A model generated the notes under the pieces. That model was not told the DNA's origin, ran no database searches, and worked only from the letters and a program-made list of their open reading frames with translations. DNA of 64,000 nt from Chitinophagaceae bacterium (GTDB lineage: Bacteria > Bacteroidota > Bacteroidia > Chitinophagales > Chitinophagaceae): the NCBI GenBank assembly GCA_947458275.1, contig CANGYR010000001.1:62001-126000 (forward strand), read 5' to 3'. The position numbers and the translations under genes are program-made. Below are positions 1-64,000 of the stretch, piece after piece; position 1 is the stretch's first letter, and each line of letters starts with the position of its first letter.

Positions 1-3000
1 AGATACCGGTTCATTTTCTGTTCAATTAATTGCTGAAAACAACGGATGTGCTGATACGCTAAAAATCAAGGATTATATACGCATCCTTCCTCCGATTGCT
101 AAATTTAAAACCGATCCTGATTGTAAAAACAGAACAACGCGTGTATTTACCGATCAGTCTATAGGCGCAGACACCTGGTCATGGAATTTTGGAGATGGCA
201 CTACCTCCACTGAAAAAAGCCCTGTGCATGTTTATAGCAAATCGGGCACGTACAACGTAGAGTTGACTGTGACCAATTTAAAAACCGGCTGTGATTTTAC
301 CACAAGCCAGGATGTAATTATCAACGCCGAAAAAATCGATTTTAAAGCAAGTCAGACGGAGATTTGCAGAGATAATTCGACTACATTCAGTACTGTTGGA
401 AACGCTTCGTTCATATCAAATTACAACTGGAATTTCGGAGACGGCGGAATAGGTTCAACCAATCCTGCCAGAAAAATTTATTACTTCCCCGGAATATATA
501 CTGTCAGTCTTATTACAACCGACAGAAACAATTGTAAAGACACTATCAGAAAAGTGAAATACATCACTGTAAACGGTCCTACTGCTAAGTTTAACATCAA
601 TACCAAAGCATCTTGTGCGCTTACTGCTGTTGGCTTTATAGACAACTCCTATTCTGACGGAAGAAATGCCATTGCCAAATATATCTGGAACTACGGAGAT
701 GGCAATACTGAGACTTTGACTTCAGGTCCATTCAGCCATTACTATAGTGTCGGTGGTAGTTACAATGTTCAGTTAACTGTTGTTGATACAAAAGGATGTT
801 CGCATAACGTTATCAGCACAAGTGCGCTTTCAGTAGCTCAACCAATCGCCAACTTTAACTCAGCAGATACATTGAACTGTCCGGATAAAATAGTGAAATT
901 CACCAACCTTTCGAGTGGAATTGGATTGTCTTATCTGTGGAATTTTGGTGATGGTAAGACCTCAACTCTTGCCAATCCTTCACATACTTATACTGCTGAG
1001 GGAGCTTATCCGGTGAAATTGACGGTATTCAACACTACGGGTTGCAGAGACTCCATCACAAAGATTAGTTACATGAATATTCAATATCCCCGTTCATCAT
1101 TTACCGTGAGCGACTCCGTAGGAACATGCCCTCCGTTGATTGTTAAGTTTACCAATACATCTACATTCTTTACTTCTGTCAATTGGGATTTTGGTGATGG
1201 CACCAATGCCATAACAGAGAATCCATCGCACTTCTATTCAGTTGCAGGAACCTACATAGCCAAACTGACTGTAGTAGGCCCGGGAGGTTGTGTTTCGGTT
1301 TCAGAGAAAAAAATCCTGGTTAAAGGTCCTTCAGGAAGTTTCACATACGGAGGATTGAGCGGCTGTGCACCTTATACAATAAACTTAAAAGCGACTACCA
1401 AAGGAACAAATTCTTATGTATGGGATTACAATGACGGTAACGCGGTGTTGTCAACTAATTTGAATCCGTCTCATACTTATACTCTTAAAGGATCTTATGT
1501 TCCAAAATTAATTCTTAAAGATACTGCAGGATGTATTGTCCCCATCATTGGCAAAGACACTGTAAGAGTGTATGATGTTGCGGCAAGTTTAATTTTCGAT
1601 AAACCAACAATATGTGACGCAGGAACAGTAAATTTCAACAGCTCAACAACATCGAACGATATCATCAAAACATACAGCTGGAATTTTGGAGATAACAATA
1701 CTTCAACACTGCAAAATCCATCTAACAATTATACCAAAAAAGGAATTTACTACCCAAGGCTGATTGTTACAACAGAAAAAGGCTGTAAAGACACTGTATT
1801 AAGCAAAACTCCGATTAAAGTTGCGGCTTCTCCTGTTGGAGCAATCACGCAGACTGCCAATGGTTGTGTTGATCTTACTGTCAGATTCAATGGAAGACTT
1901 ACAGTTGCAGATACAGCGGCCATGACATGGAGATGGAATTTCGGAAACGAGAACAGTTCCAATTCAATGAATCCTGATCCACAAACATACCGCACTGCGG
2001 GAGACTATAAAGTGAATATGTTTGTCACAAGCAGCCTGGGTTGCAAAGACACTGTCACTACTACCGTAGAAGCATACGCGATTCCAAACATCAATGCAGG
2101 CACTGATACTACAGTATGTAAAGGAAGTGGAAAAACATTGGTAGCTACCGGCGGAAGTACTTATAGCTGGGCTCCTGCAACGGCACTCAGTTGCACAGAA
2201 TGTCCTAATCCTGTTGCTAATCCTGAAAATGACATCACTTATGTCGTTACAGGAAAATCAATACATGGCTGTGTAAGAAAAGACACTATTAATGTAAGCG
2301 TGAAATATCCTTTCAGCATGAGAGCTGTAAACGGAGACACTTTGTGTAAAGGTGAGTCAATGAGATTGTCTGCTTCAGGTGCGCACAGATACAGCTGGAC
2401 TCCTGCTGAAGGAATCGACAATCCGAATGCAGCTTCACCTATGGCTACCCCGATGAAGACAACTAACTATCGTGTAGTTGGAACTGATGATAAAAATTGC
2501 TTTACCGACACGAGCTATATTCCATTGGTTGTTTACGGCATTCCTACTGTGGATGCAGGTGCTGACAAATCAATCAATGTTGGTAAAACAATCGAAATAA
2601 CTCCAAAAGTATCAGCCGATGTAATTGATGCAAAATGGTCTCCTTCCGGCCAGGCTTTCAGAAGTAATTTCCCTAATCTGACTGTAATGCCACGAGAAAC
2701 GACCACTTATCGTGTAGATGTATTTAACCAGGGAGGTTGTACTTCATTTGATGAAATTACCATTAATGTATTGTGCGACGGGGCCAATATATTCATACCA
2801 AATACATTCTCTCCAAACAGTGATGGCATGAATGATATCTTCTACCCAAGAGGAACAGGATTGTTCAGCATCAAATCACTGAAAATATTCACTCGTTGGG
2901 GAGAGGTGATTTTTGAGAAAAACAACTTCAGAGCAAATGATGCCGGCAAGGGATGGGATGGCACTTTCAAAGGAGCCAAATTAAACTCGGATGTATTTGT

Positions 3001-3073
3001 ATATATCGCTGAAGTTCTTTGCGACAATAACAGCGTGCTGACATTCAAAGGAAATGTAGCACTGATAAGATAA
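1..3073 (+). CDS. PKD-repeat surface protein with gliding-motility/T9SS type B C-terminal domain (5' end outside window)
   Basis: The reading frame is open from base 2, so the start and signal peptide lie left of the window. About 1,023 residues are visible. Eight PKD-type repeats can be counted from their core W-(N/D)-(F/Y)-(G/N)-(D/N) motif (WNFGDG, WNYGDG, WDFGDG, WDYNDG, WNFGDN, WNFGNE). Two Cys-containing beta domains follow, each with a YSW(A/T)PA segment. The last ~90 residues form the gliding-motility-associated C-terminal domain (CHU_C/TIGR04131 type: IPNTFSPNSDGMND, FTRWGEVIFE, GWDGTFKG). In this family that domain directs export by the type IX secretion system. The product is probably a long secreted adhesin anchored on the cell surface. 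It is followed by a PorP/SprF gene, the usual partner arrangement. The specific ligand is unknown. Confidence 0.93.
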   Translation, partial: DTGSFSVQLIAENNGCADTLKIKDYIRILPPIAKFKTDPDCKNRTTRVFTDQSIGADTWSWNFGDGTTSTEKSPVHVYSKSGTYNVELTVTNLKTGCDFTTSQDVIINAEKIDFKASQTEICRDNSTTFSTVGNASFISNYNWNFGDGGIGSTNPARKIYYFPGIYTVSLITTDRNNCKDTIRKVKYITVNGPTAKFNINTKASCALTAVGFIDNSYSDGRNAIAKYIWNYGDGNTETLTSGPFSHYYSVGGSYNVQLTVVDTKGCSHNVISTSALSVAQPIANFNSADTLNCPDKIVKFTNLSSGIGLSYLWNFGDGKTSTLANPSHTYTAEGAYPVKLTVFNTTGCRDSITKISYMNIQYPRSSFTVSDSVGTCPPLIVKFTNTSTFFTSVNWDFGDGTNAITENPSHFYSVAGTYIAKLTVVGPGGCVSVSEKKILVKGPSGSFTYGGLSGCAPYTINLKATTKGTNSYVWDYNDGNAVLSTNLNPSHTYTLKGSYVPKLILKDTAGCIVPIIGKDTVRVYDVAASLIFDKPTICDAGTVNFNSSTTSNDIIKTYSWNFGDNNTSTLQNPSNNYTKKGIYYPRLIVTTEKGCKDTVLSKTPIKVAASPVGAITQTANGCVDLTVRFNGRLTVADTAAMTWRWNFGNENSSNSMNPDPQTYRTAGDYKVNMFVTSSLGCKDTVTTTVEAYAIPNINAGTDTTVCKGSGKTLVATGGSTYSWAPATALSCTECPNPVANPENDITYVVTGKSIHGCVRKDTINVSVKYPFSMRAVNGDTLCKGESMRLSASGAHRYSWTPAEGIDNPNAASPMATPMKTTNYRVVGTDDKNCFTDTSYIPLVVYGIPTVDAGADKSINVGKTIEITPKVSADVIDAKWSPSGQAFRSNFPNLTVMPRETTTYRVDVFNQGGCTSFDEITINVLCDGANIFIPNTFSPNSDGMNDIFYPRGTGLFSIKSLKIFTRWGEVIFEKNNFRANDAGKGWDGTFKGAKLNSDVFVYIAEVLCDNNSVLTFKGNVALIR

Positions 3074-3080
3074 TTTAACG

Positions 3081-3201
3081 CGCTTTTGTTTTATGAATAT
3101 AAAAGACAAGGCCTTCTTTCCAGTTGGCCTTCCTTTTTTAAATTATTAACCTGCTAATTTTTTACAGGAAGAAACATTGAACTCGCTTTTGTTTTATGAA
3201 T
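3081..3201 (+). repeat. 18-bp direct repeat, each copy in front of a terminator hairpin
   Basis: CGCTTTTGTTTTATGAAT occurs at 3081-3098 and again at 3184-3201. The first copy is 9 bases from the hairpin at 3108 and the second is 1 base from the hairpin at 3203. The two hairpin stems differ in sequence, so the repeat is not simply part of the stems. A looser version (TTTTTGTTTTTATGGATT, 4493-4510) precedes the terminator at 4523. The 340 bases between 3073 and 3414 hold these two units and an A/T-rich stretch; no gene is visible there. Confidence 0.6.
3108..3139 (+). terminator. Intrinsic terminator of the PKD gene
   Basis: Stem AAGGCC (3108-3113) pairs with GGCCTT (3126-3131) and is followed by CC and six T residues. 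Confidence 0.75.
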
Positions 3202-3202
3202 T

Positions 3203-3242
3203 AAGAAAAGATCTGCTAAAAAATGCAGGTCTTTTCTTTTTT
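3203..3242 (+). terminator. Second intrinsic terminator between the PKD and porP genes
   Basis: AAGAAAAGATCTGC (3203-3216) pairs with GCAGGTCTTTTCTT (3225-3238) with one G:T wobble and an 8-base A-rich loop. A T run follows. It could stop readthrough from the PKD gene or end a short independent transcript. Confidence 0.7.
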
Positions 3243-3413
3243 AGATAAGTATTTGTACATACTGAATGCGAAATGTACAAAATCCTTACAACTCAATACT
3301 GGCATGAATTACATCTAATAAAAAATTAAAAAAAATTAAAAAATAATGATAAAAAAATAATAAAATCCCTTATCCTTCGTTTATATATTGAAACCCTAAT
3401 ATCCAAACCTACT

Positions 3414-4445
3414 ATGAAACACCTTTACAAATACCTTCTTGCTATGGCATTCATTATGCTGTTCATTGAAGGAAAATCCCAGGATATTCATTTCTCACAA
3501 ATTTTTGAAACTCCCATTCTCAGAAATCCATCACTGGCTGGTCTTTTTAGTGGTGATATGAGGGTGCAGTCTGTTTACCGCACACAATGGAATACAGTTA
3601 CCGTACCTTATCAGACCACATCACTCAGCGGAGAATTCAAAAAGAAAATTGGTTCAGGTAATGATTATATAACAATGGGAGGACAAATCTTATACGATAA
3701 AGCTGGAACCGTTGCATTAACATCAACACATGTCCTTCCTGCTTTAAACTATCATAAGTCACTTAGTCAGGACAGAAACATTTACTTATCACTTGGATTC
3801 ATGGGAGGTTTTGTACAGCGCACATTTGACAGAAGCAAGGTGACTACCAATAATCAGTTTGACGGAACAAATTTTAACAGCGGTGCAAATGATGGTGAAA
3901 GATTTTTAATTCCCTCCTACTCTTATTTTGACGGAAGTGCCGGTATGAGCTTGAATAGTCAATTAGGCGAAAATCCGGATAATAATATGTTTTTAGGTGT
4001 CGCGTATCATCACTTCAACAAATCAAAGAAAATATCATTCTACAGTGCCAATGATCTTGAAAATACTCCCAAATGGGTAGTATCGGGAGGGTTGAGAATG
4101 AGCATGACAGATTATTCTTATTTCACCCTTCAGGCGGATGTTTTCAAACAAGGTGTATACTCAGAGATAATAGGTGGAGCCTTGTATTCATGGAAACTTG
4201 ATGAAAACGAAAACCCGAGATATATTTTTCATGCAGGTGCTTATTTGAGATGGAAAGATGCTATTATTCCGGTTGCTAAAATTGAATTCAAACCTTTTGC
4301 AGTAGCCATGAGTTTTGATGCCAACACTTCTCAATTAAAACAAGCCAGCAGAGGAAGGGGTGGTTTTGAAGTATCCCTCACCTATCAAAAATATTCGTCT
4401 GAAAACAGCGAAAGTTTAGACGCATACAGATGTCCTAAATTCTAA
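3414..4445 (+). CDS. PorP/SprF family T9SS membrane protein
   Basis: 343 residues. A signal peptide (MKHLYKYLLAMAFIMLF, cleavage near SQ-D) is followed by the family's opening block QDIHFSQIFETP, then NPSLAG and QWNTVTVPYQT. The rest alternates hydrophobic and polar residues like an outer-membrane beta-barrel, and the protein ends in CPKF. PorP/SprF proteins help deliver or anchor large T9SS type B cargo on the surface. Its position directly after the PKD/CHU_C gene fits a cargo-partner pair. The ATG start gives a clean signal peptide. A second family member lies at 15194-16243. Confidence 0.9.
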   Translation: MKHLYKYLLAMAFIMLFIEGKSQDIHFSQIFETPILRNPSLAGLFSGDMRVQSVYRTQWNTVTVPYQTTSLSGEFKKKIGSGNDYITMGGQILYDKAGTVALTSTHVLPALNYHKSLSQDRNIYLSLGFMGGFVQRTFDRSKVTTNNQFDGTNFNSGANDGERFLIPSYSYFDGSAGMSLNSQLGENPDNNMFLGVAYHHFNKSKKISFYSANDLENTPKWVVSGGLRMSMTDYSYFTLQADVFKQGVYSEIIGGALYSWKLDENENPRYIFHAGAYLRWKDAIIPVAKIEFKPFAVAMSFDANTSQLKQASRGRGGFEVSLTYQKYSSENSESLDAYRCPKF

Positions 4446-4522
4446 GATTTTACAATTCCGAACACAGAAGTCCTGTAACCATAACCGAAGATTTTTGTTT
4501 TTATGGATTGTTTGGATAACAG

Positions 4523-4549
4523 AGGCCCCGTCAAAAGCGGGGCCTTCCT
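4523..4549 (+). terminator. Intrinsic terminator of porP
   Basis: AGGCCCCG (4523-4530), loop TCAAAAG, CGGGGCCT (4538-4545), then T/C. The lead-in (TTTGGATAACAG) resembles the lead-in of the small RNA terminators near 44300. Confidence 0.75.
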
Positions 4550-4595
4550 GTTTATATAACTTCAAAAACAATATGCGCAGATTCTTGTTATTTAA

Positions 4596-4603
4596 TAAAT
4601 TTG
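4596..4603 (+). promoter_or_regulatory. -7 promoter element of the peroxiredoxin gene
   Basis: TAAATTTG matches the Bacteroidota -7 consensus TAnnTTTG, 31 bases before the ATG at 4635. No convincing -33 TTG was found at the usual distance. Confidence 0.45.
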
Positions 4604-4634
4604 CATCTTTAAATCAAAAATCAAAACTTTACTT

Positions 4635-5111
4635 ATGTCTTTACAAATTGGTCAAAAAGCTCCCGAATTTACCCTCTACAGCTCAGCAAAAGAAAAAATC
4701 AGTTTAAACGATTATGCAGGCAAACAAAATGTTTTACTGTTATTTTTCCCTCAGGCCTTCACCGGTGTTTGCACCAAAGAACTTTGCGGAGTAAGAGATG
4801 ACATTTCCAAGTACTCCAATGCAAACGCACAGGTATTGGCGATATCTGTAGATTCTATTTTTACACTGGCTAAGTTTAAGGAAGACCAGGGTTTTAATTT
4901 CCTTTTGCTAAGCGATTTCAACAAAGATGTATCTAAAACTTACGAAGCCATCTATGATTCCTTTACCGACATGGATATGAAAGGCGTTAGCAAAAGATCT
5001 GCCTTTGTGATAGACAAAGAAGGAGTTATTCAGTATGCCGAAGTGTTGGAAAGCGCAGGAGACGTTCCCAATTTTGAAGCAATAAATGATACACTTACGC
5101 GTTTAGCATAA
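4635..5111 (+). CDS. Peroxiredoxin, BCP/AhpE-like
   Basis: 158-residue thioredoxin-fold peroxidase of the AhpC/TSA superfamily that reduces hydrogen peroxide and organic peroxides in the cytoplasm. The active-site block is PQAFTGVC, with the peroxidatic Cys at residue 46 and a second Cys five residues later (Cys51). That is the spacing seen in atypical 2-Cys BCP-type enzymes. Length is typical for the family and there is no signal peptide. It stands alone with its own -7 element and is followed by a long hairpin at 5127. The ATG at 4635 is preferred over an upstream overlapping frame because the family alignment begins at MSLQIGQKAPEF. Confidence 0.9.
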   Translation: MSLQIGQKAPEFTLYSSAKEKISLNDYAGKQNVLLLFFPQAFTGVCTKELCGVRDDISKYSNANAQVLAISVDSIFTLAKFKEDQGFNFLLLSDFNKDVSKTYEAIYDSFTDMDMKGVSKRSAFVIDKEGVIQYAEVLESAGDVPNFEAINDTLTRLA

Positions 5112-5126
5112 TAGCAATTTGTGTTG

Positions 5127-5173
5127 TTAAGCCAAATTGATGTAACCAATATTTTTACATTAATTTGGCTTAA
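5127..5173 (+). terminator. Long 19-bp hairpin after the peroxiredoxin gene
   Basis: The left arm at 5127-5145 (TTAAGCCAAATT...) and right arm at 5155-5173 (...AATTTGGCTTAA) are complementary over 19 positions except for one G:T wobble, with a 9-base loop. There is no proper T run on either side, so it may act as a rho-independent-like barrier in both directions or stabilise the mRNA 3' end. Classification as a terminator is tentative. Confidence 0.5.
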
Positions 5174-5214
5174 TTATTATTGGTAGTGCTATATTATTTA
5201 CTATATTTATATCC

Positions 5215-5556
5215 TTGAAAAAGCTACTGCTCATATTTTCATTGATTTTTATTTGGGGATTTTCATCCACAGCCCAAAGTAAAAATTCGCCTGATGTACC
5301 CGGCTCGCTCAGGTATATTAAATTTTACCCTAACCCTGCCACTTCTGCTATTAATTTCGATTTTCAACGCAGCAGCAATACTGATTTCACCCTGTTTATC
5401 TTCAATTTTATGGGGAAAAAAGTATTTGAGCAGAAAAACCTTCCCGGTCACACCACCATTAATCTGGACAATTTTTACCGTGGTGTATACATTTATCAGT
5501 TAAGAAATAAGAATGGTCTGATAATAGAATCAGGCAAATTTCAGTTAATCAAGTAG
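5215..5556 (+). CDS. Small secreted protein consisting almost only of a T9SS type A sorting domain
   Basis: 113 residues. An N-terminal signal peptide (KKLLLIFSLIFIWGF, cleavage near TAQ) is followed after about ten residues by a Por_Secre_tail domain: IKFYPNPATSAINFDF, then LFIFNFMGKKVFEQ, then FYRGVYIYQLRNKNG and GKFQLIK. In ordinary T9SS cargo this tail follows a large functional region. Here nothing precedes it. The start is TTG at 5215, chosen because the signal peptide begins exactly there and no ATG exists upstream in frame. Function is unknown; it could be a processed peptide, a sorting-machinery decoy or a remnant of a larger cargo gene. Confidence 0.75.
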   Translation: MKKLLLIFSLIFIWGFSSTAQSKNSPDVPGSLRYIKFYPNPATSAINFDFQRSSNTDFTLFIFNFMGKKVFEQKNLPGHTTINLDNFYRGVYIYQLRNKNGLIIESGKFQLIK

Positions 5557-5607
5557 TTTTCGCCGTTTTTCCTTCCTTTTTGTGTCAAAATGACTGCCGA
5601 TAATTGA

Positions 5608-5636
5608 TTGGCAGAATGTTTGTCTTAGTACCTTTG
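5608..5636 (+). promoter_or_regulatory. Promoter of grpE-dnaJ
   Basis: A perfect -7 element TACCTTTG (5629-5636) is preceded by TTG (5608-5610) at an 18-base spacing, as expected for the Bacteroidota housekeeping sigma factor. The grpE ATG is 15 bases downstream. No CIRCE-like inverted repeat was seen. Confidence 0.65.
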
Positions 5637-5650
5637 CAAACATTTAAAAA

Positions 5651-6187
5651 ATGATTATGGAAGAGAATAAAACACCTGAAGTAGAAGAAAATAACGTAGA
5701 AATTAATCCGGAGAATGAAGTTCCTGCAAATGAATCAGCCTTGGAAAATGTAAAATTAAAAGCTGAATTAGAAGAGTTGCAAGACAAATTTCTTCGTCTG
5801 ACTGCCGAATTTGACAATTATAAAAGACGTACATCCCGGGAAAGGCTCGAATTGACGCTAACTGCCGGCAAAGAAATAATTGTTTCGTTGCTTACCGTAC
5901 TCGATGATTGTGACAGAGCAGAAAAACAAATGAAAAATTCGGAGGACATCAATTTGGTGAAAGAAGGGAATCTGCTGGTATTCAACAAACTCAGAAATAT
6001 TCTGCTACAAAAAGGACTGGTTGCCATGGAAAGCATCCATACTGACTTTGATGTTGAAAAACATGAAGCAATTACCAATATTGAAACGCCTGAAGAGCAA
6101 AAGGGTAAAGTGGTAGATGAACTGGAGAAAGGTTATTATCTGAATGATAAACTGATTCGCTTTGCAAAAGTTGTTGTAGGCAAATAG
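5651..6187 (+). CDS. grpE: Nucleotide exchange factor GrpE
   Basis: 178 residues. An acidic, disordered N-terminus (about 1-35) is followed by the long coiled coil (LKAELEELQDKFLRLTAEFDNYKRRTSRER) and the C-terminal beta domain ending GYYLNDKLIRFAKVVVGK, all typical of GrpE. It promotes ADP release from DnaK. It is the first gene of a two-gene unit with dnaJ, 57 bases downstream, while dnaK is not in the window. Two ATGs lie close together (5651 and 5657); either would give the same functional protein. Confidence 0.96.
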   Translation: MIMEENKTPEVEENNVEINPENEVPANESALENVKLKAELEELQDKFLRLTAEFDNYKRRTSRERLELTLTAGKEIIVSLLTVLDDCDRAEKQMKNSEDINLVKEGNLLVFNKLRNILLQKGLVAMESIHTDFDVEKHEAITNIETPEEQKGKVVDELEKGYYLNDKLIRFAKVVVGK

Positions 6188-6244
6188 TGAAATTCATTCT
6201 GAACTAAAATATTTTAATCAATTAATCGATTTACATACTAAATC

Positions 6245-7402
6245 ATGTCAACCAAAAGAGATTATTACGAGGTGCTGGGTGTTTCTAAAACTGCTTCTCA
6301 GGAGGAAATAAAAAAAGCATACAGAAAAGTGGCTATGCAATATCATCCTGACAGAAATCCGGGAGATAAGGCAGCTGAAGAGAAGTTTAAGGAAGCGGCT
6401 GAGGCCTATGAAATATTGAATGATTCCGATAAAAAAGCACAGTATGACAGATTTGGACATCAGGCATTTGCTCAGGGTCGAGGTGGCGGAGGATATGGCG
6501 GTGGCATGAACATGGATGATATTTTCAGTCAGTTTGGTGATATTTTCGGCGAAGATTCATTTGGCAGCTTTTTTGGCGGTGGCAGAAGTCGCGGAGGGCA
6601 ACAAAGAGGAACCAGAGGCAGTAATTTAAGAGTTAAAATTAAGCTGAATTTTGAGGAAATGGCAAAAGGTGCCAGTAAAACCATCAAAATAAAAAAATAT
6701 GTCAAATGCGGAACCTGTCAGGGTTCAGGTGCGAAAGACAAAAATAGTGTGCAAACATGCGGAACTTGTAATGGCAGCGGCCAGGTAAGACGTGTGCAAA
6801 ATACTTTTTTGGGACAGATGCAAACAGTCAGCACCTGTCCTACCTGTAATGGAGACGGCACTACCATTACTGTAAAATGCGGCGCATGTAAAGGAGAGGG
6901 AAGAGTATATGGAGAAGAAACCGTTACCATTGACATCCCAGCAGGCGTTCAGGAAGGCATGCAACTGAGTTTGAGCGGCAAAGGGAATATTGGTGAAAGA
7001 GGCGGAAGCAATGGAGATTTGATTGTTTTGATTGAAGAAGAAGCACATGCGCAATTACAAAGAGATGGCTTGAATGTTGCCTTTGAATTACATATCTCCT
7101 TCCCGGATGCTGTTTTCGGAACGCAGGTGGAAGTACCTACTATTGACGGAAGAGCTAAAATTAAAATCCCTGCAGGCACGCAAAGCGGAAAAATTTTCCG
7201 TCTTAAAGGGAAAGGATTTCCACAAATAAACGGCTATGAAAAAGGCGATCAATTGATTCATGTAAATATCTGGACCCCGCAGAATGTAAGTGCAGAGGAA
7301 AAGGCGATGCTGGAAAAAATGGGGGAATCACAAAACTTTGTACCAAAGCCGGAGAAAAATGAGAAATCATTTTTTGATAAGGTAAGAGAGATGTTCAGTT
7401 AA
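6245..7402 (+). CDS. dnaJ: Molecular chaperone DnaJ
   Basis: 385 residues with full type I architecture. The J domain has HPD at residues 34-36. A Gly/Phe-rich linker follows ([14 protein letters not shown] region, then [11 protein letters not shown]). Four zinc-finger repeats are visible: [24 protein letters not shown] and CGACKGEG. The C-terminal client-binding domains complete the protein. It delivers unfolded substrates to DnaK and stimulates its ATPase. It is cotranscribed with grpE. Its stop overlaps by four bases the stop of the convergent VWA gene. Confidence 0.97.
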
Positions 7403-9171
7403 AAGATCAAGAATTTCTTCTTCTTGTTTTTGGACCCATAAGTTTTCTTTGCTTTTTCCAAAAGGAGTAAAAACTCTTTTTCAAGATACGCATTCGGATC
7501 CGCTACAGATTTTGAGAAATTGATTATGAAAGGCCAATCTTGACTGTTGAGGTATTTTGAATCTTTTAATTTCAGACCAAACATTGCAACAGCAGCAGCA
7601 AATCTGTAATCGCGGTCTATTTTCTCTATCGGAAGATAGTTATCGAGCACATCAAACTTTATTTGTTTTTTTACTCTTTCATTATGAGGAACATAACTTA
7701 AATCAATAGATGCTATATTGTTTGATTTGTTTATCAGATTAGATGAAGCTGGAGCTTGCTTTTCAGGTAATATTTCAAAAACAGCCATCATCGTACTTCC
7801 GCTGCCAATTTCACCGCCTTCAACTTCACTTTCAATATCTGAGAGAGATTCTTTTTTATTATCAAATCCAATAAGACGATACTTTTTTACTAATGATGGA
7901 TTAAACTCAATATTCATTGACACATCGTCCGCAACAGAATAAAATGTCTGAGTAAGTTCTTTCACCAGCACCCTTTCCGCTTCTGCCATATCATCAAGAT
8001 AGGCATAATTGCCGTTTCCTTTTTTTGCAAGAATTTGCAATTTGGAATCTTTAAAGTTTCCCATTCCCACACCGAGGCAGGTAAGATAGATACCGGTTTG
8101 CCTTTGCTGAGAGACTAGTTCTTCCAGGGCTTTTTCTGATGTCTCACCTACATTGAAATCGCCATCGGTAGCCAGAATTATTCTGTTATTGCCATCAGGT
8201 ATAAAAGTTTTTCTTGCCAGATTATAGGCCACTCTGATGGCTGATTCTCCCGGAGTATCCCCTTCTGCTTCAAGAGATTCAATTGCTTCAAGAATTTTTT
8301 TCTGTTCACTTCCCGCAGTTGGTGTCAGCCAAACCTTTACGTACCCTCCATAAGTAACTATAGAAACCGCATCAATTGGTCGGAGATTTTTGACAAATAA
8401 CTGAAAAGCAGATTTAATAAGAGGCAAGCGATTGGGCATATCCATGCTGCCTGAAACATCCATTAAAAAAACAAAATTACCCGGGGGCACTTTATTAAGA
8501 TTGAGTTTTTTTGCGCTTACATTAACATAAAGCAACTGTTCTTCTGAGTTCCAGGGACATGAGGCGAGCTGTGTCTCCACATTAAAAATATTATTACCCG
8601 AAGGCTCCCGATAGTGAAGATTGAAATAATTAACCAGCTCCTCAATTCTTACAGCATCAGGAGGAACCGGACTGCCATTGTTTAAAAAACGCCTTACATT
8701 GCTGTAAGAAGCCTTATTGATATTTAATGAAAATCCTGTGCTGGGATATTCAATGCTATTTACAAAATCATTTTCAATCAACTGAAAATATGTTTCTTCT
8801 CCCGCATGCCATTTGTCTTCATTTTTATTGTGTAAGTTTTTAGTTGCTGAAATGAGTTTATTTTTACTTTTATTAACGGCATCCTCCGAAATTTTAAGAA
8901 CGATTACTTGCCATTGATCCGCCTTAATTTTTAATGAAACTGTTTCGTATCCTTCCAGTGATACGGTGAGCGAATCATATAGATTCTTTAATGTAATTCC
9001 GAAGCTGCCTGACGAACCCGTAGTAAAGTAACTTTTAGAAGAATGAACAAAGATTTTAGCTCCGGATAATAGACTATTTTTTTCATCCTTTACCTCACCT
9101 CGTAAATAAAATTGTCCGAAGACAGGAACAGATAAAAGAGATAGAAAGAAGTATGTGATAAAGTTTCTCAA
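7399..9171 (-). CDS. VWA-domain protein with carboxypeptidase-like N-terminal domain (YfbK-like)
   Basis: 590 residues. A signal peptide (cleavage after about residue 19) is followed by a carboxypeptidase-regulatory-like beta-sandwich (about 22-95), a vWF/YfbK N-terminal region, a von Willebrand A domain whose metal-binding MIDAS motif DVSGSM starts at Asp238, and a C-terminal DUF3520-like region. Proteins of this type are exported and thought to mediate protein-protein contacts. The exact partner is unknown. The gene is convergent with dnaJ. Confidence 0.85.
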
Positions 9172-9228
9172 ATGAAATGCTTTACCTAATATAGCATTTA
9201 TTTCTGAATATAAAAAGAACGATCGTTT

Positions 9229-9768
9229 CTACTCTTCAGTAAGCTGATAAATTTCCTTCAGATTACGACCTAAACCGTCATAATCTAACCCAAAGCCCAG
9301 TAAGAATTTATTCGGCACTTTAAATCCAATGTAATCTATATTTAACGGATATTGAAGCGCATCCGGTTTATGGAGCAAGGTGGCTATTTTTAGTGATGCG
9401 GGCGACTGATTCATTAGTTGCGGAAGAAACTGGCTGAGCGTTTTTCCTGTATCTACAATATCTTCCACAAGAATAATATGGCGGTCTTTTAAATTTTCAT
9501 CCAGACCAATTGAAGTTATTACCTGCCCTGTGCTTTTTGTTCCTTTATATGAAGCCAGCTTTATAAAACAAATTTCCGCTTCAACCTCAAGTTCTTTGAA
9601 TAAATCGGAGGCGAACATAAAAGATCCGTTTAGAATAGCAATAAACAAAGGGTTCATTCCCTTGTACGCTGCATTAATTTCATTGGCGATTCTTTTAATC
9701 TCTTGATCGATTTCTACTGCAGTAAGATATGGCTTGAAATATTTATCATGCACCTTTATGGGATTCAT
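9229..9768 (-). CDS. hpt: Hypoxanthine phosphoribosyltransferase
   Basis: 179 residues, the usual length. The PRPP-binding loop VEDIVDTGKT sits at residues 101-110, and the substrate-pocket segment DYIGFKVPNKFLLGFGLDYDG lies near the C-terminus. It salvages hypoxanthine/guanine to IMP/GMP using PRPP. It lies 5 bases downstream of the glucosaminidase gene and is probably in the same minus-strand operon (symporter, O-methyltransferase, glucosaminidase, hpt). Confidence 0.93.
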   Translation of the reverse strand: MNPIKVHDKYFKPYLTAVEIDQEIKRIANEINAAYKGMNPLFIAILNGSFMFASDLFKELEVEAEICFIKLASYKGTKSTGQVITSIGLDENLKDRHIILVEDIVDTGKTLSQFLPQLMNQSPASLKIATLLHKPDALQYPLNIDYIGFKVPNKFLLGFGLDYDGLGRNLKEIYQLTEE

Positions 9769-9773
9769 AAAAT

Positions 9774-10871
9774 TTATTTTGAGATAATTAATTTTTGTCC
9801 GGCTACCAGATTATCTGAATTTAGCTGATTCCATTCCTTTAATTGATCAACGGTAATATTATATTTTCTTGAGATAGCCAATAGGCCTTCTCTTGGTTGA
9901 ACCTGATGGTACTTATGAGAATCAACGACATCTTGTTTATTAACTGCAGAGTGATTTAAAATAACAACAGTGCCTGTTTTGACCACATCATTTGACTTTA
10001 GATGATTCAGCTCAAGTAAACCCGCCAATTGAATACCATTCAACTGGGCAATATCATAAATACTTTGATTTTCAGAGGCTTTATATGTATCGCGATTTGC
10101 TCTGGCATGTTTTTTTTCCAGGTAAACCCATGCATCCTGATCCAATAGGCCGTCGCCCGTAAGATCATTGTACATCAGGAGTCGCGACAAATCAATATTA
10201 AATTTTGTGGCAATTGCCAGCAATGAAGTGCCGCGCTGACAATAAACAGCTTTCAATCCATTAAACTTTACAGGTTCGGTACTAGGCTGAATTTCAGTTT
10301 CAACAGAGCTATTCGCGATTGTCGCATCATCCGAATACTTTGATTTATCAATTTTCGGCATTTCACTGATTGCGGCAAGACTGTATTCATTTAGATTATT
10401 TTCTTCAATACTTTTAATGAGCATTTCAGGATATCTGGGATTGGTTGCATATCCTGCTTTTTTTAAACCATAAGCCCATGCTTTGTAATCAGCGGGATCC
10501 AGTTCAAATAAAAAAGCATAATGCTCTCTGCCCCTGAGAAAATTGCTATGGTCACGATAACTTTCAGCAGCAGAATTGTATTTTCTAAAACACTCACCCT
10601 GTGCGTCATCATCATGATAAACTGTCGCTCCGGTCCAGGTATTCTTACATTTGATTCCAAAATGATTATTAGATCTTTTCACCAGATCACTATTGCCGCT
10701 TTGCGTTTCAAGAATACCCTGAGCCAATGTAATGGATGCAGGCACACCCATTCTTTTCATTTCATTTATTGCGAAATCTTTATAGTTATTGATATACTCC
10801 TTCACACTCATTCTCTGAGCATGAGCATTGAGGGATAAAAGCAAACTTAATATGATCAGTAACCTTCGCAT
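9774..10871 (-). CDS. Glucosaminidase (GH73-like) with LysM repeats
   Basis: 365 residues. A signal peptide (MRRLLIILSLLLSLNAHA) precedes a glucosaminidase domain of the FlgJ/LytD type (about 25-160: GVPASITLAQGILETQSGNSDL with the predicted catalytic Glu, then NNHFGIKCK and AGYATNPRYPEML). The C-terminus carries two to three LysM-like repeats, the last (YHQVQPREGLLAISRKYNIT) being the clearest, which would bind peptidoglycan. It probably cleaves cell-wall glycan strands during growth or division. It ends 5 bases before the hpt start. Confidence 0.9.
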   Translation of the reverse strand: MRRLLIILSLLLSLNAHAQRMSVKEYINNYKDFAINEMKRMGVPASITLAQGILETQSGNSDLVKRSNNHFGIKCKNTWTGATVYHDDDAQGECFRKYNSAAESYRDHSNFLRGREHYAFLFELDPADYKAWAYGLKKAGYATNPRYPEMLIKSIEENNLNEYSLAAISEMPKIDKSKYSDDATIANSSVETEIQPSTEPVKFNGLKAVYCQRGTSLLAIATKFNIDLSRLLMYNDLTGDGLLDQDAWVYLEKKHARANRDTYKASENQSIYDIAQLNGIQLAGLLELNHLKSNDVVKTGTVVILNHSAVNKQDVVDSHKYHQVQPREGLLAISRKYNITVDQLKEWNQLNSDNLVAGQKLIISK

Positions 10872-10876
10872 AAAAA

Positions 10877-11515
10877 CTATAATTTTCTGATGAGCATCAG
10901 CCCATCTCTCAATGTAAGCAATAACTGCTCTACCCTTTTATCCTTTGCCACATGTTCATTAAAGAGAGATATGGCTTTTGCATTTTTTCCCTGAACCGGA
11001 TTTTGAAGTACCTGTCCGTGAAACAGCACATTATCTGCAAGCATCCATCCTCCCTTTCTCAATCTTGGCAAAGTTAATTCGTAATAATCAATATAGCTCA
11101 CTTTGTCGGCATCAATAAAAACCAAATCCCATGTTTCATTCAAAGTAGGAATAATATCCATTGCATTTCCGATGTGCAACTTTATCTTATCGGACATGCC
11201 GGATTTGTCAAAATACTGCTGAGCAATTTCCGCATCCTCCTGCCGCAATTCAATCGTATGTAACACCCCCTCTTCATGAAGACCTTTCGCGAGACATAGT
11301 GCACTGAATCCCGTAAAAGTCCCTATTTCCAATACTTTCAGCGGATTTATCATTTGGGCAATCATCTCCAGAAACTTGCCCTGTACCAATCCACTGTGCA
11401 TGTGTGCATGAGCGTGATTGGCAAAAGTGAATGCCTCATTCTCCTGTAACAATTCATCGGGAGGAGAAGTCATTTTTTTACTGTATTCCTCGGCAAGTTG
11501 ATGTATTAAATCCAT
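10877..11515 (-). CDS. SAM-dependent O-methyltransferase (class I, CCoAOMT-like)
   Basis: 212 residues. The SAM-binding glycine motif is VLEIGTFTGFSALCLA and the metal/substrate motif is VFIDADKVSYIDYYE, with LADNVLFHG following. These are hallmarks of the divalent-cation-dependent caffeoyl-CoA/catechol O-methyltransferase family. The natural substrate in Bacteroidota is not known. It is separated by 2 bases from the symporter gene upstream and 5 from the glucosaminidase gene downstream, so it sits within one transcription unit. Confidence 0.88.
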   Translation of the reverse strand: MDLIHQLAEEYSKKMTSPPDELLQENEAFTFANHAHAHMHSGLVQGKFLEMIAQMINPLKVLEIGTFTGFSALCLAKGLHEEGVLHTIELRQEDAEIAQQYFDKSGMSDKIKLHIGNAMDIIPTLNETWDLVFIDADKVSYIDYYELTLPRLRKGGWMLADNVLFHGQVLQNPVQGKNAKAISLFNEHVAKDKRVEQLLLTLRDGLMLIRKL

Positions 11516-11517
11516 TG

Positions 11518-13032
11518 TTAAAATTTGCCGGGTTGAGATTTTTTTGAAATCATTAACAGTCCTGCGAAAGTAAACAGTCCATTAATTAAAATTAATTCAT
11601 TACCAATTTTATATCCATGAAAAAGTGATGATGAAATATCAGATAATCCAAGTGTAACATGCAGTTTTTTCTCATACCACTCCGGGCTGCTCAGCATATC
11701 AAGGCCCATAACCAACAGAGGTGCGAGTATGCAAACAGTCCAGATGAATTTGTTATTTATTGATCTTTTGGTGAGAATGCCGAAAGCAAATAATCCCAGT
11801 AAGGGGCCGTAGGTAATTCCTGCAAATTTTAAAATAAAATCAATAATCAGCTTGTCATTGATTGCTTTAAAAATCAATACCAATATAAAAAACAATACTG
11901 CAAATGACAGATGAACTTTCAGACGTGTTTTTTTCTTATCTGCTTCAGATGCCGAACTGTTATTTAAAGAGAGAATATCGATACAAAAGCAGGAAGTAAG
12001 CGAGGTGATGGCGCCATCAACACTTGGAAAGAGAGCAGAGATGAGTGCGATGATAAACAATATGCCAATGGTACCGCTGAATGCATCACTCAGCGCAATC
12101 GTTGGGAACAAATCATCCGGCGCAACATCAATACCTTTGGTGGCTGCATACAGATAAAGAATGCCTCCTAAAAAAAGAAACAAAAAATTTACCAGCATTA
12201 ATACTGCCGTGAAAGACATCATATTCTTCTGAGAGTCAGCCAGACTTTTTACGCTGATGTTTTTTTGCATCATTTCCTGATCGAGTCCCGTCATCGCTAT
12301 TGCGATAAACATTCCTCCTATAATATGCTTAAGAAAAAAAGATCCGGATTTAACATCTGTATTGAAAACCTGTGTATACCCTTTATCAGAGATCATGGTC
12401 AACGCTCCGGAAAAATCTGTGCCGAGTGATTTGATGACCACGGCAATACAGACAACCAGCCCCAATAGCATCCCTGTAGTTTGAAGCGTATCTGTGTAAA
12501 TGATTGTCTTAACACCGCCTTCAAAAGTATAGAGTAAAATCATTAAGAGAATTACAAATGCGGTAGCTATAAATGGTATGCCTAATTTATTCAGTATAAA
12601 AATTTGCAGAATATTAATTACCAGATACAATCTTGCAGTGGCACCTACTGCTCTGGAGAGAATAAAAAATGAAGCGCCTGCTTTGTGTGCATTTACTCCA
12701 AATCTTTTTTCAAGATAAGTATATATGCTTGTCAGATTCATTCGGTAGTAAAGCGGAAGTAAAACAAACGCTATTACTAAATAGCCGAGCAAATAGCCCA
12801 GTACAAGTTGAAAATAAAAAAAATTGCCACCACCAACGCCACCCGGCACACTCACAAAAGTAACTCCGCTCAAAGATGTTCCAATCATACCAAATGCCAC
12901 CAGCATCCAGTTGCTTTTTTTATTCCCTATAAAAAAAGAGTCGTTGTCAGACCCTTTAGATGTGTACCAGGCAACCAGGAGCAGTAACAGAAAATAGCCA
13001 ATTACAAAAGCAAACAATATTCCCGGAGACAT
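11518..13032 (-). CDS. Sodium:solute symporter (SSS family)
   Basis: 504 residues with about 13 predicted membrane helices. The N-terminal block (SNWMLVAFGMIGTSLSGVTFVSVPG) and the SGALFPSVDGAIT-like segment (SALFPSVDGAITSL) are characteristic of the SSS/solute-binding-protein-independent symporter family. It imports an unidentified solute driven by sodium. It is the first gene of a compact minus-strand unit with the O-methyltransferase, glucosaminidase and hpt. Confidence 0.88.
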   Translation of the reverse strand: MSPGILFAFVIGYFLLLLLVAWYTSKGSDNDSFFIGNKKSNWMLVAFGMIGTSLSGVTFVSVPGGVGGGNFFYFQLVLGYLLGYLVIAFVLLPLYYRMNLTSIYTYLEKRFGVNAHKAGASFFILSRAVGATARLYLVINILQIFILNKLGIPFIATAFVILLMILLYTFEGGVKTIIYTDTLQTTGMLLGLVVCIAVVIKSLGTDFSGALTMISDKGYTQVFNTDVKSGSFFLKHIIGGMFIAIAMTGLDQEMMQKNISVKSLADSQKNMMSFTAVLMLVNFLFLFLGGILYLYAATKGIDVAPDDLFPTIALSDAFSGTIGILFIIALISALFPSVDGAITSLTSCFCIDILSLNNSSASEADKKKTRLKVHLSFAVLFFILVLIFKAINDKLIIDFILKFAGITYGPLLGLFAFGILTKRSINNKFIWTVCILAPLLVMGLDMLSSPEWYEKKLHVTLGLSDISSSLFHGYKIGNELILINGLFTFAGLLMISKKSQPGKF

Positions 13033-13087
13033 ATTTTGTAAAGTTAATGAGTGAAATTAATCAGTTTTGAAGATAAGTAAAAGTTAC

Positions 13088-13708
13088 TTATCTGTCCCTT
13101 CTTCTACCTCCGCCCTGGAATAATGCTATGTTGTAACCCGCACGAATAATGGGGACTGATCTGTTGAGGTTGTCTTTATAAGGAGAATTGGGCGCATTGC
13201 CAAAATCCCATAGTACGGAAAAATAGTAGTATGATTTTTGTTGGGGGAAGCGCCTGCCGGAAGAAATGCCGCCGCCTAATAACAAAGAATGGGCATCGAA
13301 TGAAAATACACCCTCATTTCTGAGAGATCCGGGAGCAGGACGGTATCTGTTGGTCATAATATTATATTCATATTGCGCCTGTGCAAATACAAAATCAATA
13401 GGAAAAATCCGAACGAAAGCTCCGGGACCAAACAATGTTTGCCTTAGTCGGTCATTTACCTCCAGAAAGTCTCTTTGAGATACATAATTGAATCCAATAC
13501 TACCGGCTACATCCACATATCTATTGAGACTGTAGCCAAAAAAAGGACTTATTCCGACATTGGTGATTAAGTTTCCGAAAGAGAGATTGAGCGTTCCTCC
13601 GGTAAATAAATTTTCTTTCTTGAAAAACTTTTCATCGGCATTGTCATCCTGAGCCATTATAGACATTGATGACGAAACGAATAATAAGGAGAAAAGAATC
13701 TTTTTCAT
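13088..13708 (-). CDS. Putative outer-membrane beta-barrel protein
   Basis: 206 residues. A signal peptide (cleavage near MAQ-DD) precedes alternating hydrophobic/polar strands rich in Gly and aromatic residues (FTGGTLNLSFGNL, VGISPFFGYSLN, YYYFSVLWDFGN, IIRAGYNIALFQ). This pattern fits a small 8-stranded barrel of the outer-membrane-protein family common in Bacteroidota. No function can be assigned. The basic tail RRRDR is unusual. It lies 5 bases after the FAD-oxidase gene, which suggests cotranscription. Confidence 0.65.
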   Translation of the reverse strand: MKKILFSLLFVSSSMSIMAQDDNADEKFFKKENLFTGGTLNLSFGNLITNVGISPFFGYSLNRYVDVAGSIGFNYVSQRDFLEVNDRLRQTLFGPGAFVRIFPIDFVFAQAQYEYNIMTNRYRPAPGSLRNEGVFSFDAHSLLLGGGISSGRRFPQQKSYYYFSVLWDFGNAPNSPYKDNLNRSVPIIRAGYNIALFQGGGRRRDR

Positions 13709-13713
13709 ATAAT

Positions 13714-15135
13714 CTATTTAATATCAAAAATTTTACCGCTGTTCAAAATATTATTGGGATCGAAAGCTTTTTTAATTCCTCTCATCAACTCCATACCGGT
13801 TTCATTGAAAGCAATATCCATATATTCTTTTTGGATAAGTCCGATACCGTGTTCGCCACTGATAGTACCCCCGAGCGACTTCACCAATGTGAACAATGCC
13901 CTTAATGCAGGAATCACATCCTGGTTATTTAAGCTATAAATACTTCCCTCTTTTTTAATTCGGATATGAAGATTGCCATCACCGGCATGACCATAACAAA
14001 CTGCTTTGAAATTGTATTCCCTGCCTAATTCTTTTACTCCCCTGATTAATTTAGGCAGTTCTGCTCTCGGAACAACCGTATCTTCTTCAATGGTATATCC
14101 GGCCAACTTTACGGCTTCTGCAGCCCTTCGGCGCAATTTCCATAACTCAGCTTTTTGTTGAGCATCGTCAGCAAAAAATACTTCCCCACAGTCATACTCA
14201 GTCAGCACCTCAGCAATTTTTTCCATTTCAGTCATCAATGTATCGAGATGATTGCCATCTAATTCAATAATTAAATGCGCCTGCATTTCATCACTAACGG
14301 GAACGACTGTACTATCAACGAAACTGCTTACAATTTTGAGTGCATCTATTTCTACTAATTCCAAAGCGCTTGGTGTAAATCCTGCTCTGAAGATGGCACT
14401 GACTGCGGCGCCGGCTTTTTCTAAATCATTGAAAGGAACCAGCATTAGCAGGTCATGCTTGGGATGAGGAATGAGCTTCAGGACAATTTTTGTGACAAGG
14501 CCGAGCGTACCTTCACTGCCCACCATTAGTTGCGTAAGATTATATCCTGTAGAATTCTTGAGCACATTGGCTCCCGTCCAGATGATTTCTCCATTGGGTA
14601 AAACAACCTCGAGGTTTAACACATAATCTTTAACAACGCCATATTTTACTGCTTTTGGTCCGCCGCTGTTTTCGGCGATGTTGCCTCCAATAAAACAACT
14701 TCCTTTACTGCTGGGGTCGGGCGGATAAAATAATCCTTTTTCTTTTACTGCATTCTGCAGCACCTCCGTTATCACACCCGGCTCGGTTGTAACCTGTAGA
14801 TTTCGTTCATCAATTTCCAGGATGCTATTCATTCTTTCAAAAGAAATCAACACCCCTCCCCGATTAGGCAGTGCACCACCGCTGAGTCCTGTTCCCGCGC
14901 CTCTGGGGGTAACCGGAATTTTTTCCCGGTTGCAAATTTTCATTATGGCACTGATTTCCTCAGCCGTTCTTGGCTTGAGAACGATATCAGGTAAAAAGTG
15001 AAGATTTTCCGTTTCATCATGCGCATATTTGTTTCTGTTTTCATCATCAATCAACACAAATGCATCACCCAAAACAGACCTGAATTGTGTTAACAACTGA
15101 TCCAGATTATGAGACAACACCTCCTTTGTTTGCAT
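13714..15135 (-). CDS. FAD-binding 2-hydroxyacid oxidase/dehydrogenase (GlcD/D-lactate dehydrogenase type)
   Basis: 473 residues. The PCMH-type FAD-binding domain shows PRGAGTGLSGGALPN and the catalytic C-terminal domain shows YGHAGDGNLHIRI and ISGEHGIGLIQKEYM, the signature of glycolate oxidase subunit D/D-lactate dehydrogenases. It oxidises a D-2-hydroxyacid and probably passes electrons to the respiratory chain. It could complement the D-lactate-forming enzyme encoded at 40171. Confidence 0.92.
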   Translation of the reverse strand: MQTKEVLSHNLDQLLTQFRSVLGDAFVLIDDENRNKYAHDETENLHFLPDIVLKPRTAEEISAIMKICNREKIPVTPRGAGTGLSGGALPNRGGVLISFERMNSILEIDERNLQVTTEPGVITEVLQNAVKEKGLFYPPDPSSKGSCFIGGNIAENSGGPKAVKYGVVKDYVLNLEVVLPNGEIIWTGANVLKNSTGYNLTQLMVGSEGTLGLVTKIVLKLIPHPKHDLLMLVPFNDLEKAGAAVSAIFRAGFTPSALELVEIDALKIVSSFVDSTVVPVSDEMQAHLIIELDGNHLDTLMTEMEKIAEVLTEYDCGEVFFADDAQQKAELWKLRRRAAEAVKLAGYTIEEDTVVPRAELPKLIRGVKELGREYNFKAVCYGHAGDGNLHIRIKKEGSIYSLNNQDVIPALRALFTLVKSLGGTISGEHGIGLIQKEYMDIAFNETGMELMRGIKKAFDPNNILNSGKIFDIK

Positions 15136-15193
15136 GAAGAATTTTTTACAAAATTCGTAAAAAAAATCGAAGCCGGTAAGATTTAATTTTCAA

Positions 15194-16243
15194 CTAAAAA
15201 CTGGGGCAAAGAGACTGCCTGTCGCCAGTTTGCTTATAAAAACCATTCTTTATAAGACTGAACTCATAGGCCCCCCTGGTTTGATTGAAATTTCTAAGGG
15301 ATGATATGGTGGCATCGTAACTGAAAGTAAATTTCAAATTACTCAACTGAAAACCCAGCATGGGAATAATGGCATCCCCAAATCTGGTGTACAATCCGGC
15401 CAGCAATTGTCTGTCATTGTATATCGAAAGATTGTAATCAATCATCATGCCGGCAACAAATGAACTGGAATTGGTTTGGTTGGTATAATACAGATTGGGC
15501 TGAAGAATAAGTCTGTTATTAACTTTTAAAATAGCATTCAGAAATCCGATATGGCGCATTGGAATTCTTCCTATATCTGAACTGTTATCAAAGAAAGATT
15601 CATTGGCTTTATTGACGTGGTGAACAGAATAACCGCCATTTATATAGATTTCTTGTGTAGGAAAATAGGCATAATTTAGCCCGACCTGCATATCGAAATA
15701 ACTGATGTTGGTTGAATTAAAAACAACAGAAGTAGGAAGGTTGTTGTCAAAAAATATTCCGTCAAACTGATCTGGAAATTTTAGTGAGCTTACATCTATC
15801 CTTTTGTTCACCCAACCCAGATTAAAGCCGGCACTGAGTAAACTTTTATTGCCCAACATCTGGTGATACGCTACTGAGCCATAAATTTTGGTTGAACGAA
15901 GACTTCCACTTCCGGCAACATCACTCAACAAAAGTCCGCCTACACCCAACCAGCCATTTTCCAGTCTGTCTCTCATTATTTGCGCATCTCCAAATACACT
16001 TACTGTTCTGTAAGGCACCGCCATAATATTGCTGTATTGATTTCGAAAATGAGCGCCGATTCTGTAATCGGCGTCAGGGATAAACCCTGTATTGGCAGGG
16101 TTGGTACTTAACGGAGAATTAAAAAATTGAGAGAAGTGCAAATCCTGCGAATAAGATGGAGAAAAAATGAGCAATAAAAAAAGAATATGTAAAAGAAAAT
16201 GGGCAACAGAAAAACGCAGCAGTGATTTGCGGCAGTCAATCAT
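15194..16243 (-). CDS. PorP/SprF family T9SS membrane protein
   Basis: 349 residues from the ATG at 16243; a TTG at 16276 would add 11 residues in front of the signal peptide and is less likely. After the hydrophobic leader (FLLHILFLLLIFS) the family block QDLHFSQFFNSPLSTNPANTGF appears, then FRNQYSNIMAVPYRTVSVFGD. The rest is a probable beta-barrel ending in CPSF. It directly follows the minus-strand PKD/SBBP cargo gene (38-base gap) and is probably its dedicated partner in T9SS delivery. Confidence 0.9.
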   Translation of the reverse strand: MIDCRKSLLRFSVAHFLLHILFLLLIFSPSYSQDLHFSQFFNSPLSTNPANTGFIPDADYRIGAHFRNQYSNIMAVPYRTVSVFGDAQIMRDRLENGWLGVGGLLLSDVAGSGSLRSTKIYGSVAYHQMLGNKSLLSAGFNLGWVNKRIDVSSLKFPDQFDGIFFDNNLPTSVVFNSTNISYFDMQVGLNYAYFPTQEIYINGGYSVHHVNKANESFFDNSSDIGRIPMRHIGFLNAILKVNNRLILQPNLYYTNQTNSSSFVAGMMIDYNLSIYNDRQLLAGLYTRFGDAIIPMLGFQLSNLKFTFSYDATISSLRNFNQTRGAYEFSLIKNGFYKQTGDRQSLCPSF

Positions 16244-16281
16244 TCTGAAAAACGATATGTTATTTTTTCTTGTCAAATCGA

Positions 16282-19200
16282 TTATCTTATTAACGTAATA
16301 TCGCCTGTTTTTCTGATTTTGTTACCATCTGAAAACTCAGCATCAAGTGTATAAGTATACACATCCATCGGCTGGTCTTTTCCTTTAAATTTTCCATCCC
16401 ATCCTAATTTAACATCATTGCTTTGGAAGACCATCTGACCCCATCTGTTATAAATCCTCCAATCCATTTTAAGAATTCCGAAGCCTGCAACATTGACTAC
16501 GCTGTTTATCCCAAATTTACCTGGTGTAAAGGCATTCGGTACATCAAGCAATGGGGAAACAAGTGCCTGCACCGTTAATCTGAATGTATCAGTGCAATTA
16601 AACTGATTGAATGCGACCAATTGCGCGGTAAAACTGCCTGTACTTTTATACTGATGGGAAGGATTGGATTCGGTTGATCCGGTGCCATCTCCAAAATCCC
16701 ATTTATATTTAATAGCTCCGGCAGACAAATTGGTAAAAGCAGTTGGCGTATTGGATATGGGAGGATTGGGCTGCCATGAAAATTCTGCTTTAGGTTTGTC
16801 TGACACGACAATGGTAAAATAGGCAGATGTATCTGCTTTATTACAAGTATTGGGATCTCTTGCTACTAACCGTACCCGGTAGTTTCCGGGAGTTGGGTAT
16901 GTTTTCGAAGGATTTTCAACGTTGGTACTGGTACCATCATCAAACAACCATGTCACATCTGAGGTGCCGGACTGATTTACAAAATTGGCAGTATAAGGAG
17001 CACATCCTGTCCCGGGCGATGAAAATTTTGCTTTTACAAGCGGGTCAACTCTTAACTGAATAGATTTTGTTTGAGGTACATTACAAAAAGCAGGATCAAT
17101 CAATGTCAGCTTAACAGTATAATCACTGATTGCGGAATAGGTATGACTTCCATTTAATGAGGTATCAGGAGCAGAGCCATCTCCATAATCCCAGACAAAA
17201 CTCCTGGGGCCAAAGCTTGCATTGGTTGCTACAGATTGATTATTGAAAGTGTAATTTAAACTGGTGCATGGGAGTCCTTTCACTGCTGCAAAATTCAACA
17301 CAGCTTTGTTATCGGATGCTTTAATTTGGAGATAACCCGTATCTCTGATATTGCAGGTGAGAGAATCTTCAGCGATCATCATTACTCTGTAAGTGCCGAC
17401 TGAATTGTAAGTCGCAGAAGTAGCAAAATTCGGAGCATAGGTTGTATCCTTTTGTCCGTTGCCAAAATCCCAGTAAAATGTTTTTCCCTTTTGTAAGGTA
17501 TCATTAAAGTTTACAACCAAAGGAGTACATCCGGTTGTATCATAAGGTATGTTGTTGATAGACGTTCTGAATCCTGCAACAACCCCTGAAAAACTCATTT
17601 CAATTTTTACGACTGCCTCATTACAATTTGAGCTGGCATTTACCCTGCTCCATGCACCGGGAGTCGTAGGAAATTCAGCCCCGCCATTGCAGTTGGCACA
17701 AATGGCCTGGTATATTACACCATTGTCATCAAAGCGACTGGTGCCGCCGTCTACATGATCACCAACTCCGCCTCTGAACTGACCAAAGTTTGAAGCAAAT
17801 AACAGATCGCTTGCATTCTTTTTCAATACAAAAAAATACAAATCTTCCCCGTCAGGCGCCGACACTCCGGAAAGTGGATTTTTTAGAGGAAGGCCATTGG
17901 TATTGCCGCTTGTATAATTTTTAAACACGTTGATACCTCCGCCCCAACCGGATACATAAACATTTTCACAACGGTCAACCAGAAAGCCGATTGGTGAAAG
18001 ATTGGGTGCTGATGAGCCGTTACCAAAAACAGTTGAATAAACATAAGCGGAAAAATCAGTTTTTAGTTTACTGATAAACTGAGAACTTCCGGCGATACTG
18101 TATGGCGCGTTAATTACAGGCCAAGAACCGGTGGTGGTACCCATCACATAGGGAAATCCATTTTTATCAAACTTCAAGCCATAAACCACATCAATGCCTG
18201 ATGTGCCCAGATAGGATGTCTTGAGTATACCGTTACCACCGGGAAGGAGTTGTGTAATAAATCCGTCCGTTACTCCGCCACCGTAATTACTGTTGATAAC
18301 TCCTGTTTTGTTTCCGGGAAGATCATTGCTTGTAGTTCCTCCTGCCACAAAAAGATTTTTGGTAACTGGATTGATAGACAAAACAAAACATGCATCATCT
18401 CCGCTTCCGCCAAAATAGCTGCCGTAGACATATGAAGAAAGGTTGGGATTAAATTTAAGAATCAGACCATCCTGAAAACCGCCACCATATAGTCCGGAAT
18501 TATTCAAGGAAGGACCATTCACTGGAAAATCAGAAGACTGTGTACAAGAAGCCAGAATGATGTTATTGTTATCATCCAGAATCACTTCACTTCTTGCATC
18601 ATCACCGTAATTTCTGCGAAGTCTGTCGGCTCCATCTGGCGGTTCATATTTTGAACGGATGTTCACTCCGTCATCATTTGACCCTCCAATTCTCACTGAC
18701 CCGATGATTGCAGTACCTGCAGCATTGAATTTTGTAATGATGATATCATTTTTTCCTCCGCTGCCAATCAGGGGTACCGTAGTGGGAAAATTTCCGGAGA
18801 AAGATCTTCCAGCAACAATTAAATTACCTTGCGCATCAGTAATCATACTATGTGGTTGTTCATTGGCAAAACCGCCCAGATAGGTTGCGTATTCTCTTTT
18901 TATTCCATCCGGAGAGAATTTAAAAATTGCGATATCATGCCCTTGCAAAGTATTTTCCTCTACACCCCCACCAAAATTACTTTGAAAAGAACCGGTAGAT
19001 GTTGGATAGCCACTTCCAAAGGCCACGCCACCTGCAAACAGAGAACCATCAGGTCCTGGAGTCGCAGTATACCCCCAGTTGTCAGCCCTACTTCCGGTGA
19101 AAGTGGAAAATACAACAGAAGGATCAATGACTAATGTCCTGGAAGGATTATAATTTTTTAATTCAAAAGTCACCACATTATTTTTAACCACATAACGACA

Positions 19201-19860
19201 ATCTACTTCCTCACGTTGAGTACCATCATCGGATGACTGATAGCTGTATGGATAAAGTTCTTTTATGTCGCCGACAGGAGTTTTGATGATGAGCTCTTTC
19301 TTCTTTACGGTAATTGAGGTTGGACCATCATAACGCATGGCTATTTTAGATACGTTGCCTCCCGGACGAACAATAAAATCATATTTTAATTTCTCTCCTT
19401 CGCTGTAATATCTTAAATCAATGTTTGGGTAAATATCTTTATAAGTAATGGCCTGAAATAGTCTGCAACCAGAGGCCCATTTAGACTGATCATTTCCAAT
19501 GAAATAATTATTGTAGGAATTAAATGGCTTTTCAGGTATAGGCTTCATGTTAATTGATGCACCTAAAAAATCCACTCTGTAGCTGAAAGAGTTGAGAATC
19601 AATTTTTCATCTTTATCCATCAATTTTTCTGCATGCCCGTGCATACGTTCAGAAATTTTTTTCAGCTCATCGGGATTATGGACTAAAACTGAAAAACTGT
19701 TTTTTTCAATAAAAAAAGCGCCGGTCTTAAAAGCTCCTTTGTAACGAACATTGTCGTCCCACTGGCCTTTGTTTTCAATAAATTCAATCTGAGAAAATGA
19801 AATATTATAACAAAGTAACAGACAAATGATAGCAATTGATATTTTATTGAAATTTTTCAA
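16282..19860 (-). CDS. Large secreted protein: DUF7948-like N-terminus, SBBP-type propeller, PKD repeats, T9SS type B domain
   Basis: 1,192 residues starting at TTG (19860), where a signal peptide begins (cleavage near FSQ). The N-terminal region (IEFIENKGQWDDNVRY, then NYFIGNDQSKW) matches the domain that usually precedes SBBP beta-propellers. Repeated blades with YLGGxxxD-type motifs follow to about residue 720. Four PKD repeats come next (WDFGNG, WDYGDG, WLFDDG, WDFGDG). A gliding-type C-terminal domain ends it (VPNAFTPGKFGINSV, IYNRWGQMVFQS, GWDGKFKGK). It is an exported T9SS cargo, probably an adhesin. It is cotranscribed with the porP-like gene downstream. Confidence 0.9.
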   Translation of the reverse strand: MKNFNKISIAIICLLLCYNISFSQIEFIENKGQWDDNVRYKGAFKTGAFFIEKNSFSVLVHNPDELKKISERMHGHAEKLMDKDEKLILNSFSYRVDFLGASINMKPIPEKPFNSYNNYFIGNDQSKWASGCRLFQAITYKDIYPNIDLRYYSEGEKLKYDFIVRPGGNVSKIAMRYDGPTSITVKKKELIIKTPVGDIKELYPYSYQSSDDGTQREEVDCRYVVKNNVVTFELKNYNPSRTLVIDPSVVFSTFTGSRADNWGYTATPGPDGSLFAGGVAFGSGYPTSTGSFQSNFGGGVEENTLQGHDIAIFKFSPDGIKREYATYLGGFANEQPHSMITDAQGNLIVAGRSFSGNFPTTVPLIGSGGKNDIIITKFNAAGTAIIGSVRIGGSNDDGVNIRSKYEPPDGADRLRRNYGDDARSEVILDDNNNIILASCTQSSDFPVNGPSLNNSGLYGGGFQDGLILKFNPNLSSYVYGSYFGGSGDDACFVLSINPVTKNLFVAGGTTSNDLPGNKTGVINSNYGGGVTDGFITQLLPGGNGILKTSYLGTSGIDVVYGLKFDKNGFPYVMGTTTGSWPVINAPYSIAGSSQFISKLKTDFSAYVYSTVFGNGSSAPNLSPIGFLVDRCENVYVSGWGGGINVFKNYTSGNTNGLPLKNPLSGVSAPDGEDLYFFVLKKNASDLLFASNFGQFRGGVGDHVDGGTSRFDDNGVIYQAICANCNGGAEFPTTPGAWSRVNASSNCNEAVVKIEMSFSGVVAGFRTSINNIPYDTTGCTPLVVNFNDTLQKGKTFYWDFGNGQKDTTYAPNFATSATYNSVGTYRVMMIAEDSLTCNIRDTGYLQIKASDNKAVLNFAAVKGLPCTSLNYTFNNQSVATNASFGPRSFVWDYGDGSAPDTSLNGSHTYSAISDYTVKLTLIDPAFCNVPQTKSIQLRVDPLVKAKFSSPGTGCAPYTANFVNQSGTSDVTWLFDDGTSTNVENPSKTYPTPGNYRVRLVARDPNTCNKADTSAYFTIVVSDKPKAEFSWQPNPPISNTPTAFTNLSAGAIKYKWDFGDGTGSTESNPSHQYKSTGSFTAQLVAFNQFNCTDTFRLTVQALVSPLLDVPNAFTPGKFGINSVVNVAGFGILKMDWRIYNRWGQMVFQSNDVKLGWDGKFKGKDQPMDVYTYTLDAEFSDGNKIRKTGDITLIR

Positions 19861-19957
19861 CAGACAATTTTAAACAATATAGGATAATATTAACGTAAAA
19901 TTCAATGACATTGTTCAGCAAATCCAAGCTTTATCAATACGTTAACGATTTGCTAAA

Positions 19958-22069
19958 TCAACCGACTTTACTCCAGCGTGTTTTGGCCTTTTGGTGAAGC
20001 AGATGATTGTTCACGGGGAGATTTTCCGGACTTTGAAGTTCGGGGTCTTTTTCGAGGATTTGCTCAACGGTGGTTCGGGCAACTTCGAGCATGGCTTTAT
20101 CATCTACGATACTTGCCAGTTTAAAGTCTAATGTTCCGCTTTGTCGGGTACCTTCCATTTCTCCGGGTCCCCTGAGTTCCAGATCTTTCTCTGCTATTTT
20201 GAATCCGTCGTTAGTGCCGACCATTATTTTCATTCTTTCTCTGGCATCATTGGAAAGTTTGTTGCCGGTGAGAAGAATACAGTAGCTTTTATCGGCCCCT
20301 CTTCCTACCCGGCCTCGTAACTGATGCAATTGAGAAAGGCCGAATTTCTCAGCGCTTTCTATCACCATTACCGAGGCGTTGGGAACATTCACTCCTACTT
20401 CTATAACGGTAGTGCCCACCAGTATCTGAGTGTCTGCCTTAAAAAATCGCTGCATGTTCGTTTCTTTCTGCTCGGCAGTTTGTTTGCCATGCACCATGCT
20501 TATCCAGAATTTGGGTTCAGGAAAAAACGATTTTACTTCATCATACCCTTTCATCAGATTTTCATAGTCGAGCTTACTGCTTTCTTCTATAAGCGGATAA
20601 ATAATATATGCCTGACGACCTAATGACAATTGTTCTTTGATAAAATCCATTATCTGCGGTCTGGCGGATTCATTTCTGTGAATGGTGGTTACCGGCTGTC
20701 TTCCAGGTGGAAGTTCATCAATGATACTACAATCCAGATCACCATATACAGTCAGTGCAAGCGTTCTGGGAATAGGCGTAGCTGTCATTACCAGTATATG
20801 CGGGGGCACTGAACTTTTTTTCCATAATCTTGCTCTTTGAGCCACTCCGAATTTGTGCTGTTCATCTACAACAGCAAATCCAAGATTTTTAAAAACGACT
20901 TTATCTTCTATGATGGCGTGTGTGCCAATAAGAATATGAATTGTTCCGTCTTCACAACCTTGTAAAACAGTTTTTCTTTCCTTTGCAGATGTTGAACCTG
21001 TGAGTAGTTTCAAGTTGACAGGCAGTTGCTCCAACTGAGCAGTAATCGTATTGTAATGTTGCTGAGCCAAAATCTCCGTAGGTGCCATCAGTACACTTTG
21101 ATAGCCGTTGTCTGCTGCCATTAAAATGGAAAGAAGCGCCACCATTGTCTTTCCGCTTCCTACATCACCCTGCAAGAGCCGGTTCATCTGCTTTCCCGAG
21201 CCGGTGTCTCTTCTAATTTCTTTGAGTACATTTTTCTGCGCATTGGTCAGTGCAAAAGGAAGATAATTGTTGTAAAATGAATTAAACAACTCGCCGAGTT
21301 TTTCAAACTTAATTCCTTTGACGGTTTTTAAGCGATTGAGTTTTATTAACTGAATACTCAGTTGAGCAAAAAAGAATTCTTCAAATTTCAAACGTCTTAC
21401 AGCCTGCTCATAATGATTCAAAGAAACCGGCAGATGAATTTGTCTGAATGCATCATAGCTGTTCATCAGTTTATATTGTTGCAGAACGGATTCGGGAAGA
21501 TTTTCGGGAAGATCATTCTCTGAAATTTTATTAAAGAGTTCCTGCGTTAATTTTCCGATGGCTTTTCCGTTGAGCCCTCTGCTTTTTAATTTTTCTGTTG
21601 AAGGATAAACGGGCTCCAAAAAAGATTTCCCTGTAGCATTTTGCGCGGTATATGGCTCGATATCGGGATGAGCCATTTGCGGTTTACTGAGAAAAAAACT
21701 CAGCTTGCCAAAAACCAGATAATCTTTATCTATATGAAGTATTTTCTCCACCCATTGAATACCCTGGAACCATACCAGCTCCATGATACCTGTATCATCT
21801 TTCAGCTGCGCAACCAATCTTCTGCCTCTCTTTTCTCCGACAATTTGCTTGCTGATTAATCTTCCTGCTACCTGGGCATAATCGGCATACTCATTCAGAT
21901 GATTGATTTTATCCACTTTGGTCCGATCGATATGCCTGAGCGGATAGTGCTCTAACAAATCTCGGAACGAGAATATGTTCAGCTCTTTGCGGAGGAGGTC
22001 GCCTCTGATAGCACTCACACCGGTAAGGTATTCAATTGGAGAGGATAATATGGTTGATGGAGTAGAAAT
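19958..22069 (-). CDS. recG: ATP-dependent DNA helicase RecG
   Basis: Superfamily 2 helicase that remodels replication forks and Holliday junctions. Visible are the wedge/OB region, Walker A GDVGSGKT, the DEQH box (VVDEQHKFGV), TATPIPRTL and GRVGRG. The frame continues to a TTG at 22156, but the added 29 residues are hydrophobic, unlike RecG, and contain a perfect -7 promoter element. The conserved N-terminus (PIEYLTGVSAIRGDLLRKE) begins just after an ATT codon at 22069, which is placed here as the start. No ATG or GTG precedes the conserved block. The function is certain; the start is not. Confidence 0.93.
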   Translation of the reverse strand: MSTPSTILSSPIEYLTGVSAIRGDLLRKELNIFSFRDLLEHYPLRHIDRTKVDKINHLNEYADYAQVAGRLISKQIVGEKRGRRLVAQLKDDTGIMELVWFQGIQWVEKILHIDKDYLVFGKLSFFLSKPQMAHPDIEPYTAQNATGKSFLEPVYPSTEKLKSRGLNGKAIGKLTQELFNKISENDLPENLPESVLQQYKLMNSYDAFRQIHLPVSLNHYEQAVRRLKFEEFFFAQLSIQLIKLNRLKTVKGIKFEKLGELFNSFYNNYLPFALTNAQKNVLKEIRRDTGSGKQMNRLLQGDVGSGKTMVALLSILMAADNGYQSVLMAPTEILAQQHYNTITAQLEQLPVNLKLLTGSTSAKERKTVLQGCEDGTIHILIGTHAIIEDKVVFKNLGFAVVDEQHKFGVAQRARLWKKSSVPPHILVMTATPIPRTLALTVYGDLDCSIIDELPPGRQPVTTIHRNESARPQIMDFIKEQLSLGRQAYIIYPLIEESSKLDYENLMKGYDEVKSFFPEPKFWISMVHGKQTAEQKETNMQRFFKADTQILVGTTVIEVGVNVPNASVMVIESAEKFGLSQLHQLRGRVGRGADKSYCILLTGNKLSNDARERMKIMVGTNDGFKIAEKDLELRGPGEMEGTRQSGTLDFKLASIVDDKAMLEVARTTVEQILEKDPELQSPENLPVNNHLLHQKAKTRWSKVG

Positions 22070-22083
22070 AAGATCAGTTTGTA

Positions 22084-22091
22084 CAAAGATA
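22084..22091 (-). promoter_or_regulatory. -7 promoter element of recG
   Basis: Minus-strand TATCTTTG fits TAnnTTTG exactly and would start transcription near 22078, about 10 bases before the proposed ATT start codon. Confidence 0.5.
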
Positions 22092-22217
22092 AAAATGACA
22101 GAGGAAATAAGGAATAAGTAATGTAAAATAAGGAATAAGGAAGTGGCAGCTTGCAAACTTTACAAGTCATCACCTAAGCTCTTTACTAAAAAGATGGGAG
22201 AAGATTATTAAACAAGC

Positions 22218-22277
22218 ATGGTTAAAGTGGGAGAATATAATAATCTGAAAATATTGAGAAGGGTAAATCTTTCCTAA
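22218..22277 (+). pseudogene. Fragment duplicating the first codons of cvfB
   Basis: The reading frame from the ATG at 22218 gives MVKVGEYNNLKILRRVNLS and then a stop. The real cvfB at 23709 starts MVKVGEYNNLNVLRMVEFG. DNA identity is high over roughly 50 bases and then disappears. The fragment lies between the ends of recG and rhlE, 1.5 kb from the intact gene, and is followed by a plus-strand terminator at 22308. It looks like a relic of a duplication or rearrangement that placed rhlE between the two copies. Confidence 0.7.
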
Positions 22278-22307
22278 CAATCGAATTGTATTATCGTATT
22301 ATTCGTT

Positions 22308-22337
22308 GGCGCCGGTCTGAGACCAGCGCCATTTTTT
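22308..22337 (+). terminator. Strong plus-strand terminator between recG and rhlE
   Basis: GGCGC-C-GGTC (22308-22317) pairs with GACC-A-GCGCC (22321-22330) apart from one C/A mismatch; six T residues follow on the plus strand. The minus side lacks a T run, so it does not look designed for rhlE, whose stop codon overlaps the T run. Confidence 0.65.
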
Positions 22338-23541
22338 AAGGTTTTTTATTTCCGTATTTTCTTCTGGATTTATTTTGCTGAAAAGACACGGGATTGTATT
22401 CGGGTGCAGGTCCTAGTTCGGTCGGAATCGGAATCTTGGGGACGGCATAGCCCAGCAATTTTTCAATGGCAGAAAACTTTCGCTGTTCTTTATTGCTTAT
22501 CAGCGTATACGCTGTTCCCTCTGCTTTAGAGCGGGCGGTACGTCCAATCCTATGCACATAATCCTCTCCGTCGTGTGGTACATCGTAATTGATGACTAGA
22601 TCTATATTGTCTATATCGATTCCACGGCTCAATATATCTGTAGCAATCAGGATGGGCAGTCTTCCGCTTCTGAAATTGCTTAATACTTCCTCCCGTTTTT
22701 CCTGTTCGAGATCGCTGTGGATCTCATCTGCATTTAATTTATTTCGTTTAAGCTCCCGGGTTAGTTGTTTCACACTCATCTTGCTGCTGCAAAAAACCAA
22801 TACCATTGAAAAGACACTGTCTTTCAGCAAATGCAGGATGAGGGGAATCTTCTGTGAATCATATACAACGAAAGCTTTCTGTAAAATTTTTTCAGGCGGC
22901 TTGCTGATGGCAATATTTATTTCTACGGGCTGATATAAAATTTTCCTTGCCAGCTCTCTGATTTTATGAGGCATGGTTGCGGAAAACAGCAGATTCTGTC
23001 TTTTAGGCGGCAGGTGTTTAATGACAAACATGATATCATCATAAAAGCCCATATCGAGCATCCTGTCGGCCTCATCCAAAATCAGGTATTGAAGTCCCTG
23101 TAATTTCACATAGCCCATTTTGATGTGGGTCATCATCTTTCCGGGCGTGCAAACCACAATATCAGCTCCCATGCTGAGCGCTTTTTTCTCCTGCACAAAA
23201 GCATTACCGTCTCCCCCGCCATAAACAGCAATCGAACTGATGCCGGCGAAATAAGAGAACCCTTCCAGGTGCTGTGAAATCTGTACGGCCAGTTCTCTCG
23301 TAGGAACAATCACCAATGCGGTGATGCTCTGTACAGCTTGATTGCTTGTAAGGATATTATTGATTAAAGGCAATAAAAAAGCTGCGGTCTTACCGGTTCC
23401 TGTTTGCGCAGAGGCGATGATGTCTTTTCCTGCAAGAATATGTGGGATTACCTGCTCCTGAACGGGTGTTGGCTCATCATATCCGGCGGCATCAATTCCT
23501 TCTAACAGTCGGCTGTCGAACCCAAATTCATTGAATTTCAA
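22336..23541 (-). CDS. DEAD-box RNA helicase, RhlE-like
   Basis: 401 residues with all helicase motifs: Q motif (YDEPTPVQEQVIPHI), ASAQTGTGKT, PTRELA, LDEADRMLDMGF, FSATMP, VFCSSK, RGIDIDN and HRIGRTARS. The short tail is basic (RRKYGNKK). RhlE-type helicases unwind RNA in ribosome assembly and RNA turnover, often in the cold. It is transcribed away from cvfB, another RNA-binding gene. Confidence 0.93.
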   Translation of the reverse strand: MKFNEFGFDSRLLEGIDAAGYDEPTPVQEQVIPHILAGKDIIASAQTGTGKTAAFLLPLINNILTSNQAVQSITALVIVPTRELAVQISQHLEGFSYFAGISSIAVYGGGDGNAFVQEKKALSMGADIVVCTPGKMMTHIKMGYVKLQGLQYLILDEADRMLDMGFYDDIMFVIKHLPPKRQNLLFSATMPHKIRELARKILYQPVEINIAISKPPEKILQKAFVVYDSQKIPLILHLLKDSVFSMVLVFCSSKMSVKQLTRELKRNKLNADEIHSDLEQEKREEVLSNFRSGRLPILIATDILSRGIDIDNIDLVINYDVPHDGEDYVHRIGRTARSKAEGTAYTLISNKEQRKFSAIEKLLGYAVPKIPIPTELGPAPEYNPVSFQQNKSRRKYGNKKP

Positions 23542-23708
23542 AGGTTATTTGTTTTTATTTATTAAATCATTTATTCGATGCTGGTAACAAAGAATAACCT
23601 TGATAGTCATGCCGCATTGAAATCGGACAGACTGTAATGTTTTTTATGAAGATACTGCATTTCGGGTTTGCACAGGTATATTGTATCTTGCAACATAAAT
23701 TAATAGCA

Positions 23709-24545
23709 ATGGTTAAAGTGGGAGAATACAACAATCTGAATGTATTAAGAATGGTAGAATTTGGATGCTATCTTGATGATGGGAAGGAAGGAACACTCTT
23801 ACCGAAAAGATTTGTCCCCCCCGACACCAAGGAAGGAGATGTTTTAAAAGTCTTTATATATCATGATGGAGAAGACAGGATTATTGCCACTACGCAGGAA
23901 CCTAAGGGAGTTTTAGGAGATATCGTAAAACTAAATGCGGTGAGCGTAACGGAACAAGGCGCTTTTTTAGACTGGGGCTTGATGAAGGACATATTTGTTC
24001 CGAAATCTCAGCAACTTGGGAAGATGCTTCCACGCGGATCTTATCTAGTGAAAATTGTGTTGGATGAAAAAACCGGCCGTATTGCTGCTACGGAGAAAAT
24101 AGATCAGTTTTTGAGTAATCAAAGTCTTACAGTAAAAGAGCTTGATGAAGTAAAGCTTACCGTTTACAGAAGAACTGATATAGGGTATGTAGTGATCATC
24201 AATAATAAACATACCGGTGTACTGCATACTAATGAAATATACCGTGATATTACTGCGGGGGATACTTTTACGGGATTTATTAAGAAAATTTATCCCAGAG
24301 ATAACAAAATTGATGTAGCTGCAGGAAAGTCGGGTTATAAAAGAGTGGAAGATGAAGCCGAAAAAATCATCCGGTTGCTTAAAGAAAACGGAGGATACCT
24401 CCCTTTCTATGACAAAAGCGAAGCCGATGAAATTTATTCATTTTTTGGAATGAGTAAAAAAACGTTCAAAATGACAATTGGAAATTTATATAAGAAGCGA
24501 CTCATTAATCTTGAAAAAACAGGAATAAAATTGATTGAAAATTAA
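23709..24545 (+). CDS. cvfB: CvfB-family S1 RNA-binding protein
   Basis: 278 residues from the ATG at 23709; an upstream start at 23637 adds an unrelated hydrophobic leader and is rejected. It contains tandem S1-like domains (VTEQGAFLDWGLMKDIFVP is the clearest) and a C-terminal winged helix (KSEADEIYSFFGMSKKTFKMTIGNLY). CvfB/YitL proteins bind RNA and influence gene expression in other bacteria. A gap of 3 bases separates it from the Smr gene. A truncated copy of its 5' end is at 22218. Confidence 0.9.
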   Translation: MVKVGEYNNLNVLRMVEFGCYLDDGKEGTLLPKRFVPPDTKEGDVLKVFIYHDGEDRIIATTQEPKGVLGDIVKLNAVSVTEQGAFLDWGLMKDIFVPKSQQLGKMLPRGSYLVKIVLDEKTGRIAATEKIDQFLSNQSLTVKELDEVKLTVYRRTDIGYVVIINNKHTGVLHTNEIYRDITAGDTFTGFIKKIYPRDNKIDVAAGKSGYKRVEDEAEKIIRLLKENGGYLPFYDKSEADEIYSFFGMSKKTFKMTIGNLYKKRLINLEKTGIKLIEN

Positions 24546-24548
24546 TCT

Positions 24549-24803
24549 ATGGCAAGGATAAAAGTTGACTTACACGATATTTACAACAACAGCGCAGCTA
24601 TAGACAGAGCGCTTCAGCAGGCTTTTGAAGATGCGATAGACAAGAAAATCAGGGAAGTAGAAATTATTCCGGGAAAAGGAAGTGGTCAACTCAGAAAAAA
24701 AGTAGAAAGATTTTTGCAACTACCTCACATCAAGCCGCTTTATCACAGAATTGAAAATGACAGTAAAAATTTCGGAAGGCTCTTTGTATATTTTAAATTC
24801 TAG
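24549..24803 (+). CDS. Small Smr-domain protein
   Basis: 84 residues forming a single Smr domain: an opening VDLHDIY (in place of the usual LDLHG), then EIIPGKGSGQLRKKVERFL and a final GRLFVYF strand. Stand-alone Smr domains are nucleases or nucleic-acid-binding modules, and recent work links them to RNA and collided ribosomes. It is 3 bases after cvfB, which argues for a joint role in RNA metabolism. Confidence 0.82.
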   Translation: MARIKVDLHDIYNNSAAIDRALQQAFEDAIDKKIREVEIIPGKGSGQLRKKVERFLQLPHIKPLYHRIENDSKNFGRLFVYFKF

Positions 24804-24822
24804 GAACCTTTTATCAGCTTGA

Positions 24823-24858
24823 CATCACCCCCAACCCCTCTCCTAAAAGAGAGGAGAG
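24823..24858 (+). repeat. Interspersed palindromic intergenic repeat
   Basis: CATCACCCCCAACCCC followed by a CTCTC/GAGAG hairpin (CTCTCCTAAAAGAGAG). This C-rich lead plus hairpin is a form widely scattered in bacterial intergenic DNA, and its translation (PPTPLLKERR) is a familiar false protein. It lies between the convergent ends of smr and the hibernation-factor gene. Confidence 0.55.
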
Positions 24859-24906
24859 AAATAATAATTGTAAAACTTGCTTTTTTTCTTATTTTACATT
24901 CCATTT

Positions 24907-26010
24907 CTACCCTCCATAATATTCAATCAGAGCAATTTTATCATATTCTTTCAGTAAACCTTCATCAACAAATTCTACATCACCACCTGAAGAAAGCACT
25001 TTTTCAATAATATCATCTACTGCATCTTTAATGTAGAATACATTCTTATTTTCTTTTTCGTATCTGTAAATCAATTCGGGGGAATCGGAATGATGAGCAG
25101 GATACATGAAGTTTTTTTCCACCACCAACAATCTACCCTTTTTTTGAACAGCAGCCTTCCAAACGTCATTCACACCAATGGCTAACTTCTTTTTTCCCAT
25201 TGCATCATCGAGCTGTTTGAGCAAGTTAGTCTGAATAATTTTTTTCCAATCAGAAATATGTGGCCCCATCACCTTTTGCAATTCTGCTTCGGTACTTTCT
25301 TCAAAATTTCCTGGAATATAATCAATAACATGCTTGGTGTTTTTGGTGAGGGCTTTGAAATATCCCATCGTCTTTACTGTTCCCATGACAAACAGAGGCA
25401 ACTTGTATGCCTGAAGCAATAAGGCAAGACCATTATCGGTATGTTGCAGAAACTTATTCAATAAAATCTCTTTGCGTTTCACTTCATCGGTAAAATTGGC
25501 GATTTTTTCATGAGAGTTATTGTCGTAAGCCTCAATATTTTCTGGAACATTTGAAGTAATACGAATAAAGTGACTGGTATTACCCAAATAGATTTTTGTC
25601 CACTTACTGCTGAGTACTGCCAGCAGATATTTATGAATTTCTTTTTTACTGTAAATAAGATCTCTGATTTCAAAAGATTCATCAATAATAATTTTCTCTT
25701 CTATGGGTATATCCAGGTAATAGACCTTTTCAATGAGCGGAGAAATAAAAATAGCAATGCTTTTTTTATGTGTGTAATAATTCAGATTTTTAATAACCTC
25801 ACGAAGTTTTTTAATTACTTTCTCTACTTTTTCTTCCGGATAATCATGTAAAAGCTTATGCTCAATGTTATCAGTAGCCACCTTTAATTTATGATCGAGC
25901 TCTTTTTTTAAATTCATCTTAGGCTCGAAAGGCATTAAAAGAGAAATACAGGGGAAATACTTTGGAGATGATATTAGCTCCTCAAAGGGTTCAGCAAGCT
26001 TTAAAGGCAT
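24907..26010 (-). CDS. Balon/bacterial eRF1-like (baeRF) ribosome hibernation factor
   Basis: 367 residues resembling the bacterial eRF1-like (baeRF) families, of which the hibernation factor Balon is a member. Visible features are an N-terminal region (ISLLMPFEPKMNLKKELDHKLK), a central RNase-H-like domain (KYLLAVLSSKWTKIYLGNTSHF), and a C-terminal eL30-like domain (KGRLLVVEKNFMYPAH, then DAVDDIIEKVLSSGGDVEFVD). Balon occupies the ribosomal A site in stressed cells. The assignment rests on overall resemblance, so the exact subfamily is uncertain. It has a perfect -7 element with an FNR-type box at -41.5 and opens the stress island. Confidence 0.72.
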   Translation of the reverse strand: MPLKLAEPFEELISSPKYFPCISLLMPFEPKMNLKKELDHKLKVATDNIEHKLLHDYPEEKVEKVIKKLREVIKNLNYYTHKKSIAIFISPLIEKVYYLDIPIEEKIIIDESFEIRDLIYSKKEIHKYLLAVLSSKWTKIYLGNTSHFIRITSNVPENIEAYDNNSHEKIANFTDEVKRKEILLNKFLQHTDNGLALLLQAYKLPLFVMGTVKTMGYFKALTKNTKHVIDYIPGNFEESTEAELQKVMGPHISDWKKIIQTNLLKQLDDAMGKKKLAIGVNDVWKAAVQKKGRLLVVEKNFMYPAHHSDSPELIYRYEKENKNVFYIKDAVDDIIEKVLSSGGDVEFVDEGLLKEYDKIALIEYYGG

Positions 26011-26028
26011 GTTTATTTTAGTTTAAAA

Positions 26029-26071
26029 CAAAAATACCTTGATTGATATTTTACTGAAATGATAAGTGTCA
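26029..26071 (-). promoter_or_regulatory. Promoter and FNR/CRP-type box of the hibernation-factor gene
   Basis: On the minus strand the -7 element TATTTTTG occupies 26036-26029, predicting a start near 26024, 14 bases before the ATG. The box TGAC-ACTT-ATCA (26071-26060, minus strand) is centred at 26065.5, i.e. about -41.5. A further inverted repeat GTGTCA-N10-TGACAC overlaps it (26066-26087). Confidence 0.6.
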
Positions 26072-26136
26072 CAGGCATTTTTGACACCACTCATTAAAGC
26101 TTGATTGAATTGAAATTAATTATGTGAGTAAAAAAT

Positions 26137-27171
26137 ATGACTCAGTTATTAACAAGTCCGGCGACGATACAACACAATAAAGAACTGGCAGCAATTTTTA
26201 AAAAAATGTCGGATTGCTATAAATATTTAGGCAACAAAGAAAGATTCAGGGCCATTGCATACGAAACCGCCTCAAAAACACTCAGTAATTTGGATGTTCC
26301 TGTAGACATTTATCATGATGATATAAAAAAACTCGATGAATTGAAGGGTGTAGGAGAAAGTATTGCTGCTAAAATCATTGAATACCTTGATGACGGAAGT
26401 ATAAATGCATTTGAGCAGTTAAAACATAAAGTACCATATAGGCTACTTGACTTACTTGAAATCGAAGGAATTGGGCCCGCTACAATTAGAAAGATTTCAG
26501 AGAATCTAAATATTCTAACTCTTGAAGAATTTAAAAATAAGATTATCAAAGAAAAAATAGAATCAATTGAAGGAGTTAATAAAACTCAGATGAAAAATAT
26601 TCTTTCTGCTTTAAAAATTACTATAAAAATTGAAAAAAGAATTTTACTTAAAAAAGCTATTGAAATAGGAAACAATATTCTTTCACAAATAAAAAACATG
26701 GCCGGGGTGTTAAAAACTGAATTAGCTGGAAGTATAAGAAGAAAAAAGGAAACTATTGGAGACATTGACATAGTTATACTGGCAGAGAAAAAACATAATA
26801 AAAGCATCATTAATAAATTTATCACTTTACCAATAGTAAAAGAAGTAATATCAGCAGGAAACAGGAAAGCAAGCGTAGTCCTTAAAGAAGAAGAAATAAA
26901 AGCAGATATTCAGATTGTGAGCAAAGAAGAGTATGGAGCATCTCTATTATATTTTACCGGTTCTAAGGAACACAATATTGCCCTTAGGAGTTTGGTGAAG
27001 AAAAAAGGATGGAAACTGAATGAATATGGATTATTTGACATCAAAAAGAATTGTAAAATAGCAGGAGAATCAGAAAATAGCATCTACGAAAAATTAGGTT
27101 TGAAATTTATTCCGCCGGAAATAAGGTTGGGTAAAAATGAATTTATCAGGGAATATAACATTAACGAATAA
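26137..27171 (+). CDS. Family X DNA polymerase without PHP domain
   Basis: 344 residues. An 8-kDa-like helical domain with helix-hairpin-helix segments (LDELKGVGESIAAKIIEYL, LLEIEGIGPATIRKISE, IEGVNKTQMKN) is followed by the nucleotidyltransferase palm: GSIRRKKETIGDIDIVI holds the first catalytic Asp pair and KADIQIV the third. The pol domain ends normally (IPPEIRLGKNEF). The PHP 3'-5' exonuclease domain that makes standard bacterial PolX about 570 residues is absent. It probably fills repair gaps. It is divergent from the hibernation-factor gene and overlaps the end of the Na/Pi gene by 11 bases. Confidence 0.82.
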   Translation: MTQLLTSPATIQHNKELAAIFKKMSDCYKYLGNKERFRAIAYETASKTLSNLDVPVDIYHDDIKKLDELKGVGESIAAKIIEYLDDGSINAFEQLKHKVPYRLLDLLEIEGIGPATIRKISENLNILTLEEFKNKIIKEKIESIEGVNKTQMKNILSALKITIKIEKRILLKKAIEIGNNILSQIKNMAGVLKTELAGSIRRKKETIGDIDIVILAEKKHNKSIINKFITLPIVKEVISAGNRKASVVLKEEEIKADIQIVSKEEYGASLLYFTGSKEHNIALRSLVKKKGWKLNEYGLFDIKKNCKIAGESENSIYEKLGLKFIPPEIRLGKNEFIREYNINE

Positions 27172-28819
27172 AACCGGGAACCTTATCAAAATAAGATGCC
27201 TCAGATGACTGTAGCAGTAAGTCTTTTAGTGCAATTAAAAATGATTTGAAAGCAGAATAAATGACGCGATTGTAGTTTATTAGGGTAGAAATTTCTAATT
27301 CCGATAAATTAACTGAAATATTTTCGTCATAAATTTTATCTAAAGCTTCAGCATAGTCATGTGTGAATTCAGTGTGCAGATTTTTTAATTCAATAAAATT
27401 TTCAGATTGATTTTCTTTTTTAATAATTTGGAGCATTCGGGTGCAATACGAAGCAGCTTTTATTGAAGTTTGTTCAAAAAAATCGAATTTGATATTATTA
27501 GACGAATTCATCAAATGACGTATATCCGGATAAGCATCTTTTATGCTCTTTAACGCGTACATTGTATTTCTATTTACGGAAATCATCTGATTAATTGGTC
27601 CTATATTTTCATTCGCTTTATTAAATTTTTCGAGTCGGATTGCATATTCATGGCAGAAGCCGTGGATTGCCTTAAGGTGATCATAACCATCATAAAATCC
27701 TTTTTTTTGCAACTTGTTTTTTATCATAATTTCAATTTTATGATGATCTCTGCTTTCAAAAATATTTTTTGCAAAAATGAGAGAATCAGTAAGGAAGCCG
27801 TTCAGCTCGTCGCTTAATGCCTTCAGTGCGAGAGAAGCTTGGTCGGGATTGGCTTTATTGATAAAATTGAGTTTTGTATCATTGGTTGTAAAGATTTTTA
27901 CAAAATACTTACCCAAAAGTTTTAGAAACGGAAATATCAAAACGATTCCGATTAGATTGATCAAACTTTGAAACAACACCAAACCATAAAGTGTATTATC
28001 AACGTGAAACACATTAACAATAAGGTATTCAAAAGAAGACAAAAAGAAAAATGGAGGGATGATGGATAATAAATTAAAAAAAAAGTTGCCGAAAGCAACT
28101 TGCTTTTTTTCTGCCGGGCCGTTAATGGAAGCAATGATTAACTTAATAGCCGTTCCGACCTCTGCTCCCAATAAAATTGCCATTGCAACAACAAGGCTGA
28201 TTGCATTAATGTGGAGCGCTGCAAGCAAGAGAGCTACTGTAATCGTACTTGACTGAATAATTGCAGTAAAAATAAAACCCAGCAATAACAATACTACAGA
28301 GGGAAGATGTCTAAAATTGGTAAGGTCTACCCCATTAACAAATTTGTTCATTCCGTCTGTTATAAAGGAAAGTCCCAGAAAAAGAAAGCCAAAAGCGAAA
28401 AGCAATTTATTCCATTGATAGAAAGCCGACTCTTTTTTAGAAAGCACCATACCAATTCCAAATAAGCCGGAGAGAGATAAAGCAATATTTTCTATTTGCA
28501 AAGAAAAACCCAGACCTGCAATTATCCAGCTGCCTAATGTGGTACCAAAATTAGAACCGATTACAAGAGCCAATGCTTGTTGGATATTGATGATATTAGC
28601 ACTGACAAAGGCAAGTGCAATTAAATTTACTACACTGCTGCTTTGTAAAATTGCCGAAGATAAAAGACCCGAAAATACTGCCTTGATGTTAGATGATGTA
28701 TATTTTTTTATAAATAATTTAAAAGATCGACCTGCAAGCTGATGAATGGATTCTTCCAGATAATTTACTCCAATGAGAAAAAACGAAATGCCGCCCAGTA
28801 ATTTCCATATTTCTATCAT
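27161..28819 (-). CDS. Na/Pi cotransporter family protein
   Basis: 552 residues. The N-terminal half (about 1-310) has the duplicated NptA-type repeat (GLLSSAILQSSSVVNLIALAF and GFIFTAIIQSSTITVALLLAAL, each with the QSS(S/T) motif). The C-terminal half is a soluble helical PhoU-like region. These proteins move phosphate with sodium, in bacteria often outward. The gene start overlaps the end of the upstream gene by 4 bases, indicating translational coupling. Confidence 0.88.
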   Translation of the reverse strand: MIEIWKLLGGISFFLIGVNYLEESIHQLAGRSFKLFIKKYTSSNIKAVFSGLLSSAILQSSSVVNLIALAFVSANIINIQQALALVIGSNFGTTLGSWIIAGLGFSLQIENIALSLSGLFGIGMVLSKKESAFYQWNKLLFAFGFLFLGLSFITDGMNKFVNGVDLTNFRHLPSVVLLLLGFIFTAIIQSSTITVALLLAALHINAISLVVAMAILLGAEVGTAIKLIIASINGPAEKKQVAFGNFFFNLLSIIPPFFFLSSFEYLIVNVFHVDNTLYGLVLFQSLINLIGIVLIFPFLKLLGKYFVKIFTTNDTKLNFINKANPDQASLALKALSDELNGFLTDSLIFAKNIFESRDHHKIEIMIKNKLQKKGFYDGYDHLKAIHGFCHEYAIRLEKFNKANENIGPINQMISVNRNTMYALKSIKDAYPDIRHLMNSSNNIKFDFFEQTSIKAASYCTRMLQIIKKENQSENFIELKNLHTEFTHDYAEALDKIYDENISVNLSELEISTLINYNRVIYSAFKSFLIALKDLLLQSSEASYFDKVPGFIR

Positions 28820-29226
28820 AATTTTTTTTCTCTCTCAAAAGTCCTGTTTGTTCCGTGAAGATTATCCTCAGTAGTCTTCATGCCATTCTCATTTTGCTCT
28901 TCCAGCGTAAGTTCATCTGTTCCAACAGTCTGAACCCATGCATCTGCATTTTTTCTGAATATTTGTACATTAAGACCTGCTTTGCTTCTAAATTCTTGCT
29001 CTATAGCTCCCGTTTTTTGCCAATAATGAAGTTTCAGATTTCCATTAAAATGAATTTTGCTCACCTCTCCTACCAATAGATTTTTAGAATAAAGATCAGA
29101 AGGCAATGATTCTTGCTCGTTTAAATGAGTATGATGATAAAATTCTAATTTTAGAAACGGATAAGAACAAATAAAAAGATCATTAATCTCTTTAAGGGAA
29201 ATGCTATCATTAATTTTTATTGTCAT
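28816..29226 (-). CDS. Hypothetical cytosolic protein
   Basis: 136 residues, no signal peptide or membrane segment. It begins with MTIKINDSISLKEINDLF, has a central segment (FNGNLKLHYWQKTGAIEQEFRSKAGLNVQIFRK) and a charged tail. I do not recognise a characterised family. The order next to an Na/Pi transporter gene (4-base overlap) suggests a linked role in the stress response. An FNR-type box lies 222 bases upstream. Confidence 0.6.
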   Translation of the reverse strand: MTIKINDSISLKEINDLFICSYPFLKLEFYHHTHLNEQESLPSDLYSKNLLVGEVSKIHFNGNLKLHYWQKTGAIEQEFRSKAGLNVQIFRKNADAWVQTVGTDELTLEEQNENGMKTTEDNLHGTNRTFEREKKL

Positions 29227-29448
29227 CAGGGATGTATTAACTCAACTAACAATGAATATAATTTTTCCAGAATAAAGCCTAACAGAAAGCGAAGATAATT
29301 TGCTGAAAATAAAAGTAAAATCGAGGTCAATAACCAACTAATATAATTTGGATAAAATGATACATCCATATTATAATTTTTGTTTGACATTATTAAAATT
29401 TCATGACAATTTGAATTACAATATCAACAGATTGAAATTAATTCAAGA

Positions 29449-29460
29449 TGATTTTAATCA
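29449..29460 (-). promoter_or_regulatory. FNR/CRP-type box in the gap 29227-29479
   Basis: TGAT-TTTA-ATCA is an exact match to TGAT-N4-ATCA. It is upstream of the minus-strand gene starting at 29226. No good -7 element was found at the matching distance, so the promoter it serves is unclear. Confidence 0.4.
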
Positions 29461-29479
29461 ACGATTCATTTGAAAGAAC

Positions 29480-29866
29480 TCATACAAGTATTTTTCCCCG
29501 AAGCTGGTATGCAATTAAAACAATCATAAGTCCGATTAAAATCATTGTAATATCCGTCCACAGCATGCCATTAAAAATCGACATCTGCGTTATCATCCAA
29601 ATACACAATATCATACCTGCAAAGATTGCATAATTATACCTTTTGGGATGTCTGATAAGATTATAATACACTGCCAGAAAATGCGTGCCGCCAATAAATA
29701 AAGTCAATAACAAACCGGGTATGAAATAATCGTGAAACGGCGTGCCTTTAAGAAGACTCAGTGGAAGATCTAAAATAACCCCGTCAGGCACACTCATTAA
29801 TAATATACCCGTCAGCGTTGAAGTAAGTGCTATAAATGAAATAAGCAGAAACAGAAATGACTTCAT
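29480..29866 (-). CDS. Small four-helix membrane protein
   Basis: 128 residues with four hydrophobic segments (SFLFLLISFIALTSTLTGIL, FIPGLLLTLFIGGTHFLAVYY, YAIFAGMILCIWMITQMSIF, DITMILIGLMIVLIAYQL). No known catalytic motif is seen. Similar anonymous membrane proteins are common in Bacteroidota. It follows the PEBP gene by 22 bases and is probably cotranscribed with it. Confidence 0.7.
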   Translation of the reverse strand: MKSFLFLLISFIALTSTLTGILLMSVPDGVILDLPLSLLKGTPFHDYFIPGLLLTLFIGGTHFLAVYYNLIRHPKRYNYAIFAGMILCIWMITQMSIFNGMLWTDITMILIGLMIVLIAYQLRGKILV

Positions 29867-29888
29867 CTATGATATTTTTTTAATAACC

Positions 29889-30359
29889 TTATTTTTCTCT
29901 TTTATATATACCAACCAATTCGCCATATCCAACAATATGATTGCTCATTGCCCGAAGCAACAGATGCTTTTTGGTGTTATCAGGCATATTTAAAATTATA
30001 TCCAATGCATAAACTTTGAATATATACCTGTGCGTTCCGTTCATTGGACAAGGACCGCAATAAAAATGTTTACTGAAATCATTGATCCCCTGTTTTCCAA
30101 CCACATTGTTTTCCTTCAAATGGTGTGTAACAGGTATATTCCAAATGAGCCAGTGAACCCATGTGCTAATAGGCGCATCAGGATCTTCGAAAATTATAGC
30201 CATACTCTTAGCATCTTTTGGAATTTTATTGATGTTTAGCGGAGGGCTTACATTTTCTCCGTCACAGGTGTATTTCTTTGGAATATACCCGTTGCTTATA
30301 AAGACATCACAGGAAATATCCATTAATTCATAATCAACTTCTTTTAGTATGGGATTCAT
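29889..30359 (-). CDS. YbhB/YbcL-type PEBP family protein
   Basis: 156 residues. The phosphatidylethanolamine-binding fold is shown by PKKYTCDGENVSPPLNI, IFEDPDAPISTWVHWLIWNIP and HFYCGPCPMNGTHRYIFKVYALD; the DPD and GPxP...HRY elements form the ligand pocket. Bacterial members are cytoplasmic or periplasmic with unclear ligands. There is no signal peptide here. It is the second gene of the minus-strand unit starting at 30564. Confidence 0.9.
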   Translation of the reverse strand: MNPILKEVDYELMDISCDVFISNGYIPKKYTCDGENVSPPLNINKIPKDAKSMAIIFEDPDAPISTWVHWLIWNIPVTHHLKENNVVGKQGINDFSKHFYCGPCPMNGTHRYIFKVYALDIILNMPDNTKKHLLLRAMSNHIVGYGELVGIYKREK

Positions 30360-30378
30360 ATCTTGAAATTTTAAAGAA

Positions 30379-30564
30379 TCAAGGCGCCTCCCCTGGTGGA
30401 GGAATTTCTACCGGCGGAGTTTGAAAGGGATTTTCTTCAGGAATAATATCAGAATCTTCATCAGGCATTGAAGGCGTCTCCGGAATTACCTCAGGATTGA
30501 ATTCTGGATTCTGTTCTGGAATCGGATACTCCTCAGGTATATACGGCTTCTTCTTCTTCGACAT
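30379..30564 (-). CDS. Small Pro/Glu-rich protein
   Basis: 61 residues from an ATG at 30564, starting MSKKKKPYIPEEYPIPEQ and continuing with repeated P-E-x-x-P segments to the end. It appears intrinsically disordered and acidic after a basic start. No function is recognisable. It is kept as a gene because it has an ATG, lies 19 bases before the PEBP gene on the same strand and has an ordered composition that random frames would not give. Confidence 0.55.
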   Translation of the reverse strand: MSKKKKPYIPEEYPIPEQNPEFNPEVIPETPSMPDEDSDIIPEENPFQTPPVEIPPPGEAP

Positions 30565-30636
30565 AATAAATATTTACAGACGCTCAAAGTAATTGCAGAT
30601 CATAAGTTTATTAAATGAGTCAAACTATTAAGGGTT

Positions 30637-30681
30637 ATGATAATTATCATTTAATACAAAGGTTAGTTGAATATAGATTTG
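30637..30681 (+). promoter_or_regulatory. FNR/CRP-type box and promoter of the DUF892 gene
   Basis: The perfect palindrome ATGATAATTATCAT (30637-30650) contains TGAT-N4-ATCA and is centred at 30643.5. A perfect -7 element TAGATTTG (30674-30681) predicts a start near 30686, giving a box position of about -42. The box lies between divergent genes and could also serve the minus-strand unit. Confidence 0.65.
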
Positions 30682-30701
30682 CCCCTAAATAAAATATTAT
30701 T

Positions 30702-31226
30702 ATGACAGCCAATTATAACGACATCAGAACACTTCATAATCTATTAGATTACGATGTAAGGAAATTTACCATTGCTGAAATACAATTACAAAAAGTATTG
30801 AATTTGTGGATTAAAAAAGCATCTTCAGTTAAACTGAAAAATAATCTCCAGAGATATTCCGACTATGTAGCGGAACATGTAATAGCTTTTGAGCATTTTT
30901 ATGAAGAAGAGAATATACCCTCAATCAGTATCAGTAACAGAGTGATGCAGGCATTTATAGATGAAGCTGAGGAAAAAATAAATTATTGCAGTGACGCAGC
31001 TGTAAGAGATGCAAGCTTATTGGCGTCTATTCAGGAAATTAATCATTATAAAATCAGCACTTACGGCACTGCTTCTGCATTTGCAAACGCATTGGGTATG
31101 ACAAAAACAGCAGAAGTATTTCATAAGGCAGAAATCAATGAAAAACAAATCGATGATAGACTTTCTCAATTAGCGATACACGAAATTAACCTGGATGCAA
31201 AAATTTCAATAGATCTTCCAAAATAA
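30702..31226 (+). CDS. DUF892 (YciE/YciF-type) ferritin-like protein
   Basis: 174 residues, all helical, with ferritin-like helices carrying E/H positions: IAEIQLQKVLNLW, EHVIAFEHFYEEE, SIQEINHYKISTYGTASAFA and TAEVFHKAEINEKQIDDRLSQLA. YciF-type proteins form dimers with possible di-metal sites and are induced by stress. It heads a plus-strand operon with the hydrolase (10-base gap) and phosphoribosyltransferase genes. Confidence 0.82.
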   Translation: MTANYNDIRTLHNLLDYDVRKFTIAEIQLQKVLNLWIKKASSVKLKNNLQRYSDYVAEHVIAFEHFYEEENIPSISISNRVMQAFIDEAEEKINYCSDAAVRDASLLASIQEINHYKISTYGTASAFANALGMTKTAEVFHKAEINEKQIDDRLSQLAIHEINLDAKISIDLPK

Positions 31227-31236
31227 ATAAAATAAA

Positions 31237-31887
31237 ATGCTTTACAGAAAAAATAATAAAATCAGTATAAAGATTGAAGATGTTGAATTAAAGGGTGAGA
31301 TAATTATACCATTGAAAGCCACTTCTTTGGTTATTTTCGCACATGGAAGCGGAAGTAATTACATGAGTAAAAGAAATGAAATAGTAGCCAAAAGCCTTCA
31401 TCAAAAAAATATCGGCACTTTACTTGTAACCCTTTTGACTGAAAAGGAAGATTTACAGTACAGAAACAGATTTGACATAGAATTACTCACAGAAAGACTG
31501 ATAAAAATAACAGAATGGGCAGAGAAGGAGGAAGGTGAAAAAAATCTTTCTATGGGTTATTTTGGCTCAAGCACAGGAGCTGCTGCAGCTTTGAATGCAG
31601 CCGCAAGGCTACCTATGATATCTGCTGTAGTATCAAGGGGTGGAAGACCTGATCTTGTATCGGATCAACTGGCAAAAGTAGAAGCTTCAACATTATTAAT
31701 AGTTGGAAGCCTGGATTTCGATGTATTGAAAATGAATGAATTGGCATTTAAAAAATTAACCTGTGAGAAGAAAATGGAGATACTGCAAGGAGCCACACAT
31801 TTATTTGAAGAGCATGGTATGATAAACAAAGTAGCTTCATTATCTGCCGCTTGGTTTGGAAAATATCTACAACCTGTTTTAGCATAA
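31237..31887 (+). CDS. Alpha/beta hydrolase, dienelactone-hydrolase-like
   Basis: 216 residues. The oxyanion segment VIFAHGSGSNYMSKRNE, the nucleophile elbow GSSTG (in MGYFGSSTGAAAALNAAA), an Asp after GSLDFDV and a His in GATHLFEE make a plausible catalytic triad. Substrate unknown. It is immediately followed by a phosphoribosyltransferase gene. In several actinobacterial stress proteins these two domain types are fused, so the pair probably works together. Confidence 0.82.
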   Translation: MLYRKNNKISIKIEDVELKGEIIIPLKATSLVIFAHGSGSNYMSKRNEIVAKSLHQKNIGTLLVTLLTEKEDLQYRNRFDIELLTERLIKITEWAEKEEGEKNLSMGYFGSSTGAAAALNAAARLPMISAVVSRGGRPDLVSDQLAKVEASTLLIVGSLDFDVLKMNELAFKKLTCEKKMEILQGATHLFEEHGMINKVASLSAAWFGKYLQPVLA

Positions 31888-31903
31888 AGGTATATTGTAA
31901 ACT

Positions 31904-32542
31904 TTGAAGACGTTTAAAGACAGATCTGAAGCAGGTAAATTATTGGCCAAGCTACTTTTTCAATATAAAAATGATTCCCCTGTAATTTGTGCTATTCCCA
32001 GAGGGGGTATTCCGGTAGCAAATGAAATAGCAAACGTCTTGAATGCTCCACTGAACTTGGTATTTATAAAGAAAATCGGTCATCCTTCAAACAAAGAATA
32101 TGCTATCGGAGCCGTCGGCATTGAAGATTATTATATAAGTTCGGATGAAGATGTCTCACCAATTTATATAAAAGAAGAGGTCTCCAGAGTCAGAGAAAGA
32201 CTGAATGAGATGAAAGAAAGTTTTTTAAAAAATTCAAAACAAACAGATATAAAAAACAAGGTAGTCATTATTGTTGATGATGGTATTGCTACAGGAAAAA
32301 CAATAGCTGCAACGATATCTGTATTAAGAAAATCAGTCCCTAAAAAAATCATTGTAGCTACTCCGGTAGCATCCAAACATTCAGTCAATAAACTATCCGA
32401 AATAGCTGACCAGGTAATAACAATCACAACTCCTGATGAACTTTTTGCAATCGGTTCATTCTATGAAAATTTTCAACAATTGACTGATGAAGATGTGATT
32501 GACATTTTACATAAAAGAAAAGCAGTCAAAACAGCTATCTGA
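31904..32542 (+). CDS. Phosphoribosyltransferase-family protein
   Basis: 212 residues from a TTG start at 31904; no ATG is available near the conserved N-terminus. Features are the PRTase hood region (AIPRGGIPVANEIANVL, KKIGHPSNKEYAIGAV) and the PRPP loop VVIIVDDGIATGKTI. It lacks a recognisable purine-salvage hood and belongs to the stress-associated group of PRTases related to the mycobacterial DosR-regulated proteins. It probably is not a nucleotide-salvage enzyme. It lies 16 bases after the hydrolase gene. Confidence 0.83.
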   Translation: MKTFKDRSEAGKLLAKLLFQYKNDSPVICAIPRGGIPVANEIANVLNAPLNLVFIKKIGHPSNKEYAIGAVGIEDYYISSDEDVSPIYIKEEVSRVRERLNEMKESFLKNSKQTDIKNKVVIIVDDGIATGKTIAATISVLRKSVPKKIIVATPVASKHSVNKLSEIADQVITITTPDELFAIGSFYENFQQLTDEDVIDILHKRKAVKTAI

Positions 32543-32547
32543 ATACT

Positions 32548-32613
32548 TTGATGAATATCAAGTATGGCTGTAACGTTTATCATTTCAGTTTATAATTTTC
32601 TTTGCTTGATTTG
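32548..32613 (+). promoter_or_regulatory. FNR/CRP-type box upstream of the BON-domain gene
   Basis: TTGAT-GAAT-ATCAA (32548-32561) is a perfect full-length FNR-type palindrome. A near-consensus -7 element TTGATTTG (32606-32613) would place the box near -63, close to class I geometry. A second candidate -7 (TTTCTTTG, 32597-32604) gives about -54. Confidence 0.5.
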
Positions 32614-32658
32614 TAAAAATAATTTTCAAAATCACCTTAAACATTAAATCGTACAATT

Positions 32659-33333
32659 ATGAAAACAGACATTGAAATTCAAAAAGATGTTATTGAACAA
32701 CTTAAATGGGAGCCATTCCTGAATGCATCACAAATTGGCGTTTCAGTTAAAAACGGCATAGTTACTCTATCCGGACAGGTTGATGCATACTCCAAAAAAA
32801 TTCAGGCTGAAAGAGCAACTAAAAAAGTATTAGGAGTAAAAGCCATTGCGGAAGACATTCAGGTAGGTGTGTCTCCTGTTTACAGAAAAACAGATACTGA
32901 AATTGCCGAGGCTGTAGTTAATGCATTGAAATGGCATACGATGATTCCGGAAGACAAAATCAAAGTAAATGTTGAGGACGGCAATGTAAAAATAGAAGGA
33001 GAAGTAGAATGGGAATACCAAAGAAGTCAGGCAAAAACTGCTATTGAAAATTTAACCGGTGTGCGATTTGTTACAAATTTAGTCAGCGTTAAACCAAAAG
33101 TAACTCCGTATGAAATACAGCAAAAAATAAATAATGCATTTCAACGCAGTGCCAATATTGATGCTGGAAAAGTTGCTGTTGAGGTTACTGGCAGTAAAGT
33201 AATTCTGAGAGGTGATGTTCGTTCATTTGCAGAAAAAGAAGATGCAGAAAATGCCGCATGGTCTGCTCCCGGAGTTATAACAGTCGAGAGCAAGCTGGTT
33301 ATTAAAGAACCTGAATATGCCTTTGAAGATTAA
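32659..33333 (+). CDS. Triple BON-domain protein
   Basis: 224 residues made of three BON domains (about 5-70, 80-145 and 152-217). Each has the pattern ...V.V.nG.V.L.G.V......A......[50 protein letters not shown]. There is no signal peptide, unlike OsmY. BON domains bind membranes or phospholipids and occur in osmotic-stress proteins. It is monocistronic, with its own box and a terminator at 33365. Confidence 0.9.
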
Positions 33334-33364
33334 TAATTGTAATACCCAAAGCAACATATGTAGA

Positions 33365-33390
33365 AGCCGTCTCAATAATAAGAGACGGCT
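33365..33390 (+). terminator. Bidirectional terminator between BON gene and 33393 gene
   Basis: AGCCGTCTC (33365-33373) pairs perfectly with GAGACGGCT (33382-33390) around an 8-base loop, with T/A-rich flanks. It sits between two convergent genes. Confidence 0.7.
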
Positions 33391-33392
33391 TA

Positions 33393-33782
33393 TTATTTAT
33401 TCAATGTTTCAGATAAAAATTCATAACAAAAGTACTTTACATCAATATAGTCTTTTTCAGCATTTTGAACCATTGTACGTACATCATCCTGCTGAGAACG
33501 TATTTGAATAGATAAATCTGCATCAGCAATAATATCTGAAATTGGCTGTATTTGTTTTTTTTGTTTATAAATCTCAACAGAAATCTTATTAAACCGATCA
33601 AGCATTTCATTTAAAAGTATCTGATGTGCTTCCACTTTAGCAGCAATATCAACAATTGAATTTCTTTGAATAATCTCTTCCAACTGGATGCCCAAATTAC
33701 CAATTTCTTCTTTATAAAAGTCAAATGACTGTTCCCAGCTGATTAATTCAGCCAAAAAATATTCAGCAATTTTTTTGGACAT
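33393..33782 (-). CDS. Hypothetical helical/coiled-coil protein
   Basis: 129 residues, strongly helical (SWEQSFDFYKEEIGNLGIQLEEIIQRN, HQILLNEMLDRFNKISVEIYKQKKQI). No signal peptide and no known motif. It is divergent from hsp20 across a region with two FNR-type boxes, suggesting shared induction. Function unknown. Confidence 0.65.
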   Translation of the reverse strand: MSKKIAEYFLAELISWEQSFDFYKEEIGNLGIQLEEIIQRNSIVDIAAKVEAHQILLNEMLDRFNKISVEIYKQKKQIQPISDIIADADLSIQIRSQQDDVRTMVQNAEKDYIDVKYFCYEFLSETLNK

Positions 33783-33895
33783 CTAAAAAAGATTGAAAAG
33801 TGAAAAATTAAAAAGGAATAACTTTTTAATAATTATGAATTGGTGAAACTATTGACATTTATCTAAATAAATACTGATGCTTTATTCAATAATAA

Positions 33896-33973
33896 ATGAT
33901 AAAAATCATCAGAAAGAAATAATGTTTATTGTTATGTTTTAATAAGATTAATAAGTCAACTGATTCTAATCAG
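33896..33973. promoter_or_regulatory. Two FNR/CRP-type boxes in the 33783-34046 divergent region
   Basis: ATGAT-AAAA-ATCAT (33896-33909) and CTGAT-TCTA-ATCAG (33960-33973) are both exact TGAT-N4-ATCA palindromes. One may serve the minus-strand gene at 33782 and the other hsp20 at 34047. No perfect -7 element was found. The remaining 264-base gap is A/T-rich with nothing else recognised. Confidence 0.5.
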
Positions 33974-34046
33974 ACCTGAGTTAGTTTTTAGTCATAATAA
34001 TAAGATAGTCAGCAGGGTTATATTGCATTGATAAAAGCAATTAGTT

Positions 34047-34493
34047 ATGCAAAGGTCAATATTCTATAGACCCGATTCTTTGGTATATCCAGGTGAATTT
34101 GTTCCTTGTGCAGATGAGGAAAGTATTCAATACAAAGATATTCACAACAATAAAACACTGGCGCCTAAACCACCGGTTGTAATAACAGAATTACCGGAAT
34201 CGTTTAAAGTTGAATTTGTCATACCCGGAGTAACCAGAGATCAATTACTAATTGAGGTACACAGTAATGTAATATCTGTAATCATTCTGAGTAAAATAAA
34301 AGATAAAATTAAACCGGAGAAACATAAGACTACAGAAAAGAAAACAGAGAATCAGGACAGAACCGTTTCAATACCAAGAAATGCCAATCCTGAATTCATT
34401 TGTGCTGAATACAAAGACGGAGTTCTTAGCATTTATCTTCCAAAGTCAAAAAATCCACCCAAAAATTTACACCGTCGTATCATAGCATATTGA
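34047..34493 (+). CDS. Hsp20/alpha-crystallin small heat-shock protein
   Basis: 148 residues. The alpha-crystallin domain covers about residues 45-145: ITELPESFKVEFVIPGVTRDQLLIEV opens it and the conserved AEYKDGVLSIYLPK closes it. An unusually long lysine-rich insertion (KIKPEKHKTTEKKTENQD) sits in the middle. It holds unfolding proteins in a refoldable state. It is followed after 9 bases by the glycogen-phosphorylase-like gene and probably heads a three-gene operon with that gene and the phospholipase D gene. Confidence 0.87.
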   Translation: MQRSIFYRPDSLVYPGEFVPCADEESIQYKDIHNNKTLAPKPPVVITELPESFKVEFVIPGVTRDQLLIEVHSNVISVIILSKIKDKIKPEKHKTTEKKTENQDRTVSIPRNANPEFICAEYKDGVLSIYLPKSKNPPKNLHRRIIAY

Positions 34494-34502
34494 TTAAAAA
34501 AG

Positions 34503-36152
34503 ATGAACTTCAGTTTTAGCCATAGCTATGAAATCAATCCCCTATATAATAAGAAAGTAGCCTATTTCTGTATGGAATATGGCATTCATCAACCATTGAA
34601 AACATACGCAGGAGGATTAGGATTTCTTTCGGGATCACACATGAGAAGCGCCTTTGAGTTGCGTCAAAATATAGTAGGGATAGGAATATTATGGAAGTAT
34701 GGCTATTATAGTCAGGTCAGAAAGGAAGATCAAACAATGGATGTATTGTTTGAAGAAAATAAATATGGCTTTCTACAGGATACTGGTATTAAATTCACCA
34801 TTAAAGTTGCTAAACACGATGTTTGGGTAACTGCATATTTTCTGCAGTCAAATGTATTTGACACAGCCCCCGTCTTTTTTTTATCAACTGATTTGCCGGA
34901 AAATGATTATTTGGCTAAAACAATTTCTCATAAATTATATGATTCGAATCCAGACACAAAAGTCGCGGCATCTATTTTACTGGGAGAAGGAGGAGCAAAA
35001 TTACTGGAGCTTATTAACTGGATACCCGACATCTACCATCTCAATGAATCACATGGACTTCCTCTTGTTTTTTTTCTATACAGCAAGTATAAAAATATAG
35101 ATGAAGTAAAAAAGAGATTTGTGTTCACCAATCATACACCTGAAGAATCCGGGAATCAGAGATCAAGTTTGACCTTGCTTGAGAAAATGAGCTTTTTTTG
35201 CGATGTCCCACTTACTGAAATCAAAGCAATCACCGGCAACGAAAACAATGAATTGAATTACACTCAAACAGCGCTAAGGTTATGCAAAGTAGCAAATGGA
35301 GTTTCAAAATTGCATCAAAAAACCATGAACAAAATATGGAACAGCGAGCAGGAGAAATATAATATCACTTCAATTACAAATGCCCAAAATTTAAAATACT
35401 GGAGTAATGAAGAATTATATGAAGCAATAAATAAAAATGACAAAGAAAAATATATTCAAATAAAGAAGAAGAAGAAACTTGAGCTGTTTGATATTGTTGC
35501 CGATCAGTGTGGAGAGATTTATGATCCCAATATTTGTACCATTGTATTTGCAAAAAGATTCGCGTCTTACAAACGGCCGGATATATTCTTTCATGATATG
35601 GATAAATTTCATAAGCTTGTTACCAATAAAGAAAAGCCCGTTCAGATTATTTGGGCGGGAAAACCCTATCCGATGGACTATGACGGAATAGGATTATTTG
35701 ACAAAATCGTTGACGTTTGTAAAAAATATTATAATTGCTCGATACTGGTAGGATATGAATTGAATCTATCCAAAATACTAAAAAGAGGAGCCGATATTTG
35801 GCTCAATGTACCTCGATACACTCACGAAGCATCCGGAACCAGCGGTATGTCAGCAGCTATGAATGGTTGCGTGAATGTAGCAATCCCGGATGGCTGGTTT
35901 CCTGAATTTGCAAAAGATAAAATCAATTCATTTGTCATTCCATTGCCAAACAAATCAAATCCTGAACACATTCAAGATGATATTGATTCAAACAATGTGT
36001 ATGATTTACTGGAAAAAGAAGTACTCCCAATGTATTATGACTATCCCTCACGGTGGTTTGAAATTGTAAAAAATAGTATGAGAGACATCAATCCATTTTT
36101 TGACAGCAACAGAATGGCCAAAGAATATTATGAAATGTTATACAATGTCTAA
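34503..36152 (+). CDS. Alpha-glucan phosphorylase-like protein lacking the PLP lysine
   Basis: 549 residues of the short alpha-glucan phosphorylase type (VAYFCMEYGIHQPLKTYAGGLGFLSG, HLNESHGLPLVF, FAKRFASYKRPDI, IIWAGKPYP). The family releases glucose-1-phosphate from glycogen using pyridoxal phosphate. The cofactor lysine normally lies in a GTSGMK or GTGNMK motif. Here it is GTSGMSAAMNG, with Ser450 in the lysine position, confirmed in the DNA (TCA). The protein is otherwise intact. It is probably either a non-catalytic glucan-binding relative or uses another chemistry such as nucleotide-sugar transfer. Confidence 0.8.
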   Translation: MNFSFSHSYEINPLYNKKVAYFCMEYGIHQPLKTYAGGLGFLSGSHMRSAFELRQNIVGIGILWKYGYYSQVRKEDQTMDVLFEENKYGFLQDTGIKFTIKVAKHDVWVTAYFLQSNVFDTAPVFFLSTDLPENDYLAKTISHKLYDSNPDTKVAASILLGEGGAKLLELINWIPDIYHLNESHGLPLVFFLYSKYKNIDEVKKRFVFTNHTPEESGNQRSSLTLLEKMSFFCDVPLTEIKAITGNENNELNYTQTALRLCKVANGVSKLHQKTMNKIWNSEQEKYNITSITNAQNLKYWSNEELYEAINKNDKEKYIQIKKKKKLELFDIVADQCGEIYDPNICTIVFAKRFASYKRPDIFFHDMDKFHKLVTNKEKPVQIIWAGKPYPMDYDGIGLFDKIVDVCKKYYNCSILVGYELNLSKILKRGADIWLNVPRYTHEASGTSGMSAAMNGCVNVAIPDGWFPEFAKDKINSFVIPLPNKSNPEHIQDDIDSNNVYDLLEKEVLPMYYDYPSRWFEIVKNSMRDINPFFDSNRMAKEYYEMLYNV

Positions 36153-36157
36153 AATGG

Positions 36158-37321
36158 ATGCAAATAAAAGAATACAATAACAATAACAAGGTTACTCTCA
36201 TAAAAAGCGGGAAAATTTATTTTGACCGAATCATTGAACTAATTAAAAATGCGCATAAGAAAATTCATATCCAGACATATATTTTTCTTGAAGATGAAAC
36301 AGGTAAAAAAGTTGCAGAGGAACTGATTGCTGCAGCAAAAAGAAAAGTTGAAATTTATTTATTAGTTGATGGATACGCATCCAAATCTATTTCCACCTCT
36401 CTTATAAACAAACTAATTTCTGCTGGTATTCATTTCCGTTTCTTCCGTCCCTTCTTAAAAAGTAATTTTCGATATTTTACAAGAAGACTTCATCATAAGA
36501 TTATTGTGATAGACAATAATATAGGCATTGTTGGAGGATTAAATATCGCCGATAGATATAATGACGTGCAGAATATTAAGGCCTGGCTGGATTTTGCAGT
36601 AATCATTGAGGGAGAGACAGTTGAAGAATTAGACCAATTATGTGAGAATATGTGGCAAAATGATTCATTCGAAACCAATCATCACATTAAAAACGACCAT
36701 CCGTTCACATATCATTTTAAAAAAGAAGAAAAAAGTGATATAAGAATAAGACTAAACGACTGGCTAAAGCATAAAAGTCAAATATCAGCTGCTTATATTG
36801 AAATGTTCAGGAAAGCAAAAAAAGAAATAACGATACTGTGCAGCTATTTTCTTCCGGGAAGGGTTATGAGAAGGCAGATGATGCGTGCTGTTAAAAGAGG
36901 AGTTGTCGTCAAAGTGGTTGTTGCAGGACCGTCTGATGTTTGGATTGCTAAAAATGCTGAGAGATGGCTGTATGACTGGCTGCTGCGAAATAAAATTCAA
37001 ATATTTGAGTATCAAAATAATATACTGCATGGAAAAATCGCCGTATATGATGACACTGCTGCAACCATTGGCTCATATAATATCAATAATCTCAGCACTT
37101 ATTCGAGTATAGAATTGAATGTGGATATTAAAAATACATTCTTCGCAAAACAGGTCAAGGAAACCATCAATGAAATAATAGAAAATCATTGTAAGAATAT
37201 TACAGAAAAAGAACACAAAAAATCAAATAATATCATAAAGCAATTTTCCAGATGGCTTTCATATCAATTGATTTATGGAGTTTACTCAATACTTACAATA
37301 GCATTTAAGAGAAAACATTAA
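36158..37321 (+). CDS. Phospholipase D family protein, cardiolipin-synthase-like
   Basis: 387 residues with two HKD motifs: LHHKIIVIDNNIGIVGGLN and LHGKIAVYDDTAATIGSYN. There are no N-terminal membrane helices, unlike ClsA, so it resembles ClsB-type soluble enzymes. A hydrophobic C-terminal segment is present. It probably makes cardiolipin or exchanges phospholipid head groups, remodelling the membrane during stress. It is 5 bases after the phosphorylase-like gene and ends 4 bases into the convergent membrane gene. Confidence 0.87.
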   Translation: MQIKEYNNNNKVTLIKSGKIYFDRIIELIKNAHKKIHIQTYIFLEDETGKKVAEELIAAAKRKVEIYLLVDGYASKSISTSLINKLISAGIHFRFFRPFLKSNFRYFTRRLHHKIIVIDNNIGIVGGLNIADRYNDVQNIKAWLDFAVIIEGETVEELDQLCENMWQNDSFETNHHIKNDHPFTYHFKKEEKSDIRIRLNDWLKHKSQISAAYIEMFRKAKKEITILCSYFLPGRVMRRQMMRAVKRGVVVKVVVAGPSDVWIAKNAERWLYDWLLRNKIQIFEYQNNILHGKIAVYDDTAATIGSYNINNLSTYSSIELNVDIKNTFFAKQVKETINEIIENHCKNITEKEHKKSNNIIKQFSRWLSYQLIYGVYSILTIAFKRKH

Positions 37322-38328
37322 TTTCCTGCAATGCGTGAGAACATTGAATTAAAAAACATCCAGTTCCAACCGGAAAATCTTCCTCTCTGGACTACCAATC
37401 TGTTATCTTTGGGATGTTCTAAAAAATAATGAAAAACGAATTTATTTGATGGTGATTTCCACCCAAGAATTTGACCAAATCGCAAATCATTGAAAACGAT
37501 AGTATCACTCCAGTTCTCAATGGTATAATAGTTTTTAGAAAATCTTATTAACTTTTGCAACTCTTCATGATTTGAAACGCTATTCAACAACGAATCGTTT
37601 TTTTTGAAATAATGAAGATGGAGATTATTTTTTTTATCAAAAACAGAAGTATACCCTACATCAAAACCTGAATCTTTTTCTGCAACAACATACCATAATA
37701 AATTCTGTAGAGGAGCAGGAGTAAAAAAATAGCTTTTATATACCTTATGAGTAGCAGTTAGCTCCTGATGAATTCGTTTATCGAGCCAGATTTTATTAAC
37801 AGAACACAAGCCCAGATAAGCCATCGGGATAAACAAACCAAACTTCCACCAGAATCTTCTTCTGATATCAAATTTCTTCAGCTTAATCAATTGGAACAAC
37901 GCAATAGCTGGCCAAACTGAAAAAAGAGGATCGGCTACATAGACTGTATTTAAAGATATTCTCTCATGACTGAATGGCTCAAACCACCCTATTCCGTAAT
38001 TATTAAAAGCATCAATGAATAAATGAAAAAAAACTTCAAACGAAAAAAAATAAATCCATTTGCGAAAAGAAATATTATGCGGCTGATGAATTTTATCTGC
38101 CAGCAAAGCAAAAAAAGGGACAATCAATACAGCAAACATAATAGAATGGGTAAAGCCTCTATGTGCCAGTAATGATTCAGGAACATTTAACCATAAATGT
38201 GAGATAAAATCAATATCGGGTATGCTTTGAGCCAGTATTCCCCACATCATTGCCTTCTTACCAAACCCTTTTTCAAAAAATGCTTCTCCTATACATGCAC
38301 CAATAGCAATATGGGTAATGGAATCCAA
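37318..38328 (-). CDS. DUF457/YdjM-type membrane-bound metal-dependent hydrolase
   Basis: 336 residues starting with TTG at 38328 (MDSITHIAIGACIGEAF). The HxxxG near the start, PDIDFISHL, AHRGFTHS and HLFIDAFNNYG are the conserved His/Asp metal ligands of this family. About four to five membrane helices are present. Substrates are unknown. It lies 11 bases after the upstream Usp gene and is probably in the same operon (usp-usp-hydrolase). Confidence 0.85.
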   Translation of the reverse strand: MDSITHIAIGACIGEAFFEKGFGKKAMMWGILAQSIPDIDFISHLWLNVPESLLAHRGFTHSIMFAVLIVPFFALLADKIHQPHNISFRKWIYFFSFEVFFHLFIDAFNNYGIGWFEPFSHERISLNTVYVADPLFSVWPAIALFQLIKLKKFDIRRRFWWKFGLFIPMAYLGLCSVNKIWLDKRIHQELTATHKVYKSYFFTPAPLQNLLWYVVAEKDSGFDVGYTSVFDKKNNLHLHYFKKNDSLLNSVSNHEELQKLIRFSKNYYTIENWSDTIVFNDLRFGQILGWKSPSNKFVFHYFLEHPKDNRLVVQRGRFSGWNWMFFNSMFSRIAGN

Positions 38329-38339
38329 ATTTTTTGAAA

Positions 38340-39176
38340 TTAATGATGTGATATAAATATCGGAAGTTGTGTTTCTTTTAAAAGAAAATCTGCCAGACTA
38401 GATCTAAACCATCTTGAAACAGCAGATCTTCCATAGGCTCCCAAAACAATTAGGGTATTGGCAGATTGTCCTTTTATACATTCCCGTATTTCAGTTTCCG
38501 GTAACCCTTTTAATACTGTGTATTCAGTTTTCTTGAAATGAATCCGCATAAATTCCTTTAATAGTATATTGTCGGGTAGATGTAGATTGTCTTCAATGCC
38601 TTTAACCGTAATCAATTCCACCTCAGCATTTTCAAATACGGTGAACATGCAACTAAACATTTTCAATGCATACACAGATGCAGGAGAGCCGTCATAGAAA
38701 AAAACCAATTTATTAATTGGCTGGAATGCGGACTGAACCAAAAAGACCGGGCAGTTTGTATCGGCAAGGAGATTTTTAATAAATCTTGAAGGAACCTTTT
38801 CATCATAATGAGTCAGCGTTTCTTTACTGTCAATGATTAAAAGGTCGGCAAAAATAGTTTCATGAATAAGTTCGCTTAATGCGACGTCACGGTCATGATG
38901 AGTATTAAAATTTATGCCGGACTTTTGGCATTTACTTTCAAAGTCAATTGAAGACTGAGTACGCTTTAAATTATCTGTATCCTTGTACTTTCTCAGTCTT
39001 TTCTCTGAAACGCCATCTTTTACAATTAGATCATAAATCTTGTAGCTTGTATAGGTAACATCATCAAGAAAAACTCCTGTTAAGTGTGCGCCCGACATAC
39101 GGGAAAGCTCAACAGCATAATCTCTGGTATTAGTTGAATAATTCAATCCGTCAAAAGCAGCTATAATTTTTTTCAT
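38340..39176 (-). CDS. Universal stress protein, tandem-domain
   Basis: 278 residues with two Usp folds. The first begins KKIIAAFDGLNYSTNTRDYAVELSRM; the second begins KLVFFYDGSPASVYALKMF and ends with the nucleotide-binding-like motif GAYGRSAVSRWFRSSLADFLL. Usp proteins bind ATP or act in dormancy and stress. This is the second gene of an operon headed by the similar Usp at 39218-40042. The gene begins ATGAAAAAAATT, which is complementary to the exposed part of the predicted small RNAs. Confidence 0.9.
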   Translation of the reverse strand: MKKIIAAFDGLNYSTNTRDYAVELSRMSGAHLTGVFLDDVTYTSYKIYDLIVKDGVSEKRLRKYKDTDNLKRTQSSIDFESKCQKSGINFNTHHDRDVALSELIHETIFADLLIIDSKETLTHYDEKVPSRFIKNLLADTNCPVFLVQSAFQPINKLVFFYDGSPASVYALKMFSCMFTVFENAEVELITVKGIEDNLHLPDNILLKEFMRIHFKKTEYTVLKGLPETEIRECIKGQSANTLIVLGAYGRSAVSRWFRSSLADFLLKETQLPIFISHH

Positions 39177-39217
39177 TCGAGAATTTTATCCCTGAAGAAA
39201 TATGCTTAATAATTTTA

Positions 39218-40042
39218 TCAATTGTGCGTGATAAAAACTGGGAAACGATGCTCTCTAATCACATCATTAATAAAACTCTTTTTGAATATTTGTGAAAATG
39301 TAGATCGTCCGTATGCACCGCAAATCAATACGGCAGACTTTTTATTATTTAGCCACTTTACAAATCTTTCTTTAGGATCTATGTTTAATTTAGTGACTGT
39401 TAGATCACTGAAATGCCTGGAGGCAAGTTCCTCGATATATGCTTCATTTGGAATACTTGTCCCCTCATCCTCTTTTGCATAAATCAGTAATGTTTTATTT
39501 TCAACGAATTCGGGGAGCAGATAAACGAATTGTTTGATGGCATATACAGACGATTCGCTGCCATCATAAGTAAGTATGTTGAGTGTTGGAAAATCAAATT
39601 TTTCGGGCACAATCATAACAGCGCACTCTACATCGTGCAAAGTATCTTTAATGTAACTGTTGGGGTCTCCCGTCCCTGCATTTTGATAAAATATTTCACT
39701 GCCAATTATCAGCAAATCGGCAAACCTTGATTCCTTTTTAAGTTCTGATAAGGCCAGGTCTGCAAAATCTTTTCGGACACTGTATTCAATAGAATGTTTT
39801 TGACAAAGCGATTTGAATTTCTCGATGTTTTCATTTATCTCTTCAGTAACCTCTTCCTCCTGAACAGGAAGAAATATGGGACCGCCAATTCCATCGGCAT
39901 AGCTCCATATATTGGCATAGCTCACCTGAGGCAGAAATGCTCCGGTAAGTAAAATAGGATTGATTTCGTTAAGCCGGCGGGCAAATTCAAAAGCCCCTTC
40001 CGAGAAATGATTTCCGTCGAAAGCAAGTAATATTTTTCTCAT
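39218..40042 (-). CDS. Universal stress protein, tandem-domain
   Basis: 274 residues from the ATG at 40042; a frame-extending start at 40072 would add 10 residues and overlap the promoter, so it is rejected. Two Usp domains: the first starts RKILLAFDGNHFSEGAFEFARRL, the second NILTYDGSESSVYAIKQF and ends CGAYGRSTFSQIFKKSFINDVI. It is paralogous to the gene 41 bases downstream. It is divergent from the D-lactate-dehydrogenase-like gene, with a box between them. Confidence 0.9.
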   Translation of the reverse strand: MRKILLAFDGNHFSEGAFEFARRLNEINPILLTGAFLPQVSYANIWSYADGIGGPIFLPVQEEEVTEEINENIEKFKSLCQKHSIEYSVRKDFADLALSELKKESRFADLLIIGSEIFYQNAGTGDPNSYIKDTLHDVECAVMIVPEKFDFPTLNILTYDGSESSVYAIKQFVYLLPEFVENKTLLIYAKEDEGTSIPNEAYIEELASRHFSDLTVTKLNIDPKERFVKWLNNKKSAVLICGAYGRSTFSQIFKKSFINDVIREHRFPVFITHN

Positions 40043-40059
40043 GATATAAATGATTTCTA

Positions 40060-40125
40060 CAAACATATTCATGAAAAATATAAATGCTAATGACAGCAGT
40101 CAAACGCTGTTTTGACAAACATCAT
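40060..40125 (-). promoter_or_regulatory. Promoter of the usp operon with FNR/CRP-type box
   Basis: The minus-strand -7 element TATGTTTG (40067-40060) is perfect and predicts a start near 40054. The box TTGAC-AAAC-ATCAT (40112-40125) has one changed base in a half-site and lies at about -64, close to class I spacing. It could also act on the plus-strand gene at 40171. Confidence 0.5.
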
Positions 40126-40170
40126 AAATGAGTGCAGATGGATTACTGAGATTCGAGAAATTATATAAAA

Positions 40171-41193
40171 ATGAAAATTCTTTTTTACAGTTGCAAAAAA
40201 TTTGAAGAGTCATACCTGGAAAAAGCCAATATTAATAGGCATGAGATAAAGTTTATAAGAGAACCATTAAATAAAACAACAGCTGTTTTATCTAAAGGAT
40301 ATGATGTTATTTCCGTTTTTACACAAGATGATGTAACTGCAGATGTATTGAAAATACTTCAGCAAAACGAAGTATATAAAATTACTACAAGGGCTGTCGG
40401 CATTGATAATATTGACATTAAAAAAGCCATCGAACTAAATATAAAGGTTGCCAATGTACCGGAGTATTCTCCTGAGGCTGTCGCAGAGCATACTATTGCA
40501 ATGATGTTAACACTGAGCAGGAATATTGTTCGTGCGGAAAAACAGATAAAGGAATATGATTATTCAATTGACAGGCTTATTGGATTTAACCTTCAGGGCA
40601 AAACGGTTGGAATCATTGGCGTTGGTAAAATCGGCCGCTCCGTAGCAAAAATCTTAAAAGCATTTGGGTGCCAACTTCTTGGATACGATATCAAAAAGAA
40701 CAAAAAAGAAATAAACGATATTCCTGTAGCGTTTACCTCTCTTGAAAATCTTTGCCGAAATGCGGATATAATAACCATTCATACACCATTGAGCGAGGAG
40801 ACAAAATACATGATTGATGACAAATTACTCAGCATGATGAAATACAACGTAATGATTATCAATACTGCAAGGGGCGCAATCATAAATACCAAAGATATCA
40901 TTAAGCACCTGAAAAGCAAACACATCGGTTCATTTGGAATGGATGTGTATGAAAAAGAGAAAGGAATCTTTTTTATCAATCATTTGGGAAAGAAAATCGA
41001 GGATGAAGATCTGGAAACTTTGATGGAAATGCCCAATGTATTAATCACTCCGCACATCGCCTTCGCTACCGTAGAAGCAATTGAAAAAATTGCTGAAACT
41101 ACCTTCCACAATATCAGTTGCTGGGCAAAAAATACAATATCTGAGAATGAGGTTACATTGTCGGCTCATTCTGAAAAAACGCTTATCTACTGA
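40171..41193 (+). CDS. D-2-hydroxyacid dehydrogenase, D-lactate dehydrogenase-like
   Basis: 340 residues. The catalytic and cofactor features are TRAVGIDNIDI, the Rossmann motif VGIIGVGKIGRSVA with Asp (YDI) for NAD preference, NTARGAIINTKDII (catalytic Arg), DVYEKEKG (Glu) and TPHIAFATVEA (His). It resembles fermentative D-lactate dehydrogenases, which reduce pyruvate with NADH when oxygen is short. It heads an operon with mlaE, mlaF, mlaD and a flavin oxidase (gaps of 14, 19, 14 and 2 bases). Confidence 0.88.
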   Translation: MKILFYSCKKFEESYLEKANINRHEIKFIREPLNKTTAVLSKGYDVISVFTQDDVTADVLKILQQNEVYKITTRAVGIDNIDIKKAIELNIKVANVPEYSPEAVAEHTIAMMLTLSRNIVRAEKQIKEYDYSIDRLIGFNLQGKTVGIIGVGKIGRSVAKILKAFGCQLLGYDIKKNKKEINDIPVAFTSLENLCRNADIITIHTPLSEETKYMIDDKLLSMMKYNVMIINTARGAIINTKDIIKHLKSKHIGSFGMDVYEKEKGIFFINHLGKKIEDEDLETLMEMPNVLITPHIAFATVEAIEKIAETTFHNISCWAKNTISENEVTLSAHSEKTLIY

Positions 41194-41207
41194 TACAACT
41201 GAAAAAT

Positions 41208-41978
41208 ATGGCTGATAATATACCGGTTAAATCTTTTCTGAATGAGGTAGGTAATATATCTCAATTTACAGGCAGATTTTTTTCCCAATGGTACAGACCC
41301 AGATATGAAATCAGTGAATTTATCCGACAGTGTTATTTTATAGGATATAAGTCTTTGCCGCTAATCGGTCTCACAGGATTTATTATGGGATTGGTATTAA
41401 CTATGCAATTGAGACCTACCATGGTTGATTATGGGGTGGAATCTCAAATACCCGCAATCGTAGGCATTGCCATCATCAGAGAAATTGGCCCTGTATTAAC
41501 AGCACTGATATTCGCAGGAAAAATCGGTTCCAGTATTGGCGCCGAACTGGGATCTATGAAAGTAACGGAACAAATAGATGCCATGGAAGTCAGTGGCACC
41601 AACCCTTTTAAATACCTGGTAGTATCAAGAGTTTTAGCTGCTACGTTAATGCTTCCCATACTTACCATACTCAGTGATGCGGTTTCTCTCTATGGTTCAT
41701 ATTTAGGTGTAAATATCCGCGGTCAAACCAGCTCAAGTTTATTTTGGATTCAGGTAATAGAATCGATTGATTTTTACGATGTACTCCCTGCATTTATAAA
41801 GACCTATTTTTTTGGATTTGCCGTAGGAATCATTGGCTGCTATAAAGGCTACAACAGCAGTAAAGGAACAGAAGGTGTTGGAAGAAGTGCCAATTCGGCG
41901 GTGGTGGTTTCATCTATTATCATTTTTATTCTTGATTTACTGGCAGTACAGATAACTGATTTGCTTGGTTATAATTAA
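41208..41978 (+). CDS. mlaE: ABC transporter permease, MlaE family
   Basis: 256 residues with five to six membrane helices and the family core GFIMGLVLTMQLRP, IIREIGPVLTALIFAGKIGSSIGAELGSMKVTEQIDAMEVSG. It is the membrane subunit of the Mla-type phospholipid transporter that moves lipids between inner and outer membranes. Adjacent mlaF and mlaD complete the core complex. MlaB and MlaC are not present here. Confidence 0.92.
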   Translation: MADNIPVKSFLNEVGNISQFTGRFFSQWYRPRYEISEFIRQCYFIGYKSLPLIGLTGFIMGLVLTMQLRPTMVDYGVESQIPAIVGIAIIREIGPVLTALIFAGKIGSSIGAELGSMKVTEQIDAMEVSGTNPFKYLVVSRVLAATLMLPILTILSDAVSLYGSYLGVNIRGQTSSSLFWIQVIESIDFYDVLPAFIKTYFFGFAVGIIGCYKGYNSSKGTEGVGRSANSAVVVSSIIIFILDLLAVQITDLLGYN

Positions 41979-41997
41979 ACTATATCGTCTGAAATAA

Positions 41998-42774
41998 ATG
42001 ATTACGCTGGAACAAAAAAGAACGAAGAAAACGCAACTATCAACTGTCATAGATGTGTTGAGCATTAAAAATTTGTACAAATCGTTTGGAGAAAATAAAG
42101 TTTTGGTTGATTTCAATTTCACTTTGCATAAAGGCGAAAATGTGGTGGTACTTGGAAAATCAGGTTCGGGTAAATCAGTTTTGATAAAGTGCATTATCGG
42201 CTTGTTAAATCCTGATGAAGGTGAGATAACTGTTTTAAACGAGCATGTACTTGAACTGAATACTACTGAAATGGATAAAATCCGGGCTAAAATCGGATTT
42301 CTTTTTCAAAGCAATGCTCTGTATGACTCAATGACCGTAAGAGAAAATCTTGAGTTTCCGCTCAGAAGACATTGGATAAAAGTTACTCAGGAAGAAGTAA
42401 ATGAACTTGTTAAGCAGGCGTTAGATGATGTAGGCCTGGGCTACACTGTAGATATGATGCCTATTGAACTTTCAGGCGGAATGAGAAAAAGAGTTGCTTT
42501 GGCCAGAACGATGATTTTAAAACCTGAAATCATTCTTTACGATGAGCCGACTACCGGCTTGGATCCAATTACAGGAAAAGAAATAATCAATCTGATGATT
42601 AAAATAAAGAAGAAATACAATACTTCATCGCTGATCATTTCACATGATATGAATTGTGTAAAGATGGCCGCAGATCGAATAGTCATTTTACTTGAGGGCA
42701 AATGTTATGCCGAAGGAAATTACGAGACATTAAAAAATAATAAAGATCCAAAAGTGATGCAGTTTTTTGAATAA
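41998..42774 (+). CDS. mlaF: ABC transporter ATP-binding protein, MlaF family
   Basis: 258 residues. Walker A GKSGSGKS, Q loop (LFQSNALYDSMTVREN), signature LSGGMRKRVALAR and Walker B ILYDEPTTGLDP are intact. It powers the MlaE/MlaD lipid transporter. Its first ~20 residues (EQKRTKKTQLSTVIDV) precede the usual domain start, so a slightly later start is possible. Confidence 0.92.
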   Translation: MITLEQKRTKKTQLSTVIDVLSIKNLYKSFGENKVLVDFNFTLHKGENVVVLGKSGSGKSVLIKCIIGLLNPDEGEITVLNEHVLELNTTEMDKIRAKIGFLFQSNALYDSMTVRENLEFPLRRHWIKVTQEEVNELVKQALDDVGLGYTVDMMPIELSGGMRKRVALARTMILKPEIILYDEPTTGLDPITGKEIINLMIKIKKKYNTSSLIISHDMNCVKMAADRIVILLEGKCYAEGNYETLKNNKDPKVMQFFE

Positions 42775-42788
42775 CACAAGAATCAATT

Positions 42789-43778
42789 ATGCAAAGTAAA
42801 AAAGCTGTCAATAATATTAAACTCGGAATATTTGTATTAGCCGGTTTATTTTTTCTCATCATTATTCTGTACATGATTGGGAAGAATGAACATTTTTTTG
42901 GCTCCAATTTTATGATAAAAGCAAGATTTCAAAATGTGCAGGGGTTAAAAATTGGCAATAATGTGAGATTTGGCGGAATAAATATTGGAACAGTAAAAGA
43001 AATAAATATTATCAATGATACATTGATGGAAGTTGAAATGGTTGTAGACAATGAACTAAAAAATATACTCAGAAAAAATGCCGTTGTAACAATTGGAACC
43101 GATGGATTGGTAGGCAACAAGGTCATAAACATTGAATCAGAAGGAAATAAATCGGCATTGGCCATGGAGGGCGATATACTTCCTTCAAAAAAACCGGTTA
43201 ATACAGACGAGATGTTGAGGACTCTCTATAAAACGAATAATGATGTAGGCATGATAGCTGAAAATCTGAAGTCTACCGTGGAGAAAATAAACAAAAGCGA
43301 GGGATTATGGAATCTTATGAATAATAAAGACCTTTCCATGCATATTACTCATTCAGTTGAAAACATTGAAAAAGCCAGCAGGGAAGCAAACTTAGTTGTT
43401 AATGAGATCAATAAAGTAGTTAAAAAAATAAATTCCGGACATGGGCTAGCCGGAACCATTATTAATGATACTTTATTGGCAGTAACCCTCTATGAGGCAG
43501 TTTCTAATTTCAGAACAATGAGTAAGCGTTCAGATTCTTTGGTTGTTCATCTGCAAAAGTCAATAACTGAAATAGATAAAGAAATCACTGAAGGAAAAGG
43601 AACAGTCCACTCGCTGCTTATGGACTCAACCAGCGCGAGGGCAATTGAGAAAAGCTTAATAAATATAGAAAAAGGAACAGAAGGATTTCAGCAGAACATG
43701 GAAGCACTAAAACACAATATTTTGTTTAAGGGATATTTCAGAAGACTGGAAAAAGAAAAAAAGAAAAAAGAAAAATAA
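42789..43778 (+). CDS. mlaD: MlaD/MCE-domain lipid-transport protein
   Basis: 329 residues. One N-terminal membrane helix (IKLGIFVLAGLFFLIIILYMIG) anchors the protein, followed by a single MCE domain (about 38-115: KARFQNVQGLKIGNNVRFGGINIGTVKEI). The remaining ~200 residues are helical and end in a lysine-rich tail. MCE proteins form hexameric rings that shield lipid. The last gene before the flavin oxidase, 2 bases away. Confidence 0.9.
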   Translation: MQSKKAVNNIKLGIFVLAGLFFLIIILYMIGKNEHFFGSNFMIKARFQNVQGLKIGNNVRFGGINIGTVKEINIINDTLMEVEMVVDNELKNILRKNAVVTIGTDGLVGNKVINIESEGNKSALAMEGDILPSKKPVNTDEMLRTLYKTNNDVGMIAENLKSTVEKINKSEGLWNLMNNKDLSMHITHSVENIEKASREANLVVNEINKVVKKINSGHGLAGTIINDTLLAVTLYEAVSNFRTMSKRSDSLVVHLQKSITEIDKEITEGKGTVHSLLMDSTSARAIEKSLINIEKGTEGFQQNMEALKHNILFKGYFRRLEKEKKKKEK

Positions 43779-43780
43779 TA

Positions 43781-44203
43781 ATGCGTAATCTGAACAGAGA
43801 AGAATGCCTGCAATTCCTTATGGAAAACACCTTTGGCTACGTGGGATGCAATGACGGCTATAATACTTACATCTACCCCGCAACTTACTATTTTGATGAT
43901 AAAAATATTGTTTGCCAGTCGGCTCCGGATTCTAAAATTGACATAATGCGTCAAAATAGAAGAGTTTGCTTTCAGATAGGTTCAAACCATACACAGTTCA
44001 ATCACAAAAATGTATTGATTCTAGGAGAATATTCGGAAATCAATGATCTGAATCAAAGATATAATTCAATAAGGTATTTTGTGCACAGAATGATACAACT
44101 GGATAGTTTTCAGGATCAGGATACAATAATGAAACAACACAAGATGATTAAGCCGGTAATTTACAGAATCATTATTGATGAAATAACAGGTACGCATCAC
44201 TGA
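43781..44203 (+). CDS. Pyridoxamine 5'-phosphate oxidase-like flavin protein
   Basis: 140 residues with the split-barrel flavin-binding fold. Features: LNREECLQFLMENTFGYVGCNDG, the strand IYPATYYFDDKNIVCQSAPDSKIDIMRQNRRVCFQIG and the conserved VLILGEYSEI. Members bind FMN, F420 or heme and reduce diverse substrates. Such proteins occur in dormancy regulons. Its specific substrate is unknown. It is the last gene of the D-Ldh/Mla operon. Confidence 0.8.
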   Translation: MRNLNREECLQFLMENTFGYVGCNDGYNTYIYPATYYFDDKNIVCQSAPDSKIDIMRQNRRVCFQIGSNHTQFNHKNVLILGEYSEINDLNQRYNSIRYFVHRMIQLDSFQDQDTIMKQHKMIKPVIYRIIIDEITGTHH

Positions 44204-44219
44204 TATATCATACAATGAA

Positions 44220-44263
44220 ATAATTCTGGTCATTTTAACAGGAGCCATTGAATTATACTTTTA
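44220..44263 (+). promoter_or_regulatory. Copy 1 promoter module: degenerate FNR-type box plus -7 element
   Basis: Box TAAT-TCTG-GTCA (44221-44232) has one mismatch per half-site. The -7 element TACTTTTA (44256-44263) has one mismatch. The box is 41.5 bases from the predicted start near 44268, as in copies 2 and 3. Confidence 0.55.
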
Positions 44264-44267
44264 CCAA

Positions 44268-44329
44268 GGTTTTTCATAGGATATTTGGATATAAGACAGG
44301 GTTGGATTTCTATCCGACCCTCTTTTTTT
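44268..44329 (+). ncRNA. Predicted small RNA, copy 1
   Basis: Predicted transcript of about 62 nt from the copy 1 promoter to the T run at 44323-44329. The terminator stem pairs GGGTTGGAT (44299-44307) with ATCCGACCC (44312-44320) around a TTCT loop, including one G:T pair. The upstream half is single-stranded, with TTTTTCAT and two GGATA-type segments. Confidence 0.6.
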
Positions 44330-44353
44330 AATATCAATAAATCATATTCTGAT

Positions 44354-44397
44354 ATGATTCAAATCATTTTAAACAAAACAATCTGATTATACTTTTG
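44354..44397 (+). promoter_or_regulatory. Copy 2 promoter module: perfect FNR-type box plus perfect -7 element
   Basis: ATGAT-TCAA-ATCAT (44354-44367) is an exact palindrome. TACTTTTG (44390-44397) is a perfect TAnnTTTG. The box centre (44360.5) is 41.5 bases upstream of the predicted start at about 44402. Confidence 0.7.
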
Positions 44398-44401
44398 CAA
44401 A

Positions 44402-44463
44402 GGTTTTTCATAGGATATTGGATATAAAGACGGGGTTGGATTTCTATCCGACCCTCTTTTTTT
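44402..44463 (+). ncRNA. Predicted small RNA, copy 2
   Basis: About 62 nt, ending in a 9-bp terminator stem (44433-44441 with 44446-44454) and seven T residues. TTTTTCAT is at 44404-44411 and GGATA at 44413-44417 and 44420-44424. This copy has the best-conserved promoter of the three. Confidence 0.7.
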
Positions 44464-44488
44464 GATTATTCTTGAATCATATATCTGT

Positions 44489-44532
44489 CTGAATCTTATC
44501 ATTTAAAACTAAGCTATCTGATTATACTTTTA
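44489..44532 (+). promoter_or_regulatory. Copy 3 promoter module
   Basis: Box TGAA-TCTT-ATCA (44490-44501, one mismatch) and -7 element TACTTTTA (44525-44532, one mismatch). The box is again centred 41.5 bases before the predicted start near 44537. Confidence 0.6.
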
Positions 44533-44536
44533 CAAA

Positions 44537-44598
44537 GGTTTTTCATAGGATATTGGATATAAAGACGGGGTTGGATTTCTATCCGACCCCATTTTTTT
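44537..44598 (+). ncRNA. Predicted small RNA, copy 3 (also potential pfkB leader)
   Basis: About 62 nt. The terminator stem starts with GGGG (44567-44570) pairing with CCCC (44587-44590), so it is one pair longer than in the other copies, and T residues run from 44592 to 44598. The pfkB ATG is only 14 bases downstream, so readthrough would express pfkB and the hairpin could act as an attenuator. Confidence 0.65.
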
Positions 44599-44611
44599 GT
44601 ACCTTAGTCAT

Positions 44612-45532
44612 ATGTCTAAAATACTCACCATTACCCTTAATCCTGCAATTGATAAAAGTTCAAGCATTGAATCTTTGGTGCATGAAAAGAAGTTGAAATG
44701 TTCCTCACCTAAATTTGAACCGGGTGGTGGCGGAATCAATGTATCCAGGGCTATTAAAAAATTGGGAGGCGAATCGAAAGCCCTCTATCTGGCAGGAGGA
44801 TATACCGGAAAGTTTTTTTCGGATATGCTGAACAAGGAAGGCATCGATGCTACACTTGTGGAAATAAAAAATCATACCAGAGAGAATCTCATCATATATG
44901 ACCGATCAAGCGGCTTACAATACCGCTTCGGAATGCCCGGCCCATTTGTATATGAGGCAGAATGGCAAAAGCTGCTTTCCGAAATTGAATCGGTAAGCAA
45001 TGTTGAATATATAGTAGCCAGTGGCAGTATTTCCGAAGGAATACCTGAAGATATTTTTGCCCGCATTGCACATATTGCCAAAAGAAAAAAAATTAAATGT
45101 ATCGCAGATACTTCCGGAAATGCCCTGGCAATGGCAGTAAAGGAAAGCCTGTTTCTTATAAAACCCAATATTGGGGAATTGAGTTCCCTGGCCGAACAGG
45201 AAATCACTGTTGAAAATATTGCTTCCGTCGCCGATAATTTATCTATCAAAAACAACTGCGAAAATATTGTTGTTTCTATGGGGCCTGAAGGTGCATATCT
45301 AATTGGAAAAAATGAAAAGAAAAAATTTACTCCTCCTTCTGTTGAAAGAAAAAGTACCGTTGGTGCAGGCGACAGTATGGTTGCCGGAATTGTATTGAGT
45401 CTTTCTTTAGGGAAAAGCATTGCCGATGCAGTAAAATACGGCGTAGCATGCGGAACTGCTGCAACGATGAACCCGGGTACAGAATTATGCCATCTCGAAG
45501 ATGTAGAATCTCTCTACACTAAAATCAGCTGA
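44612..45532 (+). CDS. PfkB-family hexose/phosphofructokinase
   Basis: 306 residues from the ATG at 44612; an in-frame TTG at 44597 lies in the terminator T run and is rejected. Signatures: ITLNPAIDKS, EPGGGGINVSRAIKKLGG and the ATP/catalytic motif VGAGDSMVAGIVLSL with the catalytic Asp. It is closest to 6-phosphofructokinase-2/1-phosphofructokinase types, which would feed glycolysis under low oxygen. PfkB is a DosR-regulon member in mycobacteria. It sits directly after the tandem RNA array and lacks an obvious promoter of its own. Confidence 0.88.
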   Translation: MSKILTITLNPAIDKSSSIESLVHEKKLKCSSPKFEPGGGGINVSRAIKKLGGESKALYLAGGYTGKFFSDMLNKEGIDATLVEIKNHTRENLIIYDRSSGLQYRFGMPGPFVYEAEWQKLLSEIESVSNVEYIVASGSISEGIPEDIFARIAHIAKRKKIKCIADTSGNALAMAVKESLFLIKPNIGELSSLAEQEITVENIASVADNLSIKNNCENIVVSMGPEGAYLIGKNEKKKFTPPSVERKSTVGAGDSMVAGIVLSLSLGKSIADAVKYGVACGTAATMNPGTELCHLEDVESLYTKIS

Positions 45533-45544
45533 TTACTTCTTTTC

Positions 45545-45609
45545 TGATTTGCATCACTTGCTAAAAATGATTTAGTCATTTTTATAAAATCCGTGTACCT
45601 ATATCTTAG
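45545..45609 (+). promoter_or_regulatory. FNR/CRP-type box and promoter of the YtxH operon
   Basis: TGAT-TTGC-ATCA (45545-45556) is an exact box. A near-consensus -7 element TATCTTAG (45602-45609) puts it at about -63. A second inverted repeat AAATGA-N5-TCATTT (45565-45581) lies near -41, but its arms are one base too close for the standard spacing. Confidence 0.5.
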
Positions 45610-45638
45610 TGTAAATTAAAATCATTAAAAATATTTAC

Positions 45639-45887
45639 ATGGAAAAGAACACCAAAAACACATTAATTGCTTTGGGAACCGGCATTGCCGTAGGCAGTTT
45701 GCTGGGCATATTATTTGCTCCCAATAAAGGAAGTGATACCAGAAAAAAAATCACAGACGCAAAAGAAAAACTCAGCGACAGATGGAAAGAGCAGGTAGAA
45801 AAAAGCAGAGAAAATTTACTTTCCTTAAAGGAAGGACTGAAAGAAAGATTAGATGCCGTTACTGAAAAAGTGGATGAATATCTTTAG
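45639..45887 (+). CDS. YtxH-domain small membrane protein
   Basis: 82 residues. A glycine-rich membrane helix (LIALGTGIAVGSLLGILFAP) is followed by NKGSDTRKKITDAKEKL and an amphipathic charged tail, the YtxH/gas-vesicle-like pattern. With the next two genes it resembles the enterobacterial yqjD-yqjE-yqjK order, where YqjD tethers ribosomes to the membrane in stationary phase. It is the first gene of a plus-strand operon running to 47900. Confidence 0.82.
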   Translation: MEKNTKNTLIALGTGIAVGSLLGILFAPNKGSDTRKKITDAKEKLSDRWKEQVEKSRENLLSLKEGLKERLDAVTEKVDEYL

Positions 45888-45907
45888 TAAGCTACAATAA
45901 AGATTCT

Positions 45908-46270
45908 ATGTTAAATGCCTTCGAAAAAATTGAAGAAATATCTGTACATATCAAAAAGTATGTGGATAATCGCATAGAATACACAAAGCTGAATATTGCA
46001 GAAAAATCATCAATAGTTTTAAGCATTTTATTATCTGGACTATTATTAATTATTCTGTTTCTTTTGTTCATTATTTTTTCAGGAATATCACTTGCATTCT
46101 ACCTGAGTGAAGTGACTGGTAAGATTTACTGGGGCTTTTTGATAGTCGGCGCAATGTATCTGGCCATTGGATTGATTGTGTGGCTATTCAAAAAGCCCTT
46201 ACTTCAACTTCCGATTATGAACAGCATTTTGAATCAAATTTTCAATAAGCAGGACCATGAGGCGCATTAA
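45908..46270 (+). CDS. Holin superfamily III/DUF1469 membrane protein (YqjE-like)
   Basis: 120 residues. An amphipathic N-terminal helix (IKKYVDNRIEYTKLNIAEKSS) precedes two membrane helices (IVLSILLSGLLLIILFLLFIIFSG and IYWGFLIVGAMYLAIGLIVWLF). The layout matches the phage-holin-III-like family, which is not phage-derived here. It overlaps the next gene by 14 bases. Confidence 0.8.
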   Translation: MLNAFEKIEEISVHIKKYVDNRIEYTKLNIAEKSSIVLSILLSGLLLIILFLLFIIFSGISLAFYLSEVTGKIYWGFLIVGAMYLAIGLIVWLFKKPLLQLPIMNSILNQIFNKQDHEAH

Positions 46271-46541
46271 CTCTCTTGAACAATTAAGAATACAAAAAGA
46301 GAGATTGAATGGCGAAAAAACCGCCTTGATGCTGACCATTAAAAATGAATGGGAGGGAATCAAAAAAGGCAATAAGCCAATAAATATGGCAGGCCAGTTT
46401 ATTTCAGGAATTATTACACAAAGCATATTCCAAAATGCCGGACAGGCCTATATGGCCGAAAAAGCTACTAATGTTGCCATTGATTTCATAAAAAAATCTT
46501 TCATCAATATCAGAAAATGGATGAGCAAAAAAAAGAAATGA
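46257..46541 (+). CDS. Hypothetical small protein, YqjK-like position
   Basis: 94 residues, basic, with no signal peptide and one weak hydrophobic stretch (MAGQFISGIITQSIFQNAGQAYM). The position after YtxH and holin-III genes corresponds to yqjK. The sequence itself is not recognisable. The 14-base overlap with the upstream gene indicates coupled translation. Confidence 0.7.
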   Translation: MRRINSLEQLRIQKERLNGEKTALMLTIKNEWEGIKKGNKPINMAGQFISGIITQSIFQNAGQAYMAEKATNVAIDFIKKSFINIRKWMSKKKK

Positions 46542-46574
46542 GTTCAGCGATTAATTAACAGAAAAAAATAAAGC

Positions 46575-46796
46575 ATGAGCATAGTAAAAGTATTAGAAGT
46601 AATGGCGAATTCCACAAAAAGTTGGGAGGATGCCGCACAAACAGCCGTGACACATGCATCAAAAACATTGCACAACATTCGCTCTGTCTGGGTTCAGGAT
46701 CAAAGTGCTGTTGTGGTTGATAAAAAAATCACCGAATACAGAATAACCGTAAAAATGAGTTTTGAAATAGATCTGACTGAAAAATCTAAAAAATAA
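46575..46796 (+). CDS. Dodecin family flavin-binding protein
   Basis: 73 residues, the typical dodecin size. The pattern VKVLEVMANSTKSWEDAAQTAVTHASKTLHNIRSVWVQDQS fits the one-helix, three-strand fold, with the Trp and Gln near residues 41-44 that stack flavin in known dodecins. It stores and protects flavins in 12-mers. Its neighbours are general stress genes. Confidence 0.9.
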   Translation: MSIVKVLEVMANSTKSWEDAAQTAVTHASKTLHNIRSVWVQDQSAVVVDKKITEYRITVKMSFEIDLTEKSKK

Positions 46797-46800
46797 TTTT

Positions 46801-47259
46801 ATGTCTCTTGATTTTGAAAAATATGCTATCAAAGGCAATGAAATAGTTAACCGATTATCAGATGAATTGGATTTGCCAAGAGACAGTGCAGCAAGAATAC
46901 TCAGATCTGTATTGCATGCATTAAGAAACCGAATTACTATCGAGGAATCGTTTCAGCTGATAGCACAATTGCCTATGGCATTAAAAGGAGTATATGTAGA
47001 TGGGTGGCAGCCCGGAAAAGCATTTAAACGGATACATTATCTGGAAGATTTTATTGAAGAAGTAAAAAAAGAAGATGGCAGAACAGCCAATTATGATTTC
47101 GACAATGCCGAAAACTCAAAACATGCCATCAGAAATACATTTAAGACACTGAGTTATTATTTAAGTGAAGGCGAAATGGATGATATTTTATCAGTACTTC
47201 CAAAAGAATTGAAAGAATTTGTTGAATATTCCATCAGAGACAACAGAACAGTTTTATAG
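46801..47259 (+). CDS. DUF2267-domain protein
   Basis: 152 residues, helical, with two repeats of about 65 residues: NEIVNRLSDELDLPRDSAARILRSVLHALRNRITIEESFQLIAQLP and the shorter second half around SYYLSEGEMDDILSVLPKELKEF. The domain has no known biochemical function but is often near stress genes. It lies 4 bases after the dodecin gene. Confidence 0.85.
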   Translation: MSLDFEKYAIKGNEIVNRLSDELDLPRDSAARILRSVLHALRNRITIEESFQLIAQLPMALKGVYVDGWQPGKAFKRIHYLEDFIEEVKKEDGRTANYDFDNAENSKHAIRNTFKTLSYYLSEGEMDDILSVLPKELKEFVEYSIRDNRTVL

Positions 47260-47273
47260 TACAATCATTATCT

Positions 47274-47900
47274 ATGAAAATATTTTCGATTGCTCTTTTA
47301 ATCATAGTGATATTTTTTACTGACTGCAGCTCCTCTATTATAACCAGCTCCTGGAAATCAGACAAGATCACTGCTTCTGAATTTAAAAAAATAATGGTAT
47401 TGGCCATTGACGGTTCGCAAAATCACGAACTCCGAGCCGCTATGGAAAATCATCTGGCCGATGATCTCAGGGAAAGAGGATATACTGTTATATCTGCAAT
47501 GAAAGAATACGGCCCAAAATATTTTGAAGGCATGAAAGAAGAAGGGGCGTTGTTGAAATTAAAAAACAGCGGGATTGATGCCGTAATTACCGTAGTAATG
47601 CTCAATAAAGAAAGAGAGCAACGATATGTACCCGGCAATATTTATTATTCACCTTACTTTATTCATCACGGAAGTTTCTGGGGTTATTATTCTACCATTT
47701 ACAGCAGGATTTACGACCCGGGTTATTATACAGAACAAACGAATTATTTCTGGGAAAGCAATTTATATGATATGTCCAAAAACGCTCTGTTATATTCTGT
47801 ACAGACCAAATCATTTGACCCCTCCTCCTCAGAAAGTCTAGGACATGAATATGGAAAATTAATTATTAAAGATATGTTTGAAAAAGGCCTGATAAAATAG
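47274..47900 (+). CDS. Putative lipoprotein, DUF4136-like
   Basis: 208 residues. A lipoprotein signal (IFFTDC, Cys17-18 region) precedes SSSIITSSWKSDKITASEFKKIMVLAID, then YTVISAMKEYGP and a tyrosine-rich central part. This resembles DUF4136-type lipoproteins, with moderate certainty. It is the last gene of the YtxH operon. Its end is 5 bases from the convergent msr gene. Confidence 0.7.
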   Translation: MKIFSIALLIIVIFFTDCSSSIITSSWKSDKITASEFKKIMVLAIDGSQNHELRAAMENHLADDLRERGYTVISAMKEYGPKYFEGMKEEGALLKLKNSGIDAVITVVMLNKEREQRYVPGNIYYSPYFIHHGSFWGYYSTIYSRIYDPGYYTEQTNYFWESNLYDMSKNALLYSVQTKSFDPSSSESLGHEYGKLIIKDMFEKGLIK

Positions 47901-47905
47901 AGCGC

Positions 47906-48955
47906 TTACTCTTTCTTTTTAATCCTGTTTTTAAACAACTTCTCAAATTTTTCAATTTTAGGCTGAATAACCATTTTGCAGTACGGCTGTGTTTTATTCA
48001 GTGCATAGTAATCCTGATGATAATCTTCCGCCTCATAAAAGGTATTGAGTGGCGATAGTTGAGTCACAACAGGCTTTTCATAAACCTGCTCTTTGTTTAG
48101 CTGATCAATAATTTCTCTTGCAAGATTATATTGCTGTTGATTTCGATAAAATATCACAGAACGATACTGTTCGCCCACGTCCATGCCCTGCATATTCAAC
48201 GTAGTGGGATCATGTACGGTAAAAAACACTTTAAATATTTCATCTAATGAAGTCTTTTTTGAATCAAAGATGATTTGTATAACTTCAGCATGTCCCGTAT
48301 TTTCATAAGAAACCTGTTTATAAGTTGGATTCGGAATTTTTCCTCCGGAATAACCCGACTCCACAGAAATCACCCCATCTAATTTTTCATAAACCGCCTC
48401 TACACACCAGAAACAGCCCCCTCCCAAAACAATCGTATCTGTTGTTAGGCGGCTATTGCTCAGCTCAGATGATTTTTCAAACGACAAAGATGCCGAATTA
48501 ACACAATAGCGTTTACCCGTACTTGTTGGTCCATCACCAAAAACATGACCCAAATGCCCTCCGCACTTTGCGCACATGATTTCAATACGCAGCATTCCGA
48601 GAGAATAATCTTTTTCCGTAATAATTTTGCCTCCGGCAATTTCCCTGTCAAAACTTGGCCAGCCACAATGGGAGTCGAATTTCATTTCATCGGTAAACAA
48701 CTCATTTCCGCAACCGGCACATTTGTAAATGCCTTTTTCTTTATTGTACAATAACTTTCCTGTGTAAGGTCTTTCAGTATCTTTCTTTCTTAAAACTGCA
48801 TATTGCTCTTTGCTCAGCATTTCTTTCCATTCAGCATCTGATTTAGAAACAGAAAATGAGGGCTCCACTTGCGTTGATTTATTGGTTTTTTGTGCACAGG
48901 CATTCAAAATAAATACTACAGAAAAAGAGAATAATGATATAATAAAATGTTTCAT
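47906..48955 (-). CDS. Methionine sulfoxide reductase MsrB-MsrA fusion lipoprotein
   Basis: 349 residues. A lipobox LNAC at residues 17-20 anchors it to a membrane. The MsrB domain comes first (zinc Cys pairs at 79/82 and 128/131, catalytic Cys151 in RYCVNSAS). The MsrA domain follows (GCFWC, catalytic Cys181, GYSGG). It repairs both R and S methionine sulfoxides in proteins of the cell envelope. The MsrB-first order is the less common fusion arrangement. It has its own promoter region, divergent from ureA. Confidence 0.95.
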   Translation of the reverse strand: MKHFIISLFSFSVVFILNACAQKTNKSTQVEPSFSVSKSDAEWKEMLSKEQYAVLRKKDTERPYTGKLLYNKEKGIYKCAGCGNELFTDEMKFDSHCGWPSFDREIAGGKIITEKDYSLGMLRIEIMCAKCGGHLGHVFGDGPTSTGKRYCVNSASLSFEKSSELSNSRLTTDTIVLGGGCFWCVEAVYEKLDGVISVESGYSGGKIPNPTYKQVSYENTGHAEVIQIIFDSKKTSLDEIFKVFFTVHDPTTLNMQGMDVGEQYRSVIFYRNQQQYNLAREIIDQLNKEQVYEKPVVTQLSPLNTFYEAEDYHQDYYALNKTQPYCKMVIQPKIEKFEKLFKNRIKKKE

Positions 48956-49166
48956 CCGGTAAGTTTAGTTTAATTTAAACAATAAGCTTTATTTAAACAC
49001 TTCTGATGCCTTATTTGTTGCTATTGGACAAATTAATTCTCAGGGAATAAATAGTTTTAAATAAATTGTCTAAATTAGTAGCGCTTGCTCCTGAATTCAT
49101 TACAAAGGCCGGATACATACTAAAGCCAGTTTACCATCTTATTATTGAATTTTTAAAGATATTAAT

Positions 49167-49469
49167 ATGCATTTAACGCCCAGAGAACAGGAAAAATTAA
49201 TGCTTTTTTTGGCAGGGGAACTGGCGGAAAAAAGAAGAAAAAGCGGATTGAAATTGAATTATCCGGAAGCCATCGCCCTCATCAGCTCGCATCTTCAGGA
49301 AGCTGCCCGTGCCGGGAAGTCTGTTGCCGAACTCATGCAATATGGAGCCACCATCCTCACAAGAGAAGATGTGATAGAAGGAGTACCGGAAATGATTCAC
49401 GACATTCAAATTGAAGCTACTTTTCCCGACGGCACAAAATTGGTCACTGTTCACCATCCCATCAGATAA
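49167..49469 (+). CDS. ureA: Urease subunit gamma
   Basis: 100 residues, the standard length, with [22 protein letters not shown] at the start and [22 protein letters not shown]. It is the first gene of the urease operon. The 211 bases upstream hold no clear -7 element; A/T-rich palindromes (GTTTAATTTAAAC at 48968) are present. Confidence 0.97.
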
Positions 49470-49479
49470 AAAATAAATT

Positions 49480-49851
49480 ATGATACCCGGAGAATACATT
49501 TTGAAATCGGAAGACATTCATGCCAACAAAGGAAGAGCAACGGTTAAAATAACCTTAGTCAATACCGGCGATCGGCCTGTTCAAATCGGCTCTCATTATC
49601 ATTTCTTTGAAGTCAACAAAGAGTTGAGTTTCGACAGAAGCGCTGCTTTTGGCATGAGACTGAACATCGCAGCCGGCACTGCTGTTCGATTTGAGCCCGG
49701 AGAAAGAAAACATGTGGAGCTCGTTGAATTTGGCGGCAATAAAATAATCTATGGCTTCAATGATTTAACCAATGGCAATATCAGCGAAGAAAATAAAAAA
49801 GCTGCTATCGAAAAAGCAATTTCAAAAAATTTCAAAAACGAGACATTATGA
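49480..49851 (+). CDS. ureB: Urease subunit beta
   Basis: 123 residues beginning [16 protein letters not shown] and containing [31 protein letters not shown] and VELVEFGG, all conserved. It overlaps ureC by 4 bases (ATGA), coupling their translation. The C-terminal tail is about 20 residues longer than minimal UreB. Confidence 0.97.
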
Positions 49852-51569
49852 GTTTGTCTATCAACAGAATAAAGTATGCCAACATGTATGGTCCTACGGT
49901 TGGCGATAAGGTGAGACTGGGTGATACAGAATTATTCATTGAAATTGAAAAAGACTATACCGTTTATGGCGAGGAAGCAAAATTTGGAGGAGGCAAAACC
50001 ATTCGTGATGGAATGGCGCAATCGGCAAGAGCCACAAGAGATGAAGGCGTTCTCGACTTTGTCATCACCAGTGTAATGATTATCGACCATTGGGGAATTG
50101 TGAAAGGAGATATAGGCATCAAAGACGGAAGAATTGTAGGCATCGGAAAGGCAGGCAATCCCGATACAATGGATGGCATAACGCCCAATATGATTATTGG
50201 CGCATCAACAGAAGTGCATGGCGGCGCAGGGCTGATAGCTACTGCTGGCGGCGTGGACACACACATACATTTTATTTGTCCCCAACAAATTGACCATGCA
50301 TTGTATAGCGGTATCACCACCATGATTGGCGGAGGAACCGGTCCGGCAGATGGCACCAATGCCACTACAGTAACACCAGGCGCCTGGAATTTGCAGAAAA
50401 TGCTGGAGGCCGCCGATGCGTTTCCGATGAATCTCGGCTTTTATGGCAAAGGTAACTGCGCTGCCTTAGTTCCACTGGAAGAGCAAATCGAAGCCGGTGC
50501 ATTGGGATTAAAAATTCATGAAGACTGGGGAAGTACTCCTGCCGTAATAGATGCTTCATTGAAAATTGCAGACAAACATGATGTGCAAATAGCTATTCAT
50601 ACCGATACACTCAACGAAGCCGGGTTTCTTGAAAATACCATCAAAGCCATCGACGGCAGAGTGATTCATACTTTCCATACCGAAGGTGCCGGCGGAGGAC
50701 ATGCGCCCGATATCATCAAAGCGGCCATGTATAATAATGTATTGCCATCTTCCACCAATCCAACAAGACCTTATACCGTCAATACCATAGATGAACATCT
50801 GGATATGCTGATGGTTTGTCATCATCTGGACAAAAACGTTCCGGAAGATGTATCATTTGCCGACTCAAGAATAAGACCTGAAACCATTGCAGCTGAAGAT
50901 ATTTTACATGATATGGGCGTGTTTAGCATGATGAGCAGCGACTCACAGGCAATGGGCCGCGTGGGAGAAGTAATTACAAGAACCTGGCAGACCGCTCACA
51001 AGATGAAAGTTCAAAGAGGAGCATTGCCGGAAGATAAAGACAATGACAACGATAATTTCAGAGCTAAAAGGTATGTGGCTAAATATACCATCAATCCTGC
51101 AATCTCTCATGGAATGAGCGAACATATAGGTTCACTGGAAAGCGGAAAGCTGGCAGACATAGTTCTGTGGAAACCGGCAATGTTTGGCGCAAAACCAGAA
51201 ATGATCATAAAAGGAGGAATGATAATCGGTGCAAAAATGGGAGACCCTAACGCTTCCATACCAACACCTCAACCAGTTATATACAGACATATGTTTGGCG
51301 CTTACGGCAAAGCATTGCACGGCACATCCATCAGTTTTGTATCAAAAATATCTTTGGAGAAAAACATTGTACAACAATATAATTTGCAGAAACAAATTAT
51401 CCCGGTAAAAAACTGCAGAAATATTTCAAAGAAAAATATGATTCATAATGATAAGACTCCGCTGATTGAAGTAAATCCTGAAAATTATGAAGTCAAAGTA
51501 GATGGAGCGCACATTACATGCGAACCTTTATCCGTAGTCCCATTAGCTCAACGATATTTTTTATTCTAA
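49848..51569 (+). CDS. ureC: Urease subunit alpha (catalytic)
   Basis: 573 residues. The nickel ligands are visible: HIHFICPQQ (two His), the carbamylated Lys in GLKIHEDWG, and later His residues around TDTLNEAGF and [12 protein letters not shown]. The flap Cys/His are in [13 protein letters not shown]. It hydrolyses urea to ammonia and carbamate. The sequence looks fully active. Confidence 0.98.
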
Positions 51570-52073
51570 ATGCTCATTCAACAAAAAAAAGGCAATATTG
51601 AATCGATTGATATCTGTAATCGTAACATCGATTATCTGATGCTTGATTGGCATGATTGTCATAAAAGAATTTTTAGAAAAAAAACTGTCGGAGGTGTTGA
51701 AATACTTTTCAAATCACTCAACGAAGATCCTAATCTTACTGAAGGAGATATATTATTTGAAAATGATCAATCAATTATTGTCATATCGATAAATAAAGTC
51801 GAAGCGATTGTAATTACTCCAAAATCATCCTTCGAATTGGCTTCACTATGTTATGAAATAGGGAACAAACATCTGCCATTATTTTATGAAAATGATTCTG
51901 TGCTGGTTCCTTTCGAGATGCCACTGTTCAGGCAGTTAAGTGCTCAGGGATATGCCGTAATTAAAGAAGAAAGAAAATTGTTGCAACAGCTGAAAACAAG
52001 TGTTCAAGGGCATTCACATAAAGAAAGCACCAGTCTTTTCTCTAAAATTCTAAAAATGACCACCGATGAGTAG
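51570..52073 (+). CDS. ureE: Urease accessory protein UreE (nickel chaperone)
   Basis: 167 residues. The N-terminal peptide-binding-like domain (DYLMLDWHDCHKRIFRKKT) and C-terminal domain (YEIGNKHLPLFYEND) fit UreE. The metal-binding His is in GNKHLP, and the C-terminus is only weakly His-rich (HSHKES). It begins directly after the ureC stop and overlaps ureF by 8 bases. Confidence 0.9.
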   Translation: MLIQQKKGNIESIDICNRNIDYLMLDWHDCHKRIFRKKTVGGVEILFKSLNEDPNLTEGDILFENDQSIIVISINKVEAIVITPKSSFELASLCYEIGNKHLPLFYENDSVLVPFEMPLFRQLSAQGYAVIKEERKLLQQLKTSVQGHSHKESTSLFSKILKMTTDE

Positions 52074-52752
52074 AGGAATACTGGATCTATTGCAACTCTG
52101 TGATTCGGCTTTGCCGATTGGAGGATTCTCGCATTCAGCCGGACTGGAAACTTATGTACAGAATGGAAAAGTAAAAGATGAGGGCACGGCAAGAGATTTT
52201 CTTCATGAAATGCTATCTAAAAATATTTATTATAACGATGCTGCATTTTTTTGTCGGGCTTATAACGCAGCGGAGAAAGATGATTTTGATGCAATAATGG
52301 CAACGGACAACTTATGTAATGCCACGAAACTTCCTGAGGAGATGAGAATGGCAAGCAACAAATTGTGTCTGCGGCTATTGAAAATATTTTGCCCTTTGTA
52401 TGGCAATTCCATTGCGGAGGAGTATTTCTTTAAAATTCATGCCAAACAAGCATTCGGACATTACTCAATAGCATTTGCTTTGATGGCACACACAATGGGC
52501 ATATCCAAAAAAGATGCATTGGCAGGATTCTATTACAATGCAGCAGCAGGGATAGTAACTAACTCAGTAAAACTCATTCCGCTTGGTCAACAATCAGGAC
52601 AAAAAATTTTGTTTGAAATAAAACCATTGATCGCAAAACTGGTGGACGCATCTGAAAATGTTACTGATGAATTCATTGGTCTGTCCTCTAGCGGTTTTGA
52701 CATTGCTTCTATGCAGCATGAAAGATTATATTCAAGATTATACATGTCGTAA
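52066..52752 (+). CDS. ureF: Urease accessory protein UreF
   Basis: 228 residues, helical. Conserved blocks: LQLCDSALPIGGFSHSAGLETYVQNG, GHYSIAFALMAHTMGI and NSVKLIPLGQQSGQKIL. UreF acts with UreG and UreD in the maturation complex. It is 6 bases before ureG. Confidence 0.95.
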   Translation: MSRGILDLLQLCDSALPIGGFSHSAGLETYVQNGKVKDEGTARDFLHEMLSKNIYYNDAAFFCRAYNAAEKDDFDAIMATDNLCNATKLPEEMRMASNKLCLRLLKIFCPLYGNSIAEEYFFKIHAKQAFGHYSIAFALMAHTMGISKKDALAGFYYNAAAGIVTNSVKLIPLGQQSGQKILFEIKPLIAKLVDASENVTDEFIGLSSSGFDIASMQHERLYSRLYMS

Positions 52753-52758
52753 TACATT

Positions 52759-53397
52759 ATGGAAAACAGAAATTACATTAAAATAGGTGTTGCAGGGCCT
52801 GTGGGTTCTGGAAAGACAGCACTTATAGAACGACTAACAAGGTTGATGCACAAAGAATATAGTCTGGGGGTAATCACCAACGACATATATACGCGTGAAG
52901 ATGCAGAGTTCCTTACAAAGAACAGTCTCCTTCCTCCCGAAAGGATTATCGGAGTGGAGACAGGCGGTTGTCCGCATACGGCCATCCGTGAAGATGCCAG
53001 TATGAATCTGGAAGCCGTAGATGAAATGGCAAGCCGCTTTCCGGATGTAAAAATTATTTTTATTGAAAGTGGTGGCGATAACCTTTCTGCTACTTTCAGT
53101 CCGGACCTGGCAGATGTAAGCATCTTCATCATAGATGTAGCCGAAGGCGATAAAATTCCCCGAAAAGGTGGTCCGGGTATTACCAGAAGCGATTTGTTGA
53201 TTATTAATAAAACCGATCTGGCACCTTATGTAAATGCCGATCTTTCTGTAATGGAAAGAGATGCACGTAAAATGAGAAATGGCAGTCCATTTATTTTTAC
53301 CAATCTTTTCAAGCTGGAAGGAATAGATGAAGTTATCGGATGGATAAAAAAATATGCTTTGCTGGAAGACATCAACGAACCCGAATTACTGAGATGA
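52759..53397 (+). CDS. ureG: Urease accessory GTPase UreG
   Basis: 212 residues. P-loop [21 protein letters not shown], the nickel-binding CPH motif ([11 protein letters not shown]), [13 protein letters not shown] and NKTDLAPYV. It supplies GTP energy for nickel insertion. Its stop overlaps the ureD start (ATGA). Confidence 0.97.
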
Positions 53398-54200
53398 ATG
53401 GAAAATTAGACATACAGACTGCGCTCAGGAATAACAAAACTATTCTTAAAGGCAATTTTATGTCGCCGCCATTCAAATTAGCGGATATCACTGAAGACAA
53501 AAGCTCATCAATATTGGAATTGATGATCATGAGCTCTTCCCCCGGAACGCTGGACAAGGACAAGTTTAAAATAAATATTGAAGTTGACGAAAGCTGCCGT
53601 TTAATTCTTAAAACGCAGTCATACCAGCGACTATTTGATATGCAGGATAATGCCCGTCAGGAATTGAATGTAACGATAAAAGAAAACGCTTTTTTTTCTT
53701 TCATCCCCCACCCGACCGTTCCTCATAAAAATGCCGATTATACTTCAATCAATTACATTCATCTGAAAAAGAATAGTACACTTATTTGGGGAGAAATTCT
53801 TACCTGCGGAAGAAAACTCAACAATGAAGTGTTTCTATTTAAGAAAATTCATAGTATTTCAAATGTTTTCTGCGATGACAAACTTATCATCAGAGAAAAC
53901 TTATTGATGCAACCCAAGGCTATTGATTTATCATCAATAGGACAACTTGAAGGATTTACCCACCAGGCGAGTCTGATTTTTTACAAGCAGAATATAAATC
54001 ACGAGGAAATAAAAAATACTATTTATGATTTATTGAGTGATAAACCACACCTCAATTTCGGAGTGAGCATTGCCGGTGAAAATTCGATTATAACAAGAAT
54101 ACTCGGACATCACGCAGAAGAACTGTTCGATGCACTGAATGAAATCAATTCTTTTTTATCAGGTTATGTACTAAAAAATAAAAGCAAAGAAAGTGTCTGA
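53394..54200 (+). CDS. ureD: Urease accessory protein UreD
   Basis: 268 residues from the ATG at 53394, which shares an ATGA overlap with ureG. An earlier in-frame ATG at 53340 would overlap ureG by 58 bases and adds a non-conserved stretch. Family features include [40 protein letters not shown] and [10 protein letters not shown]. UreD is the scaffold that binds apo-urease. The gene overlaps the next by 8 bases. Confidence 0.93.
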
Positions 54201-54891
54201 GATTTATCCATTACTGATTTCAACCATTGGCATCGCCATCATTCATACCATTACAGGACCTGATCACTATCTTCCCTTCATTGCTTTATCTAGATCAAAA
54301 AATTGGAGTATCACAAAAACAATCGGCTGGACAATGATTTGCGGAATTGGTCATGTGCTGAGCTCTGTTTTATTAGGATTGGGCGGTGCTTCCATTGGAT
54401 GGGGAATAGACAAACTGAGTTTCATTGAAAATCAGAGAGGAAATATTGCGGCATGGGGATTACTGATTTTTGGATGTATCTATTTTGTATGGGGTATGAT
54501 TAACGCTTACAGAAATAAAATGCACAAACATTTTGAATCAGATGAAGAAGGGAATATGTTTGTTTACGAACATAAACATTCAGCTTTTACTTTACCATTG
54601 AAGAAACATAAAGTAACACCCTGGATTATTTTCATCATCTTCCTGCTTGGCCCCTGTGAGCCAATGATTCCATTGCTGTTTGCTCCTTCAGTCAACAATA
54701 ATCTTGCCGGCTTAATTACACTAATAATTATTTATACATCATTCACTTTACTCGCTATGTTACTGATGGTGATGCTTGGATATTGGGGTGTTACTTTTAC
54801 CAATACAAATAAACTGGAACGCTATATGCATGCCATTGCAGGCCTTACGCTTATGATATGCGGCGCAGGCATGCTTTGCTGGAACTGGTAG
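54193..54891 (+). CDS. UreH-like/NicO-type metal transporter
   Basis: 232 residues with a GTG start and about six membrane helices. The first helix carries HTITGPDHYLPF, similar to the HX4DH nickel-binding signature of NiCoT transporters. A second cluster GPCEPMIPLLFAP is typical of the UreH/TauE-like branch. A His-containing cytoplasmic loop (HKHFESDEEGN, EHKHSAF) may bind metal. It probably imports nickel for the urease genes with which it overlaps. Confidence 0.82.
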   Translation: MSEIYPLLISTIGIAIIHTITGPDHYLPFIALSRSKNWSITKTIGWTMICGIGHVLSSVLLGLGGASIGWGIDKLSFIENQRGNIAAWGLLIFGCIYFVWGMINAYRNKMHKHFESDEEGNMFVYEHKHSAFTLPLKKHKVTPWIIFIIFLLGPCEPMIPLLFAPSVNNNLAGLITLIIIYTSFTLLAMLLMVMLGYWGVTFTNTNKLERYMHAIAGLTLMICGAGMLCWNW

Positions 54892-55139
54892 CAGATATAC
54901 ACATATTTTTAGTGTCGAATATTAATAATAAGATATGCCTACACTATTATCATTCAATTCATAAGCACTGTTTTCTGTGAAAGCAGCATTGATTAAAGAC
55001 CTCAAGAACGATTTCTGTTAATAACTATCTCATTGCAATACGACAATAATCATGAATATTACATTTACAGATACATAAATTGTATCAGAAAGTGAGGCAA
55101 AAGGGTAGATTAACATCGTCACCAAAACTTCAAATATAT

Positions 55140-55871
55140 ATGCCTACACAAATTCTTCTTACAGGGGCTATCGATCCTCACAATTATGTAGCCTTCACCT
55201 TTTTTGTCGGAACAATGGCCATGATGGCAGCCTCGGTTTTTTTCTTCTTTGAACTGAATGCTACCAGTGCAACATGGAGAACATCTGTTCTGGTTTCCGG
55301 CTTGATCACTTTTATTGCCGCAGTACATTATTATTACATGCGCGGCTACAACCTGGAAACAGGTGATTCACCTACATTTTTCAGATATGTAGACTGGATG
55401 TTGACTGTTCCTTTGATGTGCGTTGAATTTTATCTGATTACCAAGAAATCAGGTGCGAAAATTGCCCTGCTTTGGAAATTGATTTTCGCTTCTGTCGTTA
55501 TGCTTGTTACCGGATATATCGGCGAGGTGCTTGATTTAGATCACAGCTGGCAGTGGGGACTTGTTTCCGGCTTGGCTTATTTCTATATCGTTTACCTTAT
55601 CTGGTTCGGTGATGTTGCTAAGCTTGCAAATGCCGGCAGTCCTGCAGTTGCCGCTGCCAACAAAACGCTTGCCTGGTTCGTACTGGTAGGTTGGGCGATC
55701 TATCCTCTGGGATATATTCTTGGAACTCCGGGTGGACTTTTCGGTGCTCAATTGGTAAGCGATGCCAATGCTGCGAAGCATTACATGGATATCGTTTACA
55801 ACATCGGTGATGCCATCAATAAAATTGGATTTGGCTTAGTCATTTATACATTAAGCAGAAAAGAAAGCTAA
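55140..55871 (+). CDS. Proton-pumping microbial rhodopsin (proteorhodopsin/xanthorhodopsin type)
   Basis: 243 residues and seven helices, from ATG at 55140 (a TTG at 55080 adds a non-helical leader and is rejected). In RYVDWMLTVPLMCVEFYL the pump triad is Asp85, Thr89 and Glu96; the tuning residue is Met93, expected to give green absorption. His63 sits near the primary acceptor, and Lys228 (NKIGFG) binds retinal with Asp224 as counter-ion partner. Helix E has Trp139-Gly140 (HSWQWGL), where most proteorhodopsins have Phe; Gly there opens the site used by a carotenoid antenna. Retinal- and carotenoid-synthesis genes are not in the window. Confidence 0.95.
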   Translation: MPTQILLTGAIDPHNYVAFTFFVGTMAMMAASVFFFFELNATSATWRTSVLVSGLITFIAAVHYYYMRGYNLETGDSPTFFRYVDWMLTVPLMCVEFYLITKKSGAKIALLWKLIFASVVMLVTGYIGEVLDLDHSWQWGLVSGLAYFYIVYLIWFGDVAKLANAGSPAVAAANKTLAWFVLVGWAIYPLGYILGTPGGLFGAQLVSDANAAKHYMDIVYNIGDAINKIGFGLVIYTLSRKES

Positions 55872-55894
55872 CCGTATTAGATATTTTGAACTGA

Positions 55895-55923
55895 ACCGGA
55901 CGTATTTTATGTCCGGTTTTTTT
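55895..55923 (+). terminator. Intrinsic terminator of the rhodopsin gene
   Basis: AACCGGAC (55895-55902) pairs with GTCCGGTT (55912-55919), followed by a T run to 55923. Confidence 0.85.
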
Positions 55924-55927
55924 ATTA

Positions 55928-55955
55928 TTTGAATTACAAAATGCATTTAACTTTG
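55928..55955 (+). promoter_or_regulatory. Promoter of the ArnT-like glycosyltransferase gene
   Basis: Perfect -7 element TAACTTTG (55948-55955) with TTTG at 55928-55931, 16 bases upstream. The ATG is 25 bases after the -7 element. Confidence 0.6.
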
Positions 55956-55980
55956 GCAAGTAATAATTAACTGCCGTTAA

Positions 55981-57636
55981 ATGCAACATAAACCTTCTTT
56001 ATACTACATTATCTTTCTGACATTATTTGCTCTTATATTTTTCATGCCCTTTTTGGGAAATACACATTTGTTTGACTGGGATGAAATTAATTTCGCCGAA
56101 ATAGCAAGAGAAATGGTGCTGTCGAAAAATTACATGCACCCGCAAATTAATTTTCAGTTATTTACAGAAAAGCCTCCGCTATTTTTCTGGCTGCAGGCTA
56201 TATCAATGAACATTTTTGGAATTAATGAATATGCTTCACGCTTCCCCAATGCCATGCTGGGATTTATTGTATTGCCGGTTTTATTTCTTATCGGAAAAAG
56301 ATTGAAAAACAATCTTTTCGGATTACTGTGGGCGATGGCATATGCCTGCACCATACTCCCTCATCTTTATTTTAAATCCGGTATTATAGACCCATGGTTT
56401 AATTTTTTCATTTTCATGTCGTTGTATGGATTGACTGAATCCTATCATAAAAAAATAAATCATCAATTCGGTTTTAAATGGATTTTACTTTCGGGAACTA
56501 TGGCAGGATTGGCCATTCTGACTAAAGGCCCGGCGGCAATACTCATACTCGGATTAACAGGATGCTTCGTTTTATTGAGCAATAGATTTAAAAGTTTTCT
56601 GAGTGTACGGCAAATACTAACTTTTTCTTTGTTAACAGTGGCAACCGCCGGTCTATGGCTAGGTATTGATTACCTGCAAAATGGCAGTCAGTTTATCAAG
56701 GAGTTCACTATAAGACAATGGGAATTATTTACCACTAAAGATGCCGGCCATGGCGGATTTTTTCTTTATCATTTTGTTGTATTATTTTTTGGATGCTTTC
56801 CCATTTCTGCATTTTTCATACAGACTGTCATTAAAAAAGAGGGAGATAACACTCCTGCATTTCATCATTTTAAAAGATGGATGAAAGTATTCTTTTGGGT
56901 AGTCCTGATTTTATTCTCCATTGTGCAGACTAAAATTGTGCACTATTCCTCTTTATGTTATTATCCAATCAGTTTTTTTGCTGCAATAAGTCTTTTTAAT
57001 TTAATTGAAAAAAAATGGATACTAAATGGAGTAACGAAATTCTTATTCGTACTCTCCGCGATTCCTTTCATTATTGCTCCTTTTCTGGTTGTATATCTGG
57101 GTAAAAATCTTTCTTTATTAAAACAGTTGGTATCTAAAGATAAATTTGCAACAGAGAATATTCAGGCTCAAATTGACTGGACCGGATTGGAAATATTGCC
57201 CGGCATTCTTCTGATTGGATGCATTATGTTGAGTTATGTCTATTTTAAAAAATCAAAAATTTCGCTTTCCATCGCACTGTTATTTTTGGGGAGTGTGTTG
57301 TTTATTCAGTCTACATTATATTTTCTTATTAATAAAATTGAAAGCATCAGCCAGAGAGCAAACATAGAATTCTGGCAACTTCACAGCAAAGAAGACTGTT
57401 ATAAAACAACCTATCATTACAAATCCTATACACAATATTTTTATGGAGAAATAATGCCTCAAAAAAATAATAACTATACAGATGAGAACTGGCTCTTAAA
57501 AGGAAAAATAGATAAGCCGGTATATATTTCCTGCAGGGTAAACACTAAAGATGAATTTGAAAAAGAAATTACGGATGCTGAGTTCCTGTACAACAAAAAT
57601 GGATTCTACTTTTACAGAAGAAATCCTTTACCTTAA
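55981..57636 (+). CDS. ArnT/PMT-like glycosyltransferase, membrane protein
   Basis: 551 residues with about eleven helices. The first periplasmic loop holds FDWDEINFAEIAREM (catalytic Asp-Glu motif of the GT39/GT83 fold), and LFTEKPPLFFWL is typical of ArnT. It transfers a sugar from a polyprenyl phosphate to a lipid or protein. The partner may be the GT2 enzyme encoded convergently at 57628-58368, with overlapping 3' ends (9 bases). Confidence 0.87.
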   Translation: MQHKPSLYYIIFLTLFALIFFMPFLGNTHLFDWDEINFAEIAREMVLSKNYMHPQINFQLFTEKPPLFFWLQAISMNIFGINEYASRFPNAMLGFIVLPVLFLIGKRLKNNLFGLLWAMAYACTILPHLYFKSGIIDPWFNFFIFMSLYGLTESYHKKINHQFGFKWILLSGTMAGLAILTKGPAAILILGLTGCFVLLSNRFKSFLSVRQILTFSLLTVATAGLWLGIDYLQNGSQFIKEFTIRQWELFTTKDAGHGGFFLYHFVVLFFGCFPISAFFIQTVIKKEGDNTPAFHHFKRWMKVFFWVVLILFSIVQTKIVHYSSLCYYPISFFAAISLFNLIEKKWILNGVTKFLFVLSAIPFIIAPFLVVYLGKNLSLLKQLVSKDKFATENIQAQIDWTGLEILPGILLIGCIMLSYVYFKKSKISLSIALLFLGSVLFIQSTLYFLINKIESISQRANIEFWQLHSKEDCYKTTYHYKSYTQYFYGEIMPQKNNNYTDENWLLKGKIDKPVYISCRVNTKDEFEKEITDAEFLYNKNGFYFYRRNPLP

Positions 57637-58368
57637 ATAGGCAGGATTCAATAACCCCCACTTTTTCATGCGATACTGCAAACTCACTTTAAGTACACCT
57701 AATCCGTATATGGAACTTCTCTTAAGGTTGATAGAAGAAGCATCCGGAAAGTATTTAGTGGGGCAGGTAATTTCACCAATTTCAAAACCTTTATTAAAAA
57801 TCTGAGCAATCATTTGATTGTCGAAAATAAAATCATCAGAGTTGAGGTTATACGAAATACTTGTCAGCACTTCTTTTGAAAAAGCCCGGTATCCGGTATG
57901 GTATTCAGAAAGCTTCTCGTTCAATAAAATATTTTGAAATAATGTCAGTAAACGATTGGCAATGTATTTATACCAGGGCATCCCTCCTTTAAGGGCACCT
58001 TTGCTCAATATGCGCGAACCAAAAGCCACAGGATATACCTCGTTGGCTATGAGGTAAGACATACTATAAATCAGCTTTGGAGTATACTGATAGTCCGGAT
58101 GCAGCATGATTACTATATCCGCATTCAATTCCAGTGCTTTGTCGTAACATGATTTCTGATTGCCTCCGTATCCTCTGTTTTTAGGATGAATGATGATATG
58201 CCTGATGCCTAGAGCTTCAGCTACTTCGACCGTATTGTCTTTACTGCTATCATCAACCAAAATAACCTCGTCAACAATATCAAAAGGTATCTCACCGTAA
58301 GTCTGCTGAATTGTTTTTGAAGCATTATATGCCGGCAGCACCACTACAAGCTTTTTCCCTAGTATCAT
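57628..58368 (-). CDS. Family 2 glycosyltransferase (polyprenyl-phosphate mannosyl/glucosyltransferase-like)
   Basis: 246 residues. GT-A fold: VVVLPAYNASKTI, DEVILVDDSSKDNT, PKNRGYGGNQKSCYD, the metal-binding region VIMLHPDYQY and YHTGYRAFSKEVL. It lacks C-terminal membrane helices and resembles dolichol-phosphate-mannose synthase-type enzymes that make the lipid-linked donor used by ArnT/PMT proteins. Confidence 0.88.
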   Translation of the reverse strand: MILGKKLVVVLPAYNASKTIQQTYGEIPFDIVDEVILVDDSSKDNTVEVAEALGIRHIIIHPKNRGYGGNQKSCYDKALELNADIVIMLHPDYQYTPKLIYSMSYLIANEVYPVAFGSRILSKGALKGGMPWYKYIANRLLTLFQNILLNEKLSEYHTGYRAFSKEVLTSISYNLNSDDFIFDNQMIAQIFNKGFEIGEITCPTKYFPDASSINLKRSSIYGLGVLKVSLQYRMKKWGLLNPAYLR

Positions 58369-58405
58369 ATATCAATGTTTACAGTGGCAAATATCCGAAT
58401 TTATG

Positions 58406-58421
58406 GGCAAATTGATTTGCC
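58406..58421. promoter_or_regulatory. 16-bp palindrome in divergent promoter region
   Basis: GGCAAAT-TG-ATTTGCC is a perfect inverted repeat between the divergent GT2 and radical SAM genes. It is operator-like, but the regulator is unknown. No other copy was noticed. Confidence 0.4.
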
Positions 58422-58480
58422 GTCAGATATATTATTGTACTTCAGGAAATAAAAAATAATTTCGCTTATAAAAAAGTAGT

Positions 58481-60691
58481 TTGTCAACCTCATTATACCT
58501 CATAACACCCCCTTTTACCCAACTGAATACCCCCTATCCGGCAACGGCCTATCTTAAGGGATTTCTCAATACCAAAGGTGTCAGTTCCTTTCAAAGTGAT
58601 CTGGGCATTGAGGTGACATTAAAAATATTCAGCCTGGAGGGATTGCAGTCAATTTTTGAGCTTTGCCCGAAACACCATGAAGAAAAATGGCAATCAATAT
58701 CGGATAATGCTAAAAGAATCATCACCCTTCGGGATCGCTATATACAAACAATTGATGCAACGATTTCATTTTTACAAGGGAAGCAACCCACACTCGCCTA
58801 TTCCATTTCACAAAGAAATTTTTTACCTGAAGCCAATCGTTTTCAACAGCTCAATGATTTGCAATGGGCCTTCGGCAGCATGGGTATTCATGACAAGGCA
58901 AAGCATATTGCCACCATGTATCTGGAAGATATCAGCGATTTGATTAAAGAATGTATCGACCAGCATTTCGGATTCAGCAGGTATGCAGAAAAATTAGGAA
59001 GGAGTGCTAATAGTTTTGATGAATTATATGATGCGCTTCATCAACCACTAACTTTTGTAGATAAAATTCTTCTTGATATTCTAGATGAAAAAATAAAAAA
59101 CATTCAACCGGAAATAGTTGCCGTATCGGTGCCATTCCCGGGGAATTTATTTGCCGCTTTCAGGTGTGCGCAGTTTATAAAAAAACATTACCCCGCTATC
59201 AAAATCACTATGGGCGGAGGTTTCCCCAATACAGAGCTCAGGAGCCTGAAAGATAAAAGAGTATTTGAATTTTTCGATTTCATTACACTGGATGATGGCG
59301 AAGCGCCGATAGAGAATTTAATTTCCTATATCAGTGGTAAAAAGAAGGCAGATGAATTAAAACGAACTTATTTGCTGCAAAATGATGAGATAAGTTATAT
59401 CAACAACCCATCCTGCAGTGATTATAAGCAAGGACAGGTGGGCACTCCCGATTACAGCGATTTGTTGCTGGATAAATATATTCAGGCCATTGAAATCGTG
59501 AATCCGATGCATAGTTTATGGAGCAACGGCCGATGGAATAAACTAACGATGGCGCATGGGTGCTATTGGGGTAAATGTACTTTTTGTGATGTGAGTCTGG
59601 ATTATATAAAACGCTATGAACCACTTACAGCAAGCATTTTATGCGACAGAATGGAAGAGATGATTGCCCAGACCGGAGAATCGGGTTTTCATTTTGTAGA
59701 TGAAGCAGCTCCTCCCGCATTGATGCGTGCACTTGCACTGGAAATCATCAAAAGAAAACTCGTTGTAAGCTGGTGGACGAATATCCGTTTTGAAAAAAGT
59801 TTTACCAAAGAACTGTGTCAGTTGTTGAAGATGAGCGGATGCATTGGTGTTTCCGGCGGACTGGAAGTGGCGAGTGATCGCTTGCTCGCTTTAATCAACA
59901 AGGGTATCACGGTAGCTCAGGTAGCGCGGGTAAATAAAAATTTTACCGAAGCCGGTATTATGGTGCACGCTTATTTGATGTATGGCTTTCCTACTCAAAC
60001 CGCACAGGAAACCATTGATAGTCTGGAAATGGTGAGACAGCTGTTTAAGGCAGGTGTATTGCAATCAGCTTTCTGGCACCAGTTCGCTATGACTGCTCAT
60101 AGCCCGGTGGGATTGGCGCCGGAGAAATTCGGTGTAAAAAAAGCCAAGGATGTTGATATCAGTTTTGCCGACAATGATGTAGAACACATCGACCCTACGG
60201 GCACCGACCATGACAGCTTCAGTTTCGGTTTGAAAAAATCCTTGCTCAATTTTATGCACGGCGTTGGACTGGATGAACCATTACATAAATGGTTTGATAC
60301 GAAGACACCTAAAACAACCATCGACCCAAATTACATTATCAATATTTTATCAGAAAATGAACTCGCGGAATATAAGTCTACGAGTAAAATAGTTTTTATC
60401 GGCAACCTCCCTTCAATAGAAATTATTACCAAATCTAAAAAAGGAAATCAGTGGCAACTGGCTTCGCTTACATTTGAAACTAACAATACCTCTATCAATA
60501 TTAAGGTGGATGAAATGCAGGGAAAATGGCTACATGGACTGTTAGAAAAAATTTCCATCCAACAACAAAGCATATTTACCATGCAAGAAGTTAAAGATGA
60601 CTACGCCGCCTCGGGCCTTGAAGATTTCGAATTGTTTTGGGACAATAAACCGGTGAATCAGCTATATAAAGCCGGTGTAACCATGTTATAA
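58481..60691 (+). CDS. B12-binding domain radical SAM protein
   Basis: 736 residues from a TTG start at 58481 (STSLYLITPPFTQLNTPYP follows). An N-terminal cobalamin-binding-like domain (VAVSVPFPGNLFAAFRCAQFIKKHYP, MGGGFPNTELR) precedes the radical SAM barrel with cluster cysteines in HGCYWGKCTFCDVS (C-x4-C-x2-C). Later segments include GGLEVASDRLLALINKGI and AYLMYGFPTQT. Such enzymes catalyse methylations or other radical rearrangements. The substrate cannot be inferred. Confidence 0.88.
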   Translation: MSTSLYLITPPFTQLNTPYPATAYLKGFLNTKGVSSFQSDLGIEVTLKIFSLEGLQSIFELCPKHHEEKWQSISDNAKRIITLRDRYIQTIDATISFLQGKQPTLAYSISQRNFLPEANRFQQLNDLQWAFGSMGIHDKAKHIATMYLEDISDLIKECIDQHFGFSRYAEKLGRSANSFDELYDALHQPLTFVDKILLDILDEKIKNIQPEIVAVSVPFPGNLFAAFRCAQFIKKHYPAIKITMGGGFPNTELRSLKDKRVFEFFDFITLDDGEAPIENLISYISGKKKADELKRTYLLQNDEISYINNPSCSDYKQGQVGTPDYSDLLLDKYIQAIEIVNPMHSLWSNGRWNKLTMAHGCYWGKCTFCDVSLDYIKRYEPLTASILCDRMEEMIAQTGESGFHFVDEAAPPALMRALALEIIKRKLVVSWWTNIRFEKSFTKELCQLLKMSGCIGVSGGLEVASDRLLALINKGITVAQVARVNKNFTEAGIMVHAYLMYGFPTQTAQETIDSLEMVRQLFKAGVLQSAFWHQFAMTAHSPVGLAPEKFGVKKAKDVDISFADNDVEHIDPTGTDHDSFSFGLKKSLLNFMHGVGLDEPLHKWFDTKTPKTTIDPNYIINILSENELAEYKSTSKIVFIGNLPSIEIITKSKKGNQWQLASLTFETNNTSINIKVDEMQGKWLHGLLEKISIQQQSIFTMQEVKDDYAASGLEDFELFWDNKPVNQLYKAGVTML

Positions 60692-60693
60692 AA

Positions 60694-60766
60694 ATGTTTG
60701 GTGTTTGGTTGCGCTTTGCGCGTTTGGAGTTTGGGGTTTCTCTAAACTTCTAAAACTTCTAAACTA
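60694..60766 (+). repeat. Low-complexity intergenic repeat (GTTTGG / AAACTTCTA motifs)
   Basis: Several GTTTGG or TTTGG units are followed by AAACTTCTA units. This type of degenerate intergenic sequence is frequent in Bacteroidota, and no gene or hairpin is visible. Confidence 0.4.
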
Positions 60767-60831
60767 GAAATTTATGACGTTGGACGTTAAACGATTCCTA
60801 TTATTGAGGCGCTGTGAAAAAATTACAAATG

Positions 60832-61206
60832 CTATCTTTTTGAAATTTTATTTCCACTATTTCTTTGCCTGGAACATTTAAAGCGGTCGACTGATTTATC
60901 TCTAAGAAGGCTATGCTTCGTTTTTCGGGATTTCATTCTTTTTCGCCACATACGAAAACTGGATGGCAATGAATTTTTTCTCATGAATTCAATCACATCT
61001 TTTTCTTTTAAGCCAAATTGAAATTCAATCGCCTCAAATGGTGTACGATCTTCCCAGGCCATTTGAATTATTCTGTCTATGTCTTGTTCATTAAAGACAG
61101 TACTTACTTGTAAATCAATGGCAGGTGCTTGATTTATAATATCCGATGTGTCATTCGTATTTACTGAAGGATCAATGCTTTCGTCGTTCAATGATGTTGT
61201 AACCAT
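60832..61206 (-). CDS. TIGR03643-family protein (DUF2805)
   Basis: 124 residues. The family core is FNEQDIDRIIQMAWEDRTPFEAIEFQFGLKEKDVIEFMRKNSLPSSFRMWRKRM, with helix-turn-helix-like and basic character, followed by a Lys/Arg tail. The family is often found beside photolyase/cryptochrome genes in aquatic Bacteroidota. Its start overlaps the DASH gene by 19 bases, indicating joint translation. DNA binding is plausible but unproven. Confidence 0.85.
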   Translation of the reverse strand: MVTTSLNDESIDPSVNTNDTSDIINQAPAIDLQVSTVFNEQDIDRIIQMAWEDRTPFEAIEFQFGLKEKDVIEFMRKNSLPSSFRMWRKRMKSRKTKHSLLRDKSVDRFKCSRQRNSGNKISKR

Positions 61207-62483
61207 AAATTTCTATAAGATTTGTCTTTATCGTAATCGTTTGCTTGTTTATCAACATTAAATACACTGCCATTTCTGGGACTATTTCCAACTCCTGCTA
61301 TGTATGCCCAATTACCCCAATTACTGCAGACATCATAATCTATTAATTGCTGTTCAAAATAAGCAGCTCCATAGCGCCAATCCAATTTCAAATCGTGGCA
61401 AAAAAAACTGGCGACATTTTGTCGTCCTCTGTTACTCATAAAGCCTGTGAGCTTTAATTCAAGCATATTGGCATCTATGAAATCATTCCCGGTTTTTCCG
61501 TTTTTCCATTTTTCAAATAATGCATCGTTGTGTTGAGCGATAGTGGTTTGTTTGTTTTTGATGCCATTCAAATGAAAAAACTGAACAGGATATTTTTTAA
61601 ACATGAATGAAAAAAAATCTCTCCATAATAATTCAAAGATCAACCAGTAGGTAGATTCATTTGCTGTAAATTGACTTTCGTATTTCTTAATCTCATGATA
61701 AATTAAACTTGGTGACAAGCATCCCATAGCCAGCCAGGCGGAGAACTTGGAGGAATAATCACTTCCAATCATTCCATTCCGGGATTGCTTGTAAGTTGCA
61801 ATAGCATGAGTTCCTGTCAAATAATGATGTAATCTATTGATGCCTTCTGTCTCCCCTCCATTAAAACTAACAACAGCCCGCTCATCGTATTTTACTTGCT
61901 CTAAACCCAATTGTTCCAGTTCCGGAAGTTGTAGCATCTCAATTGGTGGAGATTTTATAAATGATGGAGCGGGAAACAATTCTCTTACGCTTGATTCACG
62001 TTCAATCTTCCTTCTGAAATCAGTAAATACATTAGGGATGTCATTTAACGAAAAAGGTAAATCGTCTTGATGATATAAAGTATCTGTGGAATAGGATTCA
62101 AAAAGACAGTCAATGTTTGCTAATGCATGCTCTACATTATTTTGAGTAATCAGCTCTTCATGAACAAATTCTTTTTTGGCAAAAACTTTATCTACTTTGT
62201 ATTTAATGACCAATGCAGGTATTTCAATTTCAGGCTTACCTCTCACCACAATTAATCCGGAACCAATCGACCGAAGGCTTTTATCCAAATCTATCAATGA
62301 CTCGAGTAAGAATTGCGCTCTGAAATTGCCGTTTTTTTTAAACCCATATTCGGATGTGGTGAAATGGACATCATCTATACAATATACAGGTATGATCTCA
62401 TCGGATTGCTCCATTGCCCTGAACAATGTCTCATTATCATGCGATCTTATATCCGTTTTAAACCAAACAATCGCTCTCTTCAT
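61188..62483 (-). CDS. DASH-family cryptochrome
   Basis: 431 residues. The Rossmann antenna domain starts KRAIVWFKTDIRSHDNETLF. The FAD-binding helical domain contains LLWRDFFSFMFKKYP, the DASH-characteristic NRGRQNVASFFCHDL and CSNWGNWAYIAGVGNSPRN. DASH proteins repair cyclobutane dimers in single-stranded DNA and may sense blue light. It lies directly downstream of the photolyase-related gene, whose stop abuts its start. Confidence 0.93.
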   Translation of the reverse strand: MKRAIVWFKTDIRSHDNETLFRAMEQSDEIIPVYCIDDVHFTTSEYGFKKNGNFRAQFLLESLIDLDKSLRSIGSGLIVVRGKPEIEIPALVIKYKVDKVFAKKEFVHEELITQNNVEHALANIDCLFESYSTDTLYHQDDLPFSLNDIPNVFTDFRRKIERESSVRELFPAPSFIKSPPIEMLQLPELEQLGLEQVKYDERAVVSFNGGETEGINRLHHYLTGTHAIATYKQSRNGMIGSDYSSKFSAWLAMGCLSPSLIYHEIKKYESQFTANESTYWLIFELLWRDFFSFMFKKYPVQFFHLNGIKNKQTTIAQHNDALFEKWKNGKTGNDFIDANMLELKLTGFMSNRGRQNVASFFCHDLKLDWRYGAAYFEQQLIDYDVCSNWGNWAYIAGVGNSPRNGSVFNVDKQANDYDKDKSYRNLWLQHH

Positions 62484-64000
62484 TTATAACTCATTGATAT
62501 TTTTCAAATAATAATCAGCCTGTTCCAGTATTGATGCTCTTGCATCCGGACTCATTTTTCTCCAGACATTGTACATCATTCCTATGCGCGGATTATTGGC
62601 AAGTTTGTCTTCATGTTTGTTGTAAAAGTTCCAATATAAACTATTGAAAGGACAGGCCTTCTCTCCTGTCTTTTGAGCATGATTGTAATGACATCCCTCA
62701 CAATAGCTGCTCATCTTGTGTATATAAGCGGCGGAACTTACATATGGCTTGGTGGCAACGATGCCTCCATCAGCAAACTGGCTCATCCCTCTCGTATTGG
62801 TGATCTCCACCCATTCAATTGCATCGATATAAATCCCCAGATACCACTGATCCACTTCATCAGGATGAATGCCTGCTAGTAACGCAAAATTGCCTGTAAT
62901 CATTAATCGCTGTATATGATGCGCATATGCATAATCAAGCGATTGGCTGATGGCATTTTTAAGACAACTCATTTTTGTGTTACCCGTCCAAAACCAATCG
63001 GGCAATTTCGCTTTATAATTGAAAAAATTCAGCTTGTTGTATTCCGGCATCTTTAACCAATAAATACCACGCATGTATTCACGCCATCCGATAATTTGTC
63101 TGACAAATCCTTCTAACTGATGATAGGCAATTTCTTCAGGATTATTGAAATGCGCTTCAATAGCCTTGTTTACAACTTCCTTAGGAGAAAGTAATTTTAT
63201 GTTAAGAGAAAAAGATAATCTGGAATGATACAATGACCATTCATTGGGAGCCATGGCATCTTGAAAAGTCCCAAACAATGGCAGACAATGCTCTACAAAG
63301 AAATCCAACAACTTCAATGATTGCAATCTGTTCACCGGCCATATGAAATCTTCACTATTGACCGTGCCAATAGTTTTAATTTTTGATTGAACAATTTCTT
63401 TTTCAATTTCCGATACATTATTAGAAAACAATAAAGGAGCAATGGGCTTATGTTTTTTAGGAAGCTTTTGGCGATTGGATTCGTCGAAATTCCATTTACC
63501 ATTTAACGGCTTGTCCTCATCATCAACGAGTACGCTATTTTTTTTCCGCATGTAACGGTAGAACGTTTCCATTAAATAAGATTTCTTACCTGCAAACAGC
63601 TCATTTAATTCATTGCGGGAGGTATAGAAATGCTCTGTATCATAAACCGAAGATGGTATTTTCAGATTTTTTACAAACGACTTCAAATGCTTATCCAATC
63701 TGTATTCATCGGGAAGTTGATATTCGAATTTGGCAAAATTGTATTGCTCAATTAAAGATGCGCAGTTCTTATCAAAACGCTGTTGATTATTTTTATCATT
63801 CAGATGAATGTATAAAACCTGATGTTTCTGTTTTTGTAGTTCTTTTGCAAAATTTCGCATGGCTGCAAAAAAGCCGACGACTTTCTGAATGTGATGATTG
63901 GCGTAATCTGTTTCACTTCTGATTTCCATCAATACATAAGTAACGGATTTGTCAACAGTCTTAAACCAACTGTGATGTATATTCAATTGATCACCCAGTA
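62484..64000 (-). CDS. Photolyase-related protein (FeS-BCP/PhrB type), 5' end outside window
   Basis: At least 505 residues; the frame is still open at base 64000 with LGDQLNIHHSW visible, the conserved beginning of this family, so only a few residues are missing. A TTG at 63986 lies inside this conserved block and is not the start. FeS-cluster cysteines are visible near the C-terminus (YCEGCHYN and ACPFNSLYWNFY). PhrB-type proteins repair 6-4 photoproducts and bind FAD and a ribolumazine. It heads the photolyase-DASH-TIGR03643 unit. Confidence 0.92.
   Translation of the reverse strand, partial: LGDQLNIHHSWFKTVDKSVTYVLMEIRSETDYANHHIQKVVGFFAAMRNFAKELQKQKHQVLYIHLNDKNNQQRFDKNCASLIEQYNFAKFEYQLPDEYRLDKHLKSFVKNLKIPSSVYDTEHFYTSRNELNELFAGKKSYLMETFYRYMRKKNSVLVDDEDKPLNGKWNFDESNRQKLPKKHKPIAPLLFSNNVSEIEKEIVQSKIKTIGTVNSEDFIWPVNRLQSLKLLDFFVEHCLPLFGTFQDAMAPNEWSLYHSRLSFSLNIKLLSPKEVVNKAIEAHFNNPEEIAYHQLEGFVRQIIGWREYMRGIYWLKMPEYNKLNFFNYKAKLPDWFWTGNTKMSCLKNAISQSLDYAYAHHIQRLMITGNFALLAGIHPDEVDQWYLGIYIDAIEWVEITNTRGMSQFADGGIVATKPYVSSAAYIHKMSSYCEGCHYNHAQKTGEKACPFNSLYWNFYNKHEDKLANNPRIGMMYNVWRKMSPDARASILEQADYYLKNINEL

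Follow-up and report, generated by a model that had tools for sequence, protein, structure and literature searches.

What are the three tandem repeat units that precede a pfkB-type gene in a Chitinophagaceae genome, what might switch them on, and what might their product do? The units lie in a window of 64,000 nucleotides, the whole stretch of DNA that was analyzed (GenBank assembly GCA_947458275.1, contig CANGYR010000001.1, positions 62,001 to 126,000). They are flanked by a pyridoxamine 5'-phosphate oxidase-like gene upstream (43781..44203, plus strand) and a pfkB-type hexose kinase gene downstream (44612..45532, plus strand). The reading that we prefer, and hold to be fairly probable, is that the units are genes in tandem, each encoding a ~61-nt, Hfq-independent small RNA (sRNA) that acts in trans, that they are wired to the stress-island regulon of a receiver-CRP regulator, and that the 5' seed of the RNA would lower the translation of messages. 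The sequence shows directly the repeat units and the RNA family they belong to, the hairpin, the geometry of the promoter and the common box; from them we infer transcription.

Three Tandem Small RNA Genes

A preliminary description of this DNA had reported three tandem units of ~134 bp, and they are found where it placed them, as direct repeats of 135 nt with starts 134 and 135 bp apart. Its further claim, that in each unit a small RNA gene stands behind a Bacteroidota-type -7 element and a CRP/FNR-type box in the class II activator position, is borne out as well. The predicted RNA starts (44268, 44402, and 44537) coincide with the GG of GGTTTTTCATAGG in each unit. The predicted RNAs of copy 1 (44268..44328), copy 2 (44402..44462), and copy 3 (44537..44597), all on the plus strand, are delimited by folding and by matches of 77.0, 82.3, and 83.7 bits to a covariance model of the family (R2, described below). 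Copy 1 has one extra T in its 5' part (ATTTGG). The box is centered at -41.5 from the predicted start in all three copies. It is perfect in copy 2 (TGATTCAAATCA, 44355..44366) and degenerate in copy 1 (TAATTCTGGTCA, 44221..44232, with 5/6 half-site letters) and copy 3 (TGAATCTTATCA, 44490..44501), as had been stated. The -7 elements are of the TAnnTTTG type, TACTTTTA in copies 1 (44256..44263) and 3 (44525..44532) and TACTTTTG in copy 2 (44390..44397), all on the plus strand and all ending 4 nt before the GG.

Intrinsic terminators had also been predicted, and a terminator scan finds 10-bp stems with TTCT loops in all three units (44298..44321, 44432..44455, and 44567..44590, plus strand). The three terminator-like sites in 43000-46000 all fall inside the units, and their bare count is within chance (2.0 in shuffles, sd 1.6). 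The signal above chance is recurrence: five copies in the genome, R2 scores of 77-84 bits, and an excess of strict boxes in the window. Between the end of the copy 3 T-run and the pfkB ATG there are 13 nt (window 44592-44614), so that pfkB may need read-through or a nearly leaderless promoter.

Searched with Rfam at the gathering threshold, the window yields a single match, 5_ureB_sRNA, away from the sRNA units. It lies at 50000-50298 (minus strand), antisense to a urease alpha gene, and may be merely conserved coding sequence. At E<=10, eight Rfam matches were obtained in five loci. One of them, to SorY, overlaps an sRNA copy; at 20.8 bits against a gathering score of 111 it was taken as chance.

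A Multicopy Family in Chitinophagaceae

The genome holds two further copies, one beside recQ (L004) and one beside queA (L005), giving five in total. The 5' part and the stem apex are common to all five, apart from the extra T of copy 1. The nearly invariant 5' part reads GGUUUUUCAUAGGAUAUUGGAU. Conservation of positions 1-20 among 154 copies, like R2 itself, is biased by the exact-match search through which copies were collected, and two fairer measures are available. Positions 21-23 are conserved in 152, 153, and 151 of the 154 copies. If up to one mismatch is allowed, the 20-mer GGTTTTTCATAGGATATTGG has 104 occurrences (101 exact, three with one mismatch), spread over 23 of the 24 genomes of the genus at 2-10 copies in each of the 23; the only genome without it is 71% complete. 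At the same tolerance it is absent from all 15 genomes that represent other families in the order, and the reversed 20-mer has no match in any of the 39 genomes.

An exact scan of named genomes with the 20-mer returned at least 119 stretches. Among the matches listed are Chitinophagaceae, Ferruginibacter, Niastella, Flavihumibacter, Terrimonas, Puia, Flavisolibacter, and others, or plain Bacteroidota. A covariance search of the kind that the preliminary description had proposed was carried out at family, order, and class level with R2, built from 111 matches in 100 loci. R2 matches 112 of 147 Chitinophagaceae genomes and 75 of 100 genera, some genomes through weaker second-tier matches only. 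Order-wide it matches 28 of 149 genomes, 16 of those 28 in Chitinophagaceae, and class-wide 16 of 247, six of those 16 in Chitinophagaceae. The earlier statement that no relative was known in Bacteroidota thus gives way to an RNA family that is widespread across Chitinophagaceae.

Beyond Chitinophagaceae the weak matches are mostly hairpins without the seed. In the ten class-level genomes of other families that were inspected there is one match each (two in G456), and nine of the ten keep the hairpin and not the seed; one locus, L238, additionally has TTTTTCATAG. Four of the 12 order-level genomes outside the family were inspected, and among them L175, at 46 bits and with GGTTTTTCATATGATAT, may be a genuine relative outside Chitinophagaceae. 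Within the second tier, 12 of 20 loci carry a sister family that keeps the layout and has a changed 5' part, AGTTTTCATAGGGTACGGATTAAAAACG or a near variant of it, at 38.6-48.1 bits (L167, L169-L174, L176, L180, and L184-L186, two of them from one genome, G042). One sister sRNA belongs to the genome under study (L167, C11:47936-47993, minus strand). The same genome has a diverged sibling of 34 bits (L168 1574-1635, C14:35073-35134, plus strand), which by appearance stands behind an ECF-like promoter.

In the literature searched, which excluded most subscription journals and all bioRxiv preprints, no description of this RNA family was found, nor, judging by titles, a small RNA study in Chitinophagaceae, and the seed letters do not occur. 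By their sequence, the window units are members of a multicopy sRNA family for which no previous report was found.

Structure of the RNA

All five copies of the genome form the terminator stem on folding, and most of the 5' part is open in their centroid folds. In the minimum-energy folds of two of the five, copy 3 and L004, part of the 5' region is paired with the spacer. Across 99 distinct sequences, two-sided changes are seen at 10 of 10 stem pairs, in 82 cells against 18.0 in shuffles, and 90.4% of cells are paired against 37.8-64.9% for slid structures, in an alignment that was fitted to the model and so leans toward the structure. Two of the ten pairs are weak, being unpaired in 40 and 41 of the 99 sequences. 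A simple hairpin finder passes 127 of 154 copies; the 27 failures mostly show one mismatch or bulge by eye, and a few appear broken. A coding function was considered and set aside, a conserved peptide being unlikely because the spacer between seed and stem differs by 1-2 nt among copies.

Genomic Places and Promoter Kinds

Where the copies lie was surveyed in a sample of 204 listed placements, in which some loci are counted twice and gene names come by homology from one representative each. In this sample, 51 copies lie by gldN, gldM, or uvrC, 26 by queA or its neighbors, 24 by recQ (plus six probable), 13 by recA or its neighbors, and 11 by pdhB; 73 lie elsewhere, including the three of the window. 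A mobile repeat is not favored as an explanation, because in many loci the copies stand beside identical genes.

The -7 element is shared widely. Among 154 copies, 110 have a TAnnTTTG-like element (at least 5/6) upstream, compared with 23 when the upstream sequence is shuffled; in 103 of the 154 the best element has its end exactly 4 nt before the GG. What lies further upstream is of several kinds. TACC-N6-8-GGTA boxes, centered at -42 to -44.5, precede 23 of 154 copies, against 0.22 in shuffles (for example L051 3202, L058 7611, and L115 3773); we take them to resemble NarL sites. Many copies at queA loci have TGCAAC...CGTCTTA and CAATAA...CGTT upstream, which are presumably ECF promoter-like.

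Of the 24 genomes of the genus, at least five have tandem trios, and these stand under promoters of at least three kinds. CRP-type boxes precede the trios of the window, of G019 (L208), and of G016 (L290). The trio of G023 (L206) has TAC...GTA palindromes, with the strict TACC-GGTA form in one of three copies, and that of G017 (L207) has ECF-like promoters. The G019 trio (L208 870-4408) adjoins the mlaE/mlaD operon as the window trio does, in the opposite orientation. In the G016 trio (L290 2942-3342, minus strand; 85.0, 57.6, and 35.7 bits), two of the three seeds have diverged, and the boxes and hairpins are kept.

There is a broader view, to which we give an even chance: one nearly invariant seed would be the shared output of several signals, forming a family-wide post-transcriptional hub, and tandem siblings would give rise to new seeds. 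The same ~61-nt RNA would then be kept near gldN/uvrC (the type IX secretion operon), recQ, queA, recA, pdhB, and stress islands, and be read from receiver-CRP dual boxes, TACC-GGTA boxes, and ECF-like promoters.

The Stress-Gene Island and Its Box

The window has 11 strict TGATN4ATCA boxes where 3.37 would be expected, and none of 100 shuffles attains 11. Under a simple reading-frame mask, which leaves 8% of the window as intergenic, seven of these boxes fall between genes. Offsets from the box center to the end of a -7 element peak in the window at 37-38 (eight sites) and 59 (seven sites), with no other offset above four. Two of the eight sites at 37-38 belong to sRNA copies 2 and 3, and one (63020) lies within a coding frame.

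Many of the boxes fall in a stress-gene island (window 26060-45556) that repeats the box near -41.5 and -63.5, several boxes being paired 22 bp apart; at this spacing both would lie on the same face of the helix. Its gene families are Usp, Hsp20, BON, DUF892, phosphorylase, PLD, PfkB, and YtxH, and the box is not present at every gene. Dual boxes 22 bp apart are found in the divergent promoter of baeRF-like and DNA polymerase beta-like genes (26060..26093) and upstream of a universal stress protein gene (40091..40124, minus strand). Further dual boxes lie at a mostly intergenic site (29449..29482) and, with one mismatch, upstream of a BON-domain gene (32549..32582). Single boxes precede a DUF892 gene (30638..30649, with a perfect -7 element at offset 38), an Hsp20 gene (33897..33908), and a YtxH-like gene that starts at 45639 (45545..45556). 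Genome-wide there are five exact sites of the dual box, and 27 sites at up to one mismatch against five for the reversed pattern. Three of the exact sites are in the island, one is beside the receiver-CRP and hsp20 genes, and one is within a reading frame on another contig (L246).

How far do the sRNA genes share this arrangement? TCAT stands at -38 and -60, 22 bp apart, in all three window copies, and their dual-box scores are 9/12 in two and 8/12 in one because the -63.5 site is a right half-site only. In the whole set, TGAN6TCA is centered at -41.5 in four of 192 copies (window copies 2 and 3 and two in Niastella caeni) and at -63.5 in four of 192 (the G019 trio and L052), with at most one at any other position. 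Dual scores of at least 11/12 occur in register in four of 193 copies, again the G019 trio and L052, so that a single tandem trio supplies three of the four, and at none of 55 shifts. Scores of at least 10 are found for six copies in register against two, both at shift -22, and scores of at least 9 for eight against seven over all other shifts. Each copy of the G016 trio scores 10/12. The boxes are absent from L004 and L005 of the same genome and from the G018 copy beside pfkB. Judged from these sequences, the CRP-type box is real: the island repeats it, and the trios of G019 and G016 carry both boxes.

A Candidate Regulator

The preliminary description named FNR as activator. In a profile search, HTH_Crp_2 matched three times in the genome. 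Two of the matches are to complete proteins, both lacking a cysteine cluster; in the third, a short contig ends within the gene and leaves a C-terminal fragment. One of the matches is a receiver-cNMP-HTH_Crp response regulator, whose gene directly follows that of a PAS histidine kinase near an Hsp20 gene, and dual boxes stand at genes neighboring it. Related genomes repeat the association. In G018 a cluster runs Usp-(SDR, by eye)-Pyridox_ox_2-PfkB-YtxH-two small genes-receiver-CRP-...-Hsp20, with the pyridox-PfkB-YtxH order of the window; its receiver-CRP gene is preceded by a box at offset 37, and a diverged sRNA (54.5 bits, minus strand, without boxes) lies at the end of pfkB. In G016 the sRNA trio adjoins the PAS-kinase/receiver-CRP pair. 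Matches to the regulator at E<=1e-20 occur in 36 of 39 relatives, many of them to one domain only. Some genomes that have the regulator show no box at the sRNA copies inspected, for example G011, where a script covered five of the six copies.

Because of the gene clusters and boxes in G018, G016, and the genome itself, the PAS-kinase/receiver-CRP pair is the best candidate for the regulator. Activation of the same sRNA genes by a true oxygen-sensing FNR seems distinctly improbable to us. The TGATN4ATCA box and its class II position would fit FNR, and islands with Usp, Hsp20, and PfkB families resemble low-oxygen regulons. Against this stand the lack of a cysteine cluster in both complete proteins, with only a fragment as the third match, and the relatives in which the receiver-CRP gene goes with the island's gene cluster and boxes. 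The FNR label is thus probably wrong, and the "oxygen-type" regulator of the earlier description is unproven. Under the receiver-CRP reading, the PAS kinase would phosphorylate the response regulator, which would then bind the boxes at -41.5 plus full or half boxes at -63.5 and switch on the island and the three sRNA genes jointly.

How the RNA May Act

Once made, the RNA would most likely pair with messages through its 5' part, the seed, perhaps close to their start codons, and so lower their translation, possibly together with an RRM protein. Profiles of the Hfq family found no member in the genome and detected one in five of 14 control genomes; two RRM_1 proteins are present. The analogy with FopS, whose pairing partners are the start regions of susC-like messages, makes translational repression the likeliest action.

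In general, start regions that are rich in A show complementarity to the seed. Over 880 start regions, two of 150 shuffled seeds bind equally well on average (z -2.1), with z -3.6 (0/150) at 173 ATGAAA starts, z -1.5 (11/150) at the 707 others, and z -3.98 at gldN (36); in all these figures the shuffles preserve base composition only and the loci behind the start regions are enriched in neighbors of the RNA. The complementarity looks generic for ATGAAA-type starts, so no targets are named. Two candidate start-codon motifs were tried and found unconvincing. The perfect complement of RNA positions 1-10, ATGAAAAACC, has 25 sites in the genome against 14 for its control. Five are the sRNA copies, and none of the other 20 clearly starts a gene, the one at L281 opening a 72-aa frame only. 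CCTATGAAAA has 17 sites against 12 for its control; six are sRNA genes of both families, and two of the other 11 coincide with gene starts, those of what by eye are a TPR-like protein and a PorP/SprF-like protein.

Could the main partner of the RNA instead be a protein, such as an RRM protein, or a single other RNA, with the 5' part as the binding site? A 5' part that hardly varies (101 of 104 occurrences exact), the want of convincing targets from start-codon complementarity, and the two RRM_1 proteins would all agree with this. The fit of the 5' part to start regions argues the other way, as do the sister family and the tandem siblings with altered 5' parts, which is what seeds should show, and we regard protein binding as rather unlikely. 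Far less probable still is a reading without independent sRNA genes, in which the units would serve pfkB as leaders or attenuators, or would act as bidirectional terminators. The short distance from the copy 3 T-run to pfkB would suit a leader; many copies precede a convergent gene, where the A-tract before the stem could yield a T-run on the opposite strand. However, most copies have a -7 element at a fixed distance before the RNA, the conserved 5' 20 nt are unnecessary for a terminator, and the flanking genes vary between loci. We keep to a trans-acting sRNA with a 5' seed, and we infer its base pairing, like the identity of the regulator and its signal, from sequence.

Relation to Known Small RNAs

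Enterobacterial FnrS is an Hfq-dependent sRNA under an activator of the CRP/FNR family, the [4Fe-4S] protein FNR. The resemblance to FnrS that had been noted stands in logic only, as an sRNA under a CRP/FNR-family activator. It does not extend to an Rfam match, although the FnrS model is presumably included among the 4227 Rfam models, and the present RNA further differs in that no Hfq gene was found, the genes are tandem and multicopy, and the activator is probably not FNR.

The closest known system is FopS, a family of paralogous sRNAs of Bacteroides thetaiotaomicron. In the available part of its report, FopS has 14 copies with a conserved single-stranded 5' seed followed by an intrinsic terminator; its pairing with start regions of susC-like messages is proven, as is binding by RbpB, which counters it (PMC11697453). 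The same part describes canonical sigma-ABfr promoters with no strong sign of sub-diversification (PMC11697453). So far as that account reaches, the present family is alike in being multicopy (2-10 per genus genome), in its conserved 5' seed, mostly open in centroid folds, and intrinsic terminator, and in having Bacteroidota promoters and no classical chaperone. It is unlike FopS in that its copies stand under at least three promoter kinds and that pairing and RRM-protein binding are predicted from sequence alone. Neither FopS nor GibS is among the eight Rfam matches at E<=10 in the five loci; the presence of FopS in Rfam is unconfirmed.

The sibling sRNA families LhrC, Qrr, and OmrA/B consist, in the same part of that report, of several similar sRNAs with overlapping targets (PMC11697453). 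Compared with what is given there for these families of other phyla, the RNA described here differs in that its 5' part is kept across a bacterial family in unrelated promoter contexts. Rfp18 of Flavobacterium psychrophilum, a conserved Bacteroidota sRNA, has its predicted pairing region in the third stem-loop; the part of its report available describes no multicopy arrangement, unlike the family here (PMC9723704).

Implications

The 5' end hardly varies across the family, in which several copies have different promoters, and strong selection is therefore to be expected. Going by sequence features, the RNA is probably a regulator, and the three sRNA genes of the window seem to be switched on together with the neighboring block of stress genes. 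Through this family, the surroundings of the type IX secretion operon are linked to a stress-gene island and to a receiver-CRP regulator, and the RNA opens a way into the study of post-transcriptional control in bacteria that lack Hfq.
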